This document shows, piece after piece, positions 1 through 64,000 of a stretch of 64,000 nucleotides of DNA. Both the position numbers and the translations under genes were made by a program. The DNA lies in assembly GCA_020073145.1 (NCBI GenBank), contig JAIQFS010000020.1:624-64623 (forward strand), written 5' to 3'. Numbering within the stretch: the stretch's first letter is position 1; every line of letters starts with the position of its first letter. A model generated the notes under the pieces. That model was not told the DNA's origin. It did not search any database and worked only from the letters and a program-made list of their open reading frames with translations. Source of the stretch: Terriglobia bacterium. GTDB taxonomy: Bacteria; Acidobacteriota; Terriglobia; Bryobacterales; Bryobacteraceae.

Positions 1-2
1 AT

Positions 3-56
3 TGGGAAGGCCACCCGCTGCGCAAGGATTATCCGGTCACGGGGACGAGGGTTTAG
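3..56 (+). CDS. nuoC: NADH-quinone oxidoreductase subunit C, C-terminal end (partial)
   Basis: Only the last 17 codons and the TAG stop are inside the window. The residues read WEGHPLRKDYPVTGTRV, the usual C-terminus of the 30 kDa (NuoC) subunit of complex I, which often closes with a DYP-x-TG stretch. It lies 3 bp before the nuoD start, which is where nuoC belongs in a nuo operon. The remainder, and presumably nuoA and nuoB, would lie to the left. NuoC forms part of the hydrophilic connecting module that carries electrons to the quinone site. Confidence 0.85.
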   Translation, partial: WEGHPLRKDYPVTGTRV

Positions 57-59
57 CGT

Positions 60-1292
60 ATGAGCGATTCGAGCGTTCCCGGCAACATTCTGGCCGAGGC
101 CGAAGAGGAGCCGCAGCAGCCGGGCGGCACGCGCCGCATGGTCCTCAACATGGGGCCGCAGCACCCGTCCACCCATGGCGTGCTGCGCCTGCTGATCGAA
201 CTCGACGGCGAGATTGTCGCCAAATGCGAGCCCGATATCGGCTTCCTGCATACCGGCATCGAAAAAGAGTGCGAGGTCAAAACCTACCAGCAGGCGGTGA
301 CCCTCACCGACCGCGTGGACTACCTGGCGCCGCTCTCCAACAACCTGTGCTACTGCCTGGCGGTGGAAAAGCTCCTGCAGCTCGAAATCCCGCCGCAGGC
401 GCAGTGGATGCGGGTCATGCTCACGGAACTGACGCGCCTCAACAGCCACCTCGTGTGGCTGGGCACGCACGCCATCGATATCGGCGCCATGAGCGTGTTC
501 CTCTACTGCTTCCGCGAGCGGGAAGAGATCCTCAAAATCTTCGAGATGTTCAGCGGCCAGCGCATGATGACCAGCTACTTCCGCATCGGCGGGCTGGCGC
601 TGGAACCGCCGCGCGGCTGGCAGAAGCGCGTCACGAGCTTCATCGACATCTTCCCCAGCCGCATCGATGAATACGAAAACCTGCTGACCAACAACCAGAT
701 CTGGATCGGCCGCACCCGGGGCGTCGGCTTCATCCCGCTCGAAGACATGCTGGACCTGGGCGTCACTGGCCCCATGCTGCGCGCCGCCGGACTGGCCATG
801 GACGCGCGCAAGGACGCGCCTTACACGAGTTACGAGAAGTTCGATTTCGAAGTGCCCACCCGCACCGAAAACGACGTGTACGCGCGCTACCAGGTGCGCA
901 TCGAGGAGATGCGGCAGAGCACGCGCATCATCCGCCAGGCGCTCGAAGGCATGCCCGCCGGCCCGTGGAAGGCGGATGCGCCGCACGTGGTGCTGCCCGA
1001 CCGGGAGAAGATGAAGACCCAGATGGAGGCGCTCATCTACCACTTCAAGATCGTCACCGAGGGCTTCCGCGTGCCCGAAGGCGAGGTCTACCAGGTGATC
1101 GAATCGCCGCGCGGCGAACTCGGCTACTACGTGGTAAGCGACGGCACCACGCGGCCCTACCGCGTACACATGCGCACGCCCAGCTTCGGCAACCTCCAGG
1201 CCGTGCCTAAAATGGTGGAAGGCATTTTGATCGCCGATGTCATCGCCTCGATCGGCAGTGTGGATTTCGTTTTGGGCGATTCGGACCGCTAA
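60..1292 (+). CDS. nuoD: NADH-quinone oxidoreductase subunit D
   Basis: This 410-residue protein is the 49 kDa-type complex I subunit that, with NuoB, forms the quinone-reduction site next to cluster N2. The family signature GPQHPSTHG lies at residues 32-40, and the C-terminus ends in the usual FVLGDSDR form. The first 25 residues are an acidic, glutamine-rich extension before the conserved core. The TAA stop overlaps the nuoE ATG by one base (TAATG), so the two are translationally coupled. At the position of human NDUFS2 mature Arg85 (motif LLHRGTEK) this protein has Thr65 (FLHTGIEK), which matters for the MidA gene found near 24 kb. Confidence 0.97.
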   Translation: MSDSSVPGNILAEAEEEPQQPGGTRRMVLNMGPQHPSTHGVLRLLIELDGEIVAKCEPDIGFLHTGIEKECEVKTYQQAVTLTDRVDYLAPLSNNLCYCLAVEKLLQLEIPPQAQWMRVMLTELTRLNSHLVWLGTHAIDIGAMSVFLYCFREREEILKIFEMFSGQRMMTSYFRIGGLALEPPRGWQKRVTSFIDIFPSRIDEYENLLTNNQIWIGRTRGVGFIPLEDMLDLGVTGPMLRAAGLAMDARKDAPYTSYEKFDFEVPTRTENDVYARYQVRIEEMRQSTRIIRQALEGMPAGPWKADAPHVVLPDREKMKTQMEALIYHFKIVTEGFRVPEGEVYQVIESPRGELGYYVVSDGTTRPYRVHMRTPSFGNLQAVPKMVEGILIADVIASIGSVDFVLGDSDR

Positions 1293-1777
1293 TGACTCTC
1301 TCTCCACAGCTCGAAGCCAAGTTCAACAAGCTCCTCGAGAGCTATCCGCCGGGCAGGCAGCGTTCGGCGATGATCCCGATGCTGCTCTACGGGCAGGACG
1401 AGATCGGTTCGGTCACCGATGACCTGATCGAGGAAGTCGCCGGCCGCATCGGCGTCACCGCGCTGCAGGTCAATGAGGTGCTGAGCTATTACTCCATGCT
1501 CCATCGCAAGCCGATGGGCAAGTACCACATCCAGGTCTGCACCAACATCAGTTGCCTGCTGCACGACGGCGACAAGCTCTACGAGCACGCCTGCAAGAAA
1601 CTGGGAATCGGCCACAAGGAAGCCACCGCTGACGGCCAGTTCTCGCTCGAGGAAGTGGAGTGCATGGGCGCCTGCTCCTGGGCGCCGGCGATTCAAGTGA
1701 ACTACGATTTTCATCACTTTGTGACCCCGGAGCAGTTGGACCGGCTCTTGGACGGCTTGAAGAAAAATGCTGTATAA
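1292..1777 (+). CDS. nuoE: NADH-quinone oxidoreductase subunit E (24 kDa, [2Fe-2S])
   Basis: A 161-residue thioredoxin-fold subunit of the NADH dehydrogenase module. Cysteines 83, 88, 124 and 128 form the C-x4-C plus C-x3-C pattern that binds cluster N1a. The length is normal for the family. It starts inside the nuoD stop codon and its 3' end overlaps nuoF by 11 bp. The presence of nuoE, nuoF and nuoG shows that this complex I has its own NADH-oxidising module rather than using ferredoxin or F420H2. Confidence 0.96.
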   Translation: MTLSPQLEAKFNKLLESYPPGRQRSAMIPMLLYGQDEIGSVTDDLIEEVAGRIGVTALQVNEVLSYYSMLHRKPMGKYHIQVCTNISCLLHDGDKLYEHACKKLGIGHKEATADGQFSLEEVECMGACSWAPAIQVNYDFHHFVTPEQLDRLLDGLKKNAV

Positions 1778-3080
1778 CGAACCCAGCCCGCTCGAAACCC
1801 GCGTGCTTTCGCGCCGCTTCGGCAAGCCGAACTCGGCTTCGATCGACACGTACCTGGCCGATGACGGGTACAAGGCCTTTCTGAAGGCCTCGAAGATGAA
1901 GCCGGAGGAGATCATCGAAGAGGTTAAAGCCTCCAACCTCCGCGGGCGCGGCGGCGCCGGATTTCCGACGGGCATGAAGTGGAGCTTCGTCCCGCGCAAT
2001 TCGCCCAAGCCGAAATACATCGTGGTCAACGCGGACGAGAGCGAGCCCGGCACGTGTAAGGACCGGCTCTTGATGGAGTACGATCCGCACCAGCTCATCG
2101 AAGGCATCCTGATTGCGGGGCTCTCGGTGGACGCACATGCCGGCTATATTTATGTGCGGGGCGAGTACCGCTACCTGATCGAGATTCTGGATAAAGCACT
2201 GGCGGAAGCCTATCAGAAGGGCTGGTTGGGCAAAAATATTCAAGGAACGGGCTTCGATTTCGAGCTATATACGCACACCGGCGCGGGCGCCTATGAGTGC
2301 GGCGAAGAATCGGCGCTGCTGGAATCACTCGAAGGCAAGCGCGGGGTGCCGCGCATCCGGCCGCCATTTCCGGCGGTGGTGGGCGCCTTTCAATGCCCCA
2401 CAATTCTGAATAACGTGGAGACGTATTGCGCCGTGCCGGCCATCATTCGCGACGGCGGCAAGGCGTTCGCCGACCTGGGAGTACCCAAGGCCGGCGGCAC
2501 CAAGCTCACCTGTCTGACCGGGCACATCAACAAACCGGGCGTCTACGAGCTGCCGCTGGGGTTCCCAGTCCTGAAACTGATCGAAGAGGTCGGCGGCGGC
2601 ATCCGCAATGGGAAGAAGCTGAAGGCCTTCATTCCGGGCGGATCGTCCTGCCCGATTCTCACGGCGGCCGAGTGCGAAGGCGCCACCATGGATTACGATT
2701 CGATGGCTTCCCGCAAATCGATGCTCGGCTCGGGCGGCGTCGTGGTCATGGACGAAGACACCTGCATGGTGAAAGCGGCGTTGCGCATCATGCGGTTCTA
2801 CGCCCACGAAAGCTGCGGCTGGTGCATTCCCTGCCGCGAAGGCACGGCCTGGCTGCGCAAGCTGCTGACGCGCTTCCACCAAGGCATGGGAACGCGCACC
2901 GATATCGACCTGATCGGCGACGTTTCGAGGAATATGCTGGGACGGACCTTCTGCCCGCTGGGCGATGCGGCGGCGCTGCCGACCATTTCGATTGTCGAGA
3001 AATTCCGGCAGGAATTCGAAGATCATCTGGACGGCAAGCCGTGTCCGTTCGAGCACGCGCGCCACATGGTGACGGTATAA
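1767..3080 (+). CDS. nuoF: NADH-quinone oxidoreductase subunit F (NADH- and FMN-binding)
   Basis: A 437-residue subunit that oxidises NADH. The glycine-rich FMN/NADH loop GRGGAGFPTG lies at about residues 60-69, and an SCGWCIPCR motif near residues 350-358 together with a later TFCPLGD cysteine binds the [4Fe-4S] cluster N3. The ATG is inside the end of nuoE, with a purine-rich GAAGAAAA stretch just before it. The next gene, nuoG, begins on the base after the stop. Length and order match standard nuo operons. Confidence 0.97.
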   Translation: MLYNEPSPLETRVLSRRFGKPNSASIDTYLADDGYKAFLKASKMKPEEIIEEVKASNLRGRGGAGFPTGMKWSFVPRNSPKPKYIVVNADESEPGTCKDRLLMEYDPHQLIEGILIAGLSVDAHAGYIYVRGEYRYLIEILDKALAEAYQKGWLGKNIQGTGFDFELYTHTGAGAYECGEESALLESLEGKRGVPRIRPPFPAVVGAFQCPTILNNVETYCAVPAIIRDGGKAFADLGVPKAGGTKLTCLTGHINKPGVYELPLGFPVLKLIEEVGGGIRNGKKLKAFIPGGSSCPILTAAECEGATMDYDSMASRKSMLGSGGVVVMDEDTCMVKAALRIMRFYAHESCGWCIPCREGTAWLRKLLTRFHQGMGTRTDIDLIGDVSRNMLGRTFCPLGDAAALPTISIVEKFRQEFEDHLDGKPCPFEHARHMVTV

Positions 3081-5135
3081 ATGGCAGATCCGGTAAAGCT
3101 GACAATTGACGGCCGGGAGATTCACGCGGCGCCCGGCACGCTGGTGATCGACGCCGCCAAACAAAACGGCATCGAAGTCCCGGCGTTTTGTTATTACGAA
3201 GGGCTTACCCTGCAGGCCGCCTGCCGCATGTGCCTGGTGGAAATTGAGAAGACGCCGAAGCTTCAGACCGCGTGCACGGTGCCGGTAGCCGAAGGCATGG
3301 TGGTGAGGACAGAGACGCCGCAGGTGGCGACCGCGCGCAAGTACATGCTCGAGTTCCTGCTCACGAACCATCCGCTCGATTGCCCGGTCTGCGACAAGGG
3401 CGGCGAGTGCGAGCTGCAGGACATGACCTTCCGGTATGGGGTGGGCGAAAGCCGCTTCACCGAAGAGAAGGTCCACACGCCGGAAAAGCAGTTCTCCCCT
3501 GTGGTGTTCTTCGATGCGCCGCGCTGCATCCTGTGCTATCGCTGCGTGCGCGTCTGCGACGAAGGCCTGGGCGTGAAGGCGCTGGGTGTGATCAACCGCG
3601 GAGTGGTTTCGGAAATCGCCCCCAACCATGGCGACCACCTGGAATGCGACGAGTGCGGCGCCTGCATCGACATCTGCCCGGTAGGCGCGCTCACGAGCGG
3701 CGCGTACCGCTACCAGACGCGCCCCTGGGAAATGACGCACGTGGGCACCATTTGTACGCACTGCGCCGATGGCTGCAAGACCACGCTGGGCACGCGCAAC
3801 GACCGGATCCTCCGCGGCAACAATCGCGATCGCTCGGGGGTCAACGGCGAATTTCTGTGCATCAAGGGCCGTTACGGGTTCGATTTCTACGATCACCCCG
3901 AGCGCCTGCAAGCCCCGCTGCTGCGCGTGAACGGAAAGCTGGAGGAGGTCTCCTGGGCCCAGGCGCTGAACGCCGTCGCCCAGAAGTTCAACCAGACCCT
4001 GGCCGATGGCGGCACGTTCGGTGTGATCGGCTCCAACCACACCAGCAACGAAGAGAACTTCTACTTGCAGAAATTCGCACGCGAAGTGCTGCGCACCAAC
4101 CACATCGATCATCACCGCACGGGGGACGTGGTCACGCTGCTCGACGCGCTGAGCGGCAAAGAAGGCAAGCTCGCCACCGTGGCTGACCTATACGAGCGCA
4201 AGGCCTTTCTGGTATTGGGCGCCGACCTCGCGCTCGAGCATCCGCTGCTCTCCTACCAGATCCGCGCCAACTACCGGCACCACCAGGCGCACATCTATGT
4301 GGTGACGCCGGGCGCGGTTCGCGAAGACCATTACTCGACTGTGAGCCTGCGCGGGCGCGACTACGCGTCGTTGCGCGACAAGCTGAAGGCCGAGTCCGAA
4401 CTGGTCGTTCTCTTCGACGATTCATACAAGGGCGATGATGTGCGCAAGCTGGTGGAGTTCGGCGAGTCGCTGGGCATTCCGGTCAAGTACATCGCACTGG
4501 TCGACTACTCCAACTCGCGCGGCGCGGTGGACATGGGAGTCGCTCCGGAGCTGCTGCCGGGCTACAAGCCCTCGGGGCAGCCGGGCATGCACTACGGCGA
4601 GATGCGCGATGCGAATTTGGGCGCGCTGTGGGTGGTGGGGGCCAACCCGCTCAAGAACGGCGCGCAGCGCAAGGCGGGCTTTCTGGTGGTCCAGGACATG
4701 TTCCTCACCGAGACCGCGCAGCAGGCCGACGTGGTTTTGCCGGCGGCCAGCGCGTATGAGAAGAACGGCACCGTCACCAATGCCACCGGGGAAGTACAGC
4801 GGCTCAAGCGCGGCATCAACACCATGGGCGCCAAGCCCGATCTCGAAATCATGGGATTCATCGCGCGGGAGATGGGCGCGGCGGCCGCCCTTGGTCCCTG
4901 GACGCCGGACGCGGTTTTCGAGCAGATCCGCAAGAACGTCCGCGGCTACCAGGTGCCCTTGCCCGTGCTGATGACTGGCGGCGCGGCGCAGACCATGCCC
5001 GTCAACGGGCGCATCCCGGTGGAGAGCCGGCCCGATCTGGTGCATTCCGACCACAATGGCCTGTTCGCGTCGGGGACTCTGGGGCGCTATTCCAAAGTGC
5101 TGAACTCCGTTATGGAAAGCCGGTTGAGACGCTAA
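3081..5135 (+). CDS. nuoG: NADH-quinone oxidoreductase subunit G
   Basis: This 684-residue Fe-S subunit of the complex I peripheral arm is shorter than the roughly 900-residue E. coli protein. An N-terminal plant-type ferredoxin domain has Cys37, Cys48, Cys51 and Cys65. The His-ligated cluster motif is His97, Cys101, Cys104 and Cys110, and two further [4Fe-4S] sites use cysteines between 149 and 199. The molybdopterin-oxidoreductase-like part starts with Cys225, Cys228, Cys232 and Cys260, so the extra cluster N7, lost in mitochondria, is kept. The stop overlaps the nuoH start by one base. Confidence 0.95.
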   Translation: MADPVKLTIDGREIHAAPGTLVIDAAKQNGIEVPAFCYYEGLTLQAACRMCLVEIEKTPKLQTACTVPVAEGMVVRTETPQVATARKYMLEFLLTNHPLDCPVCDKGGECELQDMTFRYGVGESRFTEEKVHTPEKQFSPVVFFDAPRCILCYRCVRVCDEGLGVKALGVINRGVVSEIAPNHGDHLECDECGACIDICPVGALTSGAYRYQTRPWEMTHVGTICTHCADGCKTTLGTRNDRILRGNNRDRSGVNGEFLCIKGRYGFDFYDHPERLQAPLLRVNGKLEEVSWAQALNAVAQKFNQTLADGGTFGVIGSNHTSNEENFYLQKFAREVLRTNHIDHHRTGDVVTLLDALSGKEGKLATVADLYERKAFLVLGADLALEHPLLSYQIRANYRHHQAHIYVVTPGAVREDHYSTVSLRGRDYASLRDKLKAESELVVLFDDSYKGDDVRKLVEFGESLGIPVKYIALVDYSNSRGAVDMGVAPELLPGYKPSGQPGMHYGEMRDANLGALWVVGANPLKNGAQRKAGFLVVQDMFLTETAQQADVVLPAASAYEKNGTVTNATGEVQRLKRGINTMGAKPDLEIMGFIAREMGAAAALGPWTPDAVFEQIRKNVRGYQVPLPVLMTGGAAQTMPVNGRIPVESRPDLVHSDHNGLFASGTLGRYSKVLNSVMESRLRR

Positions 5136-6316
5136 TGGACGCGTTCATTGTCATCAGCCTCATCAAAATAGCGGTTGTCGCTTTCGTGCTTTTGACCGCC
5201 GTTGCCTACCTGCAGTGGGTGGAGCGGAAGGTGATCGCGCACATCCAGCTGCGCATGGGGCCCTACCGGGTAGGCCCGCACGGCCTGCTGCAGCCGCTCG
5301 CCGACGTCATCAAGCTGATCACCAAAGAAGACATGATGCCGTCGTATGTGAACAAGCCGCTCTACCTGTTCGCGCCGTTCATCGCGGTGTGTATGGCGCT
5401 GCTTTCGATCGCGGTGATTCCCTTCGGGCCGACCATCACCGTATTCGGCTACCAGACGAATATGCAGCTCACCGATTTGAACATCGGGGTGCTGTACATT
5501 CTGGCCGCTTCGTCGATGGGAGTGTACGGGATTGCGCTGGCGGGGTGGGCCTCGAACAACAAGTACGCCCTGCTGGGCGGTCTGCGCAGCTCGGCGCAGA
5601 TGATCAGCTATGAGCTGCCCATGGCGCTGGCCATCGCCTCGCCGCTGCTGGTTTCGAATACGCTCAGCCTGAAGGAACTGGTGGGCACGCAGTCCGGCAA
5701 CATTCTGCATTGGAACATCCTGCACGGCCCGTTCCCGCAAATCATCGCTTTCCTCATTTTCCTGATCGCCGGATTCGCCGAGACCAACCGCGTGCCGTTC
5801 GACCTTCCGGAGGCCGAAAACGAGCTGGTGGCCGGCTTCCACACCGAATACAGCAGCATGAAATTCGCCTCGTTCTTCATGGCCGAATACTTGAACATGG
5901 TCACGGTGAGCTCGATGGCGACTCTGCTGTTCCTGGGAGGCTGGGAAGCGCCGTGGCCGGCCGCGTACGGCTCGAATCTGATTCCCAGCGCGATCTTCCT
6001 GGTGGCCGGCCTGACGGCGTTGTATCACGCCGCGAATCCCGCCCGGAAAATGGACAAGTACACGCTGCCCGTGTTCGGGATTGTCTTCCTGGGCATCGCC
6101 GGACTCTTTCTGCTGCCCCTGGTGCAAAGCTGGCTGCTGCCTCTGTTCTGGTTCTGCGCCAAGACGGGCGTGATCCTGTTCTTCTTCATGTGGGTTCGCG
6201 CCACGCTGCCGCGCTTCCGGTACGACCAGCTGATGGGCTTCGCCTGGAAGTTCCTGTTCCCGGTGGCCATGTTGAATTTGCTTGTGACCAGCTTCCTGGT
6301 CGCCTGGTTCTCGTGA
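5135..6316 (+). CDS. nuoH: NADH-quinone oxidoreductase subunit H
   Basis: This membrane subunit (ND1 type) lies at the joint between the peripheral and membrane arms and helps form the quinone channel. The 393-residue sequence is hydrophobic throughout and has the ND1-family stretches VERKVIAHIQLRMGP near residues 29-43 and AGFAETNRVPFDLPEAE near residue 215. It is longer than the roughly 325-residue E. coli protein, chiefly in the C-terminal third. It is followed after one base by nuoJ; the nuoI gene that normally lies here is absent. Confidence 0.96.
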   Translation: MDAFIVISLIKIAVVAFVLLTAVAYLQWVERKVIAHIQLRMGPYRVGPHGLLQPLADVIKLITKEDMMPSYVNKPLYLFAPFIAVCMALLSIAVIPFGPTITVFGYQTNMQLTDLNIGVLYILAASSMGVYGIALAGWASNNKYALLGGLRSSAQMISYELPMALAIASPLLVSNTLSLKELVGTQSGNILHWNILHGPFPQIIAFLIFLIAGFAETNRVPFDLPEAENELVAGFHTEYSSMKFASFFMAEYLNMVTVSSMATLLFLGGWEAPWPAAYGSNLIPSAIFLVAGLTALYHAANPARKMDKYTLPVFGIVFLGIAGLFLLPLVQSWLLPLFWFCAKTGVILFFFMWVRATLPRFRYDQLMGFAWKFLFPVAMLNLLVTSFLVAWFS

Positions 6317-6317
6317 A

Positions 6318-6818
6318 ATGGACGTCATTCTCTTTCTGATTTTCGCCATCATCGCCGTCGTCAGCGCCATCAACGTGGTGGTGCAGACGCATCCCATCTC
6401 GAGCGCGGTGTCGCTGATCGGCGTAATGGGATCGCTGGCGGTGCTCTACCTGCTGCTCGGCGCGGAATTCATCGCGGCCGCCCAGGTGATTGTTTATGCC
6501 GGGGCGGTCATGGTGCTGTTCATCTTCGTGATTCTGCTTCTGAACGCGGGCGCGGAGACCAAGCGCGGCCGCTCGTTCATGGTGCAATTGCTGGGAGTGC
6601 CGCTGCTGATCGCTCTGCTGGGTTTGCTGGTGTTCTTCGTCGACCGGCTATTCCCGCGGTCGGTTACAGTTCACTTCGGCGGCTTTAGCGGCGGCAGCGC
6701 GCAGGCGGTCGGCCGCGCGCTCTTCACCACGTACCTGCTGCCGTTCGAAGTGACCTCGATTTTGATTCTGATCGCCATCCTCGGCGCCATCGTTCTGGCG
6801 CGAAAGGAACTTGACTAA
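6318..6818 (+). CDS. nuoJ: NADH-quinone oxidoreductase subunit J
   Basis: A 166-residue ND6-type membrane subunit with five predicted hydrophobic segments. The conserved core LGAEFIAAAQVIVYAGAVMV (about residues 48-67) is the pi-bulge helix typical of NuoJ. The ATG follows the nuoH TGA after one base, and the TAA overlaps the nuoK ATG by one base, so it is part of the same transcript. Confidence 0.95.
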   Translation: MDVILFLIFAIIAVVSAINVVVQTHPISSAVSLIGVMGSLAVLYLLLGAEFIAAAQVIVYAGAVMVLFIFVILLLNAGAETKRGRSFMVQLLGVPLLIALLGLLVFFVDRLFPRSVTVHFGGFSGGSAQAVGRALFTTYLLPFEVTSILILIAILGAIVLARKELD

Positions 6819-7126
6819 TGTCGGCCGTGCCCATTTCCTGGTATCTCACCCTGAGCGCCGTCATCTTCGCGCTGGGCGTGGCCGGCTTCCTGTTCCGGCA
6901 CAACATCATCACCGTGTTCATGTCGATCGAGCTGATGCTCAACGCCGTGAACCTGAGCTTTGTGACGTTTTCCTATCAGCTCAAGCAGGTCAACGGCCAC
7001 CTGTTCACGTTCTTCGTGATGGTGGTAGCGGCCGCGGAAGCGGCGGTGGGCCTGGCCATCATCCTGACGGTCTTCAAGAACCGCTCGACGCTGAATATCG
7101 ATGACATCGATTCGATGAAGAACTAG
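6818..7126 (+). CDS. nuoK: NADH-quinone oxidoreductase subunit K
   Basis: A 102-residue ND4L-type subunit with three transmembrane helices and the usual family length. The conserved segment IELMLNAVNLSFVTF (about residues 35-49) contains the membrane glutamate that takes part in proton transfer, and a second acidic residue lies in AAAEAAVGLAI of helix 3. It is translationally coupled to nuoJ, and nuoL starts on the next base after its TAG. Confidence 0.96.
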   Translation: MSAVPISWYLTLSAVIFALGVAGFLFRHNIITVFMSIELMLNAVNLSFVTFSYQLKQVNGHLFTFFVMVVAAAEAAVGLAIILTVFKNRSTLNIDDIDSMKN

Positions 7127-8983
7127 ATGCAACTCTGGCTCATACCACTTCTTCCCTTCGCGGGCTTCCTGATCAACGGCCTGTTCGGCCGGCGGTTCTC
7201 CAAAGGCGTGGTGAACGTCTTCGCCATTGGCAGCGTGGTGCTTTCGTTTGCCTGGGTGCTGAAGACCATCCTGGGCCTGGGCGACCTGACCAGCGCACAC
7301 GTCGAGCATTATTTCACCTGGATCCAGAGCGGCACGTTCAACATCGGCTGTGATTTCGCCGTCGACCGCCTCACCGCCGTGATGCTGCTGGTGGTGACCG
7401 GGGTCGGCTCGCTGATTCACATCTACGCCATCGGTTACATGGCGCATGAGCACGGCCCTCATCACGGCGGCTACTACCGGTTCTTCGCGTACCTGAACCT
7501 GTTCATGTTTTTCATGCTGGTGCTGGTGCTGGGCGCCAACTTCCTGGTGTTGTTCGTCGGATGGGAAGGGGTGGGCCTCTGCAGCTACCTGCTGATTGGA
7601 TTCTACTTCGACAAGAAATTCGCGACCGACGCCGGCAACAAGGCCTTCATCGTGAACCGGATCGGCGACTTCGGCTTCGCCCTGGCGATGTTTTACATCG
7701 TGAAGACGTTCGGGTCGCTCGATTTCGCCACCGTCTTCCAGAAGGCTCCGACGGCGCCGGAATCGGCCCTTACTCTGATCGGTCTTTTGCTGATGGTGGG
7801 CGCGGCCGGCAAGTCGGCCCAGATTCCTTTGTATGTGTGGCTGCCGGACGCCATGGCGGGCCCCACCCCGGTCTCGGCTCTCATCCACGCGGCCACCATG
7901 GTGACGGCGGGCGTCTATATGACGGCGAGGTCCTTCGCCATTTACTCGCACGCGCCGGCGGCCCTGGACGTCATCGCCATCATTGGAGTCGCCACCGCGT
8001 TCTTTGCGGCCACCATCGGCATCGCGCAGAACGATATCAAGAAGGTCTTCGCGTATTCCACAGTTTCGCAACTTGGCTACATGTTTCTCGGCGTCGGCAG
8101 CCACGCGGTTTCGGCCGGCATCTATCACCTGGTGACCCACGCGTTTTTCAAGGCGCTGCTCTTCCTCGGTTCGGGCAGCGTCATTCACGCTCTTTCGGGC
8201 GAGCAGGATCTCCGCCAGATGGGCGGCCTGCGCTCCAAGATTCCGTGGACGTTCTGGACCATGATGTGCGCGGCCGTGGCTATCTCGGGCATCCCGCCCT
8301 TCGCCGGCTTCTTCAGCAAGGACGCGATTCTGGTGGCGGCCTATGCGCATGCGCCCTGGATGTACTGGCTGGGCACCCTGACGGCGGGGATCACGGCGTT
8401 CTACGTGTTTCGCGCGATGTTCATGGCCTTCTTTGGCGACTATCGAGGGCACGAGCACCATCCGCACGAATCGCCGCCGGTGATGATGATTCCGCTGGTG
8501 ATCCTGGCGGCGCTCTCGCTCGCCGGCGGCTACCTGTTCAAGGTTCCGCAGTTCCTGGCTCCGATGTTTCCGCTGGCGGAAGCGCCCGAGAACTTCACGC
8601 TGGTGGCGGTGTCGGTCGGCGCGGGGGTGGCGGGCATCCTGCTGGCGTACGTGATGTATGTGGCGCAGCCGGGGATGGCCGATTCGCTGGCTTCCGGCAT
8701 GAAGGGGCTCTACACGCTGGTCTACAACAAGTATTTCGTGGATGAGATTTATGATGCGACGGTGGTCAATCCCCTGGTCGGCGGCTCGCGAATCCTGCTC
8801 TGGCGCTTCGCGGACGTGGGCATCATTGACGGCATCGCCAACGGGATCGGTTCGCGCGCCCGCGACATCGGCGGCATTCTGCGGCGACTGCAATCCGGCA
8901 ATATCCGCAGTTACGCGGCCTGGGTGCTGTTCGGCGGCGTGCTGGTGATCGTGGCCATGGGAATGGCGGGAGGCGTTCGATGA
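7127..8983 (+). CDS. nuoL: NADH-quinone oxidoreductase subunit L
   Basis: This 618-residue ND5-type antiporter-like subunit sits at the far end of the membrane arm and carries one proton channel plus the long lateral helix. Visible signatures include FVGWEGVGLCSYLLIGFYF near residues 144-162 and the segment PLYVWLPDAMAGPTPVSALIHAATMVTAG near residue 235, where the channel lysine and histidines cluster. The final 100 residues hold the lateral-helix region and a last transmembrane segment. The stop overlaps the nuoM start by 4 bp (ATGA). Confidence 0.96.
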   Translation: MQLWLIPLLPFAGFLINGLFGRRFSKGVVNVFAIGSVVLSFAWVLKTILGLGDLTSAHVEHYFTWIQSGTFNIGCDFAVDRLTAVMLLVVTGVGSLIHIYAIGYMAHEHGPHHGGYYRFFAYLNLFMFFMLVLVLGANFLVLFVGWEGVGLCSYLLIGFYFDKKFATDAGNKAFIVNRIGDFGFALAMFYIVKTFGSLDFATVFQKAPTAPESALTLIGLLLMVGAAGKSAQIPLYVWLPDAMAGPTPVSALIHAATMVTAGVYMTARSFAIYSHAPAALDVIAIIGVATAFFAATIGIAQNDIKKVFAYSTVSQLGYMFLGVGSHAVSAGIYHLVTHAFFKALLFLGSGSVIHALSGEQDLRQMGGLRSKIPWTFWTMMCAAVAISGIPPFAGFFSKDAILVAAYAHAPWMYWLGTLTAGITAFYVFRAMFMAFFGDYRGHEHHPHESPPVMMIPLVILAALSLAGGYLFKVPQFLAPMFPLAEAPENFTLVAVSVGAGVAGILLAYVMYVAQPGMADSLASGMKGLYTLVYNKYFVDEIYDATVVNPLVGGSRILLWRFADVGIIDGIANGIGSRARDIGGILRRLQSGNIRSYAAWVLFGGVLVIVAMGMAGGVR

Positions 8984-10509
8984 ACCTGTTGACGCTCCTG
9001 CTGGCGCTGCCGCTGGCTGGCTTCTTGATCGCGCTGCTGCTTCCGCGCTCCTCGCCCCACGCCAGCCGCACCTGGGCGCTGGGCATCTCGCTCCTCACGT
9101 TTGTGGTGTCGCTGGCTCTGCCCGCGATGTTCGATCGCGGCGCGGCCGGCAATCAGTTCACACTCGACGTCCCCTGGATTTCGACGCCGGAGATTCACTA
9201 TCATGTGGCCGTGGACGGCGTCGGCCTCTGGCTGCTGCTGCTCTCGACCTTCCTCACGCCCATTTGCGTGCTGATTTCCTGGCGTTCCATTCAGAATCGC
9301 GTCAAGGAATTCTTCGCGTTTCTGTTGCTCCTGGAATTCGGCTTGATCGGCGTCTTTATCGCCCAGGACTTGTTCCTGTTCTACGTGTTCTGGGAAGTCT
9401 CGCTGGTCCCCATGTATTTCCTGGTGGGCATCTGGGGTCACGAGCGGCGGATCTACGCGGCGGTGAAATTCTTCCTGTTCACCATGGCGGGTTCGGTGCT
9501 GATGCTGGCGGCCATCATCTACGTCTACAACCGCGCCGGCACGTTCAGTTATCCGGTGCTGCTGGACATGCTGCAGAGCGGGCGGCTGAGCTTCGCGCCC
9601 CAGGAGCAGTTGTATCTGTTCCTGGCGTTTTTCATCGCCTTTGCCATCAAAGTGCCCATCTTCCCGCTGCACACCTGGCTGCCCGACGCGCACGTGGAGG
9701 CGCCCACGGCCGGTTCCGTGATGCTGGCTTCGGTCATGCTGAAAATGGGCACCTACGGAATCCTGCATTTCTGCCTGCCGTTGTTCCCCAGCGCGTCGCG
9801 GCGCTGCGCTCCCTGGATCGTGGTGCTCGCCATCATCGGGATCATTTACGGCGCGCTGGTTTCGATGGTGCAGCCCAACATGAAGAAGCTGGTGGCGTAT
9901 TCTTCGGTCAGCCACCTGGGTTTCGTCATCCTGGGCATTTTCTCGTTTACGCAGCTGGGCCTCGACGGCGCCGTGTACCAGATGTTGAATCACGGCATCT
10001 CCACGGGCGCCCTGTTCGTCCTGGTGGGGCTGCTTTACGAGCGGCGCCACTCGCTCGAAATCAAAGATTACGGCGGGGTGTCCACGGTGGCGCCTTGGCT
10101 CGCGACCGTGTTCCTGATCACCACCCTGGCCAGCATCGGGCTACCCACGCTCAACAATTTCGTGGGCGAGTTCCTGGTGCTGCAGGGCGCGGCTCTGGCC
10201 AACTATACTTGGGCCGTCTACGCCGCCATCGGCGTGATCCTCTCGGCGTGCTACATGCTCTGGCTCTACCAGCGGGTGTTCTACGGGGAGGCCGGGGAGC
10301 AGGTCCGTTCTCATCTGCCGGATATGAACTTGCGCGAATGGGCCGCGGTGGTGCCGCTGGTCGTGATGATGGTGTGGATGGGGGTCTATTCCCAGAGCTT
10401 CCTGCCGCCGGTCAGCAAGACCACGGCGCGCGTGCTCAGCCAGGCGCAGGTCAACGTTCCGTTCCAGGTGCAACTCCGGCCGAATACAGAGGTGGCGCGT
10501 GCCCGTTAG
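8980..10509 (+). CDS. nuoM: NADH-quinone oxidoreductase subunit M
   Basis: A 509-residue ND4-type antiporter-like proton-pumping subunit. The segments FYVFWEVSLVPMYFLVGIWG (helix 5 with the channel glutamate) and FPLHTWLPDAHVEAPTAGSV (helix 7-8 region) are characteristic of NuoM. It begins in the ATGA overlap with nuoL and overlaps the GTG start of nuoN by 11 bp. The length matches the family. Confidence 0.96.
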   Translation: MNLLTLLLALPLAGFLIALLLPRSSPHASRTWALGISLLTFVVSLALPAMFDRGAAGNQFTLDVPWISTPEIHYHVAVDGVGLWLLLLSTFLTPICVLISWRSIQNRVKEFFAFLLLLEFGLIGVFIAQDLFLFYVFWEVSLVPMYFLVGIWGHERRIYAAVKFFLFTMAGSVLMLAAIIYVYNRAGTFSYPVLLDMLQSGRLSFAPQEQLYLFLAFFIAFAIKVPIFPLHTWLPDAHVEAPTAGSVMLASVMLKMGTYGILHFCLPLFPSASRRCAPWIVVLAIIGIIYGALVSMVQPNMKKLVAYSSVSHLGFVILGIFSFTQLGLDGAVYQMLNHGISTGALFVLVGLLYERRHSLEIKDYGGVSTVAPWLATVFLITTLASIGLPTLNNFVGEFLVLQGAALANYTWAVYAAIGVILSACYMLWLYQRVFYGEAGEQVRSHLPDMNLREWAAVVPLVVMMVWMGVYSQSFLPPVSKTTARVLSQAQVNVPFQVQLRPNTEVARAR

Positions 10510-11962
10510 CAACTTCGTGAACCCGGCCGATCTGGTCCGGTTCCTGCCGGAAATCATCCTGACGGTGATGGGCACGCTCTTAATGGTGCTCGACCCGGTG
10601 CTGCACAAGCGATCTTCCTACGCCTTCGGCCACCTGAGCTTGCTGGGGCTCGCCGCCGCCCTGGTGGCCTCGGTGTACGCCTTCCGCGACCCCGGCCCCG
10701 CCTTCGGCGGCATGTTGATGGTGGATGGGTTCGCCACCTTCTTCCGCGTGCTGGTGATTGGGGTGGGCATCCTCACCATCCTGCCTTCCTACCGTTTTCT
10801 GGCGCGGCACGACGCCGAGACCAGCGAGTACCACGCCCTGCTGTTGTACTCGATTGCCGGACAGTGTCTGATGGTGTCGGCCAACGAGTTGATCATGATC
10901 TTCCTGGGCCTGGAAATCTCGTCGATTGCGAGCTACATTCTGGCCGGCTACCTGCGCGACGATAAGCGCGCCAACGAATCGGCGCTGAAGTATTTTCTGC
11001 TGGGCTCGTTCGCCACCGGGTTCTTCCTTTATGGAGTGGCGTTCATCTACGGCTCGACCGGCACGGTCAACCTGACGTCCGTGCACGCCGCCCTGACCGG
11101 TCCGAACGCGCCTTCCCCGGTATTCGTGGGAGTAGCGGCTGCATTGATGTTCGTCGGCCTGGCCTTCAAAGTATCGGCGGCGCCGTTTCAAGTGTGGGCG
11201 CCCGACGTTTACCAGGGCGCGCCCACGCCGGTGACGGCATTCCTCTCGGCCGGCCCCAAGGCTGCCGCCTTCGCCATCTTTCTGCGCATCTTCATGACGT
11301 CTTTCCAGCCCATTGCCAACGGTTGGGAACCGTTGGTGTGGGGCTCGGCGCTGCTCTCCATGACCATTGGCAACTTCGCCGCCCTGCTGCAATCCAACGT
11401 GAAGAGGCTGCTGGCGTACAGTTCCATTGCCCACGCCGGCTACGTGTTGGTGGCGCTGACCGCACGTTCGGACGTAGGCACTGCCGCGGCCATGTTCTAC
11501 CTGGCGGCTTACGCGTTCATGAACGTGGGCGCGTTCGCCGTGGTCAGTCACCTGTCGGGCCGGGGCGAGCGCTATCAGAACGTGGACGACTTCGCCGGCT
11601 TGGGCCAGAAGCAACCGCTCACGGCCGCCATGCTGACCATCTTCCTGCTCTCGTTGATCGGCGTACCGCTGACCGGCGGCTTCTTCGGCAAGTTCTACAT
11701 TTTCAAGGCCGCACTGGAATCGCACCTGGTGTGGCTGACCGTGCTCGGCCTGCTGAATAGTGCGGTCGCGGCCTACTATTACCTGCGCCTCCTGGTCATG
11801 ATGTACATGCACGAGCCAAGCGAAGCTGCCACCAATGCGGAACCTCTCTCCTTTGGCCTGAGCGCCGCGCTGATTTTGCCCGCGCTGGGCACGCTGGTGC
11901 TGGGCATCTTCCCGTCGTGGGTGCTGGAATTCGCCGGCCGGTCGTCGAATCTGGTGAAGTAG
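10499..11962 (+). CDS. nuoN: NADH-quinone oxidoreductase subunit N
   Basis: A 487-residue ND2-type antiporter-like subunit and the last gene of the operon. Signature stretches are FLGLEISSIASYILAGY near residue 136 and the channel region KVSAAPFQVWAPDVYQGAPT near residue 224. It starts with GTG inside the end of nuoM. No clear intrinsic terminator was seen in the 112 bp that follow, so the transcript may continue. Confidence 0.95.
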   Translation: MPVSNFVNPADLVRFLPEIILTVMGTLLMVLDPVLHKRSSYAFGHLSLLGLAAALVASVYAFRDPGPAFGGMLMVDGFATFFRVLVIGVGILTILPSYRFLARHDAETSEYHALLLYSIAGQCLMVSANELIMIFLGLEISSIASYILAGYLRDDKRANESALKYFLLGSFATGFFLYGVAFIYGSTGTVNLTSVHAALTGPNAPSPVFVGVAAALMFVGLAFKVSAAPFQVWAPDVYQGAPTPVTAFLSAGPKAAAFAIFLRIFMTSFQPIANGWEPLVWGSALLSMTIGNFAALLQSNVKRLLAYSSIAHAGYVLVALTARSDVGTAAAMFYLAAYAFMNVGAFAVVSHLSGRGERYQNVDDFAGLGQKQPLTAAMLTIFLLSLIGVPLTGGFFGKFYIFKAALESHLVWLTVLGLLNSAVAAYYYLRLLVMMYMHEPSEAATNAEPLSFGLSAALILPALGTLVLGIFPSWVLEFAGRSSNLVK

Positions 11963-12074
11963 GGCAGCCCAGCGCACTGTGTAAGCGATTGATTCCGCGC
12001 AGGATCGAAACCCTCAAGTTTTCACTAGAATCTCGTGCGGCAGCGCCCGATATGAAAGCTGAGGCGTTTTTCGC

Positions 12075-12539
12075 ATGGGCTCCGTCGCTTCCGTCAATCC
12101 GGGTATCGCCACCGTGCTGAAGACGCTGTCGAACTCCGGATCCTCGGCGCTGTCTTCGGCGCTGGCGTCCCCGACGGTCCAATCGGTGCTGCAGAACGCC
12201 CCTCCGGCCGACATTGCGCAGTTGAGCAGCCAAGCCCTGCAATTGCAAGAAATGGACACGCTTTTCGGCGCGCCTACGGAGTCCGCGAATCCCAGCCTGC
12301 TCAGCAGCCTGTTCCCGTCGAGTTCGAGTTCGAGTCCGGCCAGCCTCCTGCAATCCCTCGATGCCTCTCTACTGGCATCGACGACCGTGAATCCCGCCAC
12401 CGCCGCCGCTGACCCGGCCGGGGCCCAGGCATCCGTTTCCGCCCAACTCGCGACCTATCAAGCGGTCTTGCAGGCCGCGCAGGTCCAAGCGTTGTTTGGA
12501 ACGGCCACGACCAATCCAGCGGTCAACCTACTCGCGTAA
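12075..12539 (+). CDS. Hypothetical Ala/Ser-rich protein
   Basis: A 154-residue protein of low complexity: serine, alanine, leucine and glutamine dominate, with a run of six serines near residue 85 and another alanine-rich stretch at about residues 105-120. It has no signal peptide and no transmembrane segment, and I recognise no catalytic motif. Amphipathic patterns such as DIAQLSSQALQLQEMDTLFG suggest helices that pack on partners. A GAGG lies about 10 bases before the ATG. I have an impression of similar proteins in Solibacter-type genomes but cannot verify that. Codon use matches its neighbours, which supports a real gene. Confidence 0.65.
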   Translation: MGSVASVNPGIATVLKTLSNSGSSALSSALASPTVQSVLQNAPPADIAQLSSQALQLQEMDTLFGAPTESANPSLLSSLFPSSSSSSPASLLQSLDASLLASTTVNPATAAADPAGAQASVSAQLATYQAVLQAAQVQALFGTATTNPAVNLLA

Positions 12540-12685
12540 CCGTTTCGGCAGAAGCTCGGCCACGCGGACTGGAGCCGCCTTTCCCGCTGGGCCGGCTGAC
12601 AGCCCTCTCTTCAAATTGATGCGGACTGCTCCGGGGGATGCGAACTGGAAGCGCGCGGTTGCCGAGACCCGAGGACGTTCGCTTC

Positions 12686-13900
12686 TCAATGGCAGGCCGC
12701 GTCGGCCCACCCGACCGCTTCGGTATAACTGGACGTAAGGGAGTCGGTGGCGAGATGGAGGGCGGAGGAGAGGCGCGCCGTCCGAACCCAATCCGCGGTT
12801 TCGTAGGCCTCTACCATTTCCCAGATGGCCGGCAGGCGGTCGTCGGAGTGGGGCCGGCCCAGCAGGACCCGGGCGATTTCCTCGTGCAGGTTCAAGCCGG
12901 CGAGCAACTCCTCCATGGGTCTTCCCATCATCGCGTCCAGCCGCGAGAACATGCCCATCAAGAAGCAGTCCTCGCTTCGGCCCCGCAACCCCGCGACGGG
13001 CGCCAGCAATTCCGCAAAACGCGCGCGCACGAGGGTATTGACGGCCAGTTCGGTGGGCTGGTCCGAAGCCAGATCGAGCAAGGTGACCACGGAAAGCCAC
13101 TTCCGCGCCGCCTCTTCGCCGGCGAAGGCCAGGGCGTGATGGAGCGACTCGATCGGTTCCCGCCGCGCGAAGAGCGCCGAGTTGACGAACCGCAGCAGCT
13201 TGTACGACAGGGCGTGCTCCCGCCGCAGCAACTCCGTCAGCCTGGCGTAGTCGAGCTGGGGATGGTGGAGTTCCTGGAGGATGCGCAGATAATTGAGCTT
13301 CCAGCCGTCGATCTGGTGGGCGACCGTGATGGCCGGCCGGGCAAAGAAGAAGCCCTGGAAATACTGATAGCCCATGCGGGAAGCCCGCTGAAATTCCTCC
13401 CGCGTCTCCACCTTTTCGGCCAGCAGCTGTAACTGGCTGCCAAACTGGTCCACCGCCAGCTGTTGCTGGGAAGGGCTGGTGAGCCGGAAGTCGACCTTCA
13501 GAATATCCACTACTTGCGTCAGTGGATTCGGTGCGGCCGTGGGGATGAAGTCATCCAGCGCCAGCCGGTAGCCGCGGGCGCGAAGCCGGTGGCACGCCGC
13601 AACCACTTCGGCATCGGGCTCCACGGTTTCCAGGATTTCGATCACGGTCGTCTCCGGCGGCAGAATGGAGGCGGCTTCCTCCACCAGCAGCATTCGGGGG
13701 AAATTGAGGAAGGCCGGCCGGCCTCCCATCAAGCGTTCGCCTTCCACCGACCCGAGCAGCGCGCTGATCACTTTGGCCGTGGCCGTGTTCCCTTCCGATC
13801 CGTCGAAGACATTCTCCATCCCCGAACGGAAGAGAGCCTCATACCCGAAGACGTTCATGTGGGCGTCAAAGATCGGTTGTCGGGCAACGAAGAGTTCCAT
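12686..13900 (-). CDS. EAL-HDOD domain signalling protein
   Basis: A 404-residue cytosolic protein of the YuxH type: an N-terminal EAL domain, the fold of cyclic-di-GMP phosphodiesterases, followed by an HDOD domain. The EAL motif is intact at residues 20-25 (YEALFR), and further conserved points are a FLNF asparagine, an EILE acidic pair, LALDDF, KVDF and a QGFFFARP segment. AEKVE replaces the common AEGVE, as is usual in this two-domain class. The HDOD part (from about residue 200) has LSYKLLRFVNSALF and then a helical stretch. Whether it still cleaves cyclic-di-GMP is uncertain, since many EAL-HDOD proteins are adaptors. It is a monocistronic-looking gene running towards the nuo end. Confidence 0.9.
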   Translation of the reverse strand: MELFVARQPIFDAHMNVFGYEALFRSGMENVFDGSEGNTATAKVISALLGSVEGERLMGGRPAFLNFPRMLLVEEAASILPPETTVIEILETVEPDAEVVAACHRLRARGYRLALDDFIPTAAPNPLTQVVDILKVDFRLTSPSQQQLAVDQFGSQLQLLAEKVETREEFQRASRMGYQYFQGFFFARPAITVAHQIDGWKLNYLRILQELHHPQLDYARLTELLRREHALSYKLLRFVNSALFARREPIESLHHALAFAGEEAARKWLSVVTLLDLASDQPTELAVNTLVRARFAELLAPVAGLRGRSEDCFLMGMFSRLDAMMGRPMEELLAGLNLHEEIARVLLGRPHSDDRLPAIWEMVEAYETADWVRTARLSSALHLATDSLTSSYTEAVGWADAACH

Positions 13901-13965
13901 GCGACGCCGAGCCGGAAGGTTCTGTGTGGCTTATCGACCGCAATCGCCAAAGCTTGAGGCGAAGT

Positions 13966-15672
13966 TTACGGAGACTGCTGGGCCAAGCCGCGAGCGGTGG
14001 CCTGATCCGCCGAGGCGCTGGCCAAATCGCCCGCTAGCCGGTGGGCCACCGCCCGGTTGACGTAGGCGTTCTGATAGCCGGGCTGCAGCCCGATGGCTTG
14101 ATCGAAGTCCGCCAGCGCGGCCGCATATTGCTTGAGCTGGAGATACGCATACCCGCGCGCGTTATACGCAGCGGCCAGCTTGGGATCCGACTTTAGTGCC
14201 TGGGTCAACTCCCGGATGGCGTCGACGTAGTGTTGCTCGTGGAGTAGGTTTCGGCCCAGCGTATGATGCACGGCCGCCTCCGCCGACTCGGGCGGGGAAA
14301 CGGGGAGCGGGAGTGGCGCGGCCGCCGGAGGCGGGGCCTTGGCTGCAACGGCGGGCTTGACCGGCGGATTCACGGGACCTGATCCGGGTAGCGTGACTCG
14401 AGTGAACGCCGCTGATGCCTTGGCCGCCTGGCCGGGCGCGGAGGTGTCGGGAAGGTGGACGCTATCCGAGTCGGGCGCGGTTTCCTCGGCCTGTTCCTTG
14501 GCGACGATCTCGTCGATCCGGGCCTGGGCGGCCGCGATCAGCTGCCCTGTTTCCTGGTCCGAGGGATTGAGCTGCCACGCCTGCTGGAGGTCCGCCAGCG
14601 CTTCATCATAACGGCCCAGCCGGTAGTAGGCGTACCCGCGCGCTTCCCAGGCGGGCGCGTAATTGGAGTCGAGGCGGATCGCGGTCGTCCGATCCGCCTG
14701 CCCCAGGTCTTGCTCGCCGAGCAGATCGTAGGAATTTCCGCGCGCCACCCGGGCTTCGGCGCTCCCGGGGGCGAGCTGGACGGCGCGATCGCGGTCGGCA
14801 AAGGACTCCTGATATTTTTCCAGCCGGGCATAGACGGAACCGCGCGCCAGCAGAACTCGGGGATCGTCGGGGTCGATCTGGAGGGCTGCGGTGAAGTCGG
14901 CGAGGGCCCCCTCGCTGTCTCCCTGGCGCTGCCGCACGGCTCCGCGCAACCGGAGCGCGCGAGCATCCTGCGGCTTCAGGGATAGCGCCGCGCTCACGTC
15001 CTGGAGCGCATGCGCATAATCACTCAACCCGGTATAGGCCAGGGCGCGCTCCACCAGCGCCTCTTCGAAATCCGGTTTGTGGCTGAGGCAGAGGGTAAAG
15101 TCGTCGATGGCCTGCTGGTATTGGTGGAGCCCCGCGCGCGCCTGCCCGCGCCTCAGGTACGGTTCGGGAGCGTCGGGCTGGAGCTGGAGGGCCTGGTTGA
15201 AATTCGTGACCGCCACCTCGTAGTCGCCAGTGGCGGCGAGGGCGGCGCCGAGCCCGGTGAAGACCTCGGCGCGGCTCAGTTTCAGAAACACGGCGGTCTT
15301 ATAATCACGAATGGCGGGCTCGTATTGCTGGCCGGACAGGAACAGATCGCCGCGCGCGGCGTAGGAAAGGGGGTCGGCCGGTTGGGCTTTGACGGCTTGG
15401 TCCAAATCGGCCTGGGCCTTGGCGCGGTCGCCGCCAGCGAAGTAGTCGTGAGCGCGGGCGCGCCACGCTTCCGCGTTCGACGGGTCCGCATGGACGGCTT
15501 CCGCGTAGGCGGCAATGGCTTCGACGCGGCGGCCGGCCGCATCCGCGCGTTGTCCGCGCCGCAGAGCGGCTTGCGATTTCCGGGCGTCCGGCTTCGGCGC
15601 CGCGGCGGCGGGTCCGGCAATGATAACCACGGATAGTATGATCTGCGCGAGGCATCGCGCGGTCATGGGCAT
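13966..15672 (-). CDS. Secreted or periplasmic TPR-repeat protein
   Basis: A 568-residue protein with a signal peptide (MPMTARCLAQIILSVVIIAG, cleaved after an AAAA stretch). About ten tetratricopeptide repeats of 34 residues fill residues 40-420, and three more lie near the C-terminus (HALGRNLLHEQ type to the end). Between them is a Pro/Ala-rich linker of about 60 residues. The start is set by GAGGAAA five bases before the ATG at 15672; an upstream in-frame ATG at 15762 would overlap the divergent gene and spoil the signal peptide. TPR arrays bind protein partners; the partner is unknown. It diverges from the cobalamin adenosyltransferase gene with only 37 bp between the starts. Confidence 0.85.
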   Translation of the reverse strand: MPMTARCLAQIILSVVIIAGPAAAAPKPDARKSQAALRRGQRADAAGRRVEAIAAYAEAVHADPSNAEAWRARAHDYFAGGDRAKAQADLDQAVKAQPADPLSYAARGDLFLSGQQYEPAIRDYKTAVFLKLSRAEVFTGLGAALAATGDYEVAVTNFNQALQLQPDAPEPYLRRGQARAGLHQYQQAIDDFTLCLSHKPDFEEALVERALAYTGLSDYAHALQDVSAALSLKPQDARALRLRGAVRQRQGDSEGALADFTAALQIDPDDPRVLLARGSVYARLEKYQESFADRDRAVQLAPGSAEARVARGNSYDLLGEQDLGQADRTTAIRLDSNYAPAWEARGYAYYRLGRYDEALADLQQAWQLNPSDQETGQLIAAAQARIDEIVAKEQAEETAPDSDSVHLPDTSAPGQAAKASAAFTRVTLPGSGPVNPPVKPAVAAKAPPPAAAPLPLPVSPPESAEAAVHHTLGRNLLHEQHYVDAIRELTQALKSDPKLAAAYNARGYAYLQLKQYAAALADFDQAIGLQPGYQNAYVNRAVAHRLAGDLASASADQATARGLAQQSP

Positions 15673-15686
15673 CGCTTTCCTCACAT

Positions 15687-15696
15687 AGTGTACACT
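15687..15696. promoter_or_regulatory. Palindrome AGTGTACACT between divergent starts
   Basis: The 37 bp between the divergent starts at 15672 and 15710 are centred on the perfect 10 bp palindrome AGTGTACACT. Because of the symmetry, both strands carry the -10-like hexamer TACACT at distances that would give very short leaders in both directions. No good -35 hexamer is visible on either side. It may be a shared promoter core or a dimeric regulator site. Confidence 0.35.
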
Positions 15697-15709
15697 CGAA
15701 GCCGGAAAC

Positions 15710-16324
15710 ATGAGCCACGAACCATTCGAGCCGCCGCGCTTGGCCATCAACCGCGTGTACACCCGCCGCGGAGATCAGGGCGAGACCAGCCTGGCCGGCG
15801 GGCAGCGGGTGCCCAAGGACGGCGCCCGGATTGCGGCGTACGGGACCGTCGATGAGCTAAACGCGTTTCTGGGAGCGGCCCGTGTGACAGCCGGTGAGCT
15901 GGCTGCCAACGACGCGCGGCTCTCTCCGCTGGTGGCGATTCTGCTGCGGGTGCAGCACGAACTGTTCAATCTGGGGTCAATTCTGGCGACTCTGCCCGAG
16001 GACGTGCACCCCAAGCAAGCCCGCATCACCGACGAAGACGTCGCCGCGTTGGAAGCGGAGATGGACCGCATGAACGCCGATCTGCCGGACCTGCGCTCCT
16101 TCGTCTTGGCCGGGGGGAGCCGGCTGGAGGCCGAGTTGCACATCTGCCGCACGGTGTGCCGTCGCGCGGAGCGGGATTTGGTGGCGTTATGCCGCTCCGC
16201 GAGCGTTCCGGTGGAGGCGGTGCGGTACCTGAACCGTCTGAGCGACGCGCTGTTCGTGTGGAGCCGCTGGGTCAGCCACGTGACGGGCGCTCCGGAGACG
16301 CTGTGGGACCCGAACCGGTCGTGA
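15710..16324 (+). CDS. pduO: PduO-type ATP:cob(I)alamin adenosyltransferase
   Basis: This cytosolic enzyme transfers the adenosyl group of ATP to cob(I)alamin to make coenzyme B12. The 204-residue protein has the conserved ATP-binding N-terminus YTRRGDQGETSL (residues about 16-27), GTVDELNAFLG, the arginine-rich CRRAERDLVAL helix and YLNRLSDALFVWSRW near the C-terminus, all family marks, at the usual length. Only a weak ribosome site (GGAA) is close to the ATG. It stands alone, divergent from the TPR gene. No B12 riboswitch was seen in front of it. Confidence 0.92.
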   Translation: MSHEPFEPPRLAINRVYTRRGDQGETSLAGGQRVPKDGARIAAYGTVDELNAFLGAARVTAGELAANDARLSPLVAILLRVQHELFNLGSILATLPEDVHPKQARITDEDVAALEAEMDRMNADLPDLRSFVLAGGSRLEAELHICRTVCRRAERDLVALCRSASVPVEAVRYLNRLSDALFVWSRWVSHVTGAPETLWDPNRS

Positions 16325-16385
16325 GTGGAGGCCCTTGGCTGGCGCGGGAGGGAGGATATACTGATCTCGAATAGGGAGGTCCGCA

Positions 16386-18050
16386 ATGACGTTTGCGGGG
16401 CGATGGAGGGGATGCGACGCCATCCTCGCGCTGGCCTGCGCGGTTTCCGGTCCGGCCCAGCCTGCGCCTCCGCAGGCGCGAGTTGCCGGACACGTGCTCA
16501 ACCAGGCTGGCGAGCCGTTGCGGAACGCCACCGTCGCGCTGGTAGGTAACAATCCTACGCCGGCGGCGCCGTTTCCGTCTTCCTACACGGCAACCTCTTC
16601 GGCTGCCGGCGAATTCGCCTTCGAGAAGGTCGAGCCCAATCGTTACCGGCTCTTCGTACAGCGCGCCGGCTATCTGGAGTTCATCTATTCCGAACCAGAT
16701 GGCAGCGTCAGCATGCCCATCGCGCAAGGCCAGCAGAAGACGGTGGAGATCCGGATGACCGCGCCCTCGTTTTTGAGCGGCAGGATCACGGAGGAAAACG
16801 GCGAGGCTTTTCCCGACGCGAGAGTCACTGTTTTGCGCGCCAGCCGCGGCAGGGGAATGAAACAGCTCGCGCGGGTAAGCCAGATCGTGGCGGGGCGGGA
16901 TGGCATCTTTTCGACCGGCAGTCTCACCGCCGGACGTTACTATCTGGCGGCCTCGGCGCCTCCCAGCCTCACGCAGACGAACCAGCGCGAAGTCCGCGAA
17001 GGCAAGGCGGGGGCGGAGAGCTATGTCGCCACCTACTTCCCGTCGGCGCTGGACGCAGCGACGGCGACTTTGATCGAGCTGCCCGTCGACACGGAAGTGC
17101 GGAATCTGGATATTCGCTTGCGGAAGGCCCGCCTTTTCCACATTCATGGCAAGACTGTGAATGCGTCGGGCGCCGCGGTTTCGAATATCACAATCAACCT
17201 GCGCGATCCGGCGTTGAACGATCCGCTGAACAGCGCCAACCGGGTGGTGAGCATCGGCGGCGCTTTTTCGGTGAATGGCCTGCTGCCTGGCACGTACGCG
17301 CTACAGGCCTGGTCCCAGAACCGGAGTTTGCAGGCGCACCAGACGATCACGCTGGCGGACCGCGATTTGGAAGACGTGGTGCTCACCCTGGCGCCGGCCC
17401 TGGAGGTCCCGCTTTCGGTGCGCGTCGAAGGCGCAGACCCGCAGCGCGCCCAGGCCATCCGGAAATCGCTCGGCCGATTCACGCTGACGGCCTCCGACGG
17501 CCTTAACGATAACGCGATGGCGCAGTCCAAAGACGATGGCTGGATCTTCCGGAACATCGGGGCGGGCACGTACCGCATGGGCATCGGTGGACCGGACGGA
17601 ACCTATGTGAAATCGATTCGCTTCGGCGAACAAGATATTACCCTGCGGGAGCTCGACACCACACTGGGTGGCGGCGCCCTGGAAGCGGTGCTTTCGCCGC
17701 ATGCGGCCGAAGTCCGGGGAGGGGTTCTCGATGGCAGCGGCAAAGGAATGGCGGGGGTCTTGGTGACGCTGTGGGCGCCGGGCCTGCCGCCCGCGGGCAC
17801 GGTGGACCAAGCTTGGTCCACGCGCACGGACGCCCAGGGCCAATTTCGCATTGGAGGTCTTCGGCCCGGCGACTACCGGGTGGCGGCCTGGGAAAAAATC
17901 GAGCCCGGGCTGGCCGACACGCCGGAATTCCGGGTTCGATTTGAGGACGCCGCGGCTCCCGTCAAGGTCGGCGAAGATGCGCGGGAGACGGTGCAGGCTC
18001 CGTTGATCGGGCGGGAGAGGATCGAGTCGGAAGCGGCGAAACTGCCGTAG
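16386..18050 (+). CDS. Secreted carboxypeptidase-regulatory-like domain protein
   Basis: A 554-residue exported protein. GGGAGG lies before the ATG and the first 29 residues form a signal peptide ending in PAQPAPP. At least three beta-sandwich repeats of the carboxypeptidase-D regulatory type follow, recognisable as G-x-V-x-N-x-x-G-x-P (near residues 33-50), then SGRITEENGEAFPDA (near 130) and RGGVLDGSGKGMAGVLVTLW (near 440), each ending in a PG-x-Y-x-L turn such as LLPGTYALQAW. Such domains are frequent in acidobacterial surface and TonB-linked proteins, where they may bind polysaccharide or act as scaffolds. There is no catalytic domain. The exact role is unknown. Confidence 0.82.
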   Translation: MTFAGRWRGCDAILALACAVSGPAQPAPPQARVAGHVLNQAGEPLRNATVALVGNNPTPAAPFPSSYTATSSAAGEFAFEKVEPNRYRLFVQRAGYLEFIYSEPDGSVSMPIAQGQQKTVEIRMTAPSFLSGRITEENGEAFPDARVTVLRASRGRGMKQLARVSQIVAGRDGIFSTGSLTAGRYYLAASAPPSLTQTNQREVREGKAGAESYVATYFPSALDAATATLIELPVDTEVRNLDIRLRKARLFHIHGKTVNASGAAVSNITINLRDPALNDPLNSANRVVSIGGAFSVNGLLPGTYALQAWSQNRSLQAHQTITLADRDLEDVVLTLAPALEVPLSVRVEGADPQRAQAIRKSLGRFTLTASDGLNDNAMAQSKDDGWIFRNIGAGTYRMGIGGPDGTYVKSIRFGEQDITLRELDTTLGGGALEAVLSPHAAEVRGGVLDGSGKGMAGVLVTLWAPGLPPAGTVDQAWSTRTDAQGQFRIGGLRPGDYRVAAWEKIEPGLADTPEFRVRFEDAAAPVKVGEDARETVQAPLIGRERIESEAAKLP

Positions 18051-18133
18051 GGCTCCTTCCGATCGGGGTAGCGCGTTCATTCAGAACGAGGGCAAGCCGG
18101 AGGCATGCCCCACTGATATCATGGGCTTGTGCC

Positions 18134-19084
18134 ATGGCGTTAATCGCCGTCTCGGGTCACCCTGGGTGTCGGTTTGAAGAAGTCGCGCGGCTCACCGCGC
18201 AGCGGCTGGGATTTGAGCTGCTGACCCAGGCGCGCATCCAATCGTTAACGAATGAGGAGTTCGGCGGCGGGGGCATTCCCGAGAAGGCCTATCCCATCCT
18301 GGTGACTTCGATCCTGGCCCGGCTGGCCACCGAACACCACCTGGTCTATTGCGCGGTGGGAGGCGAGCTGCAGGCGCGCCACTTTCCGGGCATGCTGCGC
18401 GTGCACGTAGTGGCGCCCGAGACGGTGCGCATCGGCAACCTGATGCTGGATCACCGGCTGGAGCGCGCGGCGGGGCGGCAACTGCTGTTCGAAATGGAAG
18501 CCGCCGACCGCTCCGCCCGCAAGGCCCGATTCGGCAAGACGCGGGCGACGGCCGATTTGTTCGATCTGGTGTTCAGCGCCGAATCGCTCACCACCGAGCA
18601 GATGGCGGAGCTGATCGAGACGGCCGCGAATTCGCTGGCCCTGAAAGAGCGCGGCCTGCTCGCGCCGGCGGCCGAGGTGCAGCTTCAGTTTCAGATGCGC
18701 CTGCGGCTGGCGCGCCACGGCATCGTGCCGCCGGACAAGATCACCATCCGCCGGAAGATGTTCGCCAACCAGAGCGAGGAGATGTTCGCCAACCTGCTCG
18801 ACTTTTACCGCATTGCGTGGGAGTACGAACCGCGCAGCTTTCCGGTGCAGATGAGCCGCGAGGGCAAGGTGCAGGAGTCGTTCACGCCCGACTTTTATCT
18901 GCCGGAATTCGACCTTTACCTGGAACTGACCACCATGAAGCAGTCGCTGGTAACCAAGAAGAACCGCAAAGTGAGGCTGTTGCGCGAGTTGTACCCGGAT
19001 CTCAACATCCAGGTGTTCTACCAGAAGGATTTTGAGAACCTGATCTTCAAATACGGCCTGGCGGAGCGGACGGTCGAGGCATGA
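18134..19084 (+). CDS. Cytidylate-kinase-like domain fused to nuclease-like domain
   Basis: A 316-residue protein with two parts. Residues 1-180 resemble the cytidylate kinase-like family: it begins MALIAVSGHPGCRFEEVARLTAQ where a kinase would have a P-loop, but the GKS/GKT is missing, and RIGNLMLDHRLE resembles the kinase lid helix. Residues 205-310 resemble the PD-(D/E)xK nuclease superfamily: Asp253 in TPDFYLPEFD, then Glu264 in LELTTMK, and a helix KKNRKVRLLRELYPDL before a FYQKDF strand. The usual catalytic lysine of E-x-K is Thr266, so activity is doubtful. The stop overlaps the hpt start by 4 bp, which implies coupled expression with purine salvage. The assignment of both domains is by pattern only. 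Confidence 0.7.
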   Translation: MALIAVSGHPGCRFEEVARLTAQRLGFELLTQARIQSLTNEEFGGGGIPEKAYPILVTSILARLATEHHLVYCAVGGELQARHFPGMLRVHVVAPETVRIGNLMLDHRLERAAGRQLLFEMEAADRSARKARFGKTRATADLFDLVFSAESLTTEQMAELIETAANSLALKERGLLAPAAEVQLQFQMRLRLARHGIVPPDKITIRRKMFANQSEEMFANLLDFYRIAWEYEPRSFPVQMSREGKVQESFTPDFYLPEFDLYLELTTMKQSLVTKKNRKVRLLRELYPDLNIQVFYQKDFENLIFKYGLAERTVEA

Positions 19085-19629
19085 GCACGACCCTGATTCC
19101 GGGGATCGACCGGGTTCTGTTTACCGAAGAACAGATCGAAGCCCGCATCCGCGAACTGGCCGGTGAGATCTCGCGGCATTACCAGGGGAAGACGGTCAAG
19201 CTGATCGGAGTGCTGAAAGGCTCCATCTTCTTTCTGACGGCGCTGGCGCGCCACATCGAGGTCCCGGTGAAAATCGACTTCCTGGGGATTTCGAGTTTCT
19301 CGAACAAAAGCGGCGCCCCCGGCGTGGTGCGCATCGCCAAAGACCTGGACGAGAGCATTGAGGGCGAGGACGTGCTGCTGGTGGAAGACATCGTGGATAC
19401 GGGCTTCACGCTGCGCTACCTGCTGCAAACGCTGGCCGGGCGCGGGCCGAACTCGCTGGCGGTATGCACGTTCCTCGACCGCAATTCGCGGCGCATCGTC
19501 CAGGTCCCGGTGGATTACCGCTGCTTTGAAATCCCCGACCGGTTTGTGGTGGGATTCGGCCTCGACCACAACCAACTGTTCCGCAATCTGGGTTACGTCG
19601 CGGCCTTAAAGCCGGACAAGAGCGCGTAG
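19081..19629 (+). CDS. hpt: Hypoxanthine phosphoribosyltransferase
   Basis: This salvage enzyme makes IMP or GMP from hypoxanthine or guanine and PRPP. The 182-residue protein has the PRPP-binding motif VLLVEDIVDTGFTL (about residues 98-111), the flexible-loop stretch FLGISSFSNKSGAPGVV and a C-terminal FVVGFGLDHNQLFRNLGYV, all typical for bacterial Hpt. The length is normal. It starts within the stop of the upstream kinase-like/nuclease-like gene. Confidence 0.96.
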   Translation: MSTTLIPGIDRVLFTEEQIEARIRELAGEISRHYQGKTVKLIGVLKGSIFFLTALARHIEVPVKIDFLGISSFSNKSGAPGVVRIAKDLDESIEGEDVLLVEDIVDTGFTLRYLLQTLAGRGPNSLAVCTFLDRNSRRIVQVPVDYRCFEIPDRFVVGFGLDHNQLFRNLGYVAALKPDKSA

Positions 19630-19718
19630 CGTCACCTAAAATTCACGCAATCGACGCTTGTAGTTCCCGATTCCGGGGTCTAGAATGAAGGAAAGCCCAG
19701 ATCCAAGGAGCGTGCACC

Positions 19719-20105
19719 ATGCGATCCCGGGTCCTTTATATCTCCGGACGTCCCGAAGACGCCCGCTGCCTGTCCCAGATGCTGCATCCCCTTCCGCTGG
19801 TCTTAGATCATGTGGGGTCGCTGCAGCAAGCCCGTCAACAACTTCGGTCGGAAGACTATGATGTGGTGCTGACGGAAGCGGTTCTGCCCGATGGAAAGTG
19901 GCTGGATGTGCTGCACTTGGTCCGCGAATGCCCGGGGGCGCCCGAAGTGATCGTCACCGACCGGCAGGCGGATACGCGCTTTTGGGCGGAAGCGCTCAAC
20001 CTGGGCGCGTACGATCTGCTGGCCCAGCCGTTCGATGCACCCGAAGTGCAGCGTATTTTGTATAACGCCTGCTCGCGGGTGACGCACAGCATGTCGGCCG
20101 TATAG
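19719..20105 (+). CDS. Degenerate stand-alone receiver-domain protein
   Basis: A 128-residue protein with the alpha/beta pattern of a response-regulator receiver domain and nothing else. The strand that normally carries the phosphorylated aspartate reads DYDVVLTEAVLPDG, so Glu53 stands at the phospho-acceptor position. The first-loop acidic pair is replaced by SGRPED, and the conserved Lys-Pro of the last loop is Gln-Pro (LLAQPFD). It probably cannot be phosphorylated in the normal way and may act as a constitutive adaptor. AAGGAG lies eight bases before the ATG. No kinase gene is adjacent. Confidence 0.8.
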   Translation: MRSRVLYISGRPEDARCLSQMLHPLPLVLDHVGSLQQARQQLRSEDYDVVLTEAVLPDGKWLDVLHLVRECPGAPEVIVTDRQADTRFWAEALNLGAYDLLAQPFDAPEVQRILYNACSRVTHSMSAV

Positions 20106-20541
20106 TCGTTTCTCCAGCCGGGAACAGTAGTTGGCCGCCCCTGAGGCCCTCGTCAGCCCCAATCTCCGTGCTCTTCCTCCGACCTCCAGGGGCACGGTTC
20201 TCCCGTCTTCCGCACTCCCCGAGCACACCCCGGAGAGGGAACGCGCCCCGGCGTTCGTGGGCCGGAGGCCTTCCTGCCGCGAGCACGGAGAACGCCGGAG
20301 GGATTAGCGGCGCCGGACGGCAACCGCAAAGAGGACGGCGAGCGCGAGAGCGGTGGCGAAGGTACCGGCCACCATGTAATCGAAAGGCCGGCGCGGGCCG
20401 GGCAGCACCCAGAGCAACAGCACGACGAAAACGGCGAACAAACCCGCGAACCCGCCGAAGAGGAGGATAGGGCGCTTCGATCCGCGTGTCACGAGTTCAT
20501 TGTAAATTGAGGACGGCTGGGAGCGGTTGGTAAACTGAGAA
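20106..20541. other. Intergenic stretch of 436 bp
   Basis: Between the receiver-like gene and the SH3-type lipoprotein gene. The first 200 bp hold no supportable gene; the remainder contains the possible small minus-strand membrane-protein gene at 20304-20492 and the leader of the lipoprotein gene. No clear terminator or RNA structure was recognised. Confidence 0.6.
20304..20492 (-). CDS. Possible small membrane protein (62 aa)
   Basis: Reading the minus strand from GTG at 20492 gives 62 residues with two hydrophobic helices, PILLFGGFAGLFAVFVVLLLW and YMVAGTFATALALAVLFAV, split by PGPRRPFD and ending in RRR. This positive-inside double-pass pattern is unlikely by chance, but there is no good ribosome-binding site before the GTG, and upstream the frame runs on antisense to the lipoprotein gene. 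The gene would diverge from that lipoprotein gene. It is a candidate only. Confidence 0.4.
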   Translation of the reverse strand: MTRGSKRPILLFGGFAGLFAVFVVLLLWVLPGPRRPFDYMVAGTFATALALAVLFAVAVRRR

Positions 20542-21852
20542 TTGAGTGTGGCACGGAGTCTCATAACGATCGTTAGCCTGGTTCTGGTCCTGGGACTGGT
20601 TTCGTGCCAAAGCGGCACGGATCGGGCGCCCTCGATCGGGGAGGCCTTCACCGGCCCCGCGGTTCTGAAGATCCGCAGCGACATTCCGCTCAATTCCCGG
20701 GTGGTGGCCACGGCGAAGCACGGAGAGCGGCTGGAAATCCTGCAACAGCGGCGGCGGTTCTTCCGCGTCCGGACGGCGTCGGGAGCGGAGGGCTGGACTG
20801 ACGAGCGCCAGTTACTGGCGGCCCAGGACATGCAAAAGCTAAAAGAGTTCGCGGAGCGCGCGCGACAGATGCCGGTACAGGGGCAGGCCATCGCGTTCGG
20901 CGAACTCAACGTGCATACCCAGCCGGCGCGGCAGTCGCCCAGCGTCATCCAGGTCAAGGAGAATGAAAAAGTCGATGTGTTGATGCACGCATCTACGCCG
21001 CGCAACGATGTGGCCCGCAAACCGCTGCTTCCGCCTCCGGCCAAGAAGGCCAAGACGGAAGAAAAGAAGGCGGCCAAGGAGCCGCCCAAGTATCCGCCCC
21101 CGCCTCTCCCCAAACCACCCGGGCCGCCGAAGAATTGGCTGGAACTTTCCAAGACCGCGCTGCCGGCGGAGGACCTGGCCGACGCGGACGAAGAACGGGA
21201 AAAAGACGAAAAGCCGGCCGCCGATCCGAAGACCGTGCCCATGGATGACTGGAGCCTGGTTCGGACCACGAGTGGAGAGACGGGCTGGGTGCTGACGCGG
21301 CGCCTGTCCATGGCTATTCCCGACGATGTGGCGCAATATGCGGAAGGGCGGCGGATTGTTTCGTACTTTTCGCTGGGCCAGGTGCAGGATGGGGATGAGA
21401 AGAAGAACACCTGGCTTTGGACCACGGTGAACGAGGGCTCCAACCCGTATGATTTCGACAGCTTCCGGGTGTTCATCTGGAGCCTGCGGCGCCACCGTTA
21501 CGAAACCGCCTATATCGAGCGGAATTTGCGGGGCTACTCGCCGGTGCTGTTGCAGGAAGTGACCCTGGGGGCGCCTAAGGGGAAGAGCGCCGCGGCGCCG
21601 GCTACGTACCCGGGGTTTGCCTTGTGCGTGGAGAAGAAGGACGGACGGCGTTATCAACGAAAGTACGCCTTTCTTACCAACGTGGTGCGGTTCGCCGGCG
21701 AGCAGGCCTGCGACGCTCCCGTGCCGCAGCAGAACCTGTCTGCCCCCGCCCCGCTGAAAGTAGCATCCCCTCAGCCGCAGCCGCCCGAGAGTTTCTCACG
21801 GCGGGCCCGCAACCGGTTTCGCGGGCTCCTCCGGAAATGGCTCGGCCGGTAA
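20542..21852 (+). CDS. SH3-type lipoprotein
   Basis: A 436-residue protein starting at TTG 20542 or GTG 20548. The N-terminus is a lipoprotein signal, LVLVLGLVSC, with the lipid-bearing cysteine near residue 22. Two bacterial SH3-like segments are visible: residues 40-90 (VLKIRSDIPLNSRVVATAKHG followed by WTDERQLLA) and about 110-260, interrupted by a charged Lys/Pro-rich linker of about 70 residues, ending with SGETGWVLTRRLSM. The C-terminal 180 residues have no recognised fold and end in an Arg-rich tail. SH3b domains bind peptidoglycan or peptides, so a periplasmic envelope role is likely. Confidence 0.78.
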   Translation: MSVARSLITIVSLVLVLGLVSCQSGTDRAPSIGEAFTGPAVLKIRSDIPLNSRVVATAKHGERLEILQQRRRFFRVRTASGAEGWTDERQLLAAQDMQKLKEFAERARQMPVQGQAIAFGELNVHTQPARQSPSVIQVKENEKVDVLMHASTPRNDVARKPLLPPPAKKAKTEEKKAAKEPPKYPPPPLPKPPGPPKNWLELSKTALPAEDLADADEEREKDEKPAADPKTVPMDDWSLVRTTSGETGWVLTRRLSMAIPDDVAQYAEGRRIVSYFSLGQVQDGDEKKNTWLWTTVNEGSNPYDFDSFRVFIWSLRRHRYETAYIERNLRGYSPVLLQEVTLGAPKGKSAAAPATYPGFALCVEKKDGRRYQRKYAFLTNVVRFAGEQACDAPVPQQNLSAPAPLKVASPQPQPPESFSRRARNRFRGLLRKWLGR

Positions 21853-21979
21853 AGCGCTCCGTTGCGGCTGGCTCTTGGGTTGTGCTATCTATGGGTAAAA
21901 GCAGGACACGTTGATCCAAAAAAGCCGCCCAACTGAGAAGCGACGGCAATCATAAGCTCTTCAAAAAGGATGGCATCCC

Positions 21980-22285
21980 GTGGAAGCTGTCAACCGCAAA
22001 CTCATTCGTCCGTCACTCAACGAAATTAAGGAACAGATCGCCCCTCCCCGCCGCGGTCAGCAGCAGAAGAAGCCGGTTCCGCCCGATCAGACCAACGCCG
22101 AGAACTTTTACTACGTAAAGCAGATGCAGGCCAAGACTCCGATGGCGTTTGTGTTGCGTGACGGCGAAATGCTGCACGGCACCATCGAGTGGTACGACAA
22201 GTGCTGCCTGAAGATTAATCGGAACGACGGCCCCAACGTGCTGGTCTACAAGCCGAGCATCAAGTACATGTACAAGGAAGGCTAG
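21980..22285 (+). CDS. Hfq-like Sm-fold RNA-binding protein
   Basis: A 101-residue protein whose C-terminal 60 residues match the Sm fold of Hfq: Sm1 is VLRDGEMLHGTIEWYDKCCLKI (residues 58-79) and Sm2 is NVLVYKPSIKYMYK (86-99). About 40 residues of basic and Gln/Pro-rich sequence precede it, where canonical Hfq has a short N-terminus, and there is no C-terminal tail. The Sm2 motif reads YKP instead of the near-universal YKH, and the distal positions differ too (YDKCC rather than FDQF). It starts at GTG with AAGGAT nine bases ahead. It is likely to bind RNA and post-transcriptionally control genes, but base preference may differ from E. coli Hfq. Confidence 0.85.
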   Translation: MEAVNRKLIRPSLNEIKEQIAPPRRGQQQKKPVPPDQTNAENFYYVKQMQAKTPMAFVLRDGEMLHGTIEWYDKCCLKINRNDGPNVLVYKPSIKYMYKEG

Positions 22286-22293
22286 GCAGCCCG

Positions 22294-22767
22294 CTAGCGG
22301 GTCTTGCGCGTGGCCAGGCGATACTCCCGGCGTTCTCCCGCCTCCCGGTAGCGCCGCTTCTCCTCCTCCGTTTCCGGAATCACTGGCGCGACCGGCGCAG
22401 GCTTCCGGTGTTCATCCAAGGCCACAAACGTAAGGTAGGCCGAACAGGTGTGCCGCTGTTCGCCCGTCATGAGCTTCTCGCTGGTCACTTTCACGCCGAC
22501 CTCCATGGAAGTGCGGAAGACGCGATTCACCGACGAACGCAGCACAATCAGGTCTCCGATGTGAACCGGCTGCAGGAACTGGAGGCTGTCCACAGTCAGG
22601 GTGACCACGGGACGGCGCGCGTGGCGCATGGCGGCCATGGCCGCCGCCAGGTCGACCAGGTGCATCACCTTGCCTCCCAGGACGTTGCCCAGCCCATTGG
22701 CGTCGTTGGGCAGGGCCAATTCGAAATACTCGGAGATGGACTCGCGTACCGGCTTGCCTTGCGCCAT
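22294..22767 (-). CDS. Acyl-CoA thioesterase (hotdog fold)
   Basis: A 157-residue hotdog-fold protein of the YciA/BACH type that hydrolyses acyl-CoA thioesters. Conserved features are NDANGLGNVLGGKVMHLVD (about residues 20-38), with the Asn and the Gly-rich helix entry, then LTVDSLQFLQPVHIGDLI and a strand FRTSMEVGVKV. The last 45 residues are a charged tail. The start at 22767 is fixed by GGGAGA eight bases ahead; the frame is open further upstream but that part is antisense to the preceding gene. The stop is only 8 bp from the converging Hfq-like gene. One base separates it from the upstream gene, so the two form an operon. Confidence 0.88.
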   Translation of the reverse strand: MAQGKPVRESISEYFELALPNDANGLGNVLGGKVMHLVDLAAAMAAMRHARRPVVTLTVDSLQFLQPVHIGDLIVLRSSVNRVFRTSMEVGVKVTSEKLMTGEQRHTCSAYLTFVALDEHRKPAPVAPVIPETEEEKRRYREAGERREYRLATRKTR

Positions 22768-22768
22768 T

Positions 22769-23401
22769 CTATTCTCCCGATGCTCGTTCCCCCACGGCGC
22801 CGCCGTTCGGCCGGGCGGCGAACAAGTCCGCCCGTGTAAACGCGGCCCCGCAAATCTGTTCCCGAAGGGTACTATAGCGAACCGCGGCGCCGCCGGAGCG
22901 CAAACGCTCGGCCTCCGCGGCGCTGAACTCCCGAACGTAGCAGTCGGCGTGGTCGCGATAGGAGTATCCCGCATAGACCAGCGAACCAGCGGCGGTGACC
23001 TGCATCAGCAGGTCCCAAAAACTGCCGCGCTGGAAGAGCCCCTTCGCCGTCCCCGCCTCGCGCGGCACTTCAATCGTCTGGCGGCCGCCGCGCAGAACGG
23101 CGCGCAGACAGCGCCGACTGGCGAAGGGCAGGGAGGGATCGGGATCGGGGAACGTGGCCAGAACGTCCCGCAACTCGTCCATGCCGGGATCCCAGCCGGT
23201 CCAGCGAAACCGGGAGGCACCGCTGACCAGGGTGCCGCGCAGCAGAACCTCGCGGATTCGCGGCTGGTCTTTGCCGGTAATGGCCAGCACGTGTTCGATC
23301 AGCTCGCGCGCCGGAAGGTCCTGCACCACTACCGGGGTGATGGAGATGGCGCCCGCGGCCTCCGAGCTGAGCTTGACGCGGATGGTGGGCGGCAACGGCA
23401 T
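22769..23401 (-). CDS. Conserved hypothetical protein
   Basis: A 210-residue cytosolic protein I do not recognise. The first 60 residues look like an alternation of strands and helices (IRVKLSSEAAGAISITPVVV, then an ELIEHVLAITGKD helix), and the middle contains paired Arg residues (SRRCLRAVLRGGR) and a motif DHADCYVREFSAAEAERL. There is no signal peptide or membrane segment. It is the first gene of a two-gene operon with the thioesterase and diverges from the 91-residue gene at 23427 with 25 bp between them. Codon use is like its neighbours. Confidence 0.65.
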   Translation of the reverse strand: MPLPPTIRVKLSSEAAGAISITPVVVQDLPARELIEHVLAITGKDQPRIREVLLRGTLVSGASRFRWTGWDPGMDELRDVLATFPDPDPSLPFASRRCLRAVLRGGRQTIEVPREAGTAKGLFQRGSFWDLLMQVTAAGSLVYAGYSYRDHADCYVREFSAAEAERLRSGGAAVRYSTLREQICGAAFTRADLFAARPNGGAVGERASGE

Positions 23402-23426
23402 CTTTGATTCACGCTACCATAGCGGC

Positions 23427-23702
23427 GTGACGCCCCTGGAAAAGGTGCGAGGGGAGATCGATCGCTACGAGCACGCGCTGTTTGCATTCTCGGCCGAGGA
23501 ACGCGACGGCGCTATCGAGCTGGTGATCCAGGCGAAGGACCCGGCCCTGGGGCTCCACATCTACCACGCGCCCATTCATCCGCACGACATCGAGCATCCG
23601 CAGTTCCCCTGGACCTTCCAGCATCACCTCTACGATTGCCTGCACGACTACGTGGTGGAGATGTTTCTGCGCACTCCGCAGTTCCGGGACAGCCAGGCGT
23701 GA
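23427..23702 (+). CDS. Conserved hypothetical small protein, His-rich
   Basis: A 91-residue protein from GTG at 23427. It has an N-terminal amphipathic helix (LEKVRGEIDRYEHALFAFSAEER), a central beta segment ending in LHIYHAPIHPHDIEHPQFPWTFQHHLYDCLHDY and a short C-terminal helix. Seven or more histidines with an Asp and a Cys in 35 residues suggest metal binding, but this is inference. Its stop overlaps the GTG start of the MidA-type methyltransferase by 3 bp, so the two are co-translated. The frame is open further upstream, but those codons lie antisense to the gene ending at 23401. Confidence 0.6.
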   Translation: MTPLEKVRGEIDRYEHALFAFSAEERDGAIELVIQAKDPALGLHIYHAPIHPHDIEHPQFPWTFQHHLYDCLHDYVVEMFLRTPQFRDSQA

Positions 23703-24667
23703 CGCCGGCGGGCGAGATCCTGGCCGCCGAAGTCCGCCGCGGTGGGCCCGTGCCGTTCCGACGCTTCATGGAGGTGGCCCTGTATCATCCCGAACACGGC
23801 TACTACCGGCGCCCGCGCGAGAGGTTCGGAAGAGAAGGCGATTTTTTTACGGCTGAACAGATTCAGCCGGTGTTCGGCCTCCTAGTCGCCACCCACGTGC
23901 GAAGGCTGTGGGCCCAAATGGGCCGGCCGGCGGACTTCACCGTGGTGGAGTTGGGAGCGGGGCGCGGCGAGATGGCTGAGGCCTTCTCGGGCTGGCGGTA
24001 CGTGCCGGTAGAGATCGGGTCGAACGGCTTGCCGGAGGCCGTGTGCGGGGTGGTCTTCGCCAATGAGTTCTTCGATGCCCTGCCGGTGGACGTTGCGGTC
24101 TTCTCTCAGGGCGCGTTCCGGGAGCAGCGCGTGACACTGGAGGGGGATCGCTGGATCTGGACCCCGGGCGGTGCGGCGTCGGCCCAGGTGGACGACTATC
24201 TGCGCCGTTATTTTCCGCCGCCGGAGGAAGGCCGGTGGTACGAAGCGAATCTGGACGCCCTGCGCTGGATGGAGAGGGTCGGGCACGCGCTGCGAGAAGG
24301 CTGGATGTTAACCATCGATTACGGTCTGACCCGGCCGGAGGCGGTCCGGTTTCCTCGCGGGACCTTGATGAGCTATCAGCGGCACACCGCGCGGGAAGAC
24401 GTCCTCGAGCGTCCGGGGGAGCGCGATCTGACGGCGCACGTGAACTTCACGGCACTCTCCGAGCACGGCGCCTCCCTCGGGCTGCGCACCGAGCGACTCG
24501 AAACGTTAGCCCAGACCCTGCTGGCGGCGGGCGAGGAGGACCAGTTCGCGGCCGTGCTCACGTCCGGCGGCGCCGGGCAGGAGGCGCGCCGGCGGCTCCA
24601 ACTCAAGACGCTCCTGTTCGGAATGGGAGAGACGTTTCGCGTGTTGTGGCAGCGCCGGGAGAGCTAA
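23699..24667 (+). CDS. MidA/NDUFAF7-type SAM-dependent methyltransferase
   Basis: A 322-residue protein of the DUF185 (MidA) family. It begins with the signature PVPFRRFMEVALYHPEHGYY followed by GDFFTAEQIQPVFG, then the SAM-binding loop FTVVELGAGRGEMAEAF (near residues 78-95), VFANEFFDALPVD and a late LTIDYG. The eukaryotic homologue dimethylates an arginine of the complex I subunit NDUFS2 (the NuoD homologue) and is needed for complex I assembly. Bacterial substrates are not established. Start GTG 23699 is inside the preceding stop. The encoded NuoD lacks the target arginine (see findings). Confidence 0.88.
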   Translation: MTPAGEILAAEVRRGGPVPFRRFMEVALYHPEHGYYRRPRERFGREGDFFTAEQIQPVFGLLVATHVRRLWAQMGRPADFTVVELGAGRGEMAEAFSGWRYVPVEIGSNGLPEAVCGVVFANEFFDALPVDVAVFSQGAFREQRVTLEGDRWIWTPGGAASAQVDDYLRRYFPPPEEGRWYEANLDALRWMERVGHALREGWMLTIDYGLTRPEAVRFPRGTLMSYQRHTAREDVLERPGERDLTAHVNFTALSEHGASLGLRTERLETLAQTLLAAGEEDQFAAVLTSGGAGQEARRRLQLKTLLFGMGETFRVLWQRRES

Positions 24668-24701
24668 GAGGAAAACCGGAGAGAAAAGCCTGAAACAACA
24701 A

Positions 24702-24725
24702 AAGGCCCCGGAAAACCGGGGCCTT
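24702..24725 (-). terminator. Intrinsic terminator of the Lys-rich peptide gene
   Basis: A perfect 10 bp GC-rich stem (AAGGCCCCGG paired with CCGGGGCCTT) with a 4-base loop. Read on the minus strand the stem is followed by TTGTTGTTT, a U-rich tail, whereas on the plus strand it is followed by CGGAG. It therefore ends transcription from the right, 47 bases past the stop of the 20-residue gene. It may also help to insulate the converging methyltransferase gene. Confidence 0.75.
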
Positions 24726-24772
24726 CGGAGTGAAAACCTGTCTGCTACACCCTTGTTCAGGGCATCCCCAAG

Positions 24773-24835
24773 CTACTTCTTTTTCTTCGGAGCAGCCTTT
24801 TTCTTCGGGGCAGCCTTCTTGGTTGCGCTCTTCAT
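24773..24835 (-). CDS. 20-residue Lys/Ala/Pro-rich peptide
   Basis: A complete tiny gene: ATG, 20 codons, TAG, with GGGAGA eight bases before the start and an intrinsic terminator downstream. The product is MKSATKKAAPKKKAAPKKKK: 11 lysines out of 20, with a repeated AAPKKK unit, like the tails of histone H1 or bacterial Hc1/AlgP-type proteins. Its charge suggests nucleic-acid or polyphosphate binding. A possible promoter on the minus strand (TTGCGA, 17 bases, TTTGAT) lies just upstream. It is flanked by the methyltransferase and a membrane-protein gene. Confidence 0.65.
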   Translation of the reverse strand: MKSATKKAAPKKKAAPKKKK

Positions 24836-25029
24836 CGATTGATTCTCCCTAACATCAAATTTTGCGACTGAAAAAATCGCAATGTGATTCATATATAAGG
24901 TTGTTCACGATGAAAGTCAAGAAAAAAATGCAGTCGGCCCTTCTTCCGATCTGCTTCGAGTTGCATCGAGCGGATCGGAAAAACGAATTTCGCACAGCGG
25001 GAGAAATCGGAGCGGTGAGTCCCGAATCG

Positions 25030-25425
25030 TCAGAGGGCCGCCTGGTAAGGGCGCCGCGCGAACAGCGCGATCGTCTCAGGCTTGGTGAGCACCCAGATGC
25101 TGTAGATGCCGAGCGCAGTGCCAAACGGAACGTTGATCAGCTCCACCGCGCCGAGGACAATCATGTAGACGCGAGACCACGGAGTGCGGCACAGGAGCCC
25201 GATGCCGCCGATCAGGACAGGAAGCGATAACACGAGCAGGACCAGGAACACGACGCCGCCGATCCCGCCGAGGATGGGGACGGCCGTGGCTGCATCGGAA
25301 TCGTGCGACAGCCCGACCACGCCCGCCAGGCCGCCGAAGATCAGCAAAACGATGACAGCAGCCAGGGCTCCCATGGATCCGAGAATGACGTTCAAAATGG
25401 CGACGACTTTGATGTGAGTCTCCAT
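25030..25425 (-). CDS. Small integral membrane protein
   Basis: A 131-residue protein with about four hydrophobic helices, starting at ATG 25425 with GGGAGAAATC directly ahead. The helices are roughly residues 7-39, 48-80 and 88-120, with glycine-rich segments (LLIFGGLAGVVGL and ILGGIGGVVFL) and a short cytosolic C-terminus. Nothing identifies a substrate. It stands divergent from the antiporter gene, with about 105 bp between the starts, and could share its regulatory region. Confidence 0.7.
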   Translation of the reverse strand: METHIKVVAILNVILGSMGALAAVIVLLIFGGLAGVVGLSHDSDAATAVPILGGIGGVVFLVLLVLSLPVLIGGIGLLCRTPWSRVYMIVLGAVELINVPFGTALGIYSIWVLTKPETIALFARRPYQAAL

Positions 25426-25531
25426 GATTTCTCCCGGCTCCCGTCGCCGGGCGGCGCGGGGCCTCTTGAAACTGTAGCGCGCGGTGGCACGGGGAGCAAC
25501 GGCCGCTGGCAGCCTCGCGCATAATGAGGTC

Positions 25532-26737
25532 ATGCCCGCCTTCCTGCCAGTCGACGCGACGGGTGCCGCGCAGATCCCCCTGTCCCTGCTGCTGGTCTTT
25601 GCCTCCGCCAAACTACTCTCGGAGGTATTCGAACGACTGGGCCAACCGGGAATCGTGGGCGAGATTCTGGCGGGAGTCCTCATCGGCCCTCAGGTCCTGG
25701 GGTGGATGGCGCCGAATGAGGCGATCCGTCTGCTTTCTGATTTGGGCGTCATGTTCCTCCTGTTTCGGGTGGGCCTGGAAGTGAAGGCCACGGAACTGAT
25801 GCGAGTGGGAGGCACCGCCCTAGTGGTCGCGGTAGCCGGAGTTCTCCTGCCCTTTCTGGTCGGATGGGGCATCTGTTACCTATGGGGCGAGCCGAGCTTG
25901 GGCAGCATCTTCACGGGGGCGGCGATGGTGGCCACCAGCGTCGGAATCACGGCTCAGGTGCTGGCTTCACGCCAGCTGCTCCAGACCCGCGCCGCCCGCA
26001 TTATTCTGGCGGCCGCCGTGGTGGACGACGTACTCGGCTTGATTGTGCTGGCCCTGGTGGGCAGTGCGGCCAAGGGTTCGGTGAATTATCTGGACAGCGC
26101 TCTGACAGCCGGAATCGCCCTGGGATTCACGGTGTTCGTGGCCGTCTTCGGCAGAAGGACAGTGAAAAAGGTGATGCCCCACGTCCACGCGCGCGCCCGG
26201 GTGGCGGAAGCCGAGTTCGCCTTGGCTATGACCTTGCTGTTCTCCCTGGCGTTACTGGCGGTGTATGCGGGCGTGGCTGCGATCGTGGGCGCTTTCCTGG
26301 CCGGCATGGCCCTCTCGGAGACCGTGGAGCGGCGCGTTGCCGAGCTGACCCAGGGGGTGACGGAGTTGCTGGTGCCGTTCTTTCTGGTGGGGATCGGCCT
26401 GCACTTTGAAGTCTCGGCATTTGCGACGCGATCGACCCTCGAACTGGCGACGCTCATCGTTCTGGGCGCCGTCATTTCCAAACTTACCGCCTGCGGCCTG
26501 GGCGCGCTGAAGATGGGACGGGCAGACGCGTTCCGAGTCGGCGTCGGAATGATTCCTCGCGGCGAGGTCGGCATGATCGTGGCGCAAATCGGAATGGGGA
26601 TGGGGGTCATGGCGCCAAACATTTACGGAATCATCGTATTCATGTCGGTGGTCACCACGCTGGTCGCTCCGCCGCTCCTGAAAGTCGCCTTCCGCGGCGC
26701 CACACCGGCAGACGATGAAGCCGTGCGGCCGCTCTGA
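25532..26737 (+). CDS. CPA2-family cation:proton antiporter
   Basis: A 401-residue inner-membrane protein with 12 or 13 helices, of the KefB/NapA monovalent cation-proton antiporter group. It has the N-terminal FERLGQPGIVGEILAGVLIGP motif (about residues 33-53) and an Asp-Asp pair in ILAAAVVDDVLGLIVLALVG (near residue 165), the ion-binding signature of electrogenic members. No TrkA-type regulatory domain is attached at the C-terminus. The chosen ATG has GAGG seven bases ahead; the earlier in-frame GTG at 25484 has less support. Likely roles are sodium/potassium or pH balance. Confidence 0.9.
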   Translation: MPAFLPVDATGAAQIPLSLLLVFASAKLLSEVFERLGQPGIVGEILAGVLIGPQVLGWMAPNEAIRLLSDLGVMFLLFRVGLEVKATELMRVGGTALVVAVAGVLLPFLVGWGICYLWGEPSLGSIFTGAAMVATSVGITAQVLASRQLLQTRAARIILAAAVVDDVLGLIVLALVGSAAKGSVNYLDSALTAGIALGFTVFVAVFGRRTVKKVMPHVHARARVAEAEFALAMTLLFSLALLAVYAGVAAIVGAFLAGMALSETVERRVAELTQGVTELLVPFFLVGIGLHFEVSAFATRSTLELATLIVLGAVISKLTACGLGALKMGRADAFRVGVGMIPRGEVGMIVAQIGMGMGVMAPNIYGIIVFMSVVTTLVAPPLLKVAFRGATPADDEAVRPL

Positions 26738-26775
26738 CCTGGCGCGTTATAATGACGGGACTGGAGGCGCGGTTC

Positions 26776-28011
26776 ATGACAGAGAAGTACCTGCGGGAGA
26801 ATCAATGGTGGGTCAGTCCTTATAACTTCGTGCCGGAGGTGCGGGCCAAGCTCGACCTTCCCCAGCGCGTCAGCATTCACGACGCCACGCTGCGGGACGG
26901 GGAACAGACTCCCGGGGTGGTGTTCAGTGTCGCCGACAAGATCGCGATCGCCGAGAAGCTGGCCGAAGTGGGGGTGGAGCGCATCGAAGCCGGCATGCCC
27001 GCGGTATCCGAGCAGGACTTCGAAGCCATTAAGCGGATTTCCAAGCTGGGGCTGAAATCCAAGATCTACACCTTCGCCCGCGCCATCAACGCCGATATCG
27101 ATAAGGCCGTAGAGTGCGGCTGCCACGGGGTGATTGTCGAGGTGCCGATCGGATACCCCAAGCTGAAATACCAGTTCAAGTGGACCTGGGAGGACGTGCT
27201 CAAGAAGAGCGTGGGCGTCATCAACCATGCCAAGTCCCGCGGGCTGCACGTGGTTTATTTCCCCTACGACACGACGCGCGCCCGTGAAGAAGACCTGACG
27301 AACCTGCTGACCCGGATCATGCAGGAGGCTCCGCCCGACGCGATCGGGGTGGTGGATACGATGGGCTGCGCGCTGCCGGTGGCCATCCAGCACTTGGTCC
27401 GGCTGGTCAAGTCGCTGACGAAGTTGCCGGTGGAGGTGCACACGCACAACGATTTCGGCATGGCCGTGGCTACCGAACTGGCGGGCGTCGAGGCGGGAGC
27501 GGAGTGCGTTCACAGCTGCGCCAACGGGTTGGGCGAGCGGACCGGCAATGCCGCGCTGGAAGAACTGATGGTCGCCTTGCACGTGCTCTACGGCTACGAG
27601 ACGCAATACGATCTGAGCAAGCTGCCCGAGCTCGGAGAGCTGGTCAGCCGCATCAGTAACTTCCCCATCGCGGCCAACAAGCCGATCCTTGGCGACCGAA
27701 ACTTCACGCGCGAATCGGGGATCGGGGTCGACCTGGTGGTGAAGGAGCCGCTCGCCATGTTCGGCACACACCCGGCTCTCACTGGGCGCCGCGGCGAAGT
27801 GGTCCTGGGAAAAAAGAGCGGCAAGGCGTCGATCACGTATAACCTGGAGCAGATGGGGATCACCGGCGTGGATGACGAGGGCGTGGCGGAGATGCTGCGG
27901 CGCGTCAAGGAGAAGGGCATCGAGAAGCGCGGCCTGCTCACCGCCGAGGAGTTCAAAGATATCGTCGACAGCGTGGTCGGCGCGGTGCGCAACGCCGCGG
28001 CCCGTTTGTGA
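26776..28011 (+). CDS. LeuA-family acyltransferase (homocitrate/isopropylmalate synthase-like)
   Basis: A 411-residue TIM-barrel enzyme of the group that condenses acetyl-CoA with a 2-oxo acid. The catalytic DATLRDGEQTPGV is at residues about 34-46, the metal-binding HTHNDFGMAVA near 222 and the NGLGERTGNAALEEL near 250. It lacks the C-terminal allosteric domain of LeuA, so feedback control by leucine is unlikely. The N-terminus (WWVSPYNFVPEVR) is unlike authentic homocitrate synthases. The substrate is unknown; citramalate, homocitrate or isopropylmalate synthesis are all possible. The start at 26776 is preferred because GGAGG lies eight bases before it. GTGA overlap couples it to the FAH-family gene. 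Confidence 0.85.
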   Translation: MTEKYLRENQWWVSPYNFVPEVRAKLDLPQRVSIHDATLRDGEQTPGVVFSVADKIAIAEKLAEVGVERIEAGMPAVSEQDFEAIKRISKLGLKSKIYTFARAINADIDKAVECGCHGVIVEVPIGYPKLKYQFKWTWEDVLKKSVGVINHAKSRGLHVVYFPYDTTRAREEDLTNLLTRIMQEAPPDAIGVVDTMGCALPVAIQHLVRLVKSLTKLPVEVHTHNDFGMAVATELAGVEAGAECVHSCANGLGERTGNAALEELMVALHVLYGYETQYDLSKLPELGELVSRISNFPIAANKPILGDRNFTRESGIGVDLVVKEPLAMFGTHPALTGRRGEVVLGKKSGKASITYNLEQMGITGVDDEGVAEMLRRVKEKGIEKRGLLTAEEFKDIVDSVVGAVRNAAARL

Positions 28012-28766
28012 CGCGATACGTTCGCTTTGCCGCCGGCTCCGGCTCGGCCTACGGGATCCTGGAAGGCGAGACGGTCCGTCAGATTCGCGGCGGCCTGCTG
28101 GACAGTCCCACCGAAGCCGGGACCACCCACAAACTCGCCGGCCTGAAGATGCTGGCCCCCTGCCAGCCGGGCAAGATCGTGGCCGTGGGCCGCAACTACC
28201 GAAGCCACCTGGGAAACCGGACGCATCCCCAGCATCCGGAGATCTTCTATAAGCCGCTCAGTTCGCTGCAGGACCCCGGCGGGCCGATCGTGATACCTCC
28301 GGACGCCACCGAGGTCCACTACGAGGGCGAACTGGTGCTGGTGATGGGCCAGCGCGTCAAGGATGTCTCGAAGGAGAATGCCCTGGCCGCGATCTTCGGA
28401 GCGACCTGCGGCAATGACGTCACCGAGCGCAATTGGCAATATGGCGAGGGCAAGGACGTGCAATGGTGGCGGGCCAAAGGATCGGACACGTTTGCGCCGG
28501 TGGGTCCGGTGGTGGTGACCGGGCTCAACTACGACGACCTGTTACTCCAGACACGGCTCAACGGCGAGGTGGTTCAGAAGGAGCGCACCGCCGACTTCAT
28601 CTTCGACTGCGCCACCATGGTGAGCTGGATCAGCCGCTGGGTCACGCTGATGCCGGGCGATCTGGTCTTCACCGGCACGCCGGGCGCGACACGCCGGCTG
28701 GCGCCGGGGGATGCGGTGGAGGTCGAGATCGAAGGCATCGGAGTGCTGCGCAACCCGGTGTCCTGA
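28008..28766 (+). CDS. Fumarylacetoacetate hydrolase family protein
   Basis: A 252-residue enzyme of the FAH family (acylpyruvate hydrolases, oxaloacetate decarboxylases, 2-hydroxyhepta-diene-dioate isomerases). The conserved core starts KIVAVGRNYRSH near residue 60; the metal ligand pattern is VHYEGELVLVMG (Glu-x-Glu) with a later acidic residue in GNDVTERNWQ, and the C-terminus has PGDLVFTGTPGATRRLAPGDAVEVEI. It starts with GTG inside the upstream stop, so it likely processes a related acid made or used by the LeuA-family enzyme. The last 193 bases lie antisense to the open frame of the DUF1634 gene. Confidence 0.9.
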   Translation: MTRYVRFAAGSGSAYGILEGETVRQIRGGLLDSPTEAGTTHKLAGLKMLAPCQPGKIVAVGRNYRSHLGNRTHPQHPEIFYKPLSSLQDPGGPIVIPPDATEVHYEGELVLVMGQRVKDVSKENALAAIFGATCGNDVTERNWQYGEGKDVQWWRAKGSDTFAPVGPVVVTGLNYDDLLLQTRLNGEVVQKERTADFIFDCATMVSWISRWVTLMPGDLVFTGTPGATRRLAPGDAVEVEIEGIGVLRNPVS

Positions 28767-29146
28767 GGGGATTGCCCAGCGCCGAAGGGAAGCGCCAGGC
28801 TATAGAGCAGGACGGCCAGCACGATCAAAGTGATCGCCACATAGGTGCGGTCGCGCTCCAGCGCAAACCCAACCAGGGCTAGGATCACGCGGGCCACCGG
28901 CGTCGCGATCAGAAGCAGGAGTCCCAACTGGATCACCGCGGCCGGACCGGGATGGGCCAGGCTCCCCAGCAGCCCGGCGATTCCGCGTAGTTCTCGAGGT
29001 TCGCCGTGAAAGTGCTGATAAACGGCCGGGCTTCCGCCGGCTTGCGCCAGCCACCAGACACCGCCGGCCAGCACCACGGCGGCTGAAATCAAAACGCCCG
29101 ACCGGAGGAGCGTGCCAACAATCTGCTCCAGGCGTTCATCCGTCAT
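28574..29146 (-). CDS. DUF1634 family membrane protein with read-through C-terminus
   Basis: A 190-residue open frame. Residues 1-125 form a three-helix membrane protein of the DUF1634 type (GVLISAAVVLAGGVWWLAQAGG, AAVIQLGLLLLIATPVARVIL, TYVAITLIVLAVLLYSL). Family members usually stop about here. In this copy the frame runs on for about 65 residues of Ser/Pro/Thr/Arg-rich sequence antisense to the FAH-family gene, which is probably unstructured. Its start overlaps the TauE stop by 4 bp (ATGA). The TauE-DUF1634 pairing is common in bacteria and suggests a joint transporter function. Confidence 0.78.
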   Translation of the reverse strand: MTDERLEQIVGTLLRSGVLISAAVVLAGGVWWLAQAGGSPAVYQHFHGEPRELRGIAGLLGSLAHPGPAAVIQLGLLLLIATPVARVILALVGFALERDRTYVAITLIVLAVLLYSLALPFGAGQSPQDTGLRSTPMPSISTSTASPGASRRVAPGVPVKTRSPGISVTQRLIQLTMVAQSKMKSAVRSF

Positions 29147-29979
29147 GGCAGCCCTCCCGAGAAGCCGTTATAGATCATCTCCACCGCTAGAACTCCGACC
29201 ACGGCCGCAAAAACAATCCGCAGCACCCGCGTTCTGGCGCCAACCAACTGCGGCGCGCCGAGCATCGACCCCGTCAGCACTCCCAGCATCACCGGCATGG
29301 CCAACCCGGGGTCGATGTAGCCGCGGCGGAGATAGATGCCGGCGCTGGCCGCCGCCGTCACCCCGATCATAAAGTTGCTGGTGGTGGTCGAGACCTTGAA
29401 TGGAAAGCGCATGATCTGGTCCATCGCGACCACTTTCATGGCGCCGGAACCGATGCCCAGCAGACCGGAGAGCATTCCAGCGCCGAACATCAGGCCGAAC
29501 CCGGATTTGATGCGAGAGACGCGATACCGAATGGGACCGTCCGGCCCCGGGTAGGCGCCATTGATCTGAAGGCGGACGGCCAACGGGTCGGGAACTGCCT
29601 CTTTCACCAACGGCGGCCGCTGCAGCGAATGCCAGGCCGAGTACAGGAGCACAGCACCGAAGATCACGGCCAGGGCCGAGGTCGGGATCACGGCTGTCAG
29701 ATGTGCTCCGGCCAAGGCACCCAAGGTGGTGGCGATCTCCAGGAACATGCCGGCCCGGATATTCGAGAATCCCTCCTTGACATAAGCGGCTGCCGCTCCC
29801 GACGAGGTGGCAATCACCGATACCAGCGTGGCCCCGATGGCATAGTGGAAATCCACGCCTAACAAGAGCGTGAGGACCGGAGTCACGACCACTCCGCCGC
29901 CTAACCCCGTCAGCGAACCGAGAAAGCCGGCAACGACGGAAACGGCATAAACAATCCCCGAAAATACTAGGACGCTCAT
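29143..29979 (-). CDS. TauE/SafE family anion exporter
   Basis: A 278-residue inner-membrane protein with about eight helices in two related halves, each opening with the family motif: FLGSLTGLGGGVVVTPVLTLLLG near residue 19 and LSGLLGIGSGAMKVVAM near residue 176. Members move sulfite, sulfoacetate or similar organosulfur anions. It is the first gene of an operon with the DUF1634 gene. Upstream on its own strand lies a hairpin with a U-rich tail, about 70-95 bases before the start, which could be an attenuator. The substrate cannot be told from sequence. Confidence 0.88.
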   Translation of the reverse strand: MSVLVFSGIVYAVSVVAGFLGSLTGLGGGVVVTPVLTLLLGVDFHYAIGATLVSVIATSSGAAAAYVKEGFSNIRAGMFLEIATTLGALAGAHLTAVIPTSALAVIFGAVLLYSAWHSLQRPPLVKEAVPDPLAVRLQINGAYPGPDGPIRYRVSRIKSGFGLMFGAGMLSGLLGIGSGAMKVVAMDQIMRFPFKVSTTTSNFMIGVTAAASAGIYLRRGYIDPGLAMPVMLGVLTGSMLGAPQLVGARTRVLRIVFAAVVGVLAVEMIYNGFSGGLP

Positions 29980-30050
29980 AATAATTTCAAGTTTAGTTTA
30001 GGCGGACAGCAGACGGCGGGAATCGAAGGATTCAGTGGGACAAAAAGAAC

Positions 30051-30073
30051 AGGGCAGGTCATAGACCTGCCCT
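30051..30073 (-). terminator. Hairpin with U-rich tail in the TauE leader
   Basis: AGGGCAGGTC and GACCTGCCCT form a perfect 10 bp stem with loop TAT on the minus strand, followed by GTTCTTTTTG. This is the form of a factor-independent terminator reading towards TauE, placed inside the TauE leader rather than after a gene, so it could act as a transcription attenuator. On the plus strand the hairpin is followed by CGTGCCG and would not terminate. Confidence 0.5.
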
Positions 30074-30133
30074 CGTGCCGCCGCCCGGGAGGCAACGGCA
30101 TTCGCTAAACCGGCCAAGCTGCCCCGGCGCCAT
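30059..30133 (-). other. Possible leader peptide frame (24 aa) before TauE
   Basis: An ATG-initiated frame on the minus strand reads MAPGQLGRFSECRCLPGGG and ends TRAGL; its TGA stop lies at the loop of the hairpin at 30051-30073. Two cysteine codons flank one arginine (Cys12, Cys14). The layout resembles a sulfur-linked attenuation leader, but there is only a weak GAG as ribosome site, so translation is unproven. Confidence 0.2.
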
Positions 30134-30160
30134 TCGACGCAGCTCAAACCGTGTTGTAAC

Positions 30161-30209
30161 TACTGTATCCCACCCGATTGTCTTCGGAAATACAACAAAT
30201 ACTGTATTT
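30161..30209. promoter_or_regulatory. TACTGTAT direct repeats and AAATAC/GTATTT inverted repeat
   Basis: TACTGTAT occurs at 30161-30168 and 30200-30207, 39 bp apart, and an inverted repeat AAATAC (30188-30193) / GTATTT (30204-30209) overlaps the second copy. The block is 75-120 bp before the histidine kinase start. It looks like an operator for that two-component operon or for TauE; no known consensus is matched. Confidence 0.3.
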
Positions 30210-30283
30210 TAACCGTCGCCGTGTTACCCGGAGAATAGGATCTGTTCCCTCATTTAGGACTCGCGGCGCTAAGATGGTTCAGG

Positions 30284-31708
30284 ATGTCCTGGGGCGAACA
30301 CGTCGGCTGGTGGGCGGGTATGGTCAGGAAACTGGGACGACGCTCCGTGCTGCGTTTGGGATACGCGGCGGTCATTGTGGTTCTGATTCTGTCGGCCATG
30401 GAGGCGTACCGGATTCAGGTGAACGTCTCCCAGCAGCACATCCAGATTTTTTACCGCTATGTGGATCAAGAGGAATCGCTGACCACGCTGCGGCGAAACC
30501 TCTGGCTGGCAGGGAACTATGTGCGCGATTTCTTTATCCAGTCGACTCCCGCGCAGGCGGCCGAGCTGGATTCTCAACTGAAGGCGCTCGAAACGGAAGA
30601 TTCCCAGGTGTTCGACCATCTGAGCCGCGCCTTCCCCGAGAGCGACGCGTTTCGCAAGCTGCGCGCGAGCATGACGGACTTCTGGATACTGGTGAACCCG
30701 GTGCCGAAGACCATGCTTCATTCCACCGAGCAGGAGCAGGTCGAATTCGTCCAGCGTGTCATTGTTCCGCGGCGCGGCGATCTGTATGACGTCCTGCGCG
30801 GATTGAGTGTCACTGACGAAAAACGGGTCCAGGAGAGTTCCCAGCAGATCATCAACGCGCGGCACGAAGCCGCCCAAAGGCTGCTGATCATGCTCGGGCT
30901 CGGTGTGCTGCTCAGCATCCTGGTGGCGCTGGTGAGCATCCATCATGCCGAGAACCTGGAGCGGCGCGCGGCCAATCACTATGAGGCAGTGGAGCAGGCC
31001 CGTCGAGAATTGCAGCAACTCTCCGCGCGCTTGATCGAGATGGAAGAAGAAGGGCGGCGCCAGTTGGCTCGGGAACTGCATGACGAACTGGGTCAGACGC
31101 TGGCGCTGCTCCAGATCGAAGTGTCCCACGCCCAGGCCGCAATTTCAGAGCCCGCCGCCCTACGCGAGTATTTACAGAGGGCGCGTGCCCGGGCGGAAGA
31201 AACCGTTCAATCGGTCCGCGATATTTCGGTGCTCCTGCGGCCGGCACTGCTGGACGATCTGGGTTTGGTGCCGGCCCTGCAGTACCAGATCGACCACTTT
31301 CAAAAACGCTCCGGCATGGCCTGCGAATTCGTGGAGGAGAACGTCGCCGAACATCTTCCTGACGGGCTCAAAACCTGCGTGTACCGCGTGGTGCAGGAGG
31401 CCCTGCACAACTGCGAGAAGCACTCGGGCGCAACCCGGGTAGAGGTGGCGGTGCGCCAGTTGTCCCACAACCTGGTGGCGGAGGTGCAGGATAACGGGCG
31501 GGGCTTTGAGGCGCGCGAGAAGGGCCTTCCCGGCAAGAACACGGGCTTGGGCCTGTTGGGGATGAGAGAGCGCGCCACTCTCGCGGGAGGTTCTCTGGTC
31601 ATCGAATCGTCGCCCGGCCGGGGCACACGTGTCACCTTGCGGATCCCGGTTCCCGATTCTGCCATCCCGGCGCCGGTGCCCGATGCTCCGGTGCAGGTGA
31701 CCGCCTGA
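30284..31708 (+). CDS. NarL-type sensor histidine kinase
   Basis: A 474-residue membrane kinase. Two transmembrane helices (about residues 22-42 and 199-219) enclose a helical periplasmic sensor of about 155 residues. A HisKA_3 domain follows with the phosphorylated His266 in RQLARELHDELGQTLALLQ, then an ATPase domain with VVQEALHNCEKHSGA, DNGRGF and GLGLLGMRERA. A Pro-rich tail closes the protein. The start could be ATG 30284 or ATG 30320, which has a better purine stretch ahead. The stop overlaps the start of the response regulator by one base, so they are partners. It lies at the edge of the cytochrome locus and may control it. Confidence 0.92.
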   Translation: MSWGEHVGWWAGMVRKLGRRSVLRLGYAAVIVVLILSAMEAYRIQVNVSQQHIQIFYRYVDQEESLTTLRRNLWLAGNYVRDFFIQSTPAQAAELDSQLKALETEDSQVFDHLSRAFPESDAFRKLRASMTDFWILVNPVPKTMLHSTEQEQVEFVQRVIVPRRGDLYDVLRGLSVTDEKRVQESSQQIINARHEAAQRLLIMLGLGVLLSILVALVSIHHAENLERRAANHYEAVEQARRELQQLSARLIEMEEEGRRQLARELHDELGQTLALLQIEVSHAQAAISEPAALREYLQRARARAEETVQSVRDISVLLRPALLDDLGLVPALQYQIDHFQKRSGMACEFVEENVAEHLPDGLKTCVYRVVQEALHNCEKHSGATRVEVAVRQLSHNLVAEVQDNGRGFEAREKGLPGKNTGLGLLGMRERATLAGGSLVIESSPGRGTRVTLRIPVPDSAIPAPVPDAPVQVTA

Positions 31709-32355
31709 TGGCCACCCGAATCCTCCTCGCGGACGACCACACGCTGATGCGGCAGGGACTGCGGCACATCTTAGAGAACCGCTCCGACTTCGACATCGTA
31801 GCCGAAGCCAGTTCGGGGACGGAGGCGGTCGAGGCAGCGCGCCAGCACAAGCCCGATGTAGCCATCGTGGATGTGGCCATGAAGGAGATGAACGGCATCG
31901 AGGCCACGATCCAGATCCTCAAGCATTCTCCCGGCACGGCGGTGTTGATCCTCAGCATGTACAGCGACGAGCGGTACGTGCTGCGCGCCGTCAAAGCGGG
32001 CGCCCGCGGGTACCTTCTCAAGAATTCGGCCGGAGACGAGCTGATCCAGGCGATTCACGCGGTGGAGAAGGGCCTGGCCTTCTTCAGCCCGGCGGTGGCG
32101 GAGATTTTTCACAACGGGTTATCGCGCCTCAAGGATACCGGTGAGGCCCAGGACCGCTTCGAGCTCCTGACCGATCGCGAACGGCAGATCTACCAGCTCC
32201 TGGCGGAAGGCAACAGCAACAAAGACATTGCCAACCGGCTCAACCTCAGCCTTCACACGGTGGAGACGCACCGCTGGCGCATCATGGACAAGCTGGACCT
32301 CCACAGCACCGCGGAGCTGGTTCTGAGCGCGGTCCGCCGCGGCGTGGTGAGCTGA
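31708..32355 (+). CDS. NarL/FixJ-family response regulator
   Basis: A 215-residue regulator partnered with the kinase above. The receiver domain has acidic residues Asp9 and Asp10, phosphorylated Asp55 (VAIVDVAMKEMNG) and a lysine in GYLLKNS. The LuxR-type helix-turn-helix is at residues 150-205 (LTDRERQIYQLLAEGNSNKDIANRL and SLHTVETHRWRIMDKL). All key residues are intact. The gene ends 3 bp before the converging Crp/Fnr gene. Confidence 0.94.
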   Translation: MATRILLADDHTLMRQGLRHILENRSDFDIVAEASSGTEAVEAARQHKPDVAIVDVAMKEMNGIEATIQILKHSPGTAVLILSMYSDERYVLRAVKAGARGYLLKNSAGDELIQAIHAVEKGLAFFSPAVAEIFHNGLSRLKDTGEAQDRFELLTDRERQIYQLLAEGNSNKDIANRLNLSLHTVETHRWRIMDKLDLHSTAELVLSAVRRGVVS

Positions 32356-32358
32356 ACT

Positions 32359-33036
32359 TCAGGCCTGGGCTTCCGCCTCGCGCTCCAAGCCGGCACGGTT
32401 CTGGATGCGGAGTTGGTGGCCCTGAATGCGAATGAGTCCTTCGGCCCGGAAGCGCGCCAGGTTGCGCGACACCACTTCGCGCACCGTGCCTAACCGCGAG
32501 GCCAATTCCTGGTGAGTGAGGGGAAGATCGAACTCCTCGCTCCCGGCCTGGCCGGCGGCGTCCAATAACAGACGCGCCAGGCGCTGCGTCACGCTCCCGA
32601 ACGTCATCGATTCGACCACGCTCACCAGGTGCCGCAACCGTCGGCCGACGACTGCGAGCACCTTCAACGCCACGTCGGGATACTGCCGGCAGACGTGCTG
32701 GAAATCGCTCTTGTTGAGAAACAGCGAGACCACCGGGTCCACCGCCCGGACCGATGCCGGATAGGGTCCGCCGTCAAAGAGCGGAAGCTCCGCCACCGTG
32801 GAGGGCGCGGTCTCCAATGCCAGCATCATTTCGCGCCCGCCGGGAGACGTTTTGAAGATCTTCACGCTGCCCTGGATGATGAGGAAGATGCCGGCGCAGG
32901 GCTCACCCTCCCAGAACAGCATCTCGTCGCCCGCAAACCGCCGCTCCACCGCGCGCTGAGCCAAGGCTTCCACTTCGCTCTCGCTCAGGCTGGCAAACAG
33001 CGGGATTTGCGATAGCAATGCGTTCTTTTGGGGCAA
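32359..33036 (-). CDS. Crp/Fnr-family transcription regulator
   Basis: A 225-residue DNA-binding protein with an N-terminal cyclic-nucleotide-binding-like beta-roll (FAGDEMLFWEGEPCAGIFLIIQG, about residues 35-58), a long dimerisation helix and a C-terminal winged helix with recognition helix TVREVVSRNLARF near residue 185. It has no N-terminal cysteine cluster, so it is not an oxygen-sensing FNR; the ligand is unknown. The apparent start is TTG at 33036; no ATG lies in frame upstream nearby. It diverges from the Cyc2-like gene with 241 bp between and may regulate it. Confidence 0.9.
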   Translation of the reverse strand: MPQKNALLSQIPLFASLSESEVEALAQRAVERRFAGDEMLFWEGEPCAGIFLIIQGSVKIFKTSPGGREMMLALETAPSTVAELPLFDGGPYPASVRAVDPVVSLFLNKSDFQHVCRQYPDVALKVLAVVGRRLRHLVSVVESMTFGSVTQRLARLLLDAAGQAGSEEFDLPLTHQELASRLGTVREVVSRNLARFRAEGLIRIQGHQLRIQNRAGLEREAEAQA

Positions 33037-33277
33037 ATTGCTATGGTAATACGGGAAGCACCTGTTGAGGGTTCAAACAGCATGGGTGATTTCGCGCAGC
33101 GGTCGAAACAACAGGAGGGTAATGCCCCATTTCTTCGCGACGGCGGGCGGGTTCGATTGGGCTCAGACGCCACGATATCAAGAGGATAGAATTTGTCCAC
33201 ATATCTGGCCCATCATCTGCTCCACAGGAGAATCCGGCCGGAGCACCAACCGGGCTCGCGCCGGAAGGGGGGGATCT

Positions 33278-34912
33278 GTGCGGAACTTGTTGAAGGTTGT
33301 TCCGGCGCTGGTGACGCTGGCGCTCGGCTCGCTTCTGCTCACTCAAAAAGGCCAGGCGATTCCAGCCTTTTCACGCCAATATGCCACCTCTTGCATGACG
33401 TGCCATATTGACTTTCCGAAGCTCAACGATTTCGGCAAGGCATTCAAGGATGCGGGTTTTCAGTTTCCGAAAGACGATGACACATACATAAAGGTTGCGC
33501 CGGTGATGCTGGGCGCGGAAGCGCAGAAGCAGACCTTTCCCAAGTCGGTCTGGCCGGGAACCATTCCGGGCATGCCGCCCATCGGACTGCGGTTCAATTC
33601 GTTCTTCCAGGCCACGGGGGCCAACCGGAAGCGTTTCGATCCGTTGGCCGGCCCCGGGGGCATTCCGCAAGTTATCCCCGGCACGGACTTTGCCAGCGGT
33701 CTGTTCAGTATCTTTACGGCCGGCAATTTCGGGAGCAGCATCGCGTTCTGGGTGGACGACGATATCAGCGTGGCCGGCAGTAACGGAGCAGGCGGTCTGG
33801 GCGATGCGTACCTGAAGTTCGTCAACGTGAGCCGGTTTCTCAAACTACCAAAAGACTCGCTCAGCGTCCGCGCGGGGCAGTTCGAGCTGGACCTTCCGGT
33901 GACGCAGGCGCGGAGCTACAACCTGAGCCCCTACGACATCTACCAGCAGGCCAACGTCGGTGCCATGAACTCCTTGGTGTCGCTGCAGCAGAACGTGTCG
34001 AACCAGTTCACGTTTGCGGATGCCGCGAAAGGAGTGGAGATCAGCGGCGGGCATCAGTATGGCGGATATCACTATTCGGTGGCAGTCTTCGATCAGAACA
34101 CCGCCGGCATCGATCAATCGGCCAATACCAGCCCGTACGTGCCCTCGCCCACCGGCGGCGCCAATGGCGGCGTCGGCTTCGGATCGAGCACCAGTTTCAA
34201 GAACGTCTACGGACGCCTCTCCTACCGTTTCAATCTGGAGCGCGATTCGGAAAGCCGGCACGACATTCAGGCCGCCGGGGCGACCGGGCCGCGCGATCAC
34301 ACCTACTTGAACTTCGGGTCTTTCTATTTGTACGGAAAGTCGCTCCAGCAATTTGTCGGCGCCGCTGCCGAGAACCCGGTCCTGCGCGCCGAAGAGCCCT
34401 ACTTCCGCGCGGGCGGCGACTTCAATTTCAACTACCGCCGATTCAACGTCTATGGCGTGTACCTGTACGGCCGCGACCAGAACCTGCTGCCGGTAGACGA
34501 CAACGGAATGCTGATCCCGCTTCCGCTCACGTCGGCTTCGCCGCTGCCGGTCAGCTTCATCAAAAGCGTACCGGCGCGGTTCAGCGGCGGCTTCGTACAG
34601 GCCGACTACATGGTGCATCCCTGGGTCATGGCGATCATGCGCTGGGATGGCGTCAATTCCACCGCCGACCGGATCAACGGCCTGGCGCTGGCCACCGATA
34701 CTCCCTTCTTCGGGCCGCTCCACTCCACGCGCACGCGATTCACGCCAGGAGTCCAGTTCCTGATTCATCCCAACATCAAGTTCTCCTTCGAATATCAGAT
34801 CCGCCCGATACAGACCGCCATCGTCGAGACCGATCCGGCCACCGGCAAGCTGGTTGCAGTCGATCCGTTCCGGGTCAACACCGCGCTATTTGGTCTCGAA
34901 TTTGTTTACTAG
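33278..34912 (+). CDS. Cyc2-like fused monoheme cytochrome-porin
   Basis: A 544-residue outer-membrane protein starting at GTG, with a strong GGGGGGGA ahead. The signal peptide (to about residue 27, TQKGQA) is followed at once by IPAFSRQYATSCMTCHIDFP with one c-heme site Cys39-His43, then KLNDFGKAFKDAGF. This order, a Phe-Ala/Ser-Arg-Gln lead-in, one CxxCH and a L-N-x-F-G-x-A-F-K segment before a barrel, is what I know from Cyc2, the iron oxidase of neutrophilic and acidophilic iron oxidisers. The remaining 480 residues alternate polar and aromatic residues as beta-strands, ending in an aromatic residue (GLEFVY), as porin barrels do. Fused cytochrome-porins are broader than proven iron oxidases. 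It is first in a co-directional row. Confidence 0.75.
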   Translation: MRNLLKVVPALVTLALGSLLLTQKGQAIPAFSRQYATSCMTCHIDFPKLNDFGKAFKDAGFQFPKDDDTYIKVAPVMLGAEAQKQTFPKSVWPGTIPGMPPIGLRFNSFFQATGANRKRFDPLAGPGGIPQVIPGTDFASGLFSIFTAGNFGSSIAFWVDDDISVAGSNGAGGLGDAYLKFVNVSRFLKLPKDSLSVRAGQFELDLPVTQARSYNLSPYDIYQQANVGAMNSLVSLQQNVSNQFTFADAAKGVEISGGHQYGGYHYSVAVFDQNTAGIDQSANTSPYVPSPTGGANGGVGFGSSTSFKNVYGRLSYRFNLERDSESRHDIQAAGATGPRDHTYLNFGSFYLYGKSLQQFVGAAAENPVLRAEEPYFRAGGDFNFNYRRFNVYGVYLYGRDQNLLPVDDNGMLIPLPLTSASPLPVSFIKSVPARFSGGFVQADYMVHPWVMAIMRWDGVNSTADRINGLALATDTPFFGPLHSTRTRFTPGVQFLIHPNIKFSFEYQIRPIQTAIVETDPATGKLVAVDPFRVNTALFGLEFVY

Positions 34913-34933
34913 ATCGTGAAAGGACGAACCAAA

Positions 34934-35524
34934 ATGTTCTCGATACTATCGAAATCTCAAGCGGTCATCGCGCTTTTGGCGGTTGCCGCCGGTGCGGTTC
35001 ACGCCGGTGAGATCACGGGAAAAGTCACCGCCGGGAAGGGCATCTCCGTGGTCTGGGTGGAGGCTGTGCCCGGGAAGACCTTTCCCAAGCCGGATAAGCC
35101 GATCACGATGGATCAGAAGTCCTTGCTGTTCCAGCCGCACATCATGGTCGCGCCGGTGGGCGTCACGGTGGAGTTCCTGAATAGCGACAACGTGCAACAC
35201 AACATCTTTTGGCCGGCCATCAGCGGCAACAAGAAGCTGAGCCATAACATGGGTACCTGGCCCAAAGGCCAAACCCGCTCCTTTCAGTTCGACACCGTGG
35301 GCGTAGTGCCGCTCTTGTGCAATGTACATCCGGAGATGTCGGGCTACATCATCGTCACGCCCACTCCTCTCTACGCGGAAACCGACGAATCGGGCGCCTT
35401 CAAGATCGCCGACGTGCCGGACGGCAGCTATACGGTGACGGCGTGGCACGAAGGCTACAAGAACCAGTCCAAGCCCGTGACCGTCAAGGGCACGGCGGCG
35501 GCCGATTTCGCGCTGACCAAGTAA
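34934..35524 (+). CDS. Periplasmic type-1 copper protein with regulatory-like tail
   Basis: A 196-residue exported protein (signal peptide to Ala24). The cupredoxin domain has a full type-1 copper site: His89 (SDNVQHNIFWP), Cys129, His132 and Met135 (LLCNVHPEMSGYI). A C-terminal beta-sandwich of about 45 residues resembles carboxypeptidase-regulatory domains (TDESGAFKIADVPDGSYTV). The ATG is 22 bp after the Cyc2-like stop, with AGGA nearby, and the next gene starts 29 bp later. The site suits electron shuttling between the outer-membrane cytochrome and inner-membrane carriers. Confidence 0.85.
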   Translation: MFSILSKSQAVIALLAVAAGAVHAGEITGKVTAGKGISVVWVEAVPGKTFPKPDKPITMDQKSLLFQPHIMVAPVGVTVEFLNSDNVQHNIFWPAISGNKKLSHNMGTWPKGQTRSFQFDTVGVVPLLCNVHPEMSGYIIVTPTPLYAETDESGAFKIADVPDGSYTVTAWHEGYKNQSKPVTVKGTAAADFALTK

Positions 35525-35553
35525 AGGCCCTGCCAGCCGCCACGGGAGACCCT

Positions 35554-37454
<1,901 letters not shown>

Positions 37455-37458
<4 letters not shown>

Positions 37459-37949
37459 GCGGAAACGTCAGCACAACACCGACCGCCCAAACCGATCCCG
37501 GCTCCAGCCGCCGGCAAGCGTTTATCCAGCTCGGGGTTGGCTCCATCTGCGTGGCCTGTGCCGGGGCTTCGGTGTTCGGCTACGAATTCCTGGCGCCGAA
37601 CGTTCTTTACGAGCCTTCGCCCATCACCAACGCCGGCAAGCCCGACCGCTATCCGCAAGGCACCGTGACCCAAGACCTGCAGGCGGGCATCTACATCGTG
37701 CACGGTCCGGAGGGCCTCTACGCTCTGTCGGCGGTCTGCACGCACCTCGGCTGCCTCACCGCCTGGAAGCCCGAGTTGGGAATCGTGGCGTGCCCCTGCC
37801 ACGGCAGTAAGTTCCGCCGCGACGGCACCAAGATCGAAGGCCCCGCGCCCAATCCCTTGCCCTGGCTGAAAGCATGGATCAGCGACGAAGGAGATCTCCT
37901 GGTGGACCGTTCCGCGCCCCTCGAGCAGAAGCAGTTTGTGAGGACCTGA
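37455..37949 (+). CDS. Rieske [2Fe-2S] protein of a cytochrome bc complex
   Basis: A 164-residue protein with a Tat-type signal anchor ([14 protein letters not shown], twin Arg19-Arg20) followed by one membrane helix and a Rieske fold. The ligands are complete: Cys95-His97 in CTHLGC and Cys113-His116 in CPCHGS, with Cys100 and Cys115 for the stabilising disulfide. The size is that of the b6f type. It overlaps the FAD/Fe-S gene by 4 bp and precedes the cytochrome b gene by one base. Confidence 0.94.
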
Positions 37950-37950
37950 C

Positions 37951-38697
37951 ATGGCGAACTCCCTGGAGGCCCGGCTCACAAGCCTGCGCGATACCCGCGT
38001 CTGGCGGTCGATCTTCCGCAGCGGATCGGGAGCCACCAATCTGCGCCGCGCGCTCGCCGTCCAGCAGAACGTGTTCCTGCACCTGGCTTCGGTCAAGGTC
38101 CGGAAACGGTCGCTGGCCTTCCGCGTTACCTGGTTCCTCGGCACCCTCACTCTGGGCGCCTTCCTGATCCTAGTGCTGACCGGCATCCCGCTGATGCTGT
38201 ATTACCATCCGTCGGTGCCGCAGGCGTACGCCGACATGAACGACCTGCGGTTTGTCGTCTCGGCGGGCGTCTTCCTCCGCAATCTCCACCGCTGGTCGGC
38301 GCACGCCATGGTGCTGCTGGTGTTCGCGCACATGTTCAAGGTGTTCTATCGCGGCGCCTACCGGCCGCCGCGCGAATTCAATTGGGTGATCGGGGTCGTG
38401 CTGTTGCTGATCACCCTGTTCCTGAGCTACACCGGCTACCTTCTGCCGTGGGACCAGTTGGCGTTTTGGGCCATCACCGTGGGCTCCAACCTGATTTCCG
38501 CGGTCCCGGTGTTCGGCGCTCGAATCCGGTTCCTGCTTCTCGGCGGCCACACTGTCAACGCCAACGCCTTGCTGCGGTTTTACGTCCTGCACTGCGTGAT
38601 TCTGCCGCTGGCAGCCGTCACCTTCGTGGCCATTCATTTCTGGCGCATCCGCAAAGATGGCGGGATCTACTCCGGGGAGAGTAAGCGCCATGAGTGA
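37951..38697 (+). CDS. Cytochrome b, N-terminal (b6-type) subunit
   Basis: A 248-residue membrane protein with four helices. The two haem b ligand pairs are His113/His127 in helix B ([20 protein letters not shown]) and His214/His229 in helix D; the second spacing, 14 intervening residues, is the b6 pattern rather than the 13 of bc1. The Q-site stretch [16 protein letters not shown] is conserved. A 50-residue basic N-terminal extension precedes helix A. It overlaps the subunit IV gene by 8 bp. Confidence 0.93.
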
Positions 38698-39397
38698 ACA
38701 CAAAGACTTCGCCGCCGCCATGGACTCCGATAGCCGCAAGACTCCGGTCCGGGTGGCCTTCGTCACGCGGCGCACGTCTCCTCACGTGAAGCGTCAGGAT
38801 GACGATTACGTCATGACGTTTCCGGAAGCGTTGTTCCGCGGCGTGGTGGCGGTCGAGGTGCTGGCTTTGGTCCTGGTGGTGCTGGCGCTGTTCTGGAACG
38901 CCTCTTTGGAACAGCTCGCCGACCCGATGCAGACCCCCAATCCGGCCAAGGCGCCTTGGTACTTCCTCGGCCTGCAGGAGCTGCTGCACTACTTTCCCCC
39001 GGTCGTGGCCGGCGTGCTGATACCGACCTTGGTGGTGATGGCCTTGATCGTCATCCCCTACTTCCGCATTAATATCGAAGCCGAGGGGCTGTGGACGCGC
39101 AACCGCGCCGGACGCCTCCGCATCCTCGCCGTGGTCATCGCGGTGTTCGTGGTCTTCCTGATCGTCTTTGACGTGTTCGCGGTGCTGATTCCCTCGCTGC
39201 TGGTGGCGGGATTGATGTTTTACTCCGCCACCAACCCGGCGGCCCCGGGCCGCTTCCATCGCTGGCTGGCATCCAAACCGCTCTCGTTCTGGATTATGTC
39301 TTGGTTCCTGCTGGAGGCGGGCGTGCTGACGCTGATCGGCACGTTCTTCCGCGGCCCCGGGTGGTCGTTCGTGATGCCGTGGAGTGGCCAGATATGA
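38690..39397 (+). CDS. Cytochrome b, C-terminal (subunit IV-type) part
   Basis: A 235-residue membrane protein with about four helices, corresponding to subunit IV of b6f complexes. The quinol-oxidation motif PEWY appears as APWY in [18 protein letters not shown] (about residues 84-101), so the glutamate that accepts a quinol proton in classic complexes is replaced by alanine. The chosen ATG overlaps the b6-type gene and has GGGGAGAG ahead. It overlaps the octaheme gene by 4 bp. Confidence 0.88.
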
Positions 39398-41460
39398 GCC
39401 TGGGCGGAAAGATCGCGGCCGCCCGCCGGCTCCTGTTCGGAGACAGCGCGCGCACTTTCGGCACGCTGAGCGTGGTGCTCCTGGCATTGCTCGCCGTCGT
39501 TCCGGCCAAGGATTACTTCCGCGAGTGGCGGACCTACCAGAAGGGGTATCTGCGCCTGGTCTCCAAGCGGAGCGACGCCACCTCCCTGGCCCGGCGCTTT
39601 GAGCCCGGCGTGCAGCAGGTCTGGCTGCCGGAACTGGGAGTGGTCGACCGTTGCGCCACCTGCCACGTCGCGCTCAAGGAATCCAGCCTGGCCGATGTGA
39701 AGACCCAGCCGTTCCGGCCGCATCCGTCGATTCCGCACAACCTCAGCGACTTCGGTTGTGCGTTTTGCCACCGCGGGCAGGGCGCGGCGACGACCGTCGA
39801 AGAAGCGCACCGCAGCACTAAGTCCTGGGAAGAGCCGATCCTGCCGGCCCGCTATTTGGAGTCTTCCTGCGGCCAGTGCCACCTCGACCGGCCGGCCGGG
39901 ACGCCGTTGCTGAATCAGGGACGCGACACGCTGGCCCAATATGGCTGCGTGCGCTGCCACACCATCAAAACGCTGGGCGGCGTCACCCTGGCCGGTACGG
40001 ACGATCCTCCTTCGCTCGCGCACATCGCCGAAAAGACCAGCCGGGAGTGGATCGCGGCCTGGCTTAAGAACCCGCAAGCTTATGCTGCTTCGGCCACCAT
40101 GCCGAACTTCCAGTTGCCGGATGAAGACATCCGCGACATCTCCGCCTTTCTGATGGCGCAAAGCACGCCCTATCGCGCCGGGACCGCCGCGGAGACCGCA
40201 CCCGCTGCTGCGGCGGCCGATGCTGCCGCCCAGCAGGAAGGCGCCAGTCTGTACGGCGAATCCTTCTGCGCTTCCTGCCATGCCACGCAGAACGCCGCCG
40301 GCACCCTGGTGGGCGGAACGCTCGGGCCGGAGCTGACGCGCGTCGGCTCCAAGGTGAAAACGGCGTGGCTGGCGGATTGGCTGCGCAATCCCAAGGTCTA
40401 CGACCCCGAAACCAAAATGCCGCATTACCGGCTCGACTCGAAACAAATCGGGCTCCTGCTGGGGTTCCTCGGCGGCAAGACGGATTCCGATTTCCTCGGC
40501 AACCGCCATTTCGACGCGGCCCCCAAGGCCGAAATCGAGCACGGCCAGAAACTGGTCATCGAGCGCGGCTGCGCGGCGTGCCACGACATCAACGGCGTCA
40601 AGAAGCCGGACGATTTCGCGCCCGAGCTGACGCTGGTGGGGAGCCGGCCGTTGGCGAAAATCCTGTTCGCGCCCGGCGTGCCCGAAACCCTGCCGGACTA
40701 CATCGCGGCGAAGATCCGCCAGCCGCGGTCCTTCGGAAATGCCTTAAAGATGCCGCAGTACACCCTGGCGCCCCAGCAGGTGGACGGCCTGGTGACCGCC
40801 CTGCTCGCACAGACCGAAGGGGCGCAGACCGTGCCCGCCCGGCTCCGCGTGGCGGCGCGCCGGCCTTCCGATTACCACGCCGCGGGCAAGGCCGGGCAGC
40901 TCATCGAAGACATGTCCTGTTTCAGTTGCCACACCATCAACGGCCGGGGCGGCGACATGGCGCCGGAATTGACCTGGGAAGGAACCTCCGTCCAGCGTGC
41001 CTGGCTGGTCAACTTTTTGAAGAATCCCAATACGTTGCGCCCGGCTTTGATCCGCCGCATGCCCAAGTTCAACGTAACGGATGCCGAAGCCAGCACTTTG
41101 GCCGACTACATCATGACGGTCTACCAGACGCCGGCCTTCGATCGCGACGCGCTCGACGGCGCGCACTTCACGGCCGCCGACGGCGAACGCGGCAAAGAAC
41201 TGTTCTACGGCAAGTACGCCTGCCAGTCCTGCCACATCGTGGACCCAAATCAGGACAAGGGATACATCGGCCCGACTCTGACCCAGGTGGGCGTGCGGCT
41301 CAATGCCGCCTGGATCTTCCACTGGCTGAAGAACGCGCAGAGCCTGCGGCCGGGCACGCTCGAGCCGGTGTGGAACATGAGTGACGACGATGCGCGGGCG
41401 ATCGCCGCGTTCCTGATGGCACAGAAGACCGCGCCGCGGGCGGAGGCCGCCCGGAAATGA
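39394..41460 (+). CDS. Membrane-anchored octaheme c-type cytochrome
   Basis: A 688-residue protein with an N-terminal helix (about residues 21-37) that leaves the remainder in the periplasm. Eight CxxCH sites start at Cys87, 122, 159, 185, 292, 393, 509 and 610; the last four are separate monoheme cytochrome c domains, each with an AFLMAQ or ADYIMT helix and a methionine near MPNF, MPHY, MPQY or MPKF, a likely distal ligand. It takes the position of cytochrome c1 or f in the bc complex operon and could link it to several periplasmic partners. It overlaps both neighbours by 4 bp. Confidence 0.9.
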   Translation: MSLGGKIAAARRLLFGDSARTFGTLSVVLLALLAVVPAKDYFREWRTYQKGYLRLVSKRSDATSLARRFEPGVQQVWLPELGVVDRCATCHVALKESSLADVKTQPFRPHPSIPHNLSDFGCAFCHRGQGAATTVEEAHRSTKSWEEPILPARYLESSCGQCHLDRPAGTPLLNQGRDTLAQYGCVRCHTIKTLGGVTLAGTDDPPSLAHIAEKTSREWIAAWLKNPQAYAASATMPNFQLPDEDIRDISAFLMAQSTPYRAGTAAETAPAAAAADAAAQQEGASLYGESFCASCHATQNAAGTLVGGTLGPELTRVGSKVKTAWLADWLRNPKVYDPETKMPHYRLDSKQIGLLLGFLGGKTDSDFLGNRHFDAAPKAEIEHGQKLVIERGCAACHDINGVKKPDDFAPELTLVGSRPLAKILFAPGVPETLPDYIAAKIRQPRSFGNALKMPQYTLAPQQVDGLVTALLAQTEGAQTVPARLRVAARRPSDYHAAGKAGQLIEDMSCFSCHTINGRGGDMAPELTWEGTSVQRAWLVNFLKNPNTLRPALIRRMPKFNVTDAEASTLADYIMTVYQTPAFDRDALDGAHFTAADGERGKELFYGKYACQSCHIVDPNQDKGYIGPTLTQVGVRLNAAWIFHWLKNAQSLRPGTLEPVWNMSDDDARAIAAFLMAQKTAPRAEAARK

Positions 41461-42194
41461 ACCGGTCCGGACTGGCGGGAATGATTGCGGCGCTGGCCCT
41501 GGCAGTGACGGGCGCGTGCGGGCGGCATGCTGCGGCTCCAGCGGAGCTCCAGCCCAAGGCATACGGCGCCGCCATTGTGCTGGTAAGCGGCGAGAAACAG
41601 GTGGCAGGCGTGGGCGCGGCGCTCGATCAGCCCGTGGTGGTCCAGGTGAACGATGCGAAGGGCGCCCCTGTGCCCGGCGCGTTGGTGCGCCTGGCCGCAG
41701 CCGGCAGTGTCCGCTTCCTGCCGGATCGCGGCCTGACGGGGTCCGACGGCCAGTTTACGGCCGGCGTGAGCCTCGGCTCCTCGGCCGGCCGCTACCAGAT
41801 TGTGGCTTCCACCGCCGGCGGCTCCGGCAAACGCGCCGAGGTCCGTGTGGAGGAGATCGCCCTCGGATACCGAGAAACGCTCGGCCAGCAGATCAACGCG
41901 ATTCACTGCATCCGCTGCCACGATTCCGAGTCCACGCCGGAGCGCGTCTCCAACCATGACAACCTCAAAGCCCAGCCCCATTCCTTCACGGAAGGTGCGA
42001 TCATGAATTCGATGAGCGATGCGGCCCTCGTCGCTATGATCGGCCATGGCGGCGCCGCGCTCAACAAGTCAGCCGAGATGCCGCCCTACGGAAACACCTT
42101 GACGCCGGCAGAGATCGACGCGCTGGTGGCCTTCATTCGCGCCGTCGCCGATCCGCCTTACCGTCCTCAGGGAGTCTTCGATGCGAGCAACTAA
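41457..42194 (+). CDS. Monoheme c-type cytochrome with Ig-like domain
   Basis: A 245-residue exported protein, possibly a lipoprotein (ALAVTGAC, Cys21, not an ideal lipobox). Residues 35-135 form an Ig-like sandwich of the Big-1 type (VVVQVNDAKGAPVPGALVRL, TGSDGQFTAGVSLGS). The C-terminal cytochrome c domain has one haem site, Cys151-His155 (IHCIRCHDSE), and a likely Met ligand in SAEMPPYGN. It overlaps the octaheme gene by 4 bp and the following gene by 14 bp, so it is part of the complex or its electron acceptor. Confidence 0.78.
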   Translation: MNRSGLAGMIAALALAVTGACGRHAAAPAELQPKAYGAAIVLVSGEKQVAGVGAALDQPVVVQVNDAKGAPVPGALVRLAAAGSVRFLPDRGLTGSDGQFTAGVSLGSSAGRYQIVASTAGGSGKRAEVRVEEIALGYRETLGQQINAIHCIRCHDSESTPERVSNHDNLKAQPHSFTEGAIMNSMSDAALVAMIGHGGAALNKSAEMPPYGNTLTPAEIDALVAFIRAVADPPYRPQGVFDASN

Positions 42195-43413
42195 CGCCGC
42201 CATCGCGGCGTGTCTGTTCGCTGCGGCGTCGTCAGCTCAGGTGCTGGCGCCCGAGGAAATCCGCGATCCTCAGCTGCGCGGCCTGCAGGAAAAATACCTC
42301 AGCGATCTTAAGCTCATCACCCGCGCCGTGGCCGCGCACGAGTTCCCCTACCATTTCTATTTCAGCCGGAAGCTCGATCTCGATGAGAAAGAGCAGAAGC
42401 GAAGCGACCAGCGCTCCGTCCAGTTCGACCGGTATGAAGGTCAGGTCGTGCTCAAGATCACCGGCAATTACTTCGCGTCCTATTCGGCGGAATTGATGAA
42501 GCCGGAGGAGCGCGCCCGCTTGACGTATCAGGCCGTGATGCTGCCGCTGCTGCGGGCCGCCGTCCCTGCGATGGAAAAAGCGGACGGGCCGCAGGCATTT
42601 GCATTCGAGATCTCGCATCACGTGCGCAAGAAGGTGCTGGGGGTATCCAACGAGGCCGTCGAAAACCTGGTGCTGATTCTGCCCAAGGCCTCGGCCCAGC
42701 GCCTAGTGGCGTCATCCGACCCCCAGGCACAACAAGCAGCCGTCTCCGAAGGCGAAGTGTTTCTGAATGCCGCTCCGATTTCGCTGTGGCCGCGGCCGGA
42801 TGAGGAAGCCGCGGCGCGGCCAGCCGCCCCGGCCGGGGCGGCGCCGGCTCCCAGCTTCCCCACCCCGGCGGCCAAGGTCCGCGTTGAGACACCGGCTCCG
42901 CCGGCGGCCGCGCGAGACACCTCGCCGGAGGCCGTCAAAGGCCTGCAGAAGGCGTATCAGACCAGCCTGGACCGGATGGTCCAGGAAATGGAACCGCAAG
43001 CGCACTTTGTCCGGTACGCCCCGCCTGCTTTCATCCCGTTCCATAACGGTTTGTACCTGCAGTTGTCCCTGACCACCACGCTGCCGCCGGCCGCGGCGGG
43101 TTCTCAGTACCGGCTGGCCGCGCTGGCGTTCGACCAGCACATCGCCCATCTCATCCGTCCGGCGCTGGCCTATTTCAAAGACCGCGACGACTTTGACGGA
43201 ATCGATTTCAGCGCCACCGTCCGGCTCGCCGCCGACAGCGCCGACGCCGGTGCACTGGCCGTCGAGTTCTTCTTCCCACTCAAGCTTTTACGCGCGTATG
43301 CGGACTTCGATACCACGGGACAGCAGTTGATTGACCCTAGCTTCGTGCTCATCAATGGCGAGCGGGTCAGTCTGAACCTGCAGGTAGCGGAAGCTGGAGC
43401 CCCAAGCAAGTAG
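42181..43413 (+). CDS. Unknown secreted protein of the bc-complex operon
   Basis: A 410-residue protein with a signal peptide (AIAACLFAAASSAQ). I recognise no family. Two similar-looking halves, residues 25-200 and 250-400, each open with an amphipathic helix and have long beta-like stretches (QVVLKITGNYFASYSAELM; LYLQLSLTTTLPP), split by a 50-residue Pro/Ala linker. There is no haem or metal motif. Overlap of the start with the preceding gene and a 2 bp gap to the CtaA-like gene put it firmly in the operon, so it is a likely structural or assembly factor. Confidence 0.7.
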   Translation: MRATNAAIAACLFAAASSAQVLAPEEIRDPQLRGLQEKYLSDLKLITRAVAAHEFPYHFYFSRKLDLDEKEQKRSDQRSVQFDRYEGQVVLKITGNYFASYSAELMKPEERARLTYQAVMLPLLRAAVPAMEKADGPQAFAFEISHHVRKKVLGVSNEAVENLVLILPKASAQRLVASSDPQAQQAAVSEGEVFLNAAPISLWPRPDEEAAARPAAPAGAAPAPSFPTPAAKVRVETPAPPAAARDTSPEAVKGLQKAYQTSLDRMVQEMEPQAHFVRYAPPAFIPFHNGLYLQLSLTTTLPPAAAGSQYRLAALAFDQHIAHLIRPALAYFKDRDDFDGIDFSATVRLAADSADAGALAVEFFFPLKLLRAYADFDTTGQQLIDPSFVLINGERVSLNLQVAEAGAPSK

Positions 43414-43415
43414 GC

Positions 43416-44216
43416 ATGAACAACCCTTGGCTGCATCGTGGCGCGGTGCTTCTGGCGTTGTGCACGCTGTTGCTGGTGGCGACAGGGGACGCGGTGACCA
43501 GCAATGACCAGCGGCCGATGTACTCGTTCGGGCAGATCCATTTCTGGACGGCGGCGGCGGCGGGCATCCTCACAATCGGTCTGGCGATTGGGCTGTCGCG
43601 GGCCGACCCTCGCGCGTGGCTGCGGCGATTGGGCTGGACCGCCGTCGGAGCCGTCGCGGTTCAAGCGGTCCTGGGGCTCCAGAGCGAGCCGCTGCCGCCC
43701 GCGGTGCGTTTCTGTCACGCCTTTCTGGCCCAGTTGTTCTTCACGGCTGTGGTGGCGATTGCCGTGTGCACCTCGAGCGGTTGGATGGAAGGTCCGGGGC
43801 TGCCCGAGAGCCGTTCCTTCCTGCGGTTCATGGCGAAGGTGACACCCGCCCTGGTGTTGCTGCAGGTGACGCTGGGGCTCGCGTTCCGGCACGGGTTGAT
43901 GGGCGTGGGGCTGCACATCGCGGGCGCTTTCGCCGTGCTGTTCTTCATCCTGGGGCTGACGTTGCCCGTGATTTACGCTCCGGAGCCCGGCCGCCTGTCC
44001 GCCGCGGCCAAGACGTTGCTGGCCGTCGCATCCCTGCAGGTATTTCTGGGGCTTGCGTTGTTCATCATCCGATCGATGGATGAGATCGACCCAGTGGTGG
44101 TGATTGTGGCGACCATGGTTCACGCCGCAGTGGGAGCCCTGACGTTGGCGGCCAGCCTGGCGATGGCGCTCCTGGTCTTGCGTGGAGTCGGCGAACCCGC
44201 GGCGAGCCCGTTCTGA
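43416..44216 (+). CDS. COX15/CtaA-family membrane protein
   Basis: A 266-residue protein with eight hydrophobic helices, resembling haem A synthase. Histidines lie where the family has its haem ligands: QIHFW (residue 42), RFCHAFLAQ (about 103), LHIAGAF (about 167) and MVHAAVG (about 231). True CtaA makes haem A for cytochrome oxidase, but no oxidase gene is here, so this copy may bind haem b and serve electron transfer or haem insertion in the bc complex. It is the last gene of the plus-strand row. Confidence 0.75.
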   Translation: MNNPWLHRGAVLLALCTLLLVATGDAVTSNDQRPMYSFGQIHFWTAAAAGILTIGLAIGLSRADPRAWLRRLGWTAVGAVAVQAVLGLQSEPLPPAVRFCHAFLAQLFFTAVVAIAVCTSSGWMEGPGLPESRSFLRFMAKVTPALVLLQVTLGLAFRHGLMGVGLHIAGAFAVLFFILGLTLPVIYAPEPGRLSAAAKTLLAVASLQVFLGLALFIIRSMDEIDPVVVIVATMVHAAVGALTLAASLAMALLVLRGVGEPAASPF

Positions 44217-44265
44217 GCCGGCTACCGAAGCGCGACGGTTCGCAAGGTACTGCCTCTTGCCGCGT

Positions 44266-45381
44266 CTACCGTGCGCCGGGCTTATTCAGGTAAGCGATCA
44301 AATCAGACATCTGCGGCGCCGTGAAGCGCGGCCAGGCGATGTTGTTTTGCTTCATCCGGTCCAGCATTGCCGGCCCGTGTTCCCACAGCACGGAGACCAT
44401 GGTGATGTCCGAATAGGATCCGGCCCCCTTGCTCAAAGACGGAGCGCCGCTGGATGGATCGTTATGGCAGGTGGCGCAGCCTTTCTCCGCGAACACGTCC
44501 TTGCCCTTGGCGGCATCCCCGCCTCCGCGGAAATACTGACGCGCCCAGACATACCCGAGAATCTGCCGCATCTCTTCCTGCGAGAGGTTCGGCGACGGTT
44601 GCTTCATGCTGGCCTGGTGGTTCCACATGGCCACGGCAATGCTGGTCAGGGTCAGGTTCCGTAGCCGCTCTTCGAGCGCCAGCTTGCCTTTATGACAATC
44701 CGCGCAACCCTTCGACTGGAACAGCGTGGCCCCGGATTCCGAAGGTGGAAACTCGAAGGCCGACACCAATGCCTTGTTCTGAGGCAGGTTTTGGAGATAG
44801 ACCAGCATGTCGGTGAGTTCCTGGGCCGTCAACGGAGACCACCGCAGCTTGCGTTCGGTGTACGCCTGGCGCATCTTTGCGCCGTGGTTCCACATCTGCT
44901 GGGCCAGCACGATCGGGTCGGCCAGGGATTCCCACTTCACGACCGGAGGCGCTCCGGCGGCGTTGGACTGCGTGATCCCGTGGCATTCGAAGCAGTTCTT
45001 CGCCATCATGGCCCGCTTGCCGCGCGCCGCATCGCCCGCTTTTTCGAAATAACGCGCCGACACAAAATAGGCGAACAGGTCGGCCGCGGCTTCCGGCGAA
45101 AGCGCGGGCGGCGCCACCCCCTGGGTCCTCATCGCCTCCCACATTTCGGGTGCATGGTTCCACATCAGGCTCACCATGATGGTGGGAGTGAAGTCCCGCC
45201 CGATGTGCGTGCCCAGATCCGGCGCGCGGTTGCCGCCCTTGCCATTGATGCTGTGGCACTGCACGCAGCGCTCGGTCAGAAAGAGCTGCTCCCCGCGCCG
45301 CGCGTCTCCGACAATTTCGCCGGCTCCCAGCGCGCTCCCGGCCAGGAGTGCGCCCGCCAGTATCACTCGAAGCTTGTTCAT
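44266..45381 (-). CDS. Tetraheme c-type cytochrome with four tandem repeats
   Basis: A 371-residue exported protein (signal peptide to about Ala20). Four CxxCH sites start at Cys39, 130, 226 and 302, at intervals of 76-96 residues. After each comes the repeated signature W-x-H-x3-M: WNHAPEM, WNHGAKM, WNHQASM and WEHGPAM, where Met is the likely distal ligand. This is a fourfold internal duplication of a small cytochrome c domain. It is the last gene of the minus-strand mtr operon, 10 bp after the barrel gene, and is a natural periplasmic shuttle to the decaheme protein. Confidence 0.88.
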   Translation of the reverse strand: MNKLRVILAGALLAGSALGAGEIVGDARRGEQLFLTERCVQCHSINGKGGNRAPDLGTHIGRDFTPTIMVSLMWNHAPEMWEAMRTQGVAPPALSPEAAADLFAYFVSARYFEKAGDAARGKRAMMAKNCFECHGITQSNAAGAPPVVKWESLADPIVLAQQMWNHGAKMRQAYTERKLRWSPLTAQELTDMLVYLQNLPQNKALVSAFEFPPSESGATLFQSKGCADCHKGKLALEERLRNLTLTSIAVAMWNHQASMKQPSPNLSQEEMRQILGYVWARQYFRGGGDAAKGKDVFAEKGCATCHNDPSSGAPSLSKGAGSYSDITMVSVLWEHGPAMLDRMKQNNIAWPRFTAPQMSDLIAYLNKPGAR

Positions 45382-45391
45382 GGCTGTTCTC

Positions 45392-47371
45392 CTACCGCGT
45401 GATCCGCAGCCCGGTCATGAAGACGTGGGTCCGGAACCCCTCGTAGAGATAGAATCCCTCCCCCATTCCATACCACCGCCATTCGGTGTTCCAGGATACA
45501 TTCTTTCTCACGGGAAGGGAAAGCCGCCCCAAGGGCTCGTAGAACCGCGTAGGCCGGCTTCCGTTTGAAATGAAGAGCGAACCGCCCACGGTCACTTGGG
45601 GCGTCATCCCGCCGTAACCGGGCAACATTAGATCGACGGCCGAGCTGGCCTCATGGGCATTTTCACGGTAGCCGGAAACCGCCGGGTTGAAAAACGGCAG
45701 CGACAGATATCCGATGTTGGAGCGAAGCGTGGACCGGTCATACTCACCGGTCACGGTGATCCGCTTGCCGCCGTTCGGAGTCCAGTAGACCGCCAGCGAG
45801 TTGTCCCGGCTCTGGAAATCGGACTGTACGCCCGCCGCCGGGTTCTGATTGTTCAGCAACAAGAAGTTGGCCTGGACCGAAAGCGATGCCGTAGCCTGAT
45901 ACCGCGCCCGCGCCCGCACCTTGTGATAGTCGTTCAAGCTGGTGCGAAAGTAAACGCGATCGCTGCCCGCGGCCTCATAGTCGAGGTTCATCGACAGCTT
46001 CTCCGAAGGCCGGAACGTGAGGCCCGCCAGCCCTACGCTGCGCCGCAGGTCTCCGGAGGCGAAGCTGCCAATCTGGCTGAGCTGCCCGGCGCGCACGACC
46101 GCGTCGCCCCAGACGTAGCGGTAGCCCCCGCGCAGCGTGAGTTTTGCGGGGAGGTCCACGGTCACGTCCACCTGCTGCTGGTTGTAGTTCACCACCTGTT
46201 CGGTCAAAAGCGCGGTATCGACCGTCGTGGCCGCTGTCTTGACGTCCAACAGTTGCGAGAACAGGCCGAAGGCCGCGTCGTGATAGCGGTCGGTCATCCA
46301 CGATTCGACGATGCGCACGCGGCGGAACGGCCGCATCTCAAACCCGGCGTTGCCGCTCACGTGCGGTTGTTTGGCCGTGCCGGTGGCCTGGCTGAGCTCG
46401 CCGCTGTAGAACAGCAGCGGGTTGGCTAGCGCCAGATTGCCGCCCGCCAGGTCCGTGTAAGTGACGTCAACCTTGGGCTGGCTGAAGAGAAATTGGCCGG
46501 AGAAGTCGATCCAGGACATCGGACTGGCGGTGAACAGCGCGCGTTCGTAGATGCCCTGGCCGCGAATCCCATAGGCCTGCTGCAGACTGTTGAGAACCAG
46601 ACCCTGGCCGAGAAAGGGCGTCGTGCGGTCTCCCGGATTCGCCTGGTTGTTGTCAGCCTGATCGTCATTCTTGAACGTGGTGCCGCCCTGCTCCAGCGTG
46701 CCGTGGAAACGGTTGTACTCGAACCGCACACCACCGCGGTAGTTGTTCGTGCTGTCGCGCAGCAGAGACGCAACGGGGTACTCATTGGCCGCATCCGTCA
46801 GCCAGGTATCGATGCCGTGCCCGTAGCCGGAGTTGCGGTCGAACACCAGGTAGGGAACGATGCGCTTGCCCGGAAACAGGTCCAGGGAAACGGTGGTCAT
46901 GCGGCGCCGCACATCGAACGCCTGTTCGTCGAAGCCTCCCGGGGCTCCCGGATTGGCGAACGAGGGCAGGGCGTTGAAGTACGCGAGGTTCCGGTAATCG
47001 AAGCTCAACCGGTACAGCCCGGATTTGCGGACATCCACGTGGGCCGTGTTGTAGGGATCGCCTCCCCATCCGGAGCCGCGTGCGTCCAGCCGGTCGAACA
47101 GGCGTTGCTTGGGGTCTAGAATCGTGAAGTCCAGGCCGAACAGCTTGGGCCCTTCGCCCAGATTGATGACGCTGCGGTAGGCCTGAAAATTCCCGTTCAT
47201 GCCCGTGAGCCAGCGATACCCCAGGTCGACGCTGCCGGTCAGCCACTCGTCGGTGGAGGGCGCGGGATTGGCCGCCGGCTCCTGCGCCGGGCTCGGTGCG
47301 GCGGCTTCGGTTGGCGCTGGAGCTTGCGCCACAGCGGACGCGGCTACCAGGAATGAGAGAAGAAATCTCAT
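45392..47371 (-). CDS. mtrB: MtrB/PioB-like outer-membrane beta-barrel
   Basis: A 659-residue exported protein with a signal peptide (MRFLLSFLVAASAVAQ) and an Ala/Pro-rich stretch up to residue 40. The remaining sequence is a regular alternation of aromatic and polar residues with many short turns (for example GSVDLGYRWLTGMNGNFQAY near residue 46, RLSFDYRNLAYFNALP near 120), enough for about 26-28 strands, as in MtrB. The usual N-terminal CxxC of Shewanella MtrB is not present. It overlaps mtrA by 4 bp. It would form the pore that lets the decaheme cytochrome cross the outer membrane. Confidence 0.82.
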   Translation of the reverse strand: MRFLLSFLVAASAVAQAPAPTEAAAPSPAQEPAANPAPSTDEWLTGSVDLGYRWLTGMNGNFQAYRSVINLGEGPKLFGLDFTILDPKQRLFDRLDARGSGWGGDPYNTAHVDVRKSGLYRLSFDYRNLAYFNALPSFANPGAPGGFDEQAFDVRRRMTTVSLDLFPGKRIVPYLVFDRNSGYGHGIDTWLTDAANEYPVASLLRDSTNNYRGGVRFEYNRFHGTLEQGGTTFKNDDQADNNQANPGDRTTPFLGQGLVLNSLQQAYGIRGQGIYERALFTASPMSWIDFSGQFLFSQPKVDVTYTDLAGGNLALANPLLFYSGELSQATGTAKQPHVSGNAGFEMRPFRRVRIVESWMTDRYHDAAFGLFSQLLDVKTAATTVDTALLTEQVVNYNQQQVDVTVDLPAKLTLRGGYRYVWGDAVVRAGQLSQIGSFASGDLRRSVGLAGLTFRPSEKLSMNLDYEAAGSDRVYFRTSLNDYHKVRARARYQATASLSVQANFLLLNNQNPAAGVQSDFQSRDNSLAVYWTPNGGKRITVTGEYDRSTLRSNIGYLSLPFFNPAVSGYRENAHEASSAVDLMLPGYGGMTPQVTVGGSLFISNGSRPTRFYEPLGRLSLPVRKNVSWNTEWRWYGMGEGFYLYEGFRTHVFMTGLRITR

Positions 47372-48384
47372 TTGAGCAACGCCCGATCCACATAGGATCC
47401 ATGCACCTTCTGGTGACAGAGAGTGCAGTTCTGGAAGCGCGGACTGCGCAGATCATGGAAGGCCGGAGGAATCGTGGCCAGCGTCCCGTCGGCCGGCGGC
47501 GTGGGCAGCGGCAGGTTGGCGTGGCACTCCAGACAAACGAAGCGCACTTCGTGCCGCGTCAGCATGTGCGGATTCGCCGAGCCGTGGGGAACGTGGCAGG
47601 CTGTGCAGCCTTCCAGGCGGACGGCCGCGTGTTCGAATGGAAACGGGCCGGCTTTGTCGCCATGGCAGTTGAAGCAGCCGGGCTCGTTGGCGCGGGACGT
47701 CTGCATGGACCGTGGCAGGAAGCTGCCGTGCGGATTGTGGCAGTCCACGCACGACATGCTGGCCGGCGCGAACGCGCCGCCTTTGGCCAGCGGGTGGCTA
47801 TAAGGCCGCTGGAAGCTGGCCCAAACTGCGGTGTGGCACCCGGCACAGAGCTGGTTGACGGCGTCCGGCTTGCGCGCCACTAGCCCATTGGGCCCATTCT
47901 TGTGAATCGAGTGGCAGGTCACGCAGCTCACCTGGTTCTTGGCGTGGCTACCATTGATGCGCCCGATTTGCGTAGGCTGGTTGCGATGGCAGGTCAGACA
48001 AATGCGGTCGGCTTCCGCCGCCGGCAATTTGGCCGGCTGCCGGATATCGGCCGCCGACACCGACTCGGCGTGCTTGCCGGCCGGACCGTGACAGGCTTCG
48101 CAGGCGCGGTTCTCAAAGCCGCGCTTTTTGTCGGTCTCCACGGCGTGATGTGGATTTTTCTGGAAGGCCTTATAGATATCCTCGTGGCACACCTGGCACA
48201 TTTCGGAACCGATGTAGGCCGGCTGGCCGGCTGCGGGCGGAGCAGGCGCGGGCGGAGCGGGAGCGCCCGGTGTCGGCTGGGCGCTCCCGGAAGCGAGGCT
48301 GAAGAGGGATACCGCTGCGAGCACCGCGGGGAGCGGTGCTCTGCGGGTCAAACGAGTTGCGGACCGCCGGTGCGCAAAGACCAT
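47368..48384 (-). CDS. mtrA: MtrA/DmsE-family decaheme c-type cytochrome
   Basis: A 338-residue periplasmic cytochrome with signal peptide and a Pro/Ala-rich lead-in of about 20 residues. Ten CxxCH sites start at Cys63, 95, 129, 154, 180, 212, 237, 260, 284 and 320, with many extra histidines (for example NPHHAVE, SIHKNG, EHAAVR) as distal ligands, so bis-His coordination is likely. Length and haem number match MtrA, PioA and DmsE. The start is 3 bp after the mtrC stop. In known complexes this protein plugs the MtrB barrel and passes electrons through the outer membrane. Confidence 0.93.
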   Translation of the reverse strand: MVFAHRRSATRLTRRAPLPAVLAAVSLFSLASGSAQPTPGAPAPPAPAPPAAGQPAYIGSEMCQVCHEDIYKAFQKNPHHAVETDKKRGFENRACEACHGPAGKHAESVSAADIRQPAKLPAAEADRICLTCHRNQPTQIGRINGSHAKNQVSCVTCHSIHKNGPNGLVARKPDAVNQLCAGCHTAVWASFQRPYSHPLAKGGAFAPASMSCVDCHNPHGSFLPRSMQTSRANEPGCFNCHGDKAGPFPFEHAAVRLEGCTACHVPHGSANPHMLTRHEVRFVCLECHANLPLPTPPADGTLATIPPAFHDLRSPRFQNCTLCHQKVHGSYVDRALLK

Positions 48385-48387
48385 CCC

Positions 48388-50595
48388 CTATTTTCCGGCG
48401 TGTTCTTTGTCGACGTCAAAATCCGCCCCGGTCGAATGGCAGATATCGCACGTCTCTCCGAATGTCGGACTGGTGTTCAACAAAGCGTGCCCCATGGCCG
48501 ACCGCGTAAAGTGGCAGGCCGTGCAGGCTGAGGTCGTGGGCTGAACCGGGCTCACCAGCCCTTGCGTGTCCAACACGGCGTTCTTGCCGATCGGGAAATT
48601 TGCTTCCGAGGTGTTGACGTGGCACATGTAGCATTTCGCCGTGTCGGCCACCGAGCCCGTGGGGCCCATGGCCGGGTAGCGGACGCCTGTGTTGGGAATG
48701 GAAGCCGGTACGGAAGCGAACGTCGCGCCAAAGTCATTGTGGCTGCCGCCGAAGCCGACGATGGTATAGGTCAGCCCGGCCGCTCCCAATTCCTCGCCCG
48801 TGTGAATCTTGTGCACCATGAGGGCGAAGTTCACCGACTGCGGAGGCAGGGCCTTGTCCGCCGCCACCACGGCGTTACCGCGCACCGAACTGTCGTTCTC
48901 GCTCGGATTATGGCACAGAACGCACATTTCGATCTGGTTCCGGTTCTCGCCATGGACCGACAAACGTGAGTGGCATTGATTGCAGTTATTGATGCTCGCC
49001 ACGGTGCGGCGCGGCACGACCGGACTGCCGTCCACCGAGAAGGGGAATACCACGTTATTAGCGCCATAGTTAACGCTCACCGGCGTTGTGGTGGTGGGAT
49101 TGATGACAAAGGTGCGCCGACCTTCAATTCCGACCGCGTAGGTGCCCGTGGCGGTGGCCGGAATGGCATGCGTGAACGTGTACGAGCAGGTGCCATCCGG
49201 ACTGCAGCTGGCCGTGGAAACCGGGTTTTCGGAGACGTAGCCCGGAGTGGTCGCGCCGAAGTTGGTGTAGCCGTAGTCCGAGGCCGGACCAGCCAGGACC
49301 AGCGCCAGGCGATTGGACCCGCCCGTCAACTGGGCCATGGAAACTCCGTTGCCTTTGGCATCCTTCACCGTAAAGGTGACGGTCGGTTTTTGCCCGGCGC
49401 TGCCGTTGACGACTTTGAGAATACTGAAGACCAGTCCCGGATTGGCCGCCGACTCTTGCGGGTAGACGTGCGCGCCCTTGATCGAAGTGTCAAACTCCAA
49501 TTCGCCCTGAGGGAAGTGGCATTGGGCGCACTGATTGTCGGAGACTTGCGGCAGATTGACGTGGTTCGCCCCGGTCGCGAAATTGACGTTGTCGTGGCAG
49601 GAGCCGCACGCCGCGCGGGTTGGATTCTGCAGCCAGGCGTTGGATTGCGTGGCACCGGTGGTGGACTCGTGGCAGAACGCGCAGCGCCTCGGATCGGACG
49701 GCAGTTCCACGGTGGACCAGTCCGAGACCGCTTGGTTGAAGCCGATGATCTGATAAGGGGTCCCGGCCTGCACGCTCGGCAGTTCGCTGCCCATGTGAAT
49801 CTTATGGATGAAGACCTTCATGTCCACCGTGTTACCGGTGTCGGGATCGGTGGTCTGCGGTGTATGGCACATGATGCACAGTTCCATGCTGCGGCGCGAA
49901 CCGCCGTGGAACGCCAGTTGGTCGTGACACTTGTCGCAGGTCTGGGTGCGAATGATGTCGCGCGGCGCAGCGGTGCCGCCGGCCGGCACGAAGTCATAGG
50001 TGGCATCGTCATAATTGGTGCCCAGGTCGAACTCTGTCAGGTTGCGCGAGCCATAGACCCCCACGCGGTGCGTGGCCGTTGGATCCCAAGCCCCGCCCCC
50101 TTGCGCCAAGGCCTTGGTCTTGAACGTATAGATGTACTCTCCGAGCGCCACCGCCTGCGTCGTCCCGCCCGAATCGGCCCCGGCCTGCACAGCCGTATTG
50201 TGCGTGATCGGACTGGTTTGCGATCGGGTGGCATACGAAACGTACTGCGCTTGCCCCTTCGGAATGTACGCCGCCAGGAAGCTCACGCTGATCGGACCGG
50301 GTGTGACAATTCCATCCTTGTCCAAGGCCAATCCCTTGGGATCCATCAGCTTGTAGTCCACGCTAATGGTACCGTCCGCGGCAATGTTGGCGGACACGAT
50401 TTGAATGTTCAGCCCCGGGCGGATAAAGCTCAGGGTACTCGATGCCAGGTAATACTCTTTGTCGTACACCGTATATCCGTTGTTCCCAAAGAATCGGCTC
50501 CGTTTGGCCGCGCTCATCAGGACTACGGACCCGGCAACCACAATCAGGGCCACGAGATAGCGGCGTGACCGAAGGACCGAAGTAAGAATCCGCAT
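48388..50595 (-). CDS. mtrC: OmcA/MtrC-family decaheme surface cytochrome
   Basis: A 735-residue cytochrome. Ten CxxCH sites form two pentaheme groups: Cys220, 240, 305, 330, 356 and Cys538, 558, 655, 691, 716. Beta-rich regions precede each group (residues 40-210 and 385-530), giving the four-domain plan of MtrC; the pair Cys464/Cys470 in CSPDGTC resembles the redox disulfide of MtrC-type domain III. The N-terminus is a hydrophobic signal (residues 13-30) without a lipobox cysteine. The start at 50595 is set by GGAG six bases ahead; earlier in-frame starts are less well placed. It heads the operon mtrC-mtrA-mtrB-tetraheme. Confidence 0.93.
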   Translation of the reverse strand: MRILTSVLRSRRYLVALIVVAGSVVLMSAAKRSRFFGNNGYTVYDKEYYLASSTLSFIRPGLNIQIVSANIAADGTISVDYKLMDPKGLALDKDGIVTPGPISVSFLAAYIPKGQAQYVSYATRSQTSPITHNTAVQAGADSGGTTQAVALGEYIYTFKTKALAQGGGAWDPTATHRVGVYGSRNLTEFDLGTNYDDATYDFVPAGGTAAPRDIIRTQTCDKCHDQLAFHGGSRRSMELCIMCHTPQTTDPDTGNTVDMKVFIHKIHMGSELPSVQAGTPYQIIGFNQAVSDWSTVELPSDPRRCAFCHESTTGATQSNAWLQNPTRAACGSCHDNVNFATGANHVNLPQVSDNQCAQCHFPQGELEFDTSIKGAHVYPQESAANPGLVFSILKVVNGSAGQKPTVTFTVKDAKGNGVSMAQLTGGSNRLALVLAGPASDYGYTNFGATTPGYVSENPVSTASCSPDGTCSYTFTHAIPATATGTYAVGIEGRRTFVINPTTTTPVSVNYGANNVVFPFSVDGSPVVPRRTVASINNCNQCHSRLSVHGENRNQIEMCVLCHNPSENDSSVRGNAVVAADKALPPQSVNFALMVHKIHTGEELGAAGLTYTIVGFGGSHNDFGATFASVPASIPNTGVRYPAMGPTGSVADTAKCYMCHVNTSEANFPIGKNAVLDTQGLVSPVQPTTSACTACHFTRSAMGHALLNTSPTFGETCDICHSTGADFDVDKEHAGK

Positions 50596-50751
50596 ACGCA
50601 TCTCCAGTAAAAATCCGCTTCCGCCCACCCCAGTCAACCAAGAGGCAACTCGCTCGCCGGGGTGGAGCTCTGCCTCATCTACGAGCTAAAGGATCAAAGC
50701 ACTCGCCAGTCCAAATCTCCAAACCAGGCAAAACGGACTCAGAGATCCTTT

Positions 50752-50842
50752 ATTATCTTAATGTTGGAAATTCCTACATGCAAGGAAGTTTCCTACATTC
50801 AGGTACCGATTTGGGTGAAAAGGCTGGAGTCCTGGGTGAAAA
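50752..50842 (-). promoter_or_regulatory. Putative mtr operon control region with tandem repeats
   Basis: Upstream of mtrC on its strand lie two pairs of direct repeats. GTTTTCACCCA/CTTTTCACCCA share TTTTCACCCA at 50833-50842 and 50812-50821 (21 bp period). ATGTAGGAAACTTCC and ATGTAGGAATTTCC occur at 50784-50798 and 50766-50779 (18-19 bp period). Just downstream is GATAAT (50757-50752), a fair -10 hexamer with no good -35, which fits activation by a factor bound to the repeats. Confidence 0.45.
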
Positions 50843-50869
50843 CGCACCGGGGCGGGTTCTGCCACGCAG

Positions 50870-51397
50870 CTAGCTGTTGACGGGAATATTCTCGGAGGGG
50901 TAGGTGATCGACGTGCTTTCCACGCGCGCGAAGGGTGTCAGCCGGTGGGGCTGGCTCTTGGTCGCACTCAAGATGTGGAAGACGGGGACCCCGCGCACCG
51001 TCAAGGTGTCTGCAATCAACGAGCGATGACAGCGCCAGGGTACGGATTCCGCGCACATGATGGCGGCCTGGGCAAGGGGCGCGACAGCCAGCAGGAGCTC
51101 CAGACTACGGGCGAACTCCTCGGTCTGCATGTAGTCGGCGTAACCCCGGAAACTGAGGTTCTTCCAGCCCGTGTTGGGCGAGTCTTTCCGCGTGTGGCGC
51201 AGACCTCCCAACCCGGGCATGTGGCGGTAGCCGATCCGTTCCGCTTCGAGAGCCAGGGGAAGGGTATCGAGATTGAACTGCGGATTGTGCCGCGAGCGCG
51301 GAACCGTCCGTACGTCCACCAGAAATTCCACGCCGTGCGCCTTCAGGATGTGAAGGAACTCGGCCAGGGGCCGATTGGAGTGTCCAATGGTCAGCAC
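50870..51397 (-). CDS. DUF488 family protein
   Basis: A 175-residue cytosolic protein. It opens LTIGHSNRPLAEFLHILKAHG and continues VDVRTVPRSRHNPQF, the DUF488 signature, and has the conserved late motif MCAESVPWRCHRSLIAD. The function of the family is not established; the fold suggests a nucleotide-related or nucleic-acid enzyme. The start is taken as GTG 51397, one base after the ClC stop; the frame is open upstream but would then overlap the ClC gene antiparallel in sense only. It ends the MarR-ClC-DUF488 operon. Confidence 0.82.
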   Translation of the reverse strand: MLTIGHSNRPLAEFLHILKAHGVEFLVDVRTVPRSRHNPQFNLDTLPLALEAERIGYRHMPGLGGLRHTRKDSPNTGWKNLSFRGYADYMQTEEFARSLELLLAVAPLAQAAIMCAESVPWRCHRSLIADTLTVRGVPVFHILSATKSQPHRLTPFARVESTSITYPSENIPVNS

Positions 51398-51398
51398 G

Positions 51399-53234
51399 TC
51401 ACTTTCGCAAGGCCGAGTCGCGCGGACCAAACGGCAGGCGAATCCGCAGCACGCGTTCACGTTTGCGCTCGTCTTCGAGCGACCGGGTCCGAGCCTGCAA
51501 CAAATCGGACAACGAGATCATGCCCACCAGTTTGCGCGCATCGCGGCCCTCGACAACCGGCATGCGCGTGAATCCGCTTTCGGCCATCCGATTGACCACG
51601 ACGCGCAGCGGTTCGTCGGCATAAGCCACCATCGGGTCGGTCTGGGCGAGTTCGGAGAGCGAACGTTCCGAGGTCGCCGCTCCTTCTTGTAAGATTCGAT
51701 GGAGATTGCTGCGCGTGATGACCCCCAGTAGGCACTTCTCATCGTCTACGACGGGATAGAGGGGTTGGCGTGGGTGATCACTTGCCAGTCGGCCAGCGGT
51801 CATGTTCCCGGGCAGGGCCACGATCTTGCTCCGCATCACCTCACGCACGAAAAGAATCTCGAGCGGATCGACGGCATATTCACGGCTCAGGTGATAGCCG
51901 TGCCGGGCGATTTTCTCGGTCAGGATCGAACGCCGGAGCGTGAGGACAGAGAAGCCATAAGCGACGGTCACCGCCAGCAGAAGCGGCACCAGCATATTGA
52001 CATCATGGGTGAGCTCCAGGGCGAAGATAACACCGGTCAGCGGGGAGCCCATGGCGCCTCCCAGGATCGCGCCCATGCTCACCAGCGGCCAGAAGCCGGC
52101 GCCTTCGTGGGGCAGGAACATGGCTTCGAGCCCGCCCAGCGCGCCGCCCATCATCAGCAGGGGCGCGAGCACACCGCCCGAGGTTCCGGACCCCAGCGAC
52201 ACGGCCCAGATCACCGACTTGACCAGCAGAATGCCCAGGAGCATGTTGCGCGCCACCGAGCCCTGCAGCAGAGCCCCGATGGTGTCATAACCGACTCCTA
52301 ATGCCTGGGGGAAGACCAGACCGCCCAATCCAATGACCAGCCCGCCGACCATCGGCCACCACATCCAGTGAATGGGTAGCTTCAGGAAGGCATCTTCGGA
52401 GGCATACACCATGAGGGTCACGACGGCCGAGAGAGCCCCGGCGAGCACTCCGGCCAGAAGGCACCCCAAAAGCCCGTCGGGCCCGATAAACACCGGGTGT
52501 TGGGGCACTGGAAACAAAGGGCCGATTCCGAGTACGTAACGGCGTGCCGCGCCGGCTGTGACACTGGCCAGCGCGACGGGAATGAGGCTCCGCGGCTTCC
52601 ATTCGAACAAGAGCAGCTCCACGGCCAGCAACACACCGGCCACGGGGGCCGCGAAGGTAGCGGACATGCCCGCAGCTGCCCCAGCGACCAGCAGCGTCTT
52701 GCGCTCGACGCTCGACAAGTGGAAGAGCTGGGCGATCATAGAACCGACCGCGCCCCCAGTCATGATGATCGGTCCTTCGGCTCCAAACGGTCCGCCCGAG
52801 CCGATTGAGATGGCGCTCGAAAGCGGCTTCAGAATCGCCAGCTTTGGCGCCACTTTGCTGCCATTGATCAGGATGGCCTCGATGGCTTCCGGAATGCCGT
52901 GCCCGCGGATCCGCTCCGAGCCGTAACGCGCCATCAGCCCGACAATCAATGCGCCCACCACCGGCACGGCGATTTCCCAGGCTCCCAACTGGTTCGCCGC
53001 CGGCGAGACCAACGCGGTGCCCCAGCGCTGGAAGAAGAAGAGATTGGTGAAAATTCCGATCAACCGCAGGAGCGCGAACGCGATATAGGTCGTGACCACG
53101 CCGATGCCTATGGCGAGGGTCGAGATCATCAGCATGCGAGGCGTGGCGGTGAAGTCTCCCAACTTCTCCGCCCCGGCCGACGCCTGCCGGTGGGCATTCT
53201 TCTGCGTGTCATCGTCGTTAGGCTGCTGGAACAT
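51399..53234 (-). CDS. ClC-family chloride channel/transporter with CBS domains
   Basis: A 611-residue membrane protein with about 18 hydrophobic segments in residues 35-435. The anion-selectivity motifs are GHGIPE, GSGGPFGAEGP (with the external gating glutamate) and GSGTSGG. A further glutamate in LLAVELLLFE could be the internal proton site, which points to a Cl-/H+ exchanger. Residues 460-590 form two CBS domains, recognisable as LPGNMTAGRLASDHPRQPLYPVV and TDPMVAYADEPLRVVVNRMAESGFTRMPVVE, which likely sense adenine nucleotides. Eight bases separate it from the MarR gene. Confidence 0.93.
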   Translation of the reverse strand: MFQQPNDDDTQKNAHRQASAGAEKLGDFTATPRMLMISTLAIGIGVVTTYIAFALLRLIGIFTNLFFFQRWGTALVSPAANQLGAWEIAVPVVGALIVGLMARYGSERIRGHGIPEAIEAILINGSKVAPKLAILKPLSSAISIGSGGPFGAEGPIIMTGGAVGSMIAQLFHLSSVERKTLLVAGAAAGMSATFAAPVAGVLLAVELLLFEWKPRSLIPVALASVTAGAARRYVLGIGPLFPVPQHPVFIGPDGLLGCLLAGVLAGALSAVVTLMVYASEDAFLKLPIHWMWWPMVGGLVIGLGGLVFPQALGVGYDTIGALLQGSVARNMLLGILLVKSVIWAVSLGSGTSGGVLAPLLMMGGALGGLEAMFLPHEGAGFWPLVSMGAILGGAMGSPLTGVIFALELTHDVNMLVPLLLAVTVAYGFSVLTLRRSILTEKIARHGYHLSREYAVDPLEILFVREVMRSKIVALPGNMTAGRLASDHPRQPLYPVVDDEKCLLGVITRSNLHRILQEGAATSERSLSELAQTDPMVAYADEPLRVVVNRMAESGFTRMPVVEGRDARKLVGMISLSDLLQARTRSLEDERKRERVLRIRLPFGPRDSALRK

Positions 53235-53242
53235 CGTCCTCC

Positions 53243-53692
53243 TTACGGGCGGGCCTCGGCTTCGGGAGGCAGGCTCCGAAGCAGTTCGCCGAGTGCGTTC
53301 ACCAATCGGGGTCCGGAATTGCGCAACTCATCGCGGTGAATGAGCGAGAGGCGCTTCAGGATCTCTTCTCCCTTGGCCGTGAGTTTCACTCGGACTTGCC
53401 GCCGATCATCCCTTCCGCGAGCTCGTTGGACCAGGCCGTGCTCGACCAGCCGGTCGATCAGACCCACGGCGCTATTGTGGCGCACCAGAAGGTAATCGGC
53501 GATCTGGCGGACGGTGGGACCGTCCGGCTCGTCCAGGGTGCGCACCGCCAGCAAAAACTGATGCTGCTGAGGTTCCAGCCCCTCTTGACGGGTGGCCAGT
53601 TCACTGAACCGCAGAAAGTGACGGATCCGGTAGCGAAACTCTCCCAACGCCAGATAGTCTCGGGGCGACAGCGCGGGGGACTCTCCAGGCAT
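53243..53692 (-). CDS. MarR-family transcription regulator
   Basis: A 149-residue winged-helix regulator (from ATG 53692; GTG 53710 would add six residues). The DNA-binding part is residues 50-105: TVRQIADYLLVRHNSAVGLIDRLVEHGLVQRARGRDDRRQVRVKLT, with the typical DDRR wing. Long helices at both ends form the dimer interface. A perfect palindrome covers the start region, so it probably represses itself and the downstream ClC and DUF488 genes. The ligand is unknown. Confidence 0.9.
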   Translation of the reverse strand: MPGESPALSPRDYLALGEFRYRIRHFLRFSELATRQEGLEPQQHQFLLAVRTLDEPDGPTVRQIADYLLVRHNSAVGLIDRLVEHGLVQRARGRDDRRQVRVKLTAKGEEILKRLSLIHRDELRNSGPRLVNALGELLRSLPPEAEARP

Positions 53693-53695
53693 CAA

Positions 53696-53718
53696 CTTAT
53701 ATCGTAGCACGATATAAG
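53696..53718. promoter_or_regulatory. 23 bp palindromic operator at the MarR gene
   Basis: CTTATATCGT and ACGATATAAG are perfect 10-base arms around the 3-base centre AGC. The palindrome lies 4 bp before the ATG of the MarR gene and overlaps its possible GTG start. Size, symmetry and location are those of a MarR dimer site, so autorepression is likely. Confidence 0.7.
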
Positions 53719-53850
53719 CGCAGGAGCCTTGAAATTTAGACTACGGAATTTTCCTAATCTCGATCAGATTTCTCTTGATTCCGATGGGTGAGGTTGTTTA
53801 CATTAGAGAACGTCCGAGAAATCCGAACCCGACTAGGAGAATTCTGGTAG

Positions 53851-54084
53851 ATGATGCCGCTCCCGCTGCCCTCCCCCGCTTCTGCCGAACGAAGCCGCCT
53901 CATGCCTGTGGAGGTTCTGCGCCGACAGGCGCTGGAACGCCTCTATGAACGCCGCGACACGGTGGAGAACCTGATCCGCTCTCTAGAAGACTATCAGCGT
54001 ACGCAGGTTGAAACTCGACCCACTTGTGTGGAGATCAGTTCTCGCCGGATGTGTTCGTCAAGTTTCGCTCAATCGCGAATTTGA
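53851..54084 (+). CDS. Small conserved-looking acidic/basic helical protein
   Basis: A 77-residue protein. After a Pro/Ser-rich lead, residues 18-52 form a charged helix (VEVLRRQALERLYERRDTVENLIRSLEDYQRTQ), then a short tail with two cysteines (PTCVEISSRRMCSSSF). I have the impression that Solibacter-type genomes hold several proteins with this RRxALERLYxRRxxVENLIRSLExYQR pattern, but cannot verify it. TAGGAGAA lies upstream of the ATG. The last 50 bases overlap the converging response-regulator gene. Confidence 0.6.
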   Translation: MMPLPLPSPASAERSRLMPVEVLRRQALERLYERRDTVENLIRSLEDYQRTQVETRPTCVEISSRRMCSSSFAQSRI

Positions 54085-54691
54085 CCAATCCCACGAGATC
54101 GTGGACATTCAGTTTACGCATCAGGCTAGCTTTGTAAGTGTCCACGGTCTTAGGGCTGATCTCGAGCAGCTCGGCGATGTCTTTGGGCCGCCGCCCGTTG
54201 ACCAGGAGGGAAAAGACCTCCATCTCTCGAGGGCTCAGGCTGGCCAGAGGGTCGGGGCCGGTGTCGCCATGAGTGAAGAACCCCGCCCCCTTAAGAAGAG
54301 GCGAGATATAGGTTCCTCCGTCGCGGACGTAATTGATGGCGTCCAGCAGGTGACGGAAGAGCCCGTCTTTCAGCAGGTAGGCGTCGGCGCCGGCCCGGAA
54401 GGCCTCGGTCACGGTGGTGGCCTGGCGGGTGATCGACAGGATCATCAGCTTGGAAGAGCACCCGGCGGCGCGGATCCGGCGAATGGCCTCTACGCCGGTC
54501 ATTCCGGGCATGTTCATGTCGAGCAGGGCGAAGTCGGGTTTCAGGGATGTGATCATCTCCACCGCGGCGGCCCCGTCGGAACATTGCCCCACCACCCGCA
54601 GACCTTCCTTGGCGAGCAGCGCCGCGAACCCTTCGCGCACGATGTTGTGGTCATCGGCGAGGACCACAGTGGCTTCTGGCGATTCCGGCAT
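54035..54691 (-). CDS. NarL/FixJ-family response regulator
   Basis: A 218-residue regulator. The receiver domain has Asp13 and Asp14, the phosphorylated Asp58 (FALLDMNMPGMTG) and LLKDG; the LuxR helix-turn-helix occupies residues 150-205 (LSPREMEVFSLLVNGRRPKDIAELLEISPKTVDTYKASLMRKL). The ATG at 54691 has GAGGAGGAGT ahead; a GTG at 54712 would overlap the kinase stop. It is the partner of the kinase directly upstream. The target genes are not evident. Confidence 0.92.
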   Translation of the reverse strand: MPESPEATVVLADDHNIVREGFAALLAKEGLRVVGQCSDGAAAVEMITSLKPDFALLDMNMPGMTGVEAIRRIRAAGCSSKLMILSITRQATTVTEAFRAGADAYLLKDGLFRHLLDAINYVRDGGTYISPLLKGAGFFTHGDTGPDPLASLSPREMEVFSLLVNGRRPKDIAELLEISPKTVDTYKASLMRKLNVHDLVGLVKFAIERNLTNTSGEN

Positions 54692-54708
54692 ACTCCTCCT
54701 CTCGGGTG

Positions 54709-55755
54709 TCACGGTTCCGTCTGAGTCAACGGCACGGTTACTTCCAGTGTAGTGCCGATGGCCCCGCTGTCCACTACCAATCTACCTCCCAAGGCTTCGG
54801 CTTCGTCCCGGATCGACCGAAGGCCAATGCCACCGGCGACGCTGGCGGGGGCGCTAAAGACCAGGCCGGCATCAAACCCGACACCGTCGTCCCGAAAGGT
54901 CAGGATGATCTGCCCGTTGTTTTCGGTGAGTTCGGCTTCCACTCGAGTGGCGCGCGAGTGCCGGATCAAATTGGAGATGGCCTCTTGCGCCGCGCGATAG
55001 AGCACCACCTTGGCATCCAACTCGGGCTCTTGCGACAGCGGGCCCAGCCGGAGTTCGGCCTGGAACCGTTGCGGCAGGCCGCTGAGTGACCAGAGCTGCT
55101 GCAAAGCGGCTTCGAGCGTGAGCCTCTGCCATTCCGGCGGATGCAAGCGCTTGGAAATGGAGCGTACCTGCTCCAGGGCGTCGGCGGTAAGAGCGGAAAT
55201 GCGGTCGAGGGCCTCCCGCACCGGGCCGCCCGGCGCGGGGAAGTTGCTCGAGATGACTTCGGTTTGCAGCTGGATGGCGGAGAGCTGCTGTCCCACACTG
55301 GTGTGCAACTCCTGGCCCAAGCGTTGGCGCTCCAGTTCGATTTGCCGCAGGGCGCGGCTGCGGACGGGGCGCTGGCGGGTGCGGCGCGACAACCGCCGCT
55401 CGGCTTGCTGCAGGCGGAAATAGTGCCAGAGCAATCGGGCTTGCAGGCGGAGCAGCTCGATCTCGTGCTCCCGGGCGAGGTCCCCGTCGGCCGGCGCCGG
55501 ACGCAAGCCGACCAGCACCGTCGCCCCCAACTCCAGCAGGCGCGAATAGCACAGTTCCCCACGAGCGCCCGGCGGCGCCGCGGCCCCAGCGGGCAGCCAG
55601 CGCGGGATGGTCCCTATCAGGTTCTCGGCCGGGCCCAGCGCCGCCCTGGCCTGTTCACTCATCCAGAGCACACGTCCAGTCCGGTCGCATTCCACCAAGA
55701 ATGGATACGACAGTCTTCGGTCACGAAAAGGCTTTACGGGTGCGCCAGGGCTCAA
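54709..55755 (-). CDS. Cytosolic NarL-type histidine kinase
   Basis: A 348-residue kinase without transmembrane helices. Residues 15-95 resemble a PAS-type sensor (YPFLVECDRTGRVLWMSEQARAALG), followed by a coiled-coil and the HisKA_3 helix RQRLGQELHTSVGQQLSAIQ with His151; Thr follows His where Asp is usual. The ATPase domain has YRAAQEAISNLIRHSRAT, DDGVGFDAG and GGIGLRSIRDEA. The start is TTG 55755 with GGAG ahead. The stop abuts the response regulator. The sensor is a soluble one, so the signal is internal. Confidence 0.88.
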   Translation of the reverse strand: MSPGAPVKPFRDRRLSYPFLVECDRTGRVLWMSEQARAALGPAENLIGTIPRWLPAGAAAPPGARGELCYSRLLELGATVLVGLRPAPADGDLAREHEIELLRLQARLLWHYFRLQQAERRLSRRTRQRPVRSRALRQIELERQRLGQELHTSVGQQLSAIQLQTEVISSNFPAPGGPVREALDRISALTADALEQVRSISKRLHPPEWQRLTLEAALQQLWSLSGLPQRFQAELRLGPLSQEPELDAKVVLYRAAQEAISNLIRHSRATRVEAELTENNGQIILTFRDDGVGFDAGLVFSAPASVAGGIGLRSIRDEAEALGGRLVVDSGAIGTTLEVTVPLTQTEP

Positions 55756-55903
55756 CCCCGATATCTCCGATGGTGCAGGACGTTTGCTTAGAAATCATGG
55801 CAGGTTGTTCCGTAACCTTCAATGTGCATCCGTACCTAGTACGTTGGTTAATAACCGAAGTACTTGCACCAAGATGCGTAGATGTATTATAAGTAAATTA
55901 CTG

Positions 55904-56374
55904 ATGGCACGTGTCCTCAGTTACGTACCACGGGCAGCCATTTTCCTAGCTGGCGTGGCGGCTGGTGTTCTTACCAGTACTCGCCGCGAAGGGACAGGTG
56001 TCGATTCCGGCGCGGTCCAGGACTTGAAGCGGTCCTTGGCGGAGCTAGAGGCGCGCGTAGCGTCCCAGGAGGCAAGCCAGGCCGGCCGGTTCAGCCAGAT
56101 CGAAACGCGGCTGGAGGAACACGCGGCCAAGCTTTCCGAGATCCCATCCACAACCCAGATTGTGGCGGCTATGGAGCAGTTGCTCTCCAAGACAATGGCT
56201 TCGCTGGACGAACGTCTCAGCACCCAGGCGCACTCAATCGAGGTTCTGAAGACCACGGTGTCCCAGACCGACAGCCTGCTCGAGCGCGTGCTGGAGTCCC
56301 TCGACTCCCTTCAGAGTTATTCCGAGACATCCGATCAGCCGGTCGATTCGTTGCTCGAACGTCCAGCTGTCTAG
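55904..56374 (+). CDS. Membrane-anchored coiled-coil protein
   Basis: A 156-residue protein. One hydrophobic segment at residues 9-24 (AAIFLAGVAAGVL) is followed by about 120 residues of heptad-like helix (DLKRSLAELEARVASQEAS, then IETRLEEHAAKLSEI, then SQTDSLLERVLESLDSLQ). The pattern suggests a rod anchored in the membrane. No ribosome site is clear at ATG 55904; an ATG at 55874 is also in frame. The leader contains palindromes CGTACctaGTACG and GGTTAATAACC. The function is unknown. Confidence 0.65.
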   Translation: MARVLSYVPRAAIFLAGVAAGVLTSTRREGTGVDSGAVQDLKRSLAELEARVASQEASQAGRFSQIETRLEEHAAKLSEIPSTTQIVAAMEQLLSKTMASLDERLSTQAHSIEVLKTTVSQTDSLLERVLESLDSLQSYSETSDQPVDSLLERPAV

Positions 56375-56474
56375 CGATCGCGTGCCTGTCGCCCGAGGCG
56401 ATATTCTGATCGAGCTCTAAGCGCAATCTGATTTGATTTACTCCTGAAAAGTTTTATTCTCTCTAGAACGATCC

Positions 56475-56681
56475 ATGGAATTGGAGAAGGTCTTAACCCA
56501 ACTGCGTCATGAGTTGCACCATCTGGATTTGGCGATCCAGAGCCTGGAGCGGCTTCACCAGAGCATTCGCCGGCGGGGCCGGCCGCCTTCGTGGCTGTCC
56601 GGCGGGAAAAAGATGGCCAAGAGAAAGCGCGGGCCGGGCGGGAAGCCGCACGGTCCAGGCGCGGGAAAGAAACCCGAGTAA
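56475..56681 (+). CDS. Small helical protein with basic tail
   Basis: A 68-residue protein: an N-terminal helix MELEKVLTQLRHELHHLDLAIQSLERL, then RRRGRPPSWL and a Lys/Gly/Pro-rich tail. The RGRPP part looks like a DNA minor-groove AT-hook core. The pattern of a short coiled-coil followed by RRGRPP-x-WL is one I associate with acidobacterial tiny proteins, from memory only. No strong ribosome site is seen. It might be a nucleoid-associated peptide. Confidence 0.55.
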   Translation: MELEKVLTQLRHELHHLDLAIQSLERLHQSIRRRGRPPSWLSGGKKMAKRKRGPGGKPHGPGAGKKPE

Positions 56682-56836
56682 AGACGTGGGCCCGTTCGAT
56701 GAGCACGGGCGGCTCACAAACCGCTCGTCGGTAGGAACACGAACCGCCTGACCCAACCGCACAACTGCAGGCGCCGCGGGAGAGCGGCCCTCGGTCGCGT
56801 GAACGGGACGATCCCTTCAATGAGAGAGAACTGGTC

Positions 56837-57304
56837 CTAGAACGGAACGTCGTCGTCCGTGATGCCTTGGCTGAAATCGTCGGGCGCGGAAGCGGAGGCT
56901 TGGGCGCGCGGCGCGGATGCGGTGCGCGGCATCGAAGCCGGTTGCGCGAACTCGCCGCCGGCGCTGTCGCCGCGACTGCTCAGCAGAATCAAGTCGTCGC
57001 AGACGACTTCGGTGGTGTAGCGCTTCTGGCCGTCCTTGTCTTCCCAGCTGCGCGTCTGCAGGCGGCCTTCAATGTAGACCTGTTTGCCCTTGAGCAGGTA
57101 GTTGGAGACGTTTTCGGAGCGCCACAAAACCACGCGGTGCCATTCCGTCTCTTCTTTCCATTCGCCCGATTGCTGATCCTTCCAACGGCGGGAAGTCGCC
57201 AGGGTGAAATTCGTAACCGCCACGCCGCTCGGCGTGAACTTGGTCTCGGCGTCCTTGCCGAGATGCCCCAGCAGGATCACCTTGTTGACGCTTCGGGATG
57301 CCAT
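56837..57304 (-). CDS. ssb: Single-stranded DNA-binding protein
   Basis: A 155-residue SSB with an OB fold in residues 1-110 ([50 protein letters not shown]) and a disordered Ser/Ala/Pro linker ending in the acidic tip DDDVPF, which recruits partner enzymes. The ATG at 57304 is chosen because it begins the fold; the frame is open far upstream but is shadowed by the TPR gene. AGG lies nine bases ahead. It is 16 bp downstream of the TPR gene. Confidence 0.95.
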
Positions 57305-57320
57305 AGTAACCTGCAATGTA

Positions 57321-58625
57321 TCATATGCCGGAGGTGCTGAGCGGACAGCCCGCCGCAGCGGCGCGCGCTTCGACCTTGGGGAAGTACGGCGAAACCGAGG
57401 CCAAGGATTGCTCCAGCAGCGCACGGGACGACCCGCACCCGCCGCCTGCCACCCCGGCCAGGTACCTCCAGGCGATCGCGTCGGGACGCAGGGCATCCGG
57501 GATGTCGAAGTTGAGCGCGCTGGCAAATTCGCTTTCGGCCTGCGCTGGATCCTTGCGGCGATAGAGCAGAATACCGCGATAGAGGTGAGCCTCTCCCGAT
57601 GCCAGGTCGTTGGCACTGGCCAGTGCCGCGCGGCTGGCCAGGCTGTAGTCGGCCAGCGCTTCGTCCATTCGGCCGGATAACTCTTTCGCTCGCGCCCGCA
57701 GATAGAGGGCGCGGGCCGGGTTGGTTGAGTCTTTGACCGCGCGATCGAGAGTGGCGATCGCGGCCCCGAAATCGCCGCTGAGCAGTTGCGCTCCGCCCCA
57801 CTCCGCCAGCGCCTGCGCCCAGTCCGGTGGCGGCGAGAGGCGAGCCAACAGAGGGCCTGCGGGCTCGATCTGTGCCTGCATCCAGGCATCCGCCGCTTGA
57901 CGGTATTGCGTGGCTGCCTCGCGATACTGGCGGTCGTGAAACGCTTGCTTACCTGCGGCCCAATGGCCCCAGGCCGAATCCCGCGGGCCGGAGAAATGCA
58001 GGTTGGCCCGGTACAGGTCCTCCTGCCGCAGGTCAATCCAGCCGAGCCACAAACTGCCGGTTGCCAGCAGTGCCGGGCAGGCGCTGTCGGGAAGCAGTCT
58101 GGCGGAGCACACGGGCAGATCGATGGCGGAAGTGAGGTCATTTCGCGCGTGATCGAGTTGCGCCCGATCAATGCCGGGAGCACCGAGGCCGGCCTCGAGC
58201 CGGGCAATTGATCGCAGCACGCGCAAGCTCGAAGGCACTGGGTCGGGCCGGGACTGCTTCGAGTGGCTGGAAGCGGCGCGCTCGGGCCAGGACTGGATTG
58301 CTTTTTCGAATTCGTCGGCAGCTTCTAAGAAATCCTCCGCCCGGCGCGTGACGATGGCGCTAGCCAGCGTGCAATAGCCTTTCCGGAAGTGAATCACCGC
58401 AATTTCTTGAGGCAGGGCGACCGACAGTAAGGCCGCCTCGGATTGCTGGCAGCGCGCAGCGTCCGGAACTTCCTGGCCGGCTGCCTGCTCCAAGCGGTCA
58501 AAGTCGGCCTCCGCCCTGGCGACCAGCAAGAGCCGCTGCGGATCAACTGCCCAGAGACGGGACGCGCATCCCAGAAGCATGCAGCCAACGGTTACGACCG
58601 ACCGGACCCGAGGATTGTAGCCCAC
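57321..58625 (-). CDS. Exported TPR-type protein
   Basis: A 434-residue protein with a signal peptide ending near residue 26 ([16 protein letters not shown]), starting at GTG 58625 in the absence of a better ATG. Residues 85-110 and 210-380 contain TPR-like helices ([81 protein letters not shown]). It has six or more cysteines, including pairs [11 protein letters not shown] and GGGCGSS that might form disulfides. The position before ssb suggests co-transcription only. Confidence 0.75.
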
Positions 58626-58802
58626 AACACCCTGAAGAGCAGTTGGCTTGCCAAATCCGGGTCTCGTCCGTACTCCCGTTAACCGGCGTTTTTTCTATGA
58701 TTCTAAAAGAGTTATTGATATCGAGAAGGGAATGCCCTGTTATCGTGGAGACAAGAGGAGGCGGTAACCAAGACGCTCTCCGGGAAGAAAGGAAATAGAA
58801 CC

Positions 58803-59036
58803 ATGAAATGGGAAGTATGGCTTAGAGGATTGGCCGCCGCGGCGATCGGGGGTGCGGCAACTGGAGCAACGCATGCGGTGTCCACCAGTGGAACCGTCAA
58901 TGTAGCAACCGCGGTGACTGCGGCCGCGGGTGCGCTGGTCACGGTGCTGGCGTACCTGATGAAGTCACCCCTGGCCACGGCTGCGTCTCCGGCCGCAGAC
59001 CCGCTACCAGCATCCCCGTCCCCCGCCCCCCAGTAG
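58803..59036 (+). CDS. Small two-helix membrane protein (holin-like)
   Basis: A 77-residue protein. AAGGAAA lies before the ATG. The helices are LRGLAAAAIGGAATGATHAV (about residues 7-26) and ATAVTAAAGALVTVLAYLM (about 35-53), then KSP and a Pro/Ala/Ser-rich tail. The MKWEVWLRGL opening and the hydrophobic pair resemble small holin-like proteins I have seen in acidobacteria; no lysis genes are near. The function is unknown. Confidence 0.6.
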   Translation: MKWEVWLRGLAAAAIGGAATGATHAVSTSGTVNVATAVTAAAGALVTVLAYLMKSPLATAASPAADPLPASPSPAPQ

Positions 59037-59063
59037 CGCCTCGCGGATGCATGGACCCCGGAT

Positions 59064-59088
59064 GGGGGCAGGCGACTCGTCTGCCCCC
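59064..59088. terminator. GC-rich hairpin after the small membrane protein gene
   Basis: GGGGGCAGGCG and CGTCTGCCCCC form an 11-pair stem (one G-U pair) with loop ACT, 27 bases past the stop at 59036. There is no U tract on either side, so it is a weak candidate terminator or a pause/processing structure. Confidence 0.35.
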
Positions 59089-59244
59089 GCTGGCGGTTGG
59101 CACGGTGCTTCGCGGCCCAACACTCAACCTCCCCGAACCCACCATCAGGAAACGTACTCCTTTCAAAACCAACCTCGGCGCCAGGTTAGTACCCAGAGCG
59201 GCAACCCGCTTTTCGGATGAGATACACTTGAGTGCGGAGGGGCG

Positions 59245-61671
59245 GTGCAGAGACGTCGGCCGGTCATCAGCATCCCGCTGTGGCTCATGGCTGCGGCGGT
59301 CAGCGGACTGCAAGCCGCGCCCACTCCGTCGGTGTCCGGGGCGCCGGCCTACCGCGAAATCCTCGACAAGTATTGCGTCACCTGCCACAATCAACGCCTC
59401 AAAACCGCCGGCCTGATGCTTGACAACGCGGACCTGGGGCAGGTTCCGGGCAAAGCGGAAACATGGGAAAAAGTCGTGCGGAAATTGCAGGCGCGGGCCA
59501 TGCCGCCGCAGGGTGCGCCACGGCCGGACGAAGCCACCTATCAGCGGGTGCTTTCGTGGCTGGAGGGGCAACTCGATGGCGCGGCGGAAGCCCATCCCCA
59601 TCCCGGCCGGCCGGCGCTCCATCGCCTCAATCGCGCCGAGTACGCCAACGCCGTTCGGGATCTCTTGTCGCTGGACGTCGATGCCGCGTCGCTGCTGCCG
59701 CCCGACGATTCGGCGTACGGCTTCGACAACATCTCCGACGCCCTGGGCCTTTCGCCAGCGCTGCAGGAACACTATCTGTCCGCGGCCGTGAAGATCGGCG
59801 CGCTGGCGGTCGGCGATCCCCACGTCACTGCGGGCAGCGACACCTACCGGATTCCCCAGGACCTCTCACAGGACCAGCACATCGAAGGATTGCCGCTCGG
59901 AACCATTGGCGGAACCCAGGTGCGCCAGAACTTCCCACTGGACGGCGAATACGTCTTACAGGCCAAGCTCTATCGGACCAATCTGAACATCATGCGCGGC
60001 CTGGAATCCGGGCACCAGGTGGAATTCACCATCGACGGCCGGCGGGTCGGCGCCGCGCACCTTGGCGGGAAGGACGATCTCGCGAGCCTGTTCGAGCAGC
60101 CCACCGACACCGGCGACGCGGTTGACGCGCGCCTGCGGTTTCGCGTTCCGGTGAAGGCCGGTCCGCACACCGTTACAGTGGCCTTCGTACAGGAACCGCA
60201 AGTGGCCGAGCCGGACCGGCTCCAGCCGTACTTGCGGAGCTCTGTGGATAACTTCGACTGGGCGGGGCGGCCGCATCTCCAAACGCTGGTCATCACCGGC
60301 CCGTTCCAGGCTGCGGGCCCGGGCGACACGCCCAGCCGCCGCCGGATTTTCGTCTGTCGGCCTTCCACCCGCGACGAAGAGACGCCGTGCGCCCGGCGGA
60401 TCGTATCCACATTGGCCCGCCGCGCGTACCGGCAGCCGCTGACGGCCGCGGATGAGCGGCGCGTGATGAGTTTTTACGAGGCGGGCCGCCACGATGGCGG
60501 CTTCGAAGCCGGCATCGAGTCCGCCCTCCAGCGGATCCTGGCCAGTCCCAAGTTCGTGTTTCGCGTGGAACGAGACCCGGCGGAGCTGCCGTCCGGTTCG
60601 GTTTACCGGATCAGCGACCTGGAGCTGGCTTCGCGGCTCTCGTTCTTCCTATGGAGCAGCATTCCCGATGACCAACTGCTCCAGACGGCGGAGCATGGCA
60701 AGCTCAAGGACCCGGCGGTGCTCGAGCGCGAGGTGCGGCGCATGCTAGCGGATCCGCGGTCGGAGGCACTGGTCGCCAACTTCGCCGGGCAGTGGCTGCA
60801 CCTGCGGAATGTGCCGAACGTGCTGCCGAACTCCGACCTGTTTCCCGATTTTGACGACAATCTCCGGCAATCGATGCGGCGCGAGACCGAACTGTTCTTC
60901 GAGAGCATCATGCACGAAGACCGCAACGTGCTCGACTTGCTGACCGCGGACTACACCTTCGTCAACGAACGGCTCGCGCGGCACTACGGAATCCCCGATA
61001 TTTATGGCAGCCGCTTCCGGCGCGTCACTTTGACCGGGGAAGCGCGCCGTGGATTGCTGGGGCAAGCCAGCATCCTGGCGGTCACATCGCACGCGGAACG
61101 CACGTCGCCGGTGGTTCGCGGCAAATTCATTCTCGAAAATATTCTGGGAACGCCGGTGCCCCCGCCGCCTCCGGATGTTCCGCAATTGAAAGGAAACGCG
61201 GATGGAGAAAAGCCGCGCACGATGCGGGAACAGATGGCGGAGCATCGCGCCAATCCGGCCTGCGCCACCTGCCACAAGATCATGGACCCAGTCGGCTTCG
61301 CGCTGGAGAACTTCGACGCGGTGGGCGCCTGGCGCACGCACGAAGCCGGCGGAGCGATCGATGCCTCGGGCGTGCTCGCGGATGGCAGTAAAGTGGACGG
61401 AGTCGCCGGGCTACGGCAGGCGATTGTCAGCCATCCCGATGTGTTTGTCGGAACGATGACCGAGAAGTTGCTGACGTACGCCCTGGGCCGGGGGCTGGAT
61501 GATCACGATATGCCGGCCGTGCGCGCCATACTCCGCGACGCGGCAGCGCACGGCGACCGGTTTTCTTCGCTCATTCTGGGAATTGTGCGGAGCGTTCCAT
61601 TTCAGATGAGAACCACAGCGGCGGACGACGGCGAAAGAGCGCCGGTCCAGACTGCGTCGGAGCGGCGGTGA
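59245..61671 (+). CDS. DUF1592-type planctomycete-style cytochrome protein
   Basis: An 808-residue exported protein starting at GTG. The signal peptide (to about Ala25) is followed by a planctomycete-type cytochrome c site, Cys44-His48 (KYCVTCHNQRLKTAG). Then come the DUF1587 (ALHRLNRAEYANAVRDLL), DUF1595 (RRIVSTLARRAYRQPLTAADE), DUF1592 (VYRISDLELASRLSFFLWSSIPDD), DUF1588 (RRGLLGQASILAVTSHAERTSPVVRG) and DUF1585 (HPDVFVGTMTEKLLTYALGR) blocks, including a second CxxCH (ACATCHKIMDPVGFALENFD). Such proteins are abundant in Acidobacteria, Planctomycetes and Verrucomicrobia and are linked by inference to polysaccharide degradation. It is the first gene of a triad. Confidence 0.92.
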   Translation: MQRRRPVISIPLWLMAAAVSGLQAAPTPSVSGAPAYREILDKYCVTCHNQRLKTAGLMLDNADLGQVPGKAETWEKVVRKLQARAMPPQGAPRPDEATYQRVLSWLEGQLDGAAEAHPHPGRPALHRLNRAEYANAVRDLLSLDVDAASLLPPDDSAYGFDNISDALGLSPALQEHYLSAAVKIGALAVGDPHVTAGSDTYRIPQDLSQDQHIEGLPLGTIGGTQVRQNFPLDGEYVLQAKLYRTNLNIMRGLESGHQVEFTIDGRRVGAAHLGGKDDLASLFEQPTDTGDAVDARLRFRVPVKAGPHTVTVAFVQEPQVAEPDRLQPYLRSSVDNFDWAGRPHLQTLVITGPFQAAGPGDTPSRRRIFVCRPSTRDEETPCARRIVSTLARRAYRQPLTAADERRVMSFYEAGRHDGGFEAGIESALQRILASPKFVFRVERDPAELPSGSVYRISDLELASRLSFFLWSSIPDDQLLQTAEHGKLKDPAVLEREVRRMLADPRSEALVANFAGQWLHLRNVPNVLPNSDLFPDFDDNLRQSMRRETELFFESIMHEDRNVLDLLTADYTFVNERLARHYGIPDIYGSRFRRVTLTGEARRGLLGQASILAVTSHAERTSPVVRGKFILENILGTPVPPPPPDVPQLKGNADGEKPRTMREQMAEHRANPACATCHKIMDPVGFALENFDAVGAWRTHEAGGAIDASGVLADGSKVDGVAGLRQAIVSHPDVFVGTMTEKLLTYALGRGLDDHDMPAVRAILRDAAAHGDRFSSLILGIVRSVPFQMRTTAADDGERAPVQTASERR

Positions 61672-61701
61672 CTGATCGAATCGACACACGGAGCCGGACT
61701 T

Positions 61702-63030
61702 ATGTTCGTTGCTAAGAAATCCTTGCGGCGGCGGACCCTACTGAAGGGCATGGGCGCCACGGTGGCGCTGCCTTTGCTGGATTCGATGCTTCCCGCGTTT
61801 ACTCCGCTGGCGCGGGCGGCCGCCAACCCGCCGCGCCGTTTCGGAATCTCCTATTTCCCGAACGGCGCCATTATGCAGCAGTTCACGCCGGCGGCCGCCG
61901 GTCCCGGATTCGAATTCACGCCGATTCTGAAACCGCTCGAACCCTTCAAAGAATCACTCGTGGTGCTGACCAACCTGACTCGCTCGCACCCCGGCAGCCA
62001 GGTGGGCGATCACGCCGTCAGCGCCGCCGGATTCCTGACGGGAGTCTGGCCGAAGCGAACCGAGGGTGAAGACGTTCTGGCGAATACCACGATCGACCAG
62101 GTGGTGGTGCAACAGATCGGCCAGGATACGCCTCTGCCGTCGCTCGAATTGGCCACCGAGGACTTTACCGGATATGTGGGCGGCTGCTCTCCGGGCTTCA
62201 GTTGCGCTTACATGAACACGCTCTGCTGGAGCACGCCCGGCACGCCGCTTCCCATGGAGACCAATCCCCGCGCGGCGTTTGAGCGGATTTTTGGAGAAGC
62301 CGGCACGGCGGCGGAGCGGCTCGCGCGCACCCGCAAGCAGCAGAGCATTCTCGACTCGGTGTCGGAAGACGCCCGCGATCTGGAACGCGGCCTGGGTGCC
62401 CGTGACCGTGCCCGGCTCAGCGACTATCTCGACAACGTCCGCGAGATCGAGCGGCGAATCCAGCGGGCCGAAGCCCGCAACCGGTCTGACGCGGCGACGC
62501 TGGACGCGCCCGTCGGCGTGCCCGATACCTTCGACGAGCATGTGGGGCTGATGTTCGACCTGGTGGCGGCGGCGTTCCAGGCGGACGTAACGCGCGTCTT
62601 CACCTTCATGATGTCGCGCGAACTCAGCCAGCGAACCTATCCGCAGATCGGGATTACCGAGCAGCATCACACCATCTCGCACCATCAGAACAACCCGGAG
62701 AAGATGGCGAAGGTGGTTCGCATCAACACGTACTACGCCCAGCTCTACGCCAAATTCCTGGACAAACTGCGGTCCACGAAAGATGGCGACGGGTCGCTGC
62801 TCGACCACTCACTGCTCTTCTACGGCGCCGGCATGGGCGACTCCAATTCGCATGCCAGCGATCCGCTGCCGATTGTGGCCGCCGGCGGCGGCGTGGGCCA
62901 GGGTCATCGTCACGTCAAGGTGGCTACGCGCACGCCGGTCGGCGATCTTTGGATGGCCGTGGCGGAGAAATTCGGTAAGCCAATGGATCGGTTCGGCGAC
63001 GGCACGGAAGCGCTTCATGGCCTCTTTTAG
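61702..63030 (+). CDS. DUF1552 protein with Tat signal
   Basis: A 442-residue exported protein. The N-terminus SLRRRTLLKGMGATVALPLLDS is a twin-arginine signal; the domain DUF1552 runs from about residue 45 (RRFGISYFPNGAIMQQFTP) to the end, with conserved QVGDHAVSAAGFLTG, DNVREIERRI, EQHHTISHH and GAGMGDSNSH motifs. Histidines and acidic residues in EQHHTISHH suggest a metal centre. It shares 30 bp of spacing with the DUF1592 gene and overlaps the ankyrin gene by 14 bp. It is usually found beside DUF1592 proteins. Confidence 0.92.
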   Translation: MFVAKKSLRRRTLLKGMGATVALPLLDSMLPAFTPLARAAANPPRRFGISYFPNGAIMQQFTPAAAGPGFEFTPILKPLEPFKESLVVLTNLTRSHPGSQVGDHAVSAAGFLTGVWPKRTEGEDVLANTTIDQVVVQQIGQDTPLPSLELATEDFTGYVGGCSPGFSCAYMNTLCWSTPGTPLPMETNPRAAFERIFGEAGTAAERLARTRKQQSILDSVSEDARDLERGLGARDRARLSDYLDNVREIERRIQRAEARNRSDAATLDAPVGVPDTFDEHVGLMFDLVAAAFQADVTRVFTFMMSRELSQRTYPQIGITEQHHTISHHQNNPEKMAKVVRINTYYAQLYAKFLDKLRSTKDGDGSLLDHSLLFYGAGMGDSNSHASDPLPIVAAGGGVGQGHRHVKVATRTPVGDLWMAVAEKFGKPMDRFGDGTEALHGLF

Positions 63031-64000
63031 AAAGCCCGGCCGGGCGGGCCACCGGCTGTTGCTGATCGTGCTGCTGCTGTTGACCCTGATGAGCGCCGGC
63101 GGAAGCCAAGGGCGGCTGGTCGATGCCGTCAAGTCGGGAGACCGTCAGGCCGTGCGGGCTCTGTTGAAAGATCGGGCCGGCGTGAACGTTCCTGAAGCCG
63201 ATGGCACCACCGCGCTGCAGTGGGCCGTGCGCGCCGACGATCTCGATATGGCGCGGCTGCTGCTCGGCGCGGGCGCCAACCCCAATACTCCCAACCGCAA
63301 CGGCGTCACGCCGCTTTCGCTTGGGGCCACCAACCGCAACCGGGCGATGGTGGAAGTGCTGCTCAAGGCCGGCGCGGATCCCAAAGCGAAACTGCCCGGA
63401 GGCCAGACCATCCTGATGACCGCCGCGCACACCGGGAATCCGGATGTGGTGCGGCTGCTGCTGGCCCGTGGCGTCGATGTGAACGCGCGCGAGGACAACT
63501 ATGGCGAGACTGCGTTGATGGGGGCGGCCACGGAGAATCATCCGGACGCGGCCCGTTTGCTGATCGAGCATGGCGCGGAGATCAACGCCCGGTCGAAAGC
63601 GCTGGATTATTCCAAAGACCGCTTCGGCCTGGAAGGCGTGCTGACCATTCTGCCGCACGGCAGTTGGACGGCGCTGATGTACGCGGCCCGGCAGGGCTCG
63701 GTGGGCGTCGCCCGCGTGTTGGCCGACGCGCGCGCCGATCTGAATTTGACCGATCCTGACGGCACCACCGCCCTGGTTCTGGCGATCATCAACTCCCACC
63801 ACGATACGGCCGCCTTGCTGGTCGAGAAAGGCGCCGATCCCAACATTGGCGATTCCACAGGAATGGCGGCCCTCTATGCCGCGGTGGATGAGAAGACGCT
63901 GGGTGAAGTCTATGGCCGGCCGGCGCGGCAGTTTTCCGACGAGCGCAGCGCCTTGGATTTGATCGGGCTGCTGCTCCAGCACGGAGCCAATCCCAACGCG
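63017..64000 (+). CDS. Exported ankyrin-repeat protein (3' end outside window)
   Basis: The frame is open from ATG 63017 to the last base, 328 codons, and continues outside. After a signal peptide (HRLLLIVLLLLTLMSAGGSQG) there are at least seven ankyrin repeats of about 33 residues: GTTALQWAVRADDLDMARLLLGAG, GVTPLSLGATNRNRAMVEVLL, GQTILMTAAHTGNPDVVRLLL and so on. The last complete part reads LLLQHGANPNA. It overlaps the DUF1552 gene by 14 bp, so translation is coupled. Periplasmic ankyrin proteins bind partners or stabilise complexes; the association with the DUF1592/DUF1552 pair suggests a scaffold role. Confidence 0.88.
   Translation, partial: MASFRKPGRAGHRLLLIVLLLLTLMSAGGSQGRLVDAVKSGDRQAVRALLKDRAGVNVPEADGTTALQWAVRADDLDMARLLLGAGANPNTPNRNGVTPLSLGATNRNRAMVEVLLKAGADPKAKLPGGQTILMTAAHTGNPDVVRLLLARGVDVNAREDNYGETALMGAATENHPDAARLLIEHGAEINARSKALDYSKDRFGLEGVLTILPHGSWTALMYAARQGSVGVARVLADARADLNLTDPDGTTALVLAIINSHHDTAALLVEKGADPNIGDSTGMAALYAAVDEKTLGEVYGRPARQFSDERSALDLIGLLLQHGANPNA

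Follow-up and report, generated by a model that had tools for sequence, protein, structure and literature searches.

The locus raises the question of which inner-membrane complex works with a Cyc2-type outer-membrane protein where alternative complex III is missing, a point left open by He et al. 2017 (PMC5566968). In the analysed window, a 64,000-nt stretch of acidobacterial DNA, the gene of a Cyc2-like protein heads an operon of nine genes, all on one strand and with ends that overlap or nearly touch, in the order Cyc2-like protein, cupredoxin, GltD-type NAD(P) oxidoreductase, Rieske protein, cytochrome b, subunit IV, octahaem cytochrome c, monohaem cytochrome c lipoprotein and LAPEE (Table 1). 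Gene order links a Cyc2-like protein with one particular complex, both in numerous Acidobacteriota represented by MAGs and in green-sulfur-type genomes. The operon is best explained, with a probability of roughly 0.5, as an inward electron conduit from a soluble extracellular donor, of which Fe(II) is the likeliest, a reading that rests on gene order in two phyla, on the cofactor sites and on the predicted fold.

Table 1. Features of the Cyc2-like operon and of the divergent regulator gene (positions in the window)
Feature	Position	Strand	Basis
Divergent Crp/Fnr-type regulator	32359..33036	-	cNMP_binding, HTH_Crp_2
Cyc2-like fused monohaem cytochrome-porin, 544 aa	33278..34912	+	GTG start, one CxxCH, barrel model
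Cupredoxin (type-1 Cu ligands H...C-NV-H-PE-M) with C-terminal CarboxypepD_reg	34934..35524	+	Pfam Copper-bind, CarboxypepD_reg above cut-off
GltD/NfnL-type FAD-NAD(P) oxidoreductase, 634 aa	35554..37458	+	Fer4_20, Pyr_redox_2, Fer4
Rieske 2Fe-2S protein (CTHLGC...CPCHGS)	37455..37949	+	Pfam Rieske
b6-like cytochrome b, 248 aa, four haem-ligand His	37951..38697	+	PF00033
Subunit IV-like cytochrome b C-terminal part, Qo motif APWYF	38657..39397	+	PF00032; start may be 38690
Membrane-anchored octahaem cytochrome c	39394..41460	+	8 CxxCH
Monohaem cytochrome c lipoprotein, 245 aa	41457..42194	+	ORF with one CxxCH
LAPEE, conserved secreted protein, 410 aa	42181..43413	+	conserved position behind operon

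The Cyc2-like protein

The open frame of the first gene begins at 33065 with TTG, and the GTG at 33278 is the start that fits a signal peptide. Past the hydrophobic leader the protein reads AIPAFSRQYATS-CMTCH-IDF-PKL-NDFGKAFKDAGF; its C-terminal part is rich in strands and ends in LEFVY. It was aligned with 67 proteins from the loci of its relatives, which were found by a scan of genome contigs and of which the best 80 of 133 were kept; short, open or masked frames, as well as three near-copies among 70 full-length frames, were left out of the resulting 68 rows. Exactly one CxxCH, with PXL at +4, is present in 68/68 rows, and C39, C42, H43, P47, L49 and N50 are invariant. Given this conservation, the haem-site pattern of the window protein is more than a product of chance. 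No Pfam or NCBIfam model matches the protein at E 0.1, and a search of PDB sequences gave a sole, chance-like match (E 0.081). A Pfam match is likewise absent in seven other Cyc2-like proteins, four of them on named plasmids, bar one weak sub-threshold match to Porin_O_P, so the missing match of the window protein is uninformative.

The AlphaFold2 model based on the 68-row alignment (mean pLDDT 73.8, pTM 0.75) has a leader helix at residues 2–20 and 16 strands of at least 7 residues between residues 102 and 543, in agreement with the about 16 strands of the Cyc2 porin; the haem domain (residues 22–98) has a pLDDT below 50 in this model, which contains no haem. The top Foldseek matches of the barrel are the general porins OmpU, Omp-Pst1 and chitoporin, and OprP (2o4v) is matched at E 3.7e-9. 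The top structural match in VIA-align is the porin Omp32 (2fgq; Z 23.0, rmsd 3.0, 290 aligned residues). The first-pass annotation had recognised in this frame a CxxCH behind a signal-like leader and a barrel-like sequence with an aromatic last residue, that is, the fused cytochrome-porin plan of Cyc2 in an acidobacterial setting. The frame, the single haem site and the aromatic end are as described, a barrel, whose absence would have refuted the reading, is what structure prediction returned, and the fused monohaem plan and the acidobacterial setting are both supported. An MtrAB/PioAB-type complex as the identity of the gene product was rejected on account of the one haem site and the fused barrel.

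The match to Cyc2 holds for plan and fold and fails for the strict motif. Cyc2 is defined by AXPXFAR[Q/K][T/Y] ahead of CxxCH and PXL four residues behind it, and PXFAR[Q/K][T/Y] serves as a filter for Cyc2 proteins (Keffer 2021, PMC8406198). Like Cyc2, the window protein has a leader, one N-terminal CxxCH, PXL at +4, a predicted 16-strand porin and more than 365 residues (544 against a minimum of at least 365). It differs in carrying AIPAFSRQY, one residue off the motif AXPXFAR[QK][TY] (FSR for FAR), in its place in the ARK[YF] group (see below), in the Rieske/b complex encoded alongside, and in that iron oxidation is only a candidate role. Strict membership in Cyc2 was therefore rejected. 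We call the protein Cyc2-like, with Fe(II) oxidation as an unproven candidate function. Among the 68 rows, 16 carry the strict motif; the 52 others comprise 43 with FSR followed by [QK][TY], in which S for A is the only change, and nine with FSR plus another letter at the Q/K position. A survey filtered by the motif would thus lose most of the group. Should the module carry electrons inward, bog, palsa and fen habitats may harbour more extracellular lithotrophy than surveys indicate, since the published screen would drop these 52 rows.

The operon and its Rieske/b complex

Pfam matches above cut-offs identify the cupredoxin, the flavoprotein with its FeS domains, the Rieske protein, cytochrome b and the C-terminal part of cytochrome b. 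The weak PDB matches of the cupredoxin include amicyanins and other blue copper proteins, while the GltD-type protein has FeS cysteine clusters at its N- and C-terminal ends and finds its best PDB matches in 9bov/9bp5 and 9n5u. Two scanned relatives of the monohaem lipoprotein show Big_1 and Cytochrom_C matches. The LAPEE protein has no Pfam match; its AlphaFold2 model (pLDDT 89.1) retrieved nothing at E 0.001 in Foldseek. A sequence scan around the Cyc2-like gene gave one weak promoter site against 0.7 expected and no terminators against 2.5 expected. The Crp/Fnr-type regulator is, by its position, a possible controller of the operon. The operon is absent from the first-pass annotation, though it is the most informative part of the locus.

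In its Rieske protein and subunit set, the Rieske/b complex resembles those of anammox bacteria. In the PDB, the Rieske protein is matched best by 9rk4 (E 7.7e-23) and 9rk3 (3.1e-21), followed by a b6f Rieske protein (1.1e-17), and the flavoprotein is matched best by NfnABC. 9rk3 is Kustd1480 and 9rk4 is Kuste4569 (PMC12954380). The anammox complexes consist of a b6-like cytochrome b, subunit IV, a hexa- or octahaem cytochrome c and a putative NfnABC-like NAD(P) oxidoreductase, and the proposal for them is that NAD(P)H arises by bifurcation of electrons from quinol; the high-potential reaction of Kustd1480–1485 is still unnamed (PMC12954380). Like the Kuenenia clusters Kustd1480–1485 and Kuste4569–4574, the window operon encodes a Rieske protein, a b6-like cytochrome b, subunit IV, an octahaem cytochrome c and an NfnABC-related oxidoreductase, and thus, judged by sequence, its Rieske/b part has the subunit set of complexes to which NAD(P)H formation is ascribed by proposal. 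It differs in adding a cupredoxin and an outer-membrane Cyc2-like protein, and the latter offers a candidate high-potential partner for complexes of this kind.

A further difference from Kuenenia lies in cytochrome b, which in the window is without the conserved cysteine for haem cN in its N-terminal half; in the anammox-type complex haem cN is presumably attached through a cysteine of cytochrome b. The sole cysteine of this subunit kept in more than 90% of rows is C215 (49/54), beside a haem ligand. His113, His127, His214 and His229 are found in 53–54 of the 54 rows, and His44 in 54/54. N-terminal His43/His62 of cytochrome b, of which His44 is reminiscent, have been proposed to bind an extra haem b (PMC12954380). 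His44 was considered as a mark of NAD(P)-linked complexes and rejected, since it also occurs with no GltD gene nearby: of 8 b6-like cytochromes b with no GltD gene within 5 kb, 7 have a histidine at the same spacing (the tally being 70 with both, 7 with the histidine only and 1 with neither, among cytochromes b that fit the search and the pattern).

Other known systems share parts of this arrangement. An operon of Nitrospina, Kuenenia and Methylomirabilis has, like that of the window, an FeS subunit, a split cytochrome b and an octahaem cytochrome c (PMC3578206); unlike the window operon, it is described there with no word of Cyc2 (0 occurrences in that paper). The rus operon of Acidithiobacillus (cyc2-cyc1-cup-cox-rus; PMC10654088) likewise joins a Cyc2-type protein to a blue copper protein; the window operon differs from it in having a Rieske/b complex with an NAD(P) oxidoreductase and in being without oxidase genes. 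Among NCBIfam models, the best matches of cytochrome b and subunit IV are ExtP and ExtQ of the selenite/tellurite reduction operon, and ExtS is the third match of the c subunit, all below their curated cut-offs. The c subunit exceeds the cut-off of the SoxX model (126.5 vs 61 bits, in five stretches), which we attribute to a cytochrome c domain common to both and not to SoxX identity.

Distribution and phylogenetic placement

In Acidobacteriota the association is recurrent. Among the best 80 of 133 relatives, all of them MAGs, 53 loci have the genes of the cupredoxin, GltD, Rieske protein, cytochrome b, subunit IV and octahaem cytochrome c behind that of the Cyc2-like protein, and LAPEE follows in 49 of these 53. 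Another 15 of the 80 are cut by a contig edge, with GltD still visible in 11; ten have a mini form without the complex (Cyc2 and LAPEE, with a cupredoxin in 9/10), and two Cyc2 and cupredoxin only. The cofactor sites are kept throughout the 53 full loci: the copper ligand pattern in 53, the Rieske motif and the four cytochrome b histidines in 52 each, APWYF in 51, the two FeS patterns of the GltD-type protein in 51 and 52, and eight CxxCH of the octahaem cytochrome in 52, with seven in one cut by the contig end. Over 40 loci, pairwise distances of the operon genes track those of Cyc2 (r 0.82–0.92), a correlation that cannot tell joint function from shared descent because shared descent alone gives the same. 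The idea that an additional multihaem gene is a constant neighbour was rejected: another ORF with at least 7 CxxCH occurs in 3/80 loci (L108, L113, L131), in a count that covers the best 80 of 133 relatives, many of whose loci are short.

Fifteen further neighbourhoods of type A, the type of the window protein, overlap the best-80 set in part. Nine have the full set (L047–L054, L059) and one is complete up to the contig end (L013); three have the mini form (L010–L012), L060 lies at a contig end, and L057, which has no Rieske/b, carries cupredoxins along with a hexahaem protein related to the c subunit. Types B and C are proteins alike mainly in the N-terminal domain. In four of seven type B loci (L014, L015, L055, L056) Cyc2 is accompanied by a small cytochrome c, GltD, Rieske protein, a fused cytochrome b and a hexahaem cytochrome c; L058 has Rieske and b with no GltD, and L061 and L062 the small cytochrome c only. 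Type C includes cupredoxin, GltD, Rieske, b and octahaem c in two of four loci (L063, L065), while L066 is without GltD and L064 without the complex. The reverse case, a GltD-Rieske/b complex with no Cyc2 nearby, is found at L196–L198. The gene is patchy: a Cyc2-like match is present in 8/41 near genomes and a type A ortholog in 5/41, the genome of the window included, and phylum-wide 117/396 genomes match a mixed Cyc2-like profile.

The second phylum came into view through L145, one of the best 80 of 133 relatives, which is an Ignavibacteria MAG and may reflect transfer or misbinning. The FMO protein is a mark of green sulfur bacteria, known also from Chloracidobacterium. In the phylum of L145 it is present in 95/395 genomes (94 over the cut-off), and 51 of the 79 FMO-bearing genomes searched have Cyc2-like matches. 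From the match list 28 neighbourhoods were chosen by hand; 18 combine Cyc2, Rieske protein, split cytochrome b, octahaem cytochrome c and cupredoxin, and all 18 keep the eight CxxCH and the copper pattern. The GltD gene occurs in 0/28. The core shared with Acidobacteriota is made up of Cyc2-like protein, cupredoxin and octahaem Rieske/b complex. Among the others, the set in L277 is cut at the contig end, L270 and L278 lie on or at contig ends, other ARK[YF] paralogs are encoded at L251, L253, L254, L255 and L275, and ARQT proteins at L257 and L258. The open-access literature, as far as searched, yielded no paper joining Chlorobi, Cyc2 and a Rieske gene cluster, and the excerpts of PMC8302410 and PMC5566968 do not describe a Cyc2-Rieske cluster of Chlorobi.

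Alternatively, the Rieske/b complex might be an ordinary complex III that serves as the general menaquinol oxidase, with the Cyc2-like protein as a passenger, a porin of unrelated role. The subunits do carry standard motifs, and some Cyc2 loci lack the complex just as some complexes lack Cyc2. The association nevertheless recurs in two phyla and with three acidobacterial Cyc2-like types, and the haem site is invariant in the 68 rows. Moreover, the genome of the window has a second, separate Rieske/b complex elsewhere, so that of the operon is not its sole one. A mere passenger is accordingly judged improbable.

The tree groups were named by their commonest motif letters. In a tree of 65 rows (7 type A rows of an earlier tree, itself made with FMO-genome rows left out, were omitted, and 8 of the 25 L201–L226 rows were used), 21 ARQT proteins separate from 44 ARK[YF] proteins with an SH-aLRT of 99, and the window protein belongs to the latter; support for the type A clade is 100. 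Of the ARQT proteins, 15 come from FMO-bearing genomes and six are named proteobacterial plasmid proteins. Removal of eight type B rows and of L044, one long type C row, left 56 rows, with the split again at 99 and type A at 100. Both trees were made by a quick method, and long branches meet in both, according to the program warning. Plasmid sequences were sought by tblastn with the window protein, which gave two Caballeronia records only; a second search from the Caballeronia protein gave seven further records from six genera, five of which were used in the trees.

The numbered Cyc2 clusters are assigned indirectly, the reference rows holding no named sequence of cluster 1 or cluster 3. Because Chlorobi were placed in cluster 1 by Keffer 2021 (PMC8406198) and McAllister 2020, the ARQT proteins of FMO-bearing genomes are taken for cluster 1; the plasmid ARQT rows are presumed to be cluster 2, and the ARQT group as a whole presumably corresponds to clusters 1 and 2. 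Cluster 3 is a likely home of the window protein, since Cyc2 of hot-spring Acidobacteriota was placed there (PMC9671151). One tested Cyc2 protein from each of the three clusters oxidised Fe(II), and the function of cluster 3 was called the most uncertain (Keffer 2021, PMC8406198).

Donor and direction of electron flow

In the inward conduit, the Cyc2-like barrel with its one haem c would be reduced by a small, soluble extracellular donor, most likely Fe(II), and pass the electrons to the cupredoxin in the periplasm, from which they would reach the octahaem cytochrome c bound to the Rieske/b complex. A downhill branch would lead from this side to a terminal oxidase, and an uphill branch, driven by proton-motive force or bifurcation, through Rieske/b to menaquinone, which we take to be the quinone of this complex, and to the cytoplasmic NAD(P) oxidoreductase. 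What the data show is the gene order, the co-conservation, the barrel fold as predicted, the cofactor motifs and the kinship of the Rieske protein with the anammox type; where each protein sits, the sequence and direction of the transfers, the donor, the type of quinone and NAD(P)H as the product are inferred. An extracellular redox partner, suggested already by the first-pass annotation, is likely; Fe(II) as the donor actually used is put forward tentatively, at less than even odds.

Three observations tend to favour an inward direction, namely the activity of the tested Cyc2 proteins, the phototroph-type genomes and a single oxidase neighbourhood. The module occurs in FMO-bearing genomes, and such phototrophs would need external donors. 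The oxidase neighbourhood is that of G019, in which cox2 and cox1 flank a Cyc2-cupredoxin pair encoded on the opposite strand; the cox genes are read as part of an alternative-complex-III (ACIII)-oxidase operon, Cox1 by PF00115 and the other genes by their apparent sequence likeness. This arrangement recalls the rus operon, as does a dihaem cytochrome c between cupredoxin and LAPEE in the mini-form loci L100 and L116. COX1-type genes are present in 14/14 searched genomes with type A Cyc2. Counting against the inward conduit, a search for RuBisCO gave no match in the genome of the window and a match in 2 of the 14 genomes searched, so that autotrophy does not provide a plain need for NAD(P)H. 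A search for ATP-citrate lyase found it in 0/15 genomes and is uninformative, its controls being equally silent.

Electrons might also run outward. The Rieske/b complex would then oxidise menaquinol and send its two electrons along different paths: that of high potential would leave by way of octahaem cytochrome c, cupredoxin and Cyc2-like protein and reduce an acceptor outside the cell (for example Fe(III) complexes, Mn(IV) or humics), and that of low potential would serve to make NAD(P)H. Such a flow with bifurcated NAD(P)H is a serious rival because the proposal for the anammox complexes of like make-up, bifurcation from quinol, runs that way (PMC12954380). It also agrees with the palsa, bog or fen named in 24 of the 80 titles (best 80 of 133 relatives), with the Arctic peat soil Acidobacteria suggested to be Fe(III) reducers (PMC3669403), and with an MtrCAB-like cluster elsewhere in the window. 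On the other side, the cupredoxin as a partner would suit high-potential donors, and the presence of the module in phototroph-type genomes fits electron uptake. We know of no Cyc2-type protein that acts as a reductase, which is counted against outward flow as well. Outward transfer is, on balance, unlikely.

An inward conduit fed by another donor (Mn(II), reduced humic compounds, nitrite-like or sulfur species, an electrode or a partner cell) is ranked after outward flow and is unlikely too. Cyc2 is a candidate also in the Mn(II)-oxidising Manganitrophaceae (PMC9040806), the window protein stands in the ARK[YF] group apart from ARQT, and GltD-Rieske/b complexes have variable surroundings; at L196, for instance, the hexahaem cytochrome c adjoins a large protein whose leader is Tat-like. 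The operon, however, is without a gene for a donor-specific enzyme, and the biochemically tested homologues use Fe(II) (PMC8406198).

Several observations count against the inward conduit from a soluble donor itself. They are the missed motif, the place outside the ARQT group and the uncertainty of cluster 3; the patchy occurrence of type A; the GltD-Rieske/b complexes without Cyc2 and the Cyc2 genes without the complex (12/80 of the best 80 of 133); the lack of GltD in the hand-chosen FMO-genome loci; and the MtrCAB-like cluster, as such clusters can carry electrons outward elsewhere. A core of the module is present in Acidobacteriota and green-sulfur-type phototrophs, and most examined acidobacterial type A copies fail the motif filter by which Cyc2 has been collected. 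That this one operon forms a full conduit, made up of the Cyc2-like protein, the blue copper protein, the octahaem cytochrome c, the Rieske/b complex and a docked NAD(P) oxidoreductase, that would lead from an extracellular donor to NAD(P)H without complex I, is considered less likely than not.

Proteins flanking the operon

Features around the Cyc2-like operon; full loci are those with all six genes from cupredoxin to octahaem c after Cyc2
Feature	Position	Strand	Remark
Histidine kinase and response regulator	30284-32355	+	Upstream of the Cyc2-like gene
Conserved secreted protein (LAPEE)	42181-43413	+	Follows the operon in 49 of the 53 full loci
MtrCAB-like porin-cytochrome cluster	44266-50637	-	CxxCH counts and family matches

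The response regulator is, by our own reading, of the NarL type; in several other loci, NtrC-type regulators are located near the Cyc2 gene instead. The LAPEE protein is confidently modelled as a two-part alpha/beta structure (pLDDT 89.1, pTM 0.57), with no match among solved structures at E 0.001.

The MtrCAB-like cluster comprises a protein with 10 CxxCH motifs and MtrC/MtrF domains, a decahaem protein of the DmsE/MtrA type scoring over its NCBIfam cut-off, a four-haem c protein, and a barrel-sized protein whose MtrB/PioB match is weak and sub-threshold.

Other related loci

GltD-Rieske/b complexes with no Cyc2 nearby are found in three neighbourhoods, L196, L197, and L198; in the first, the hexahaem c is followed by a large protein whose leader is Tat-like. 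A contig of an Ignavibacteria MAG (L145) encodes a Cyc2-like protein, a cupredoxin, and a LAPEE protein, close to their acidobacterial counterparts (55% over the best segment in one comparison, 68% in another), which may reflect transfer or misbinning. The relative with the same-genus genome G003 has a bc operon (L174, contig C107) that the end of the contig truncates at the cupredoxin, and additionally a mini Cyc2 locus, devoid of the Rieske/b complex, on a different contig.
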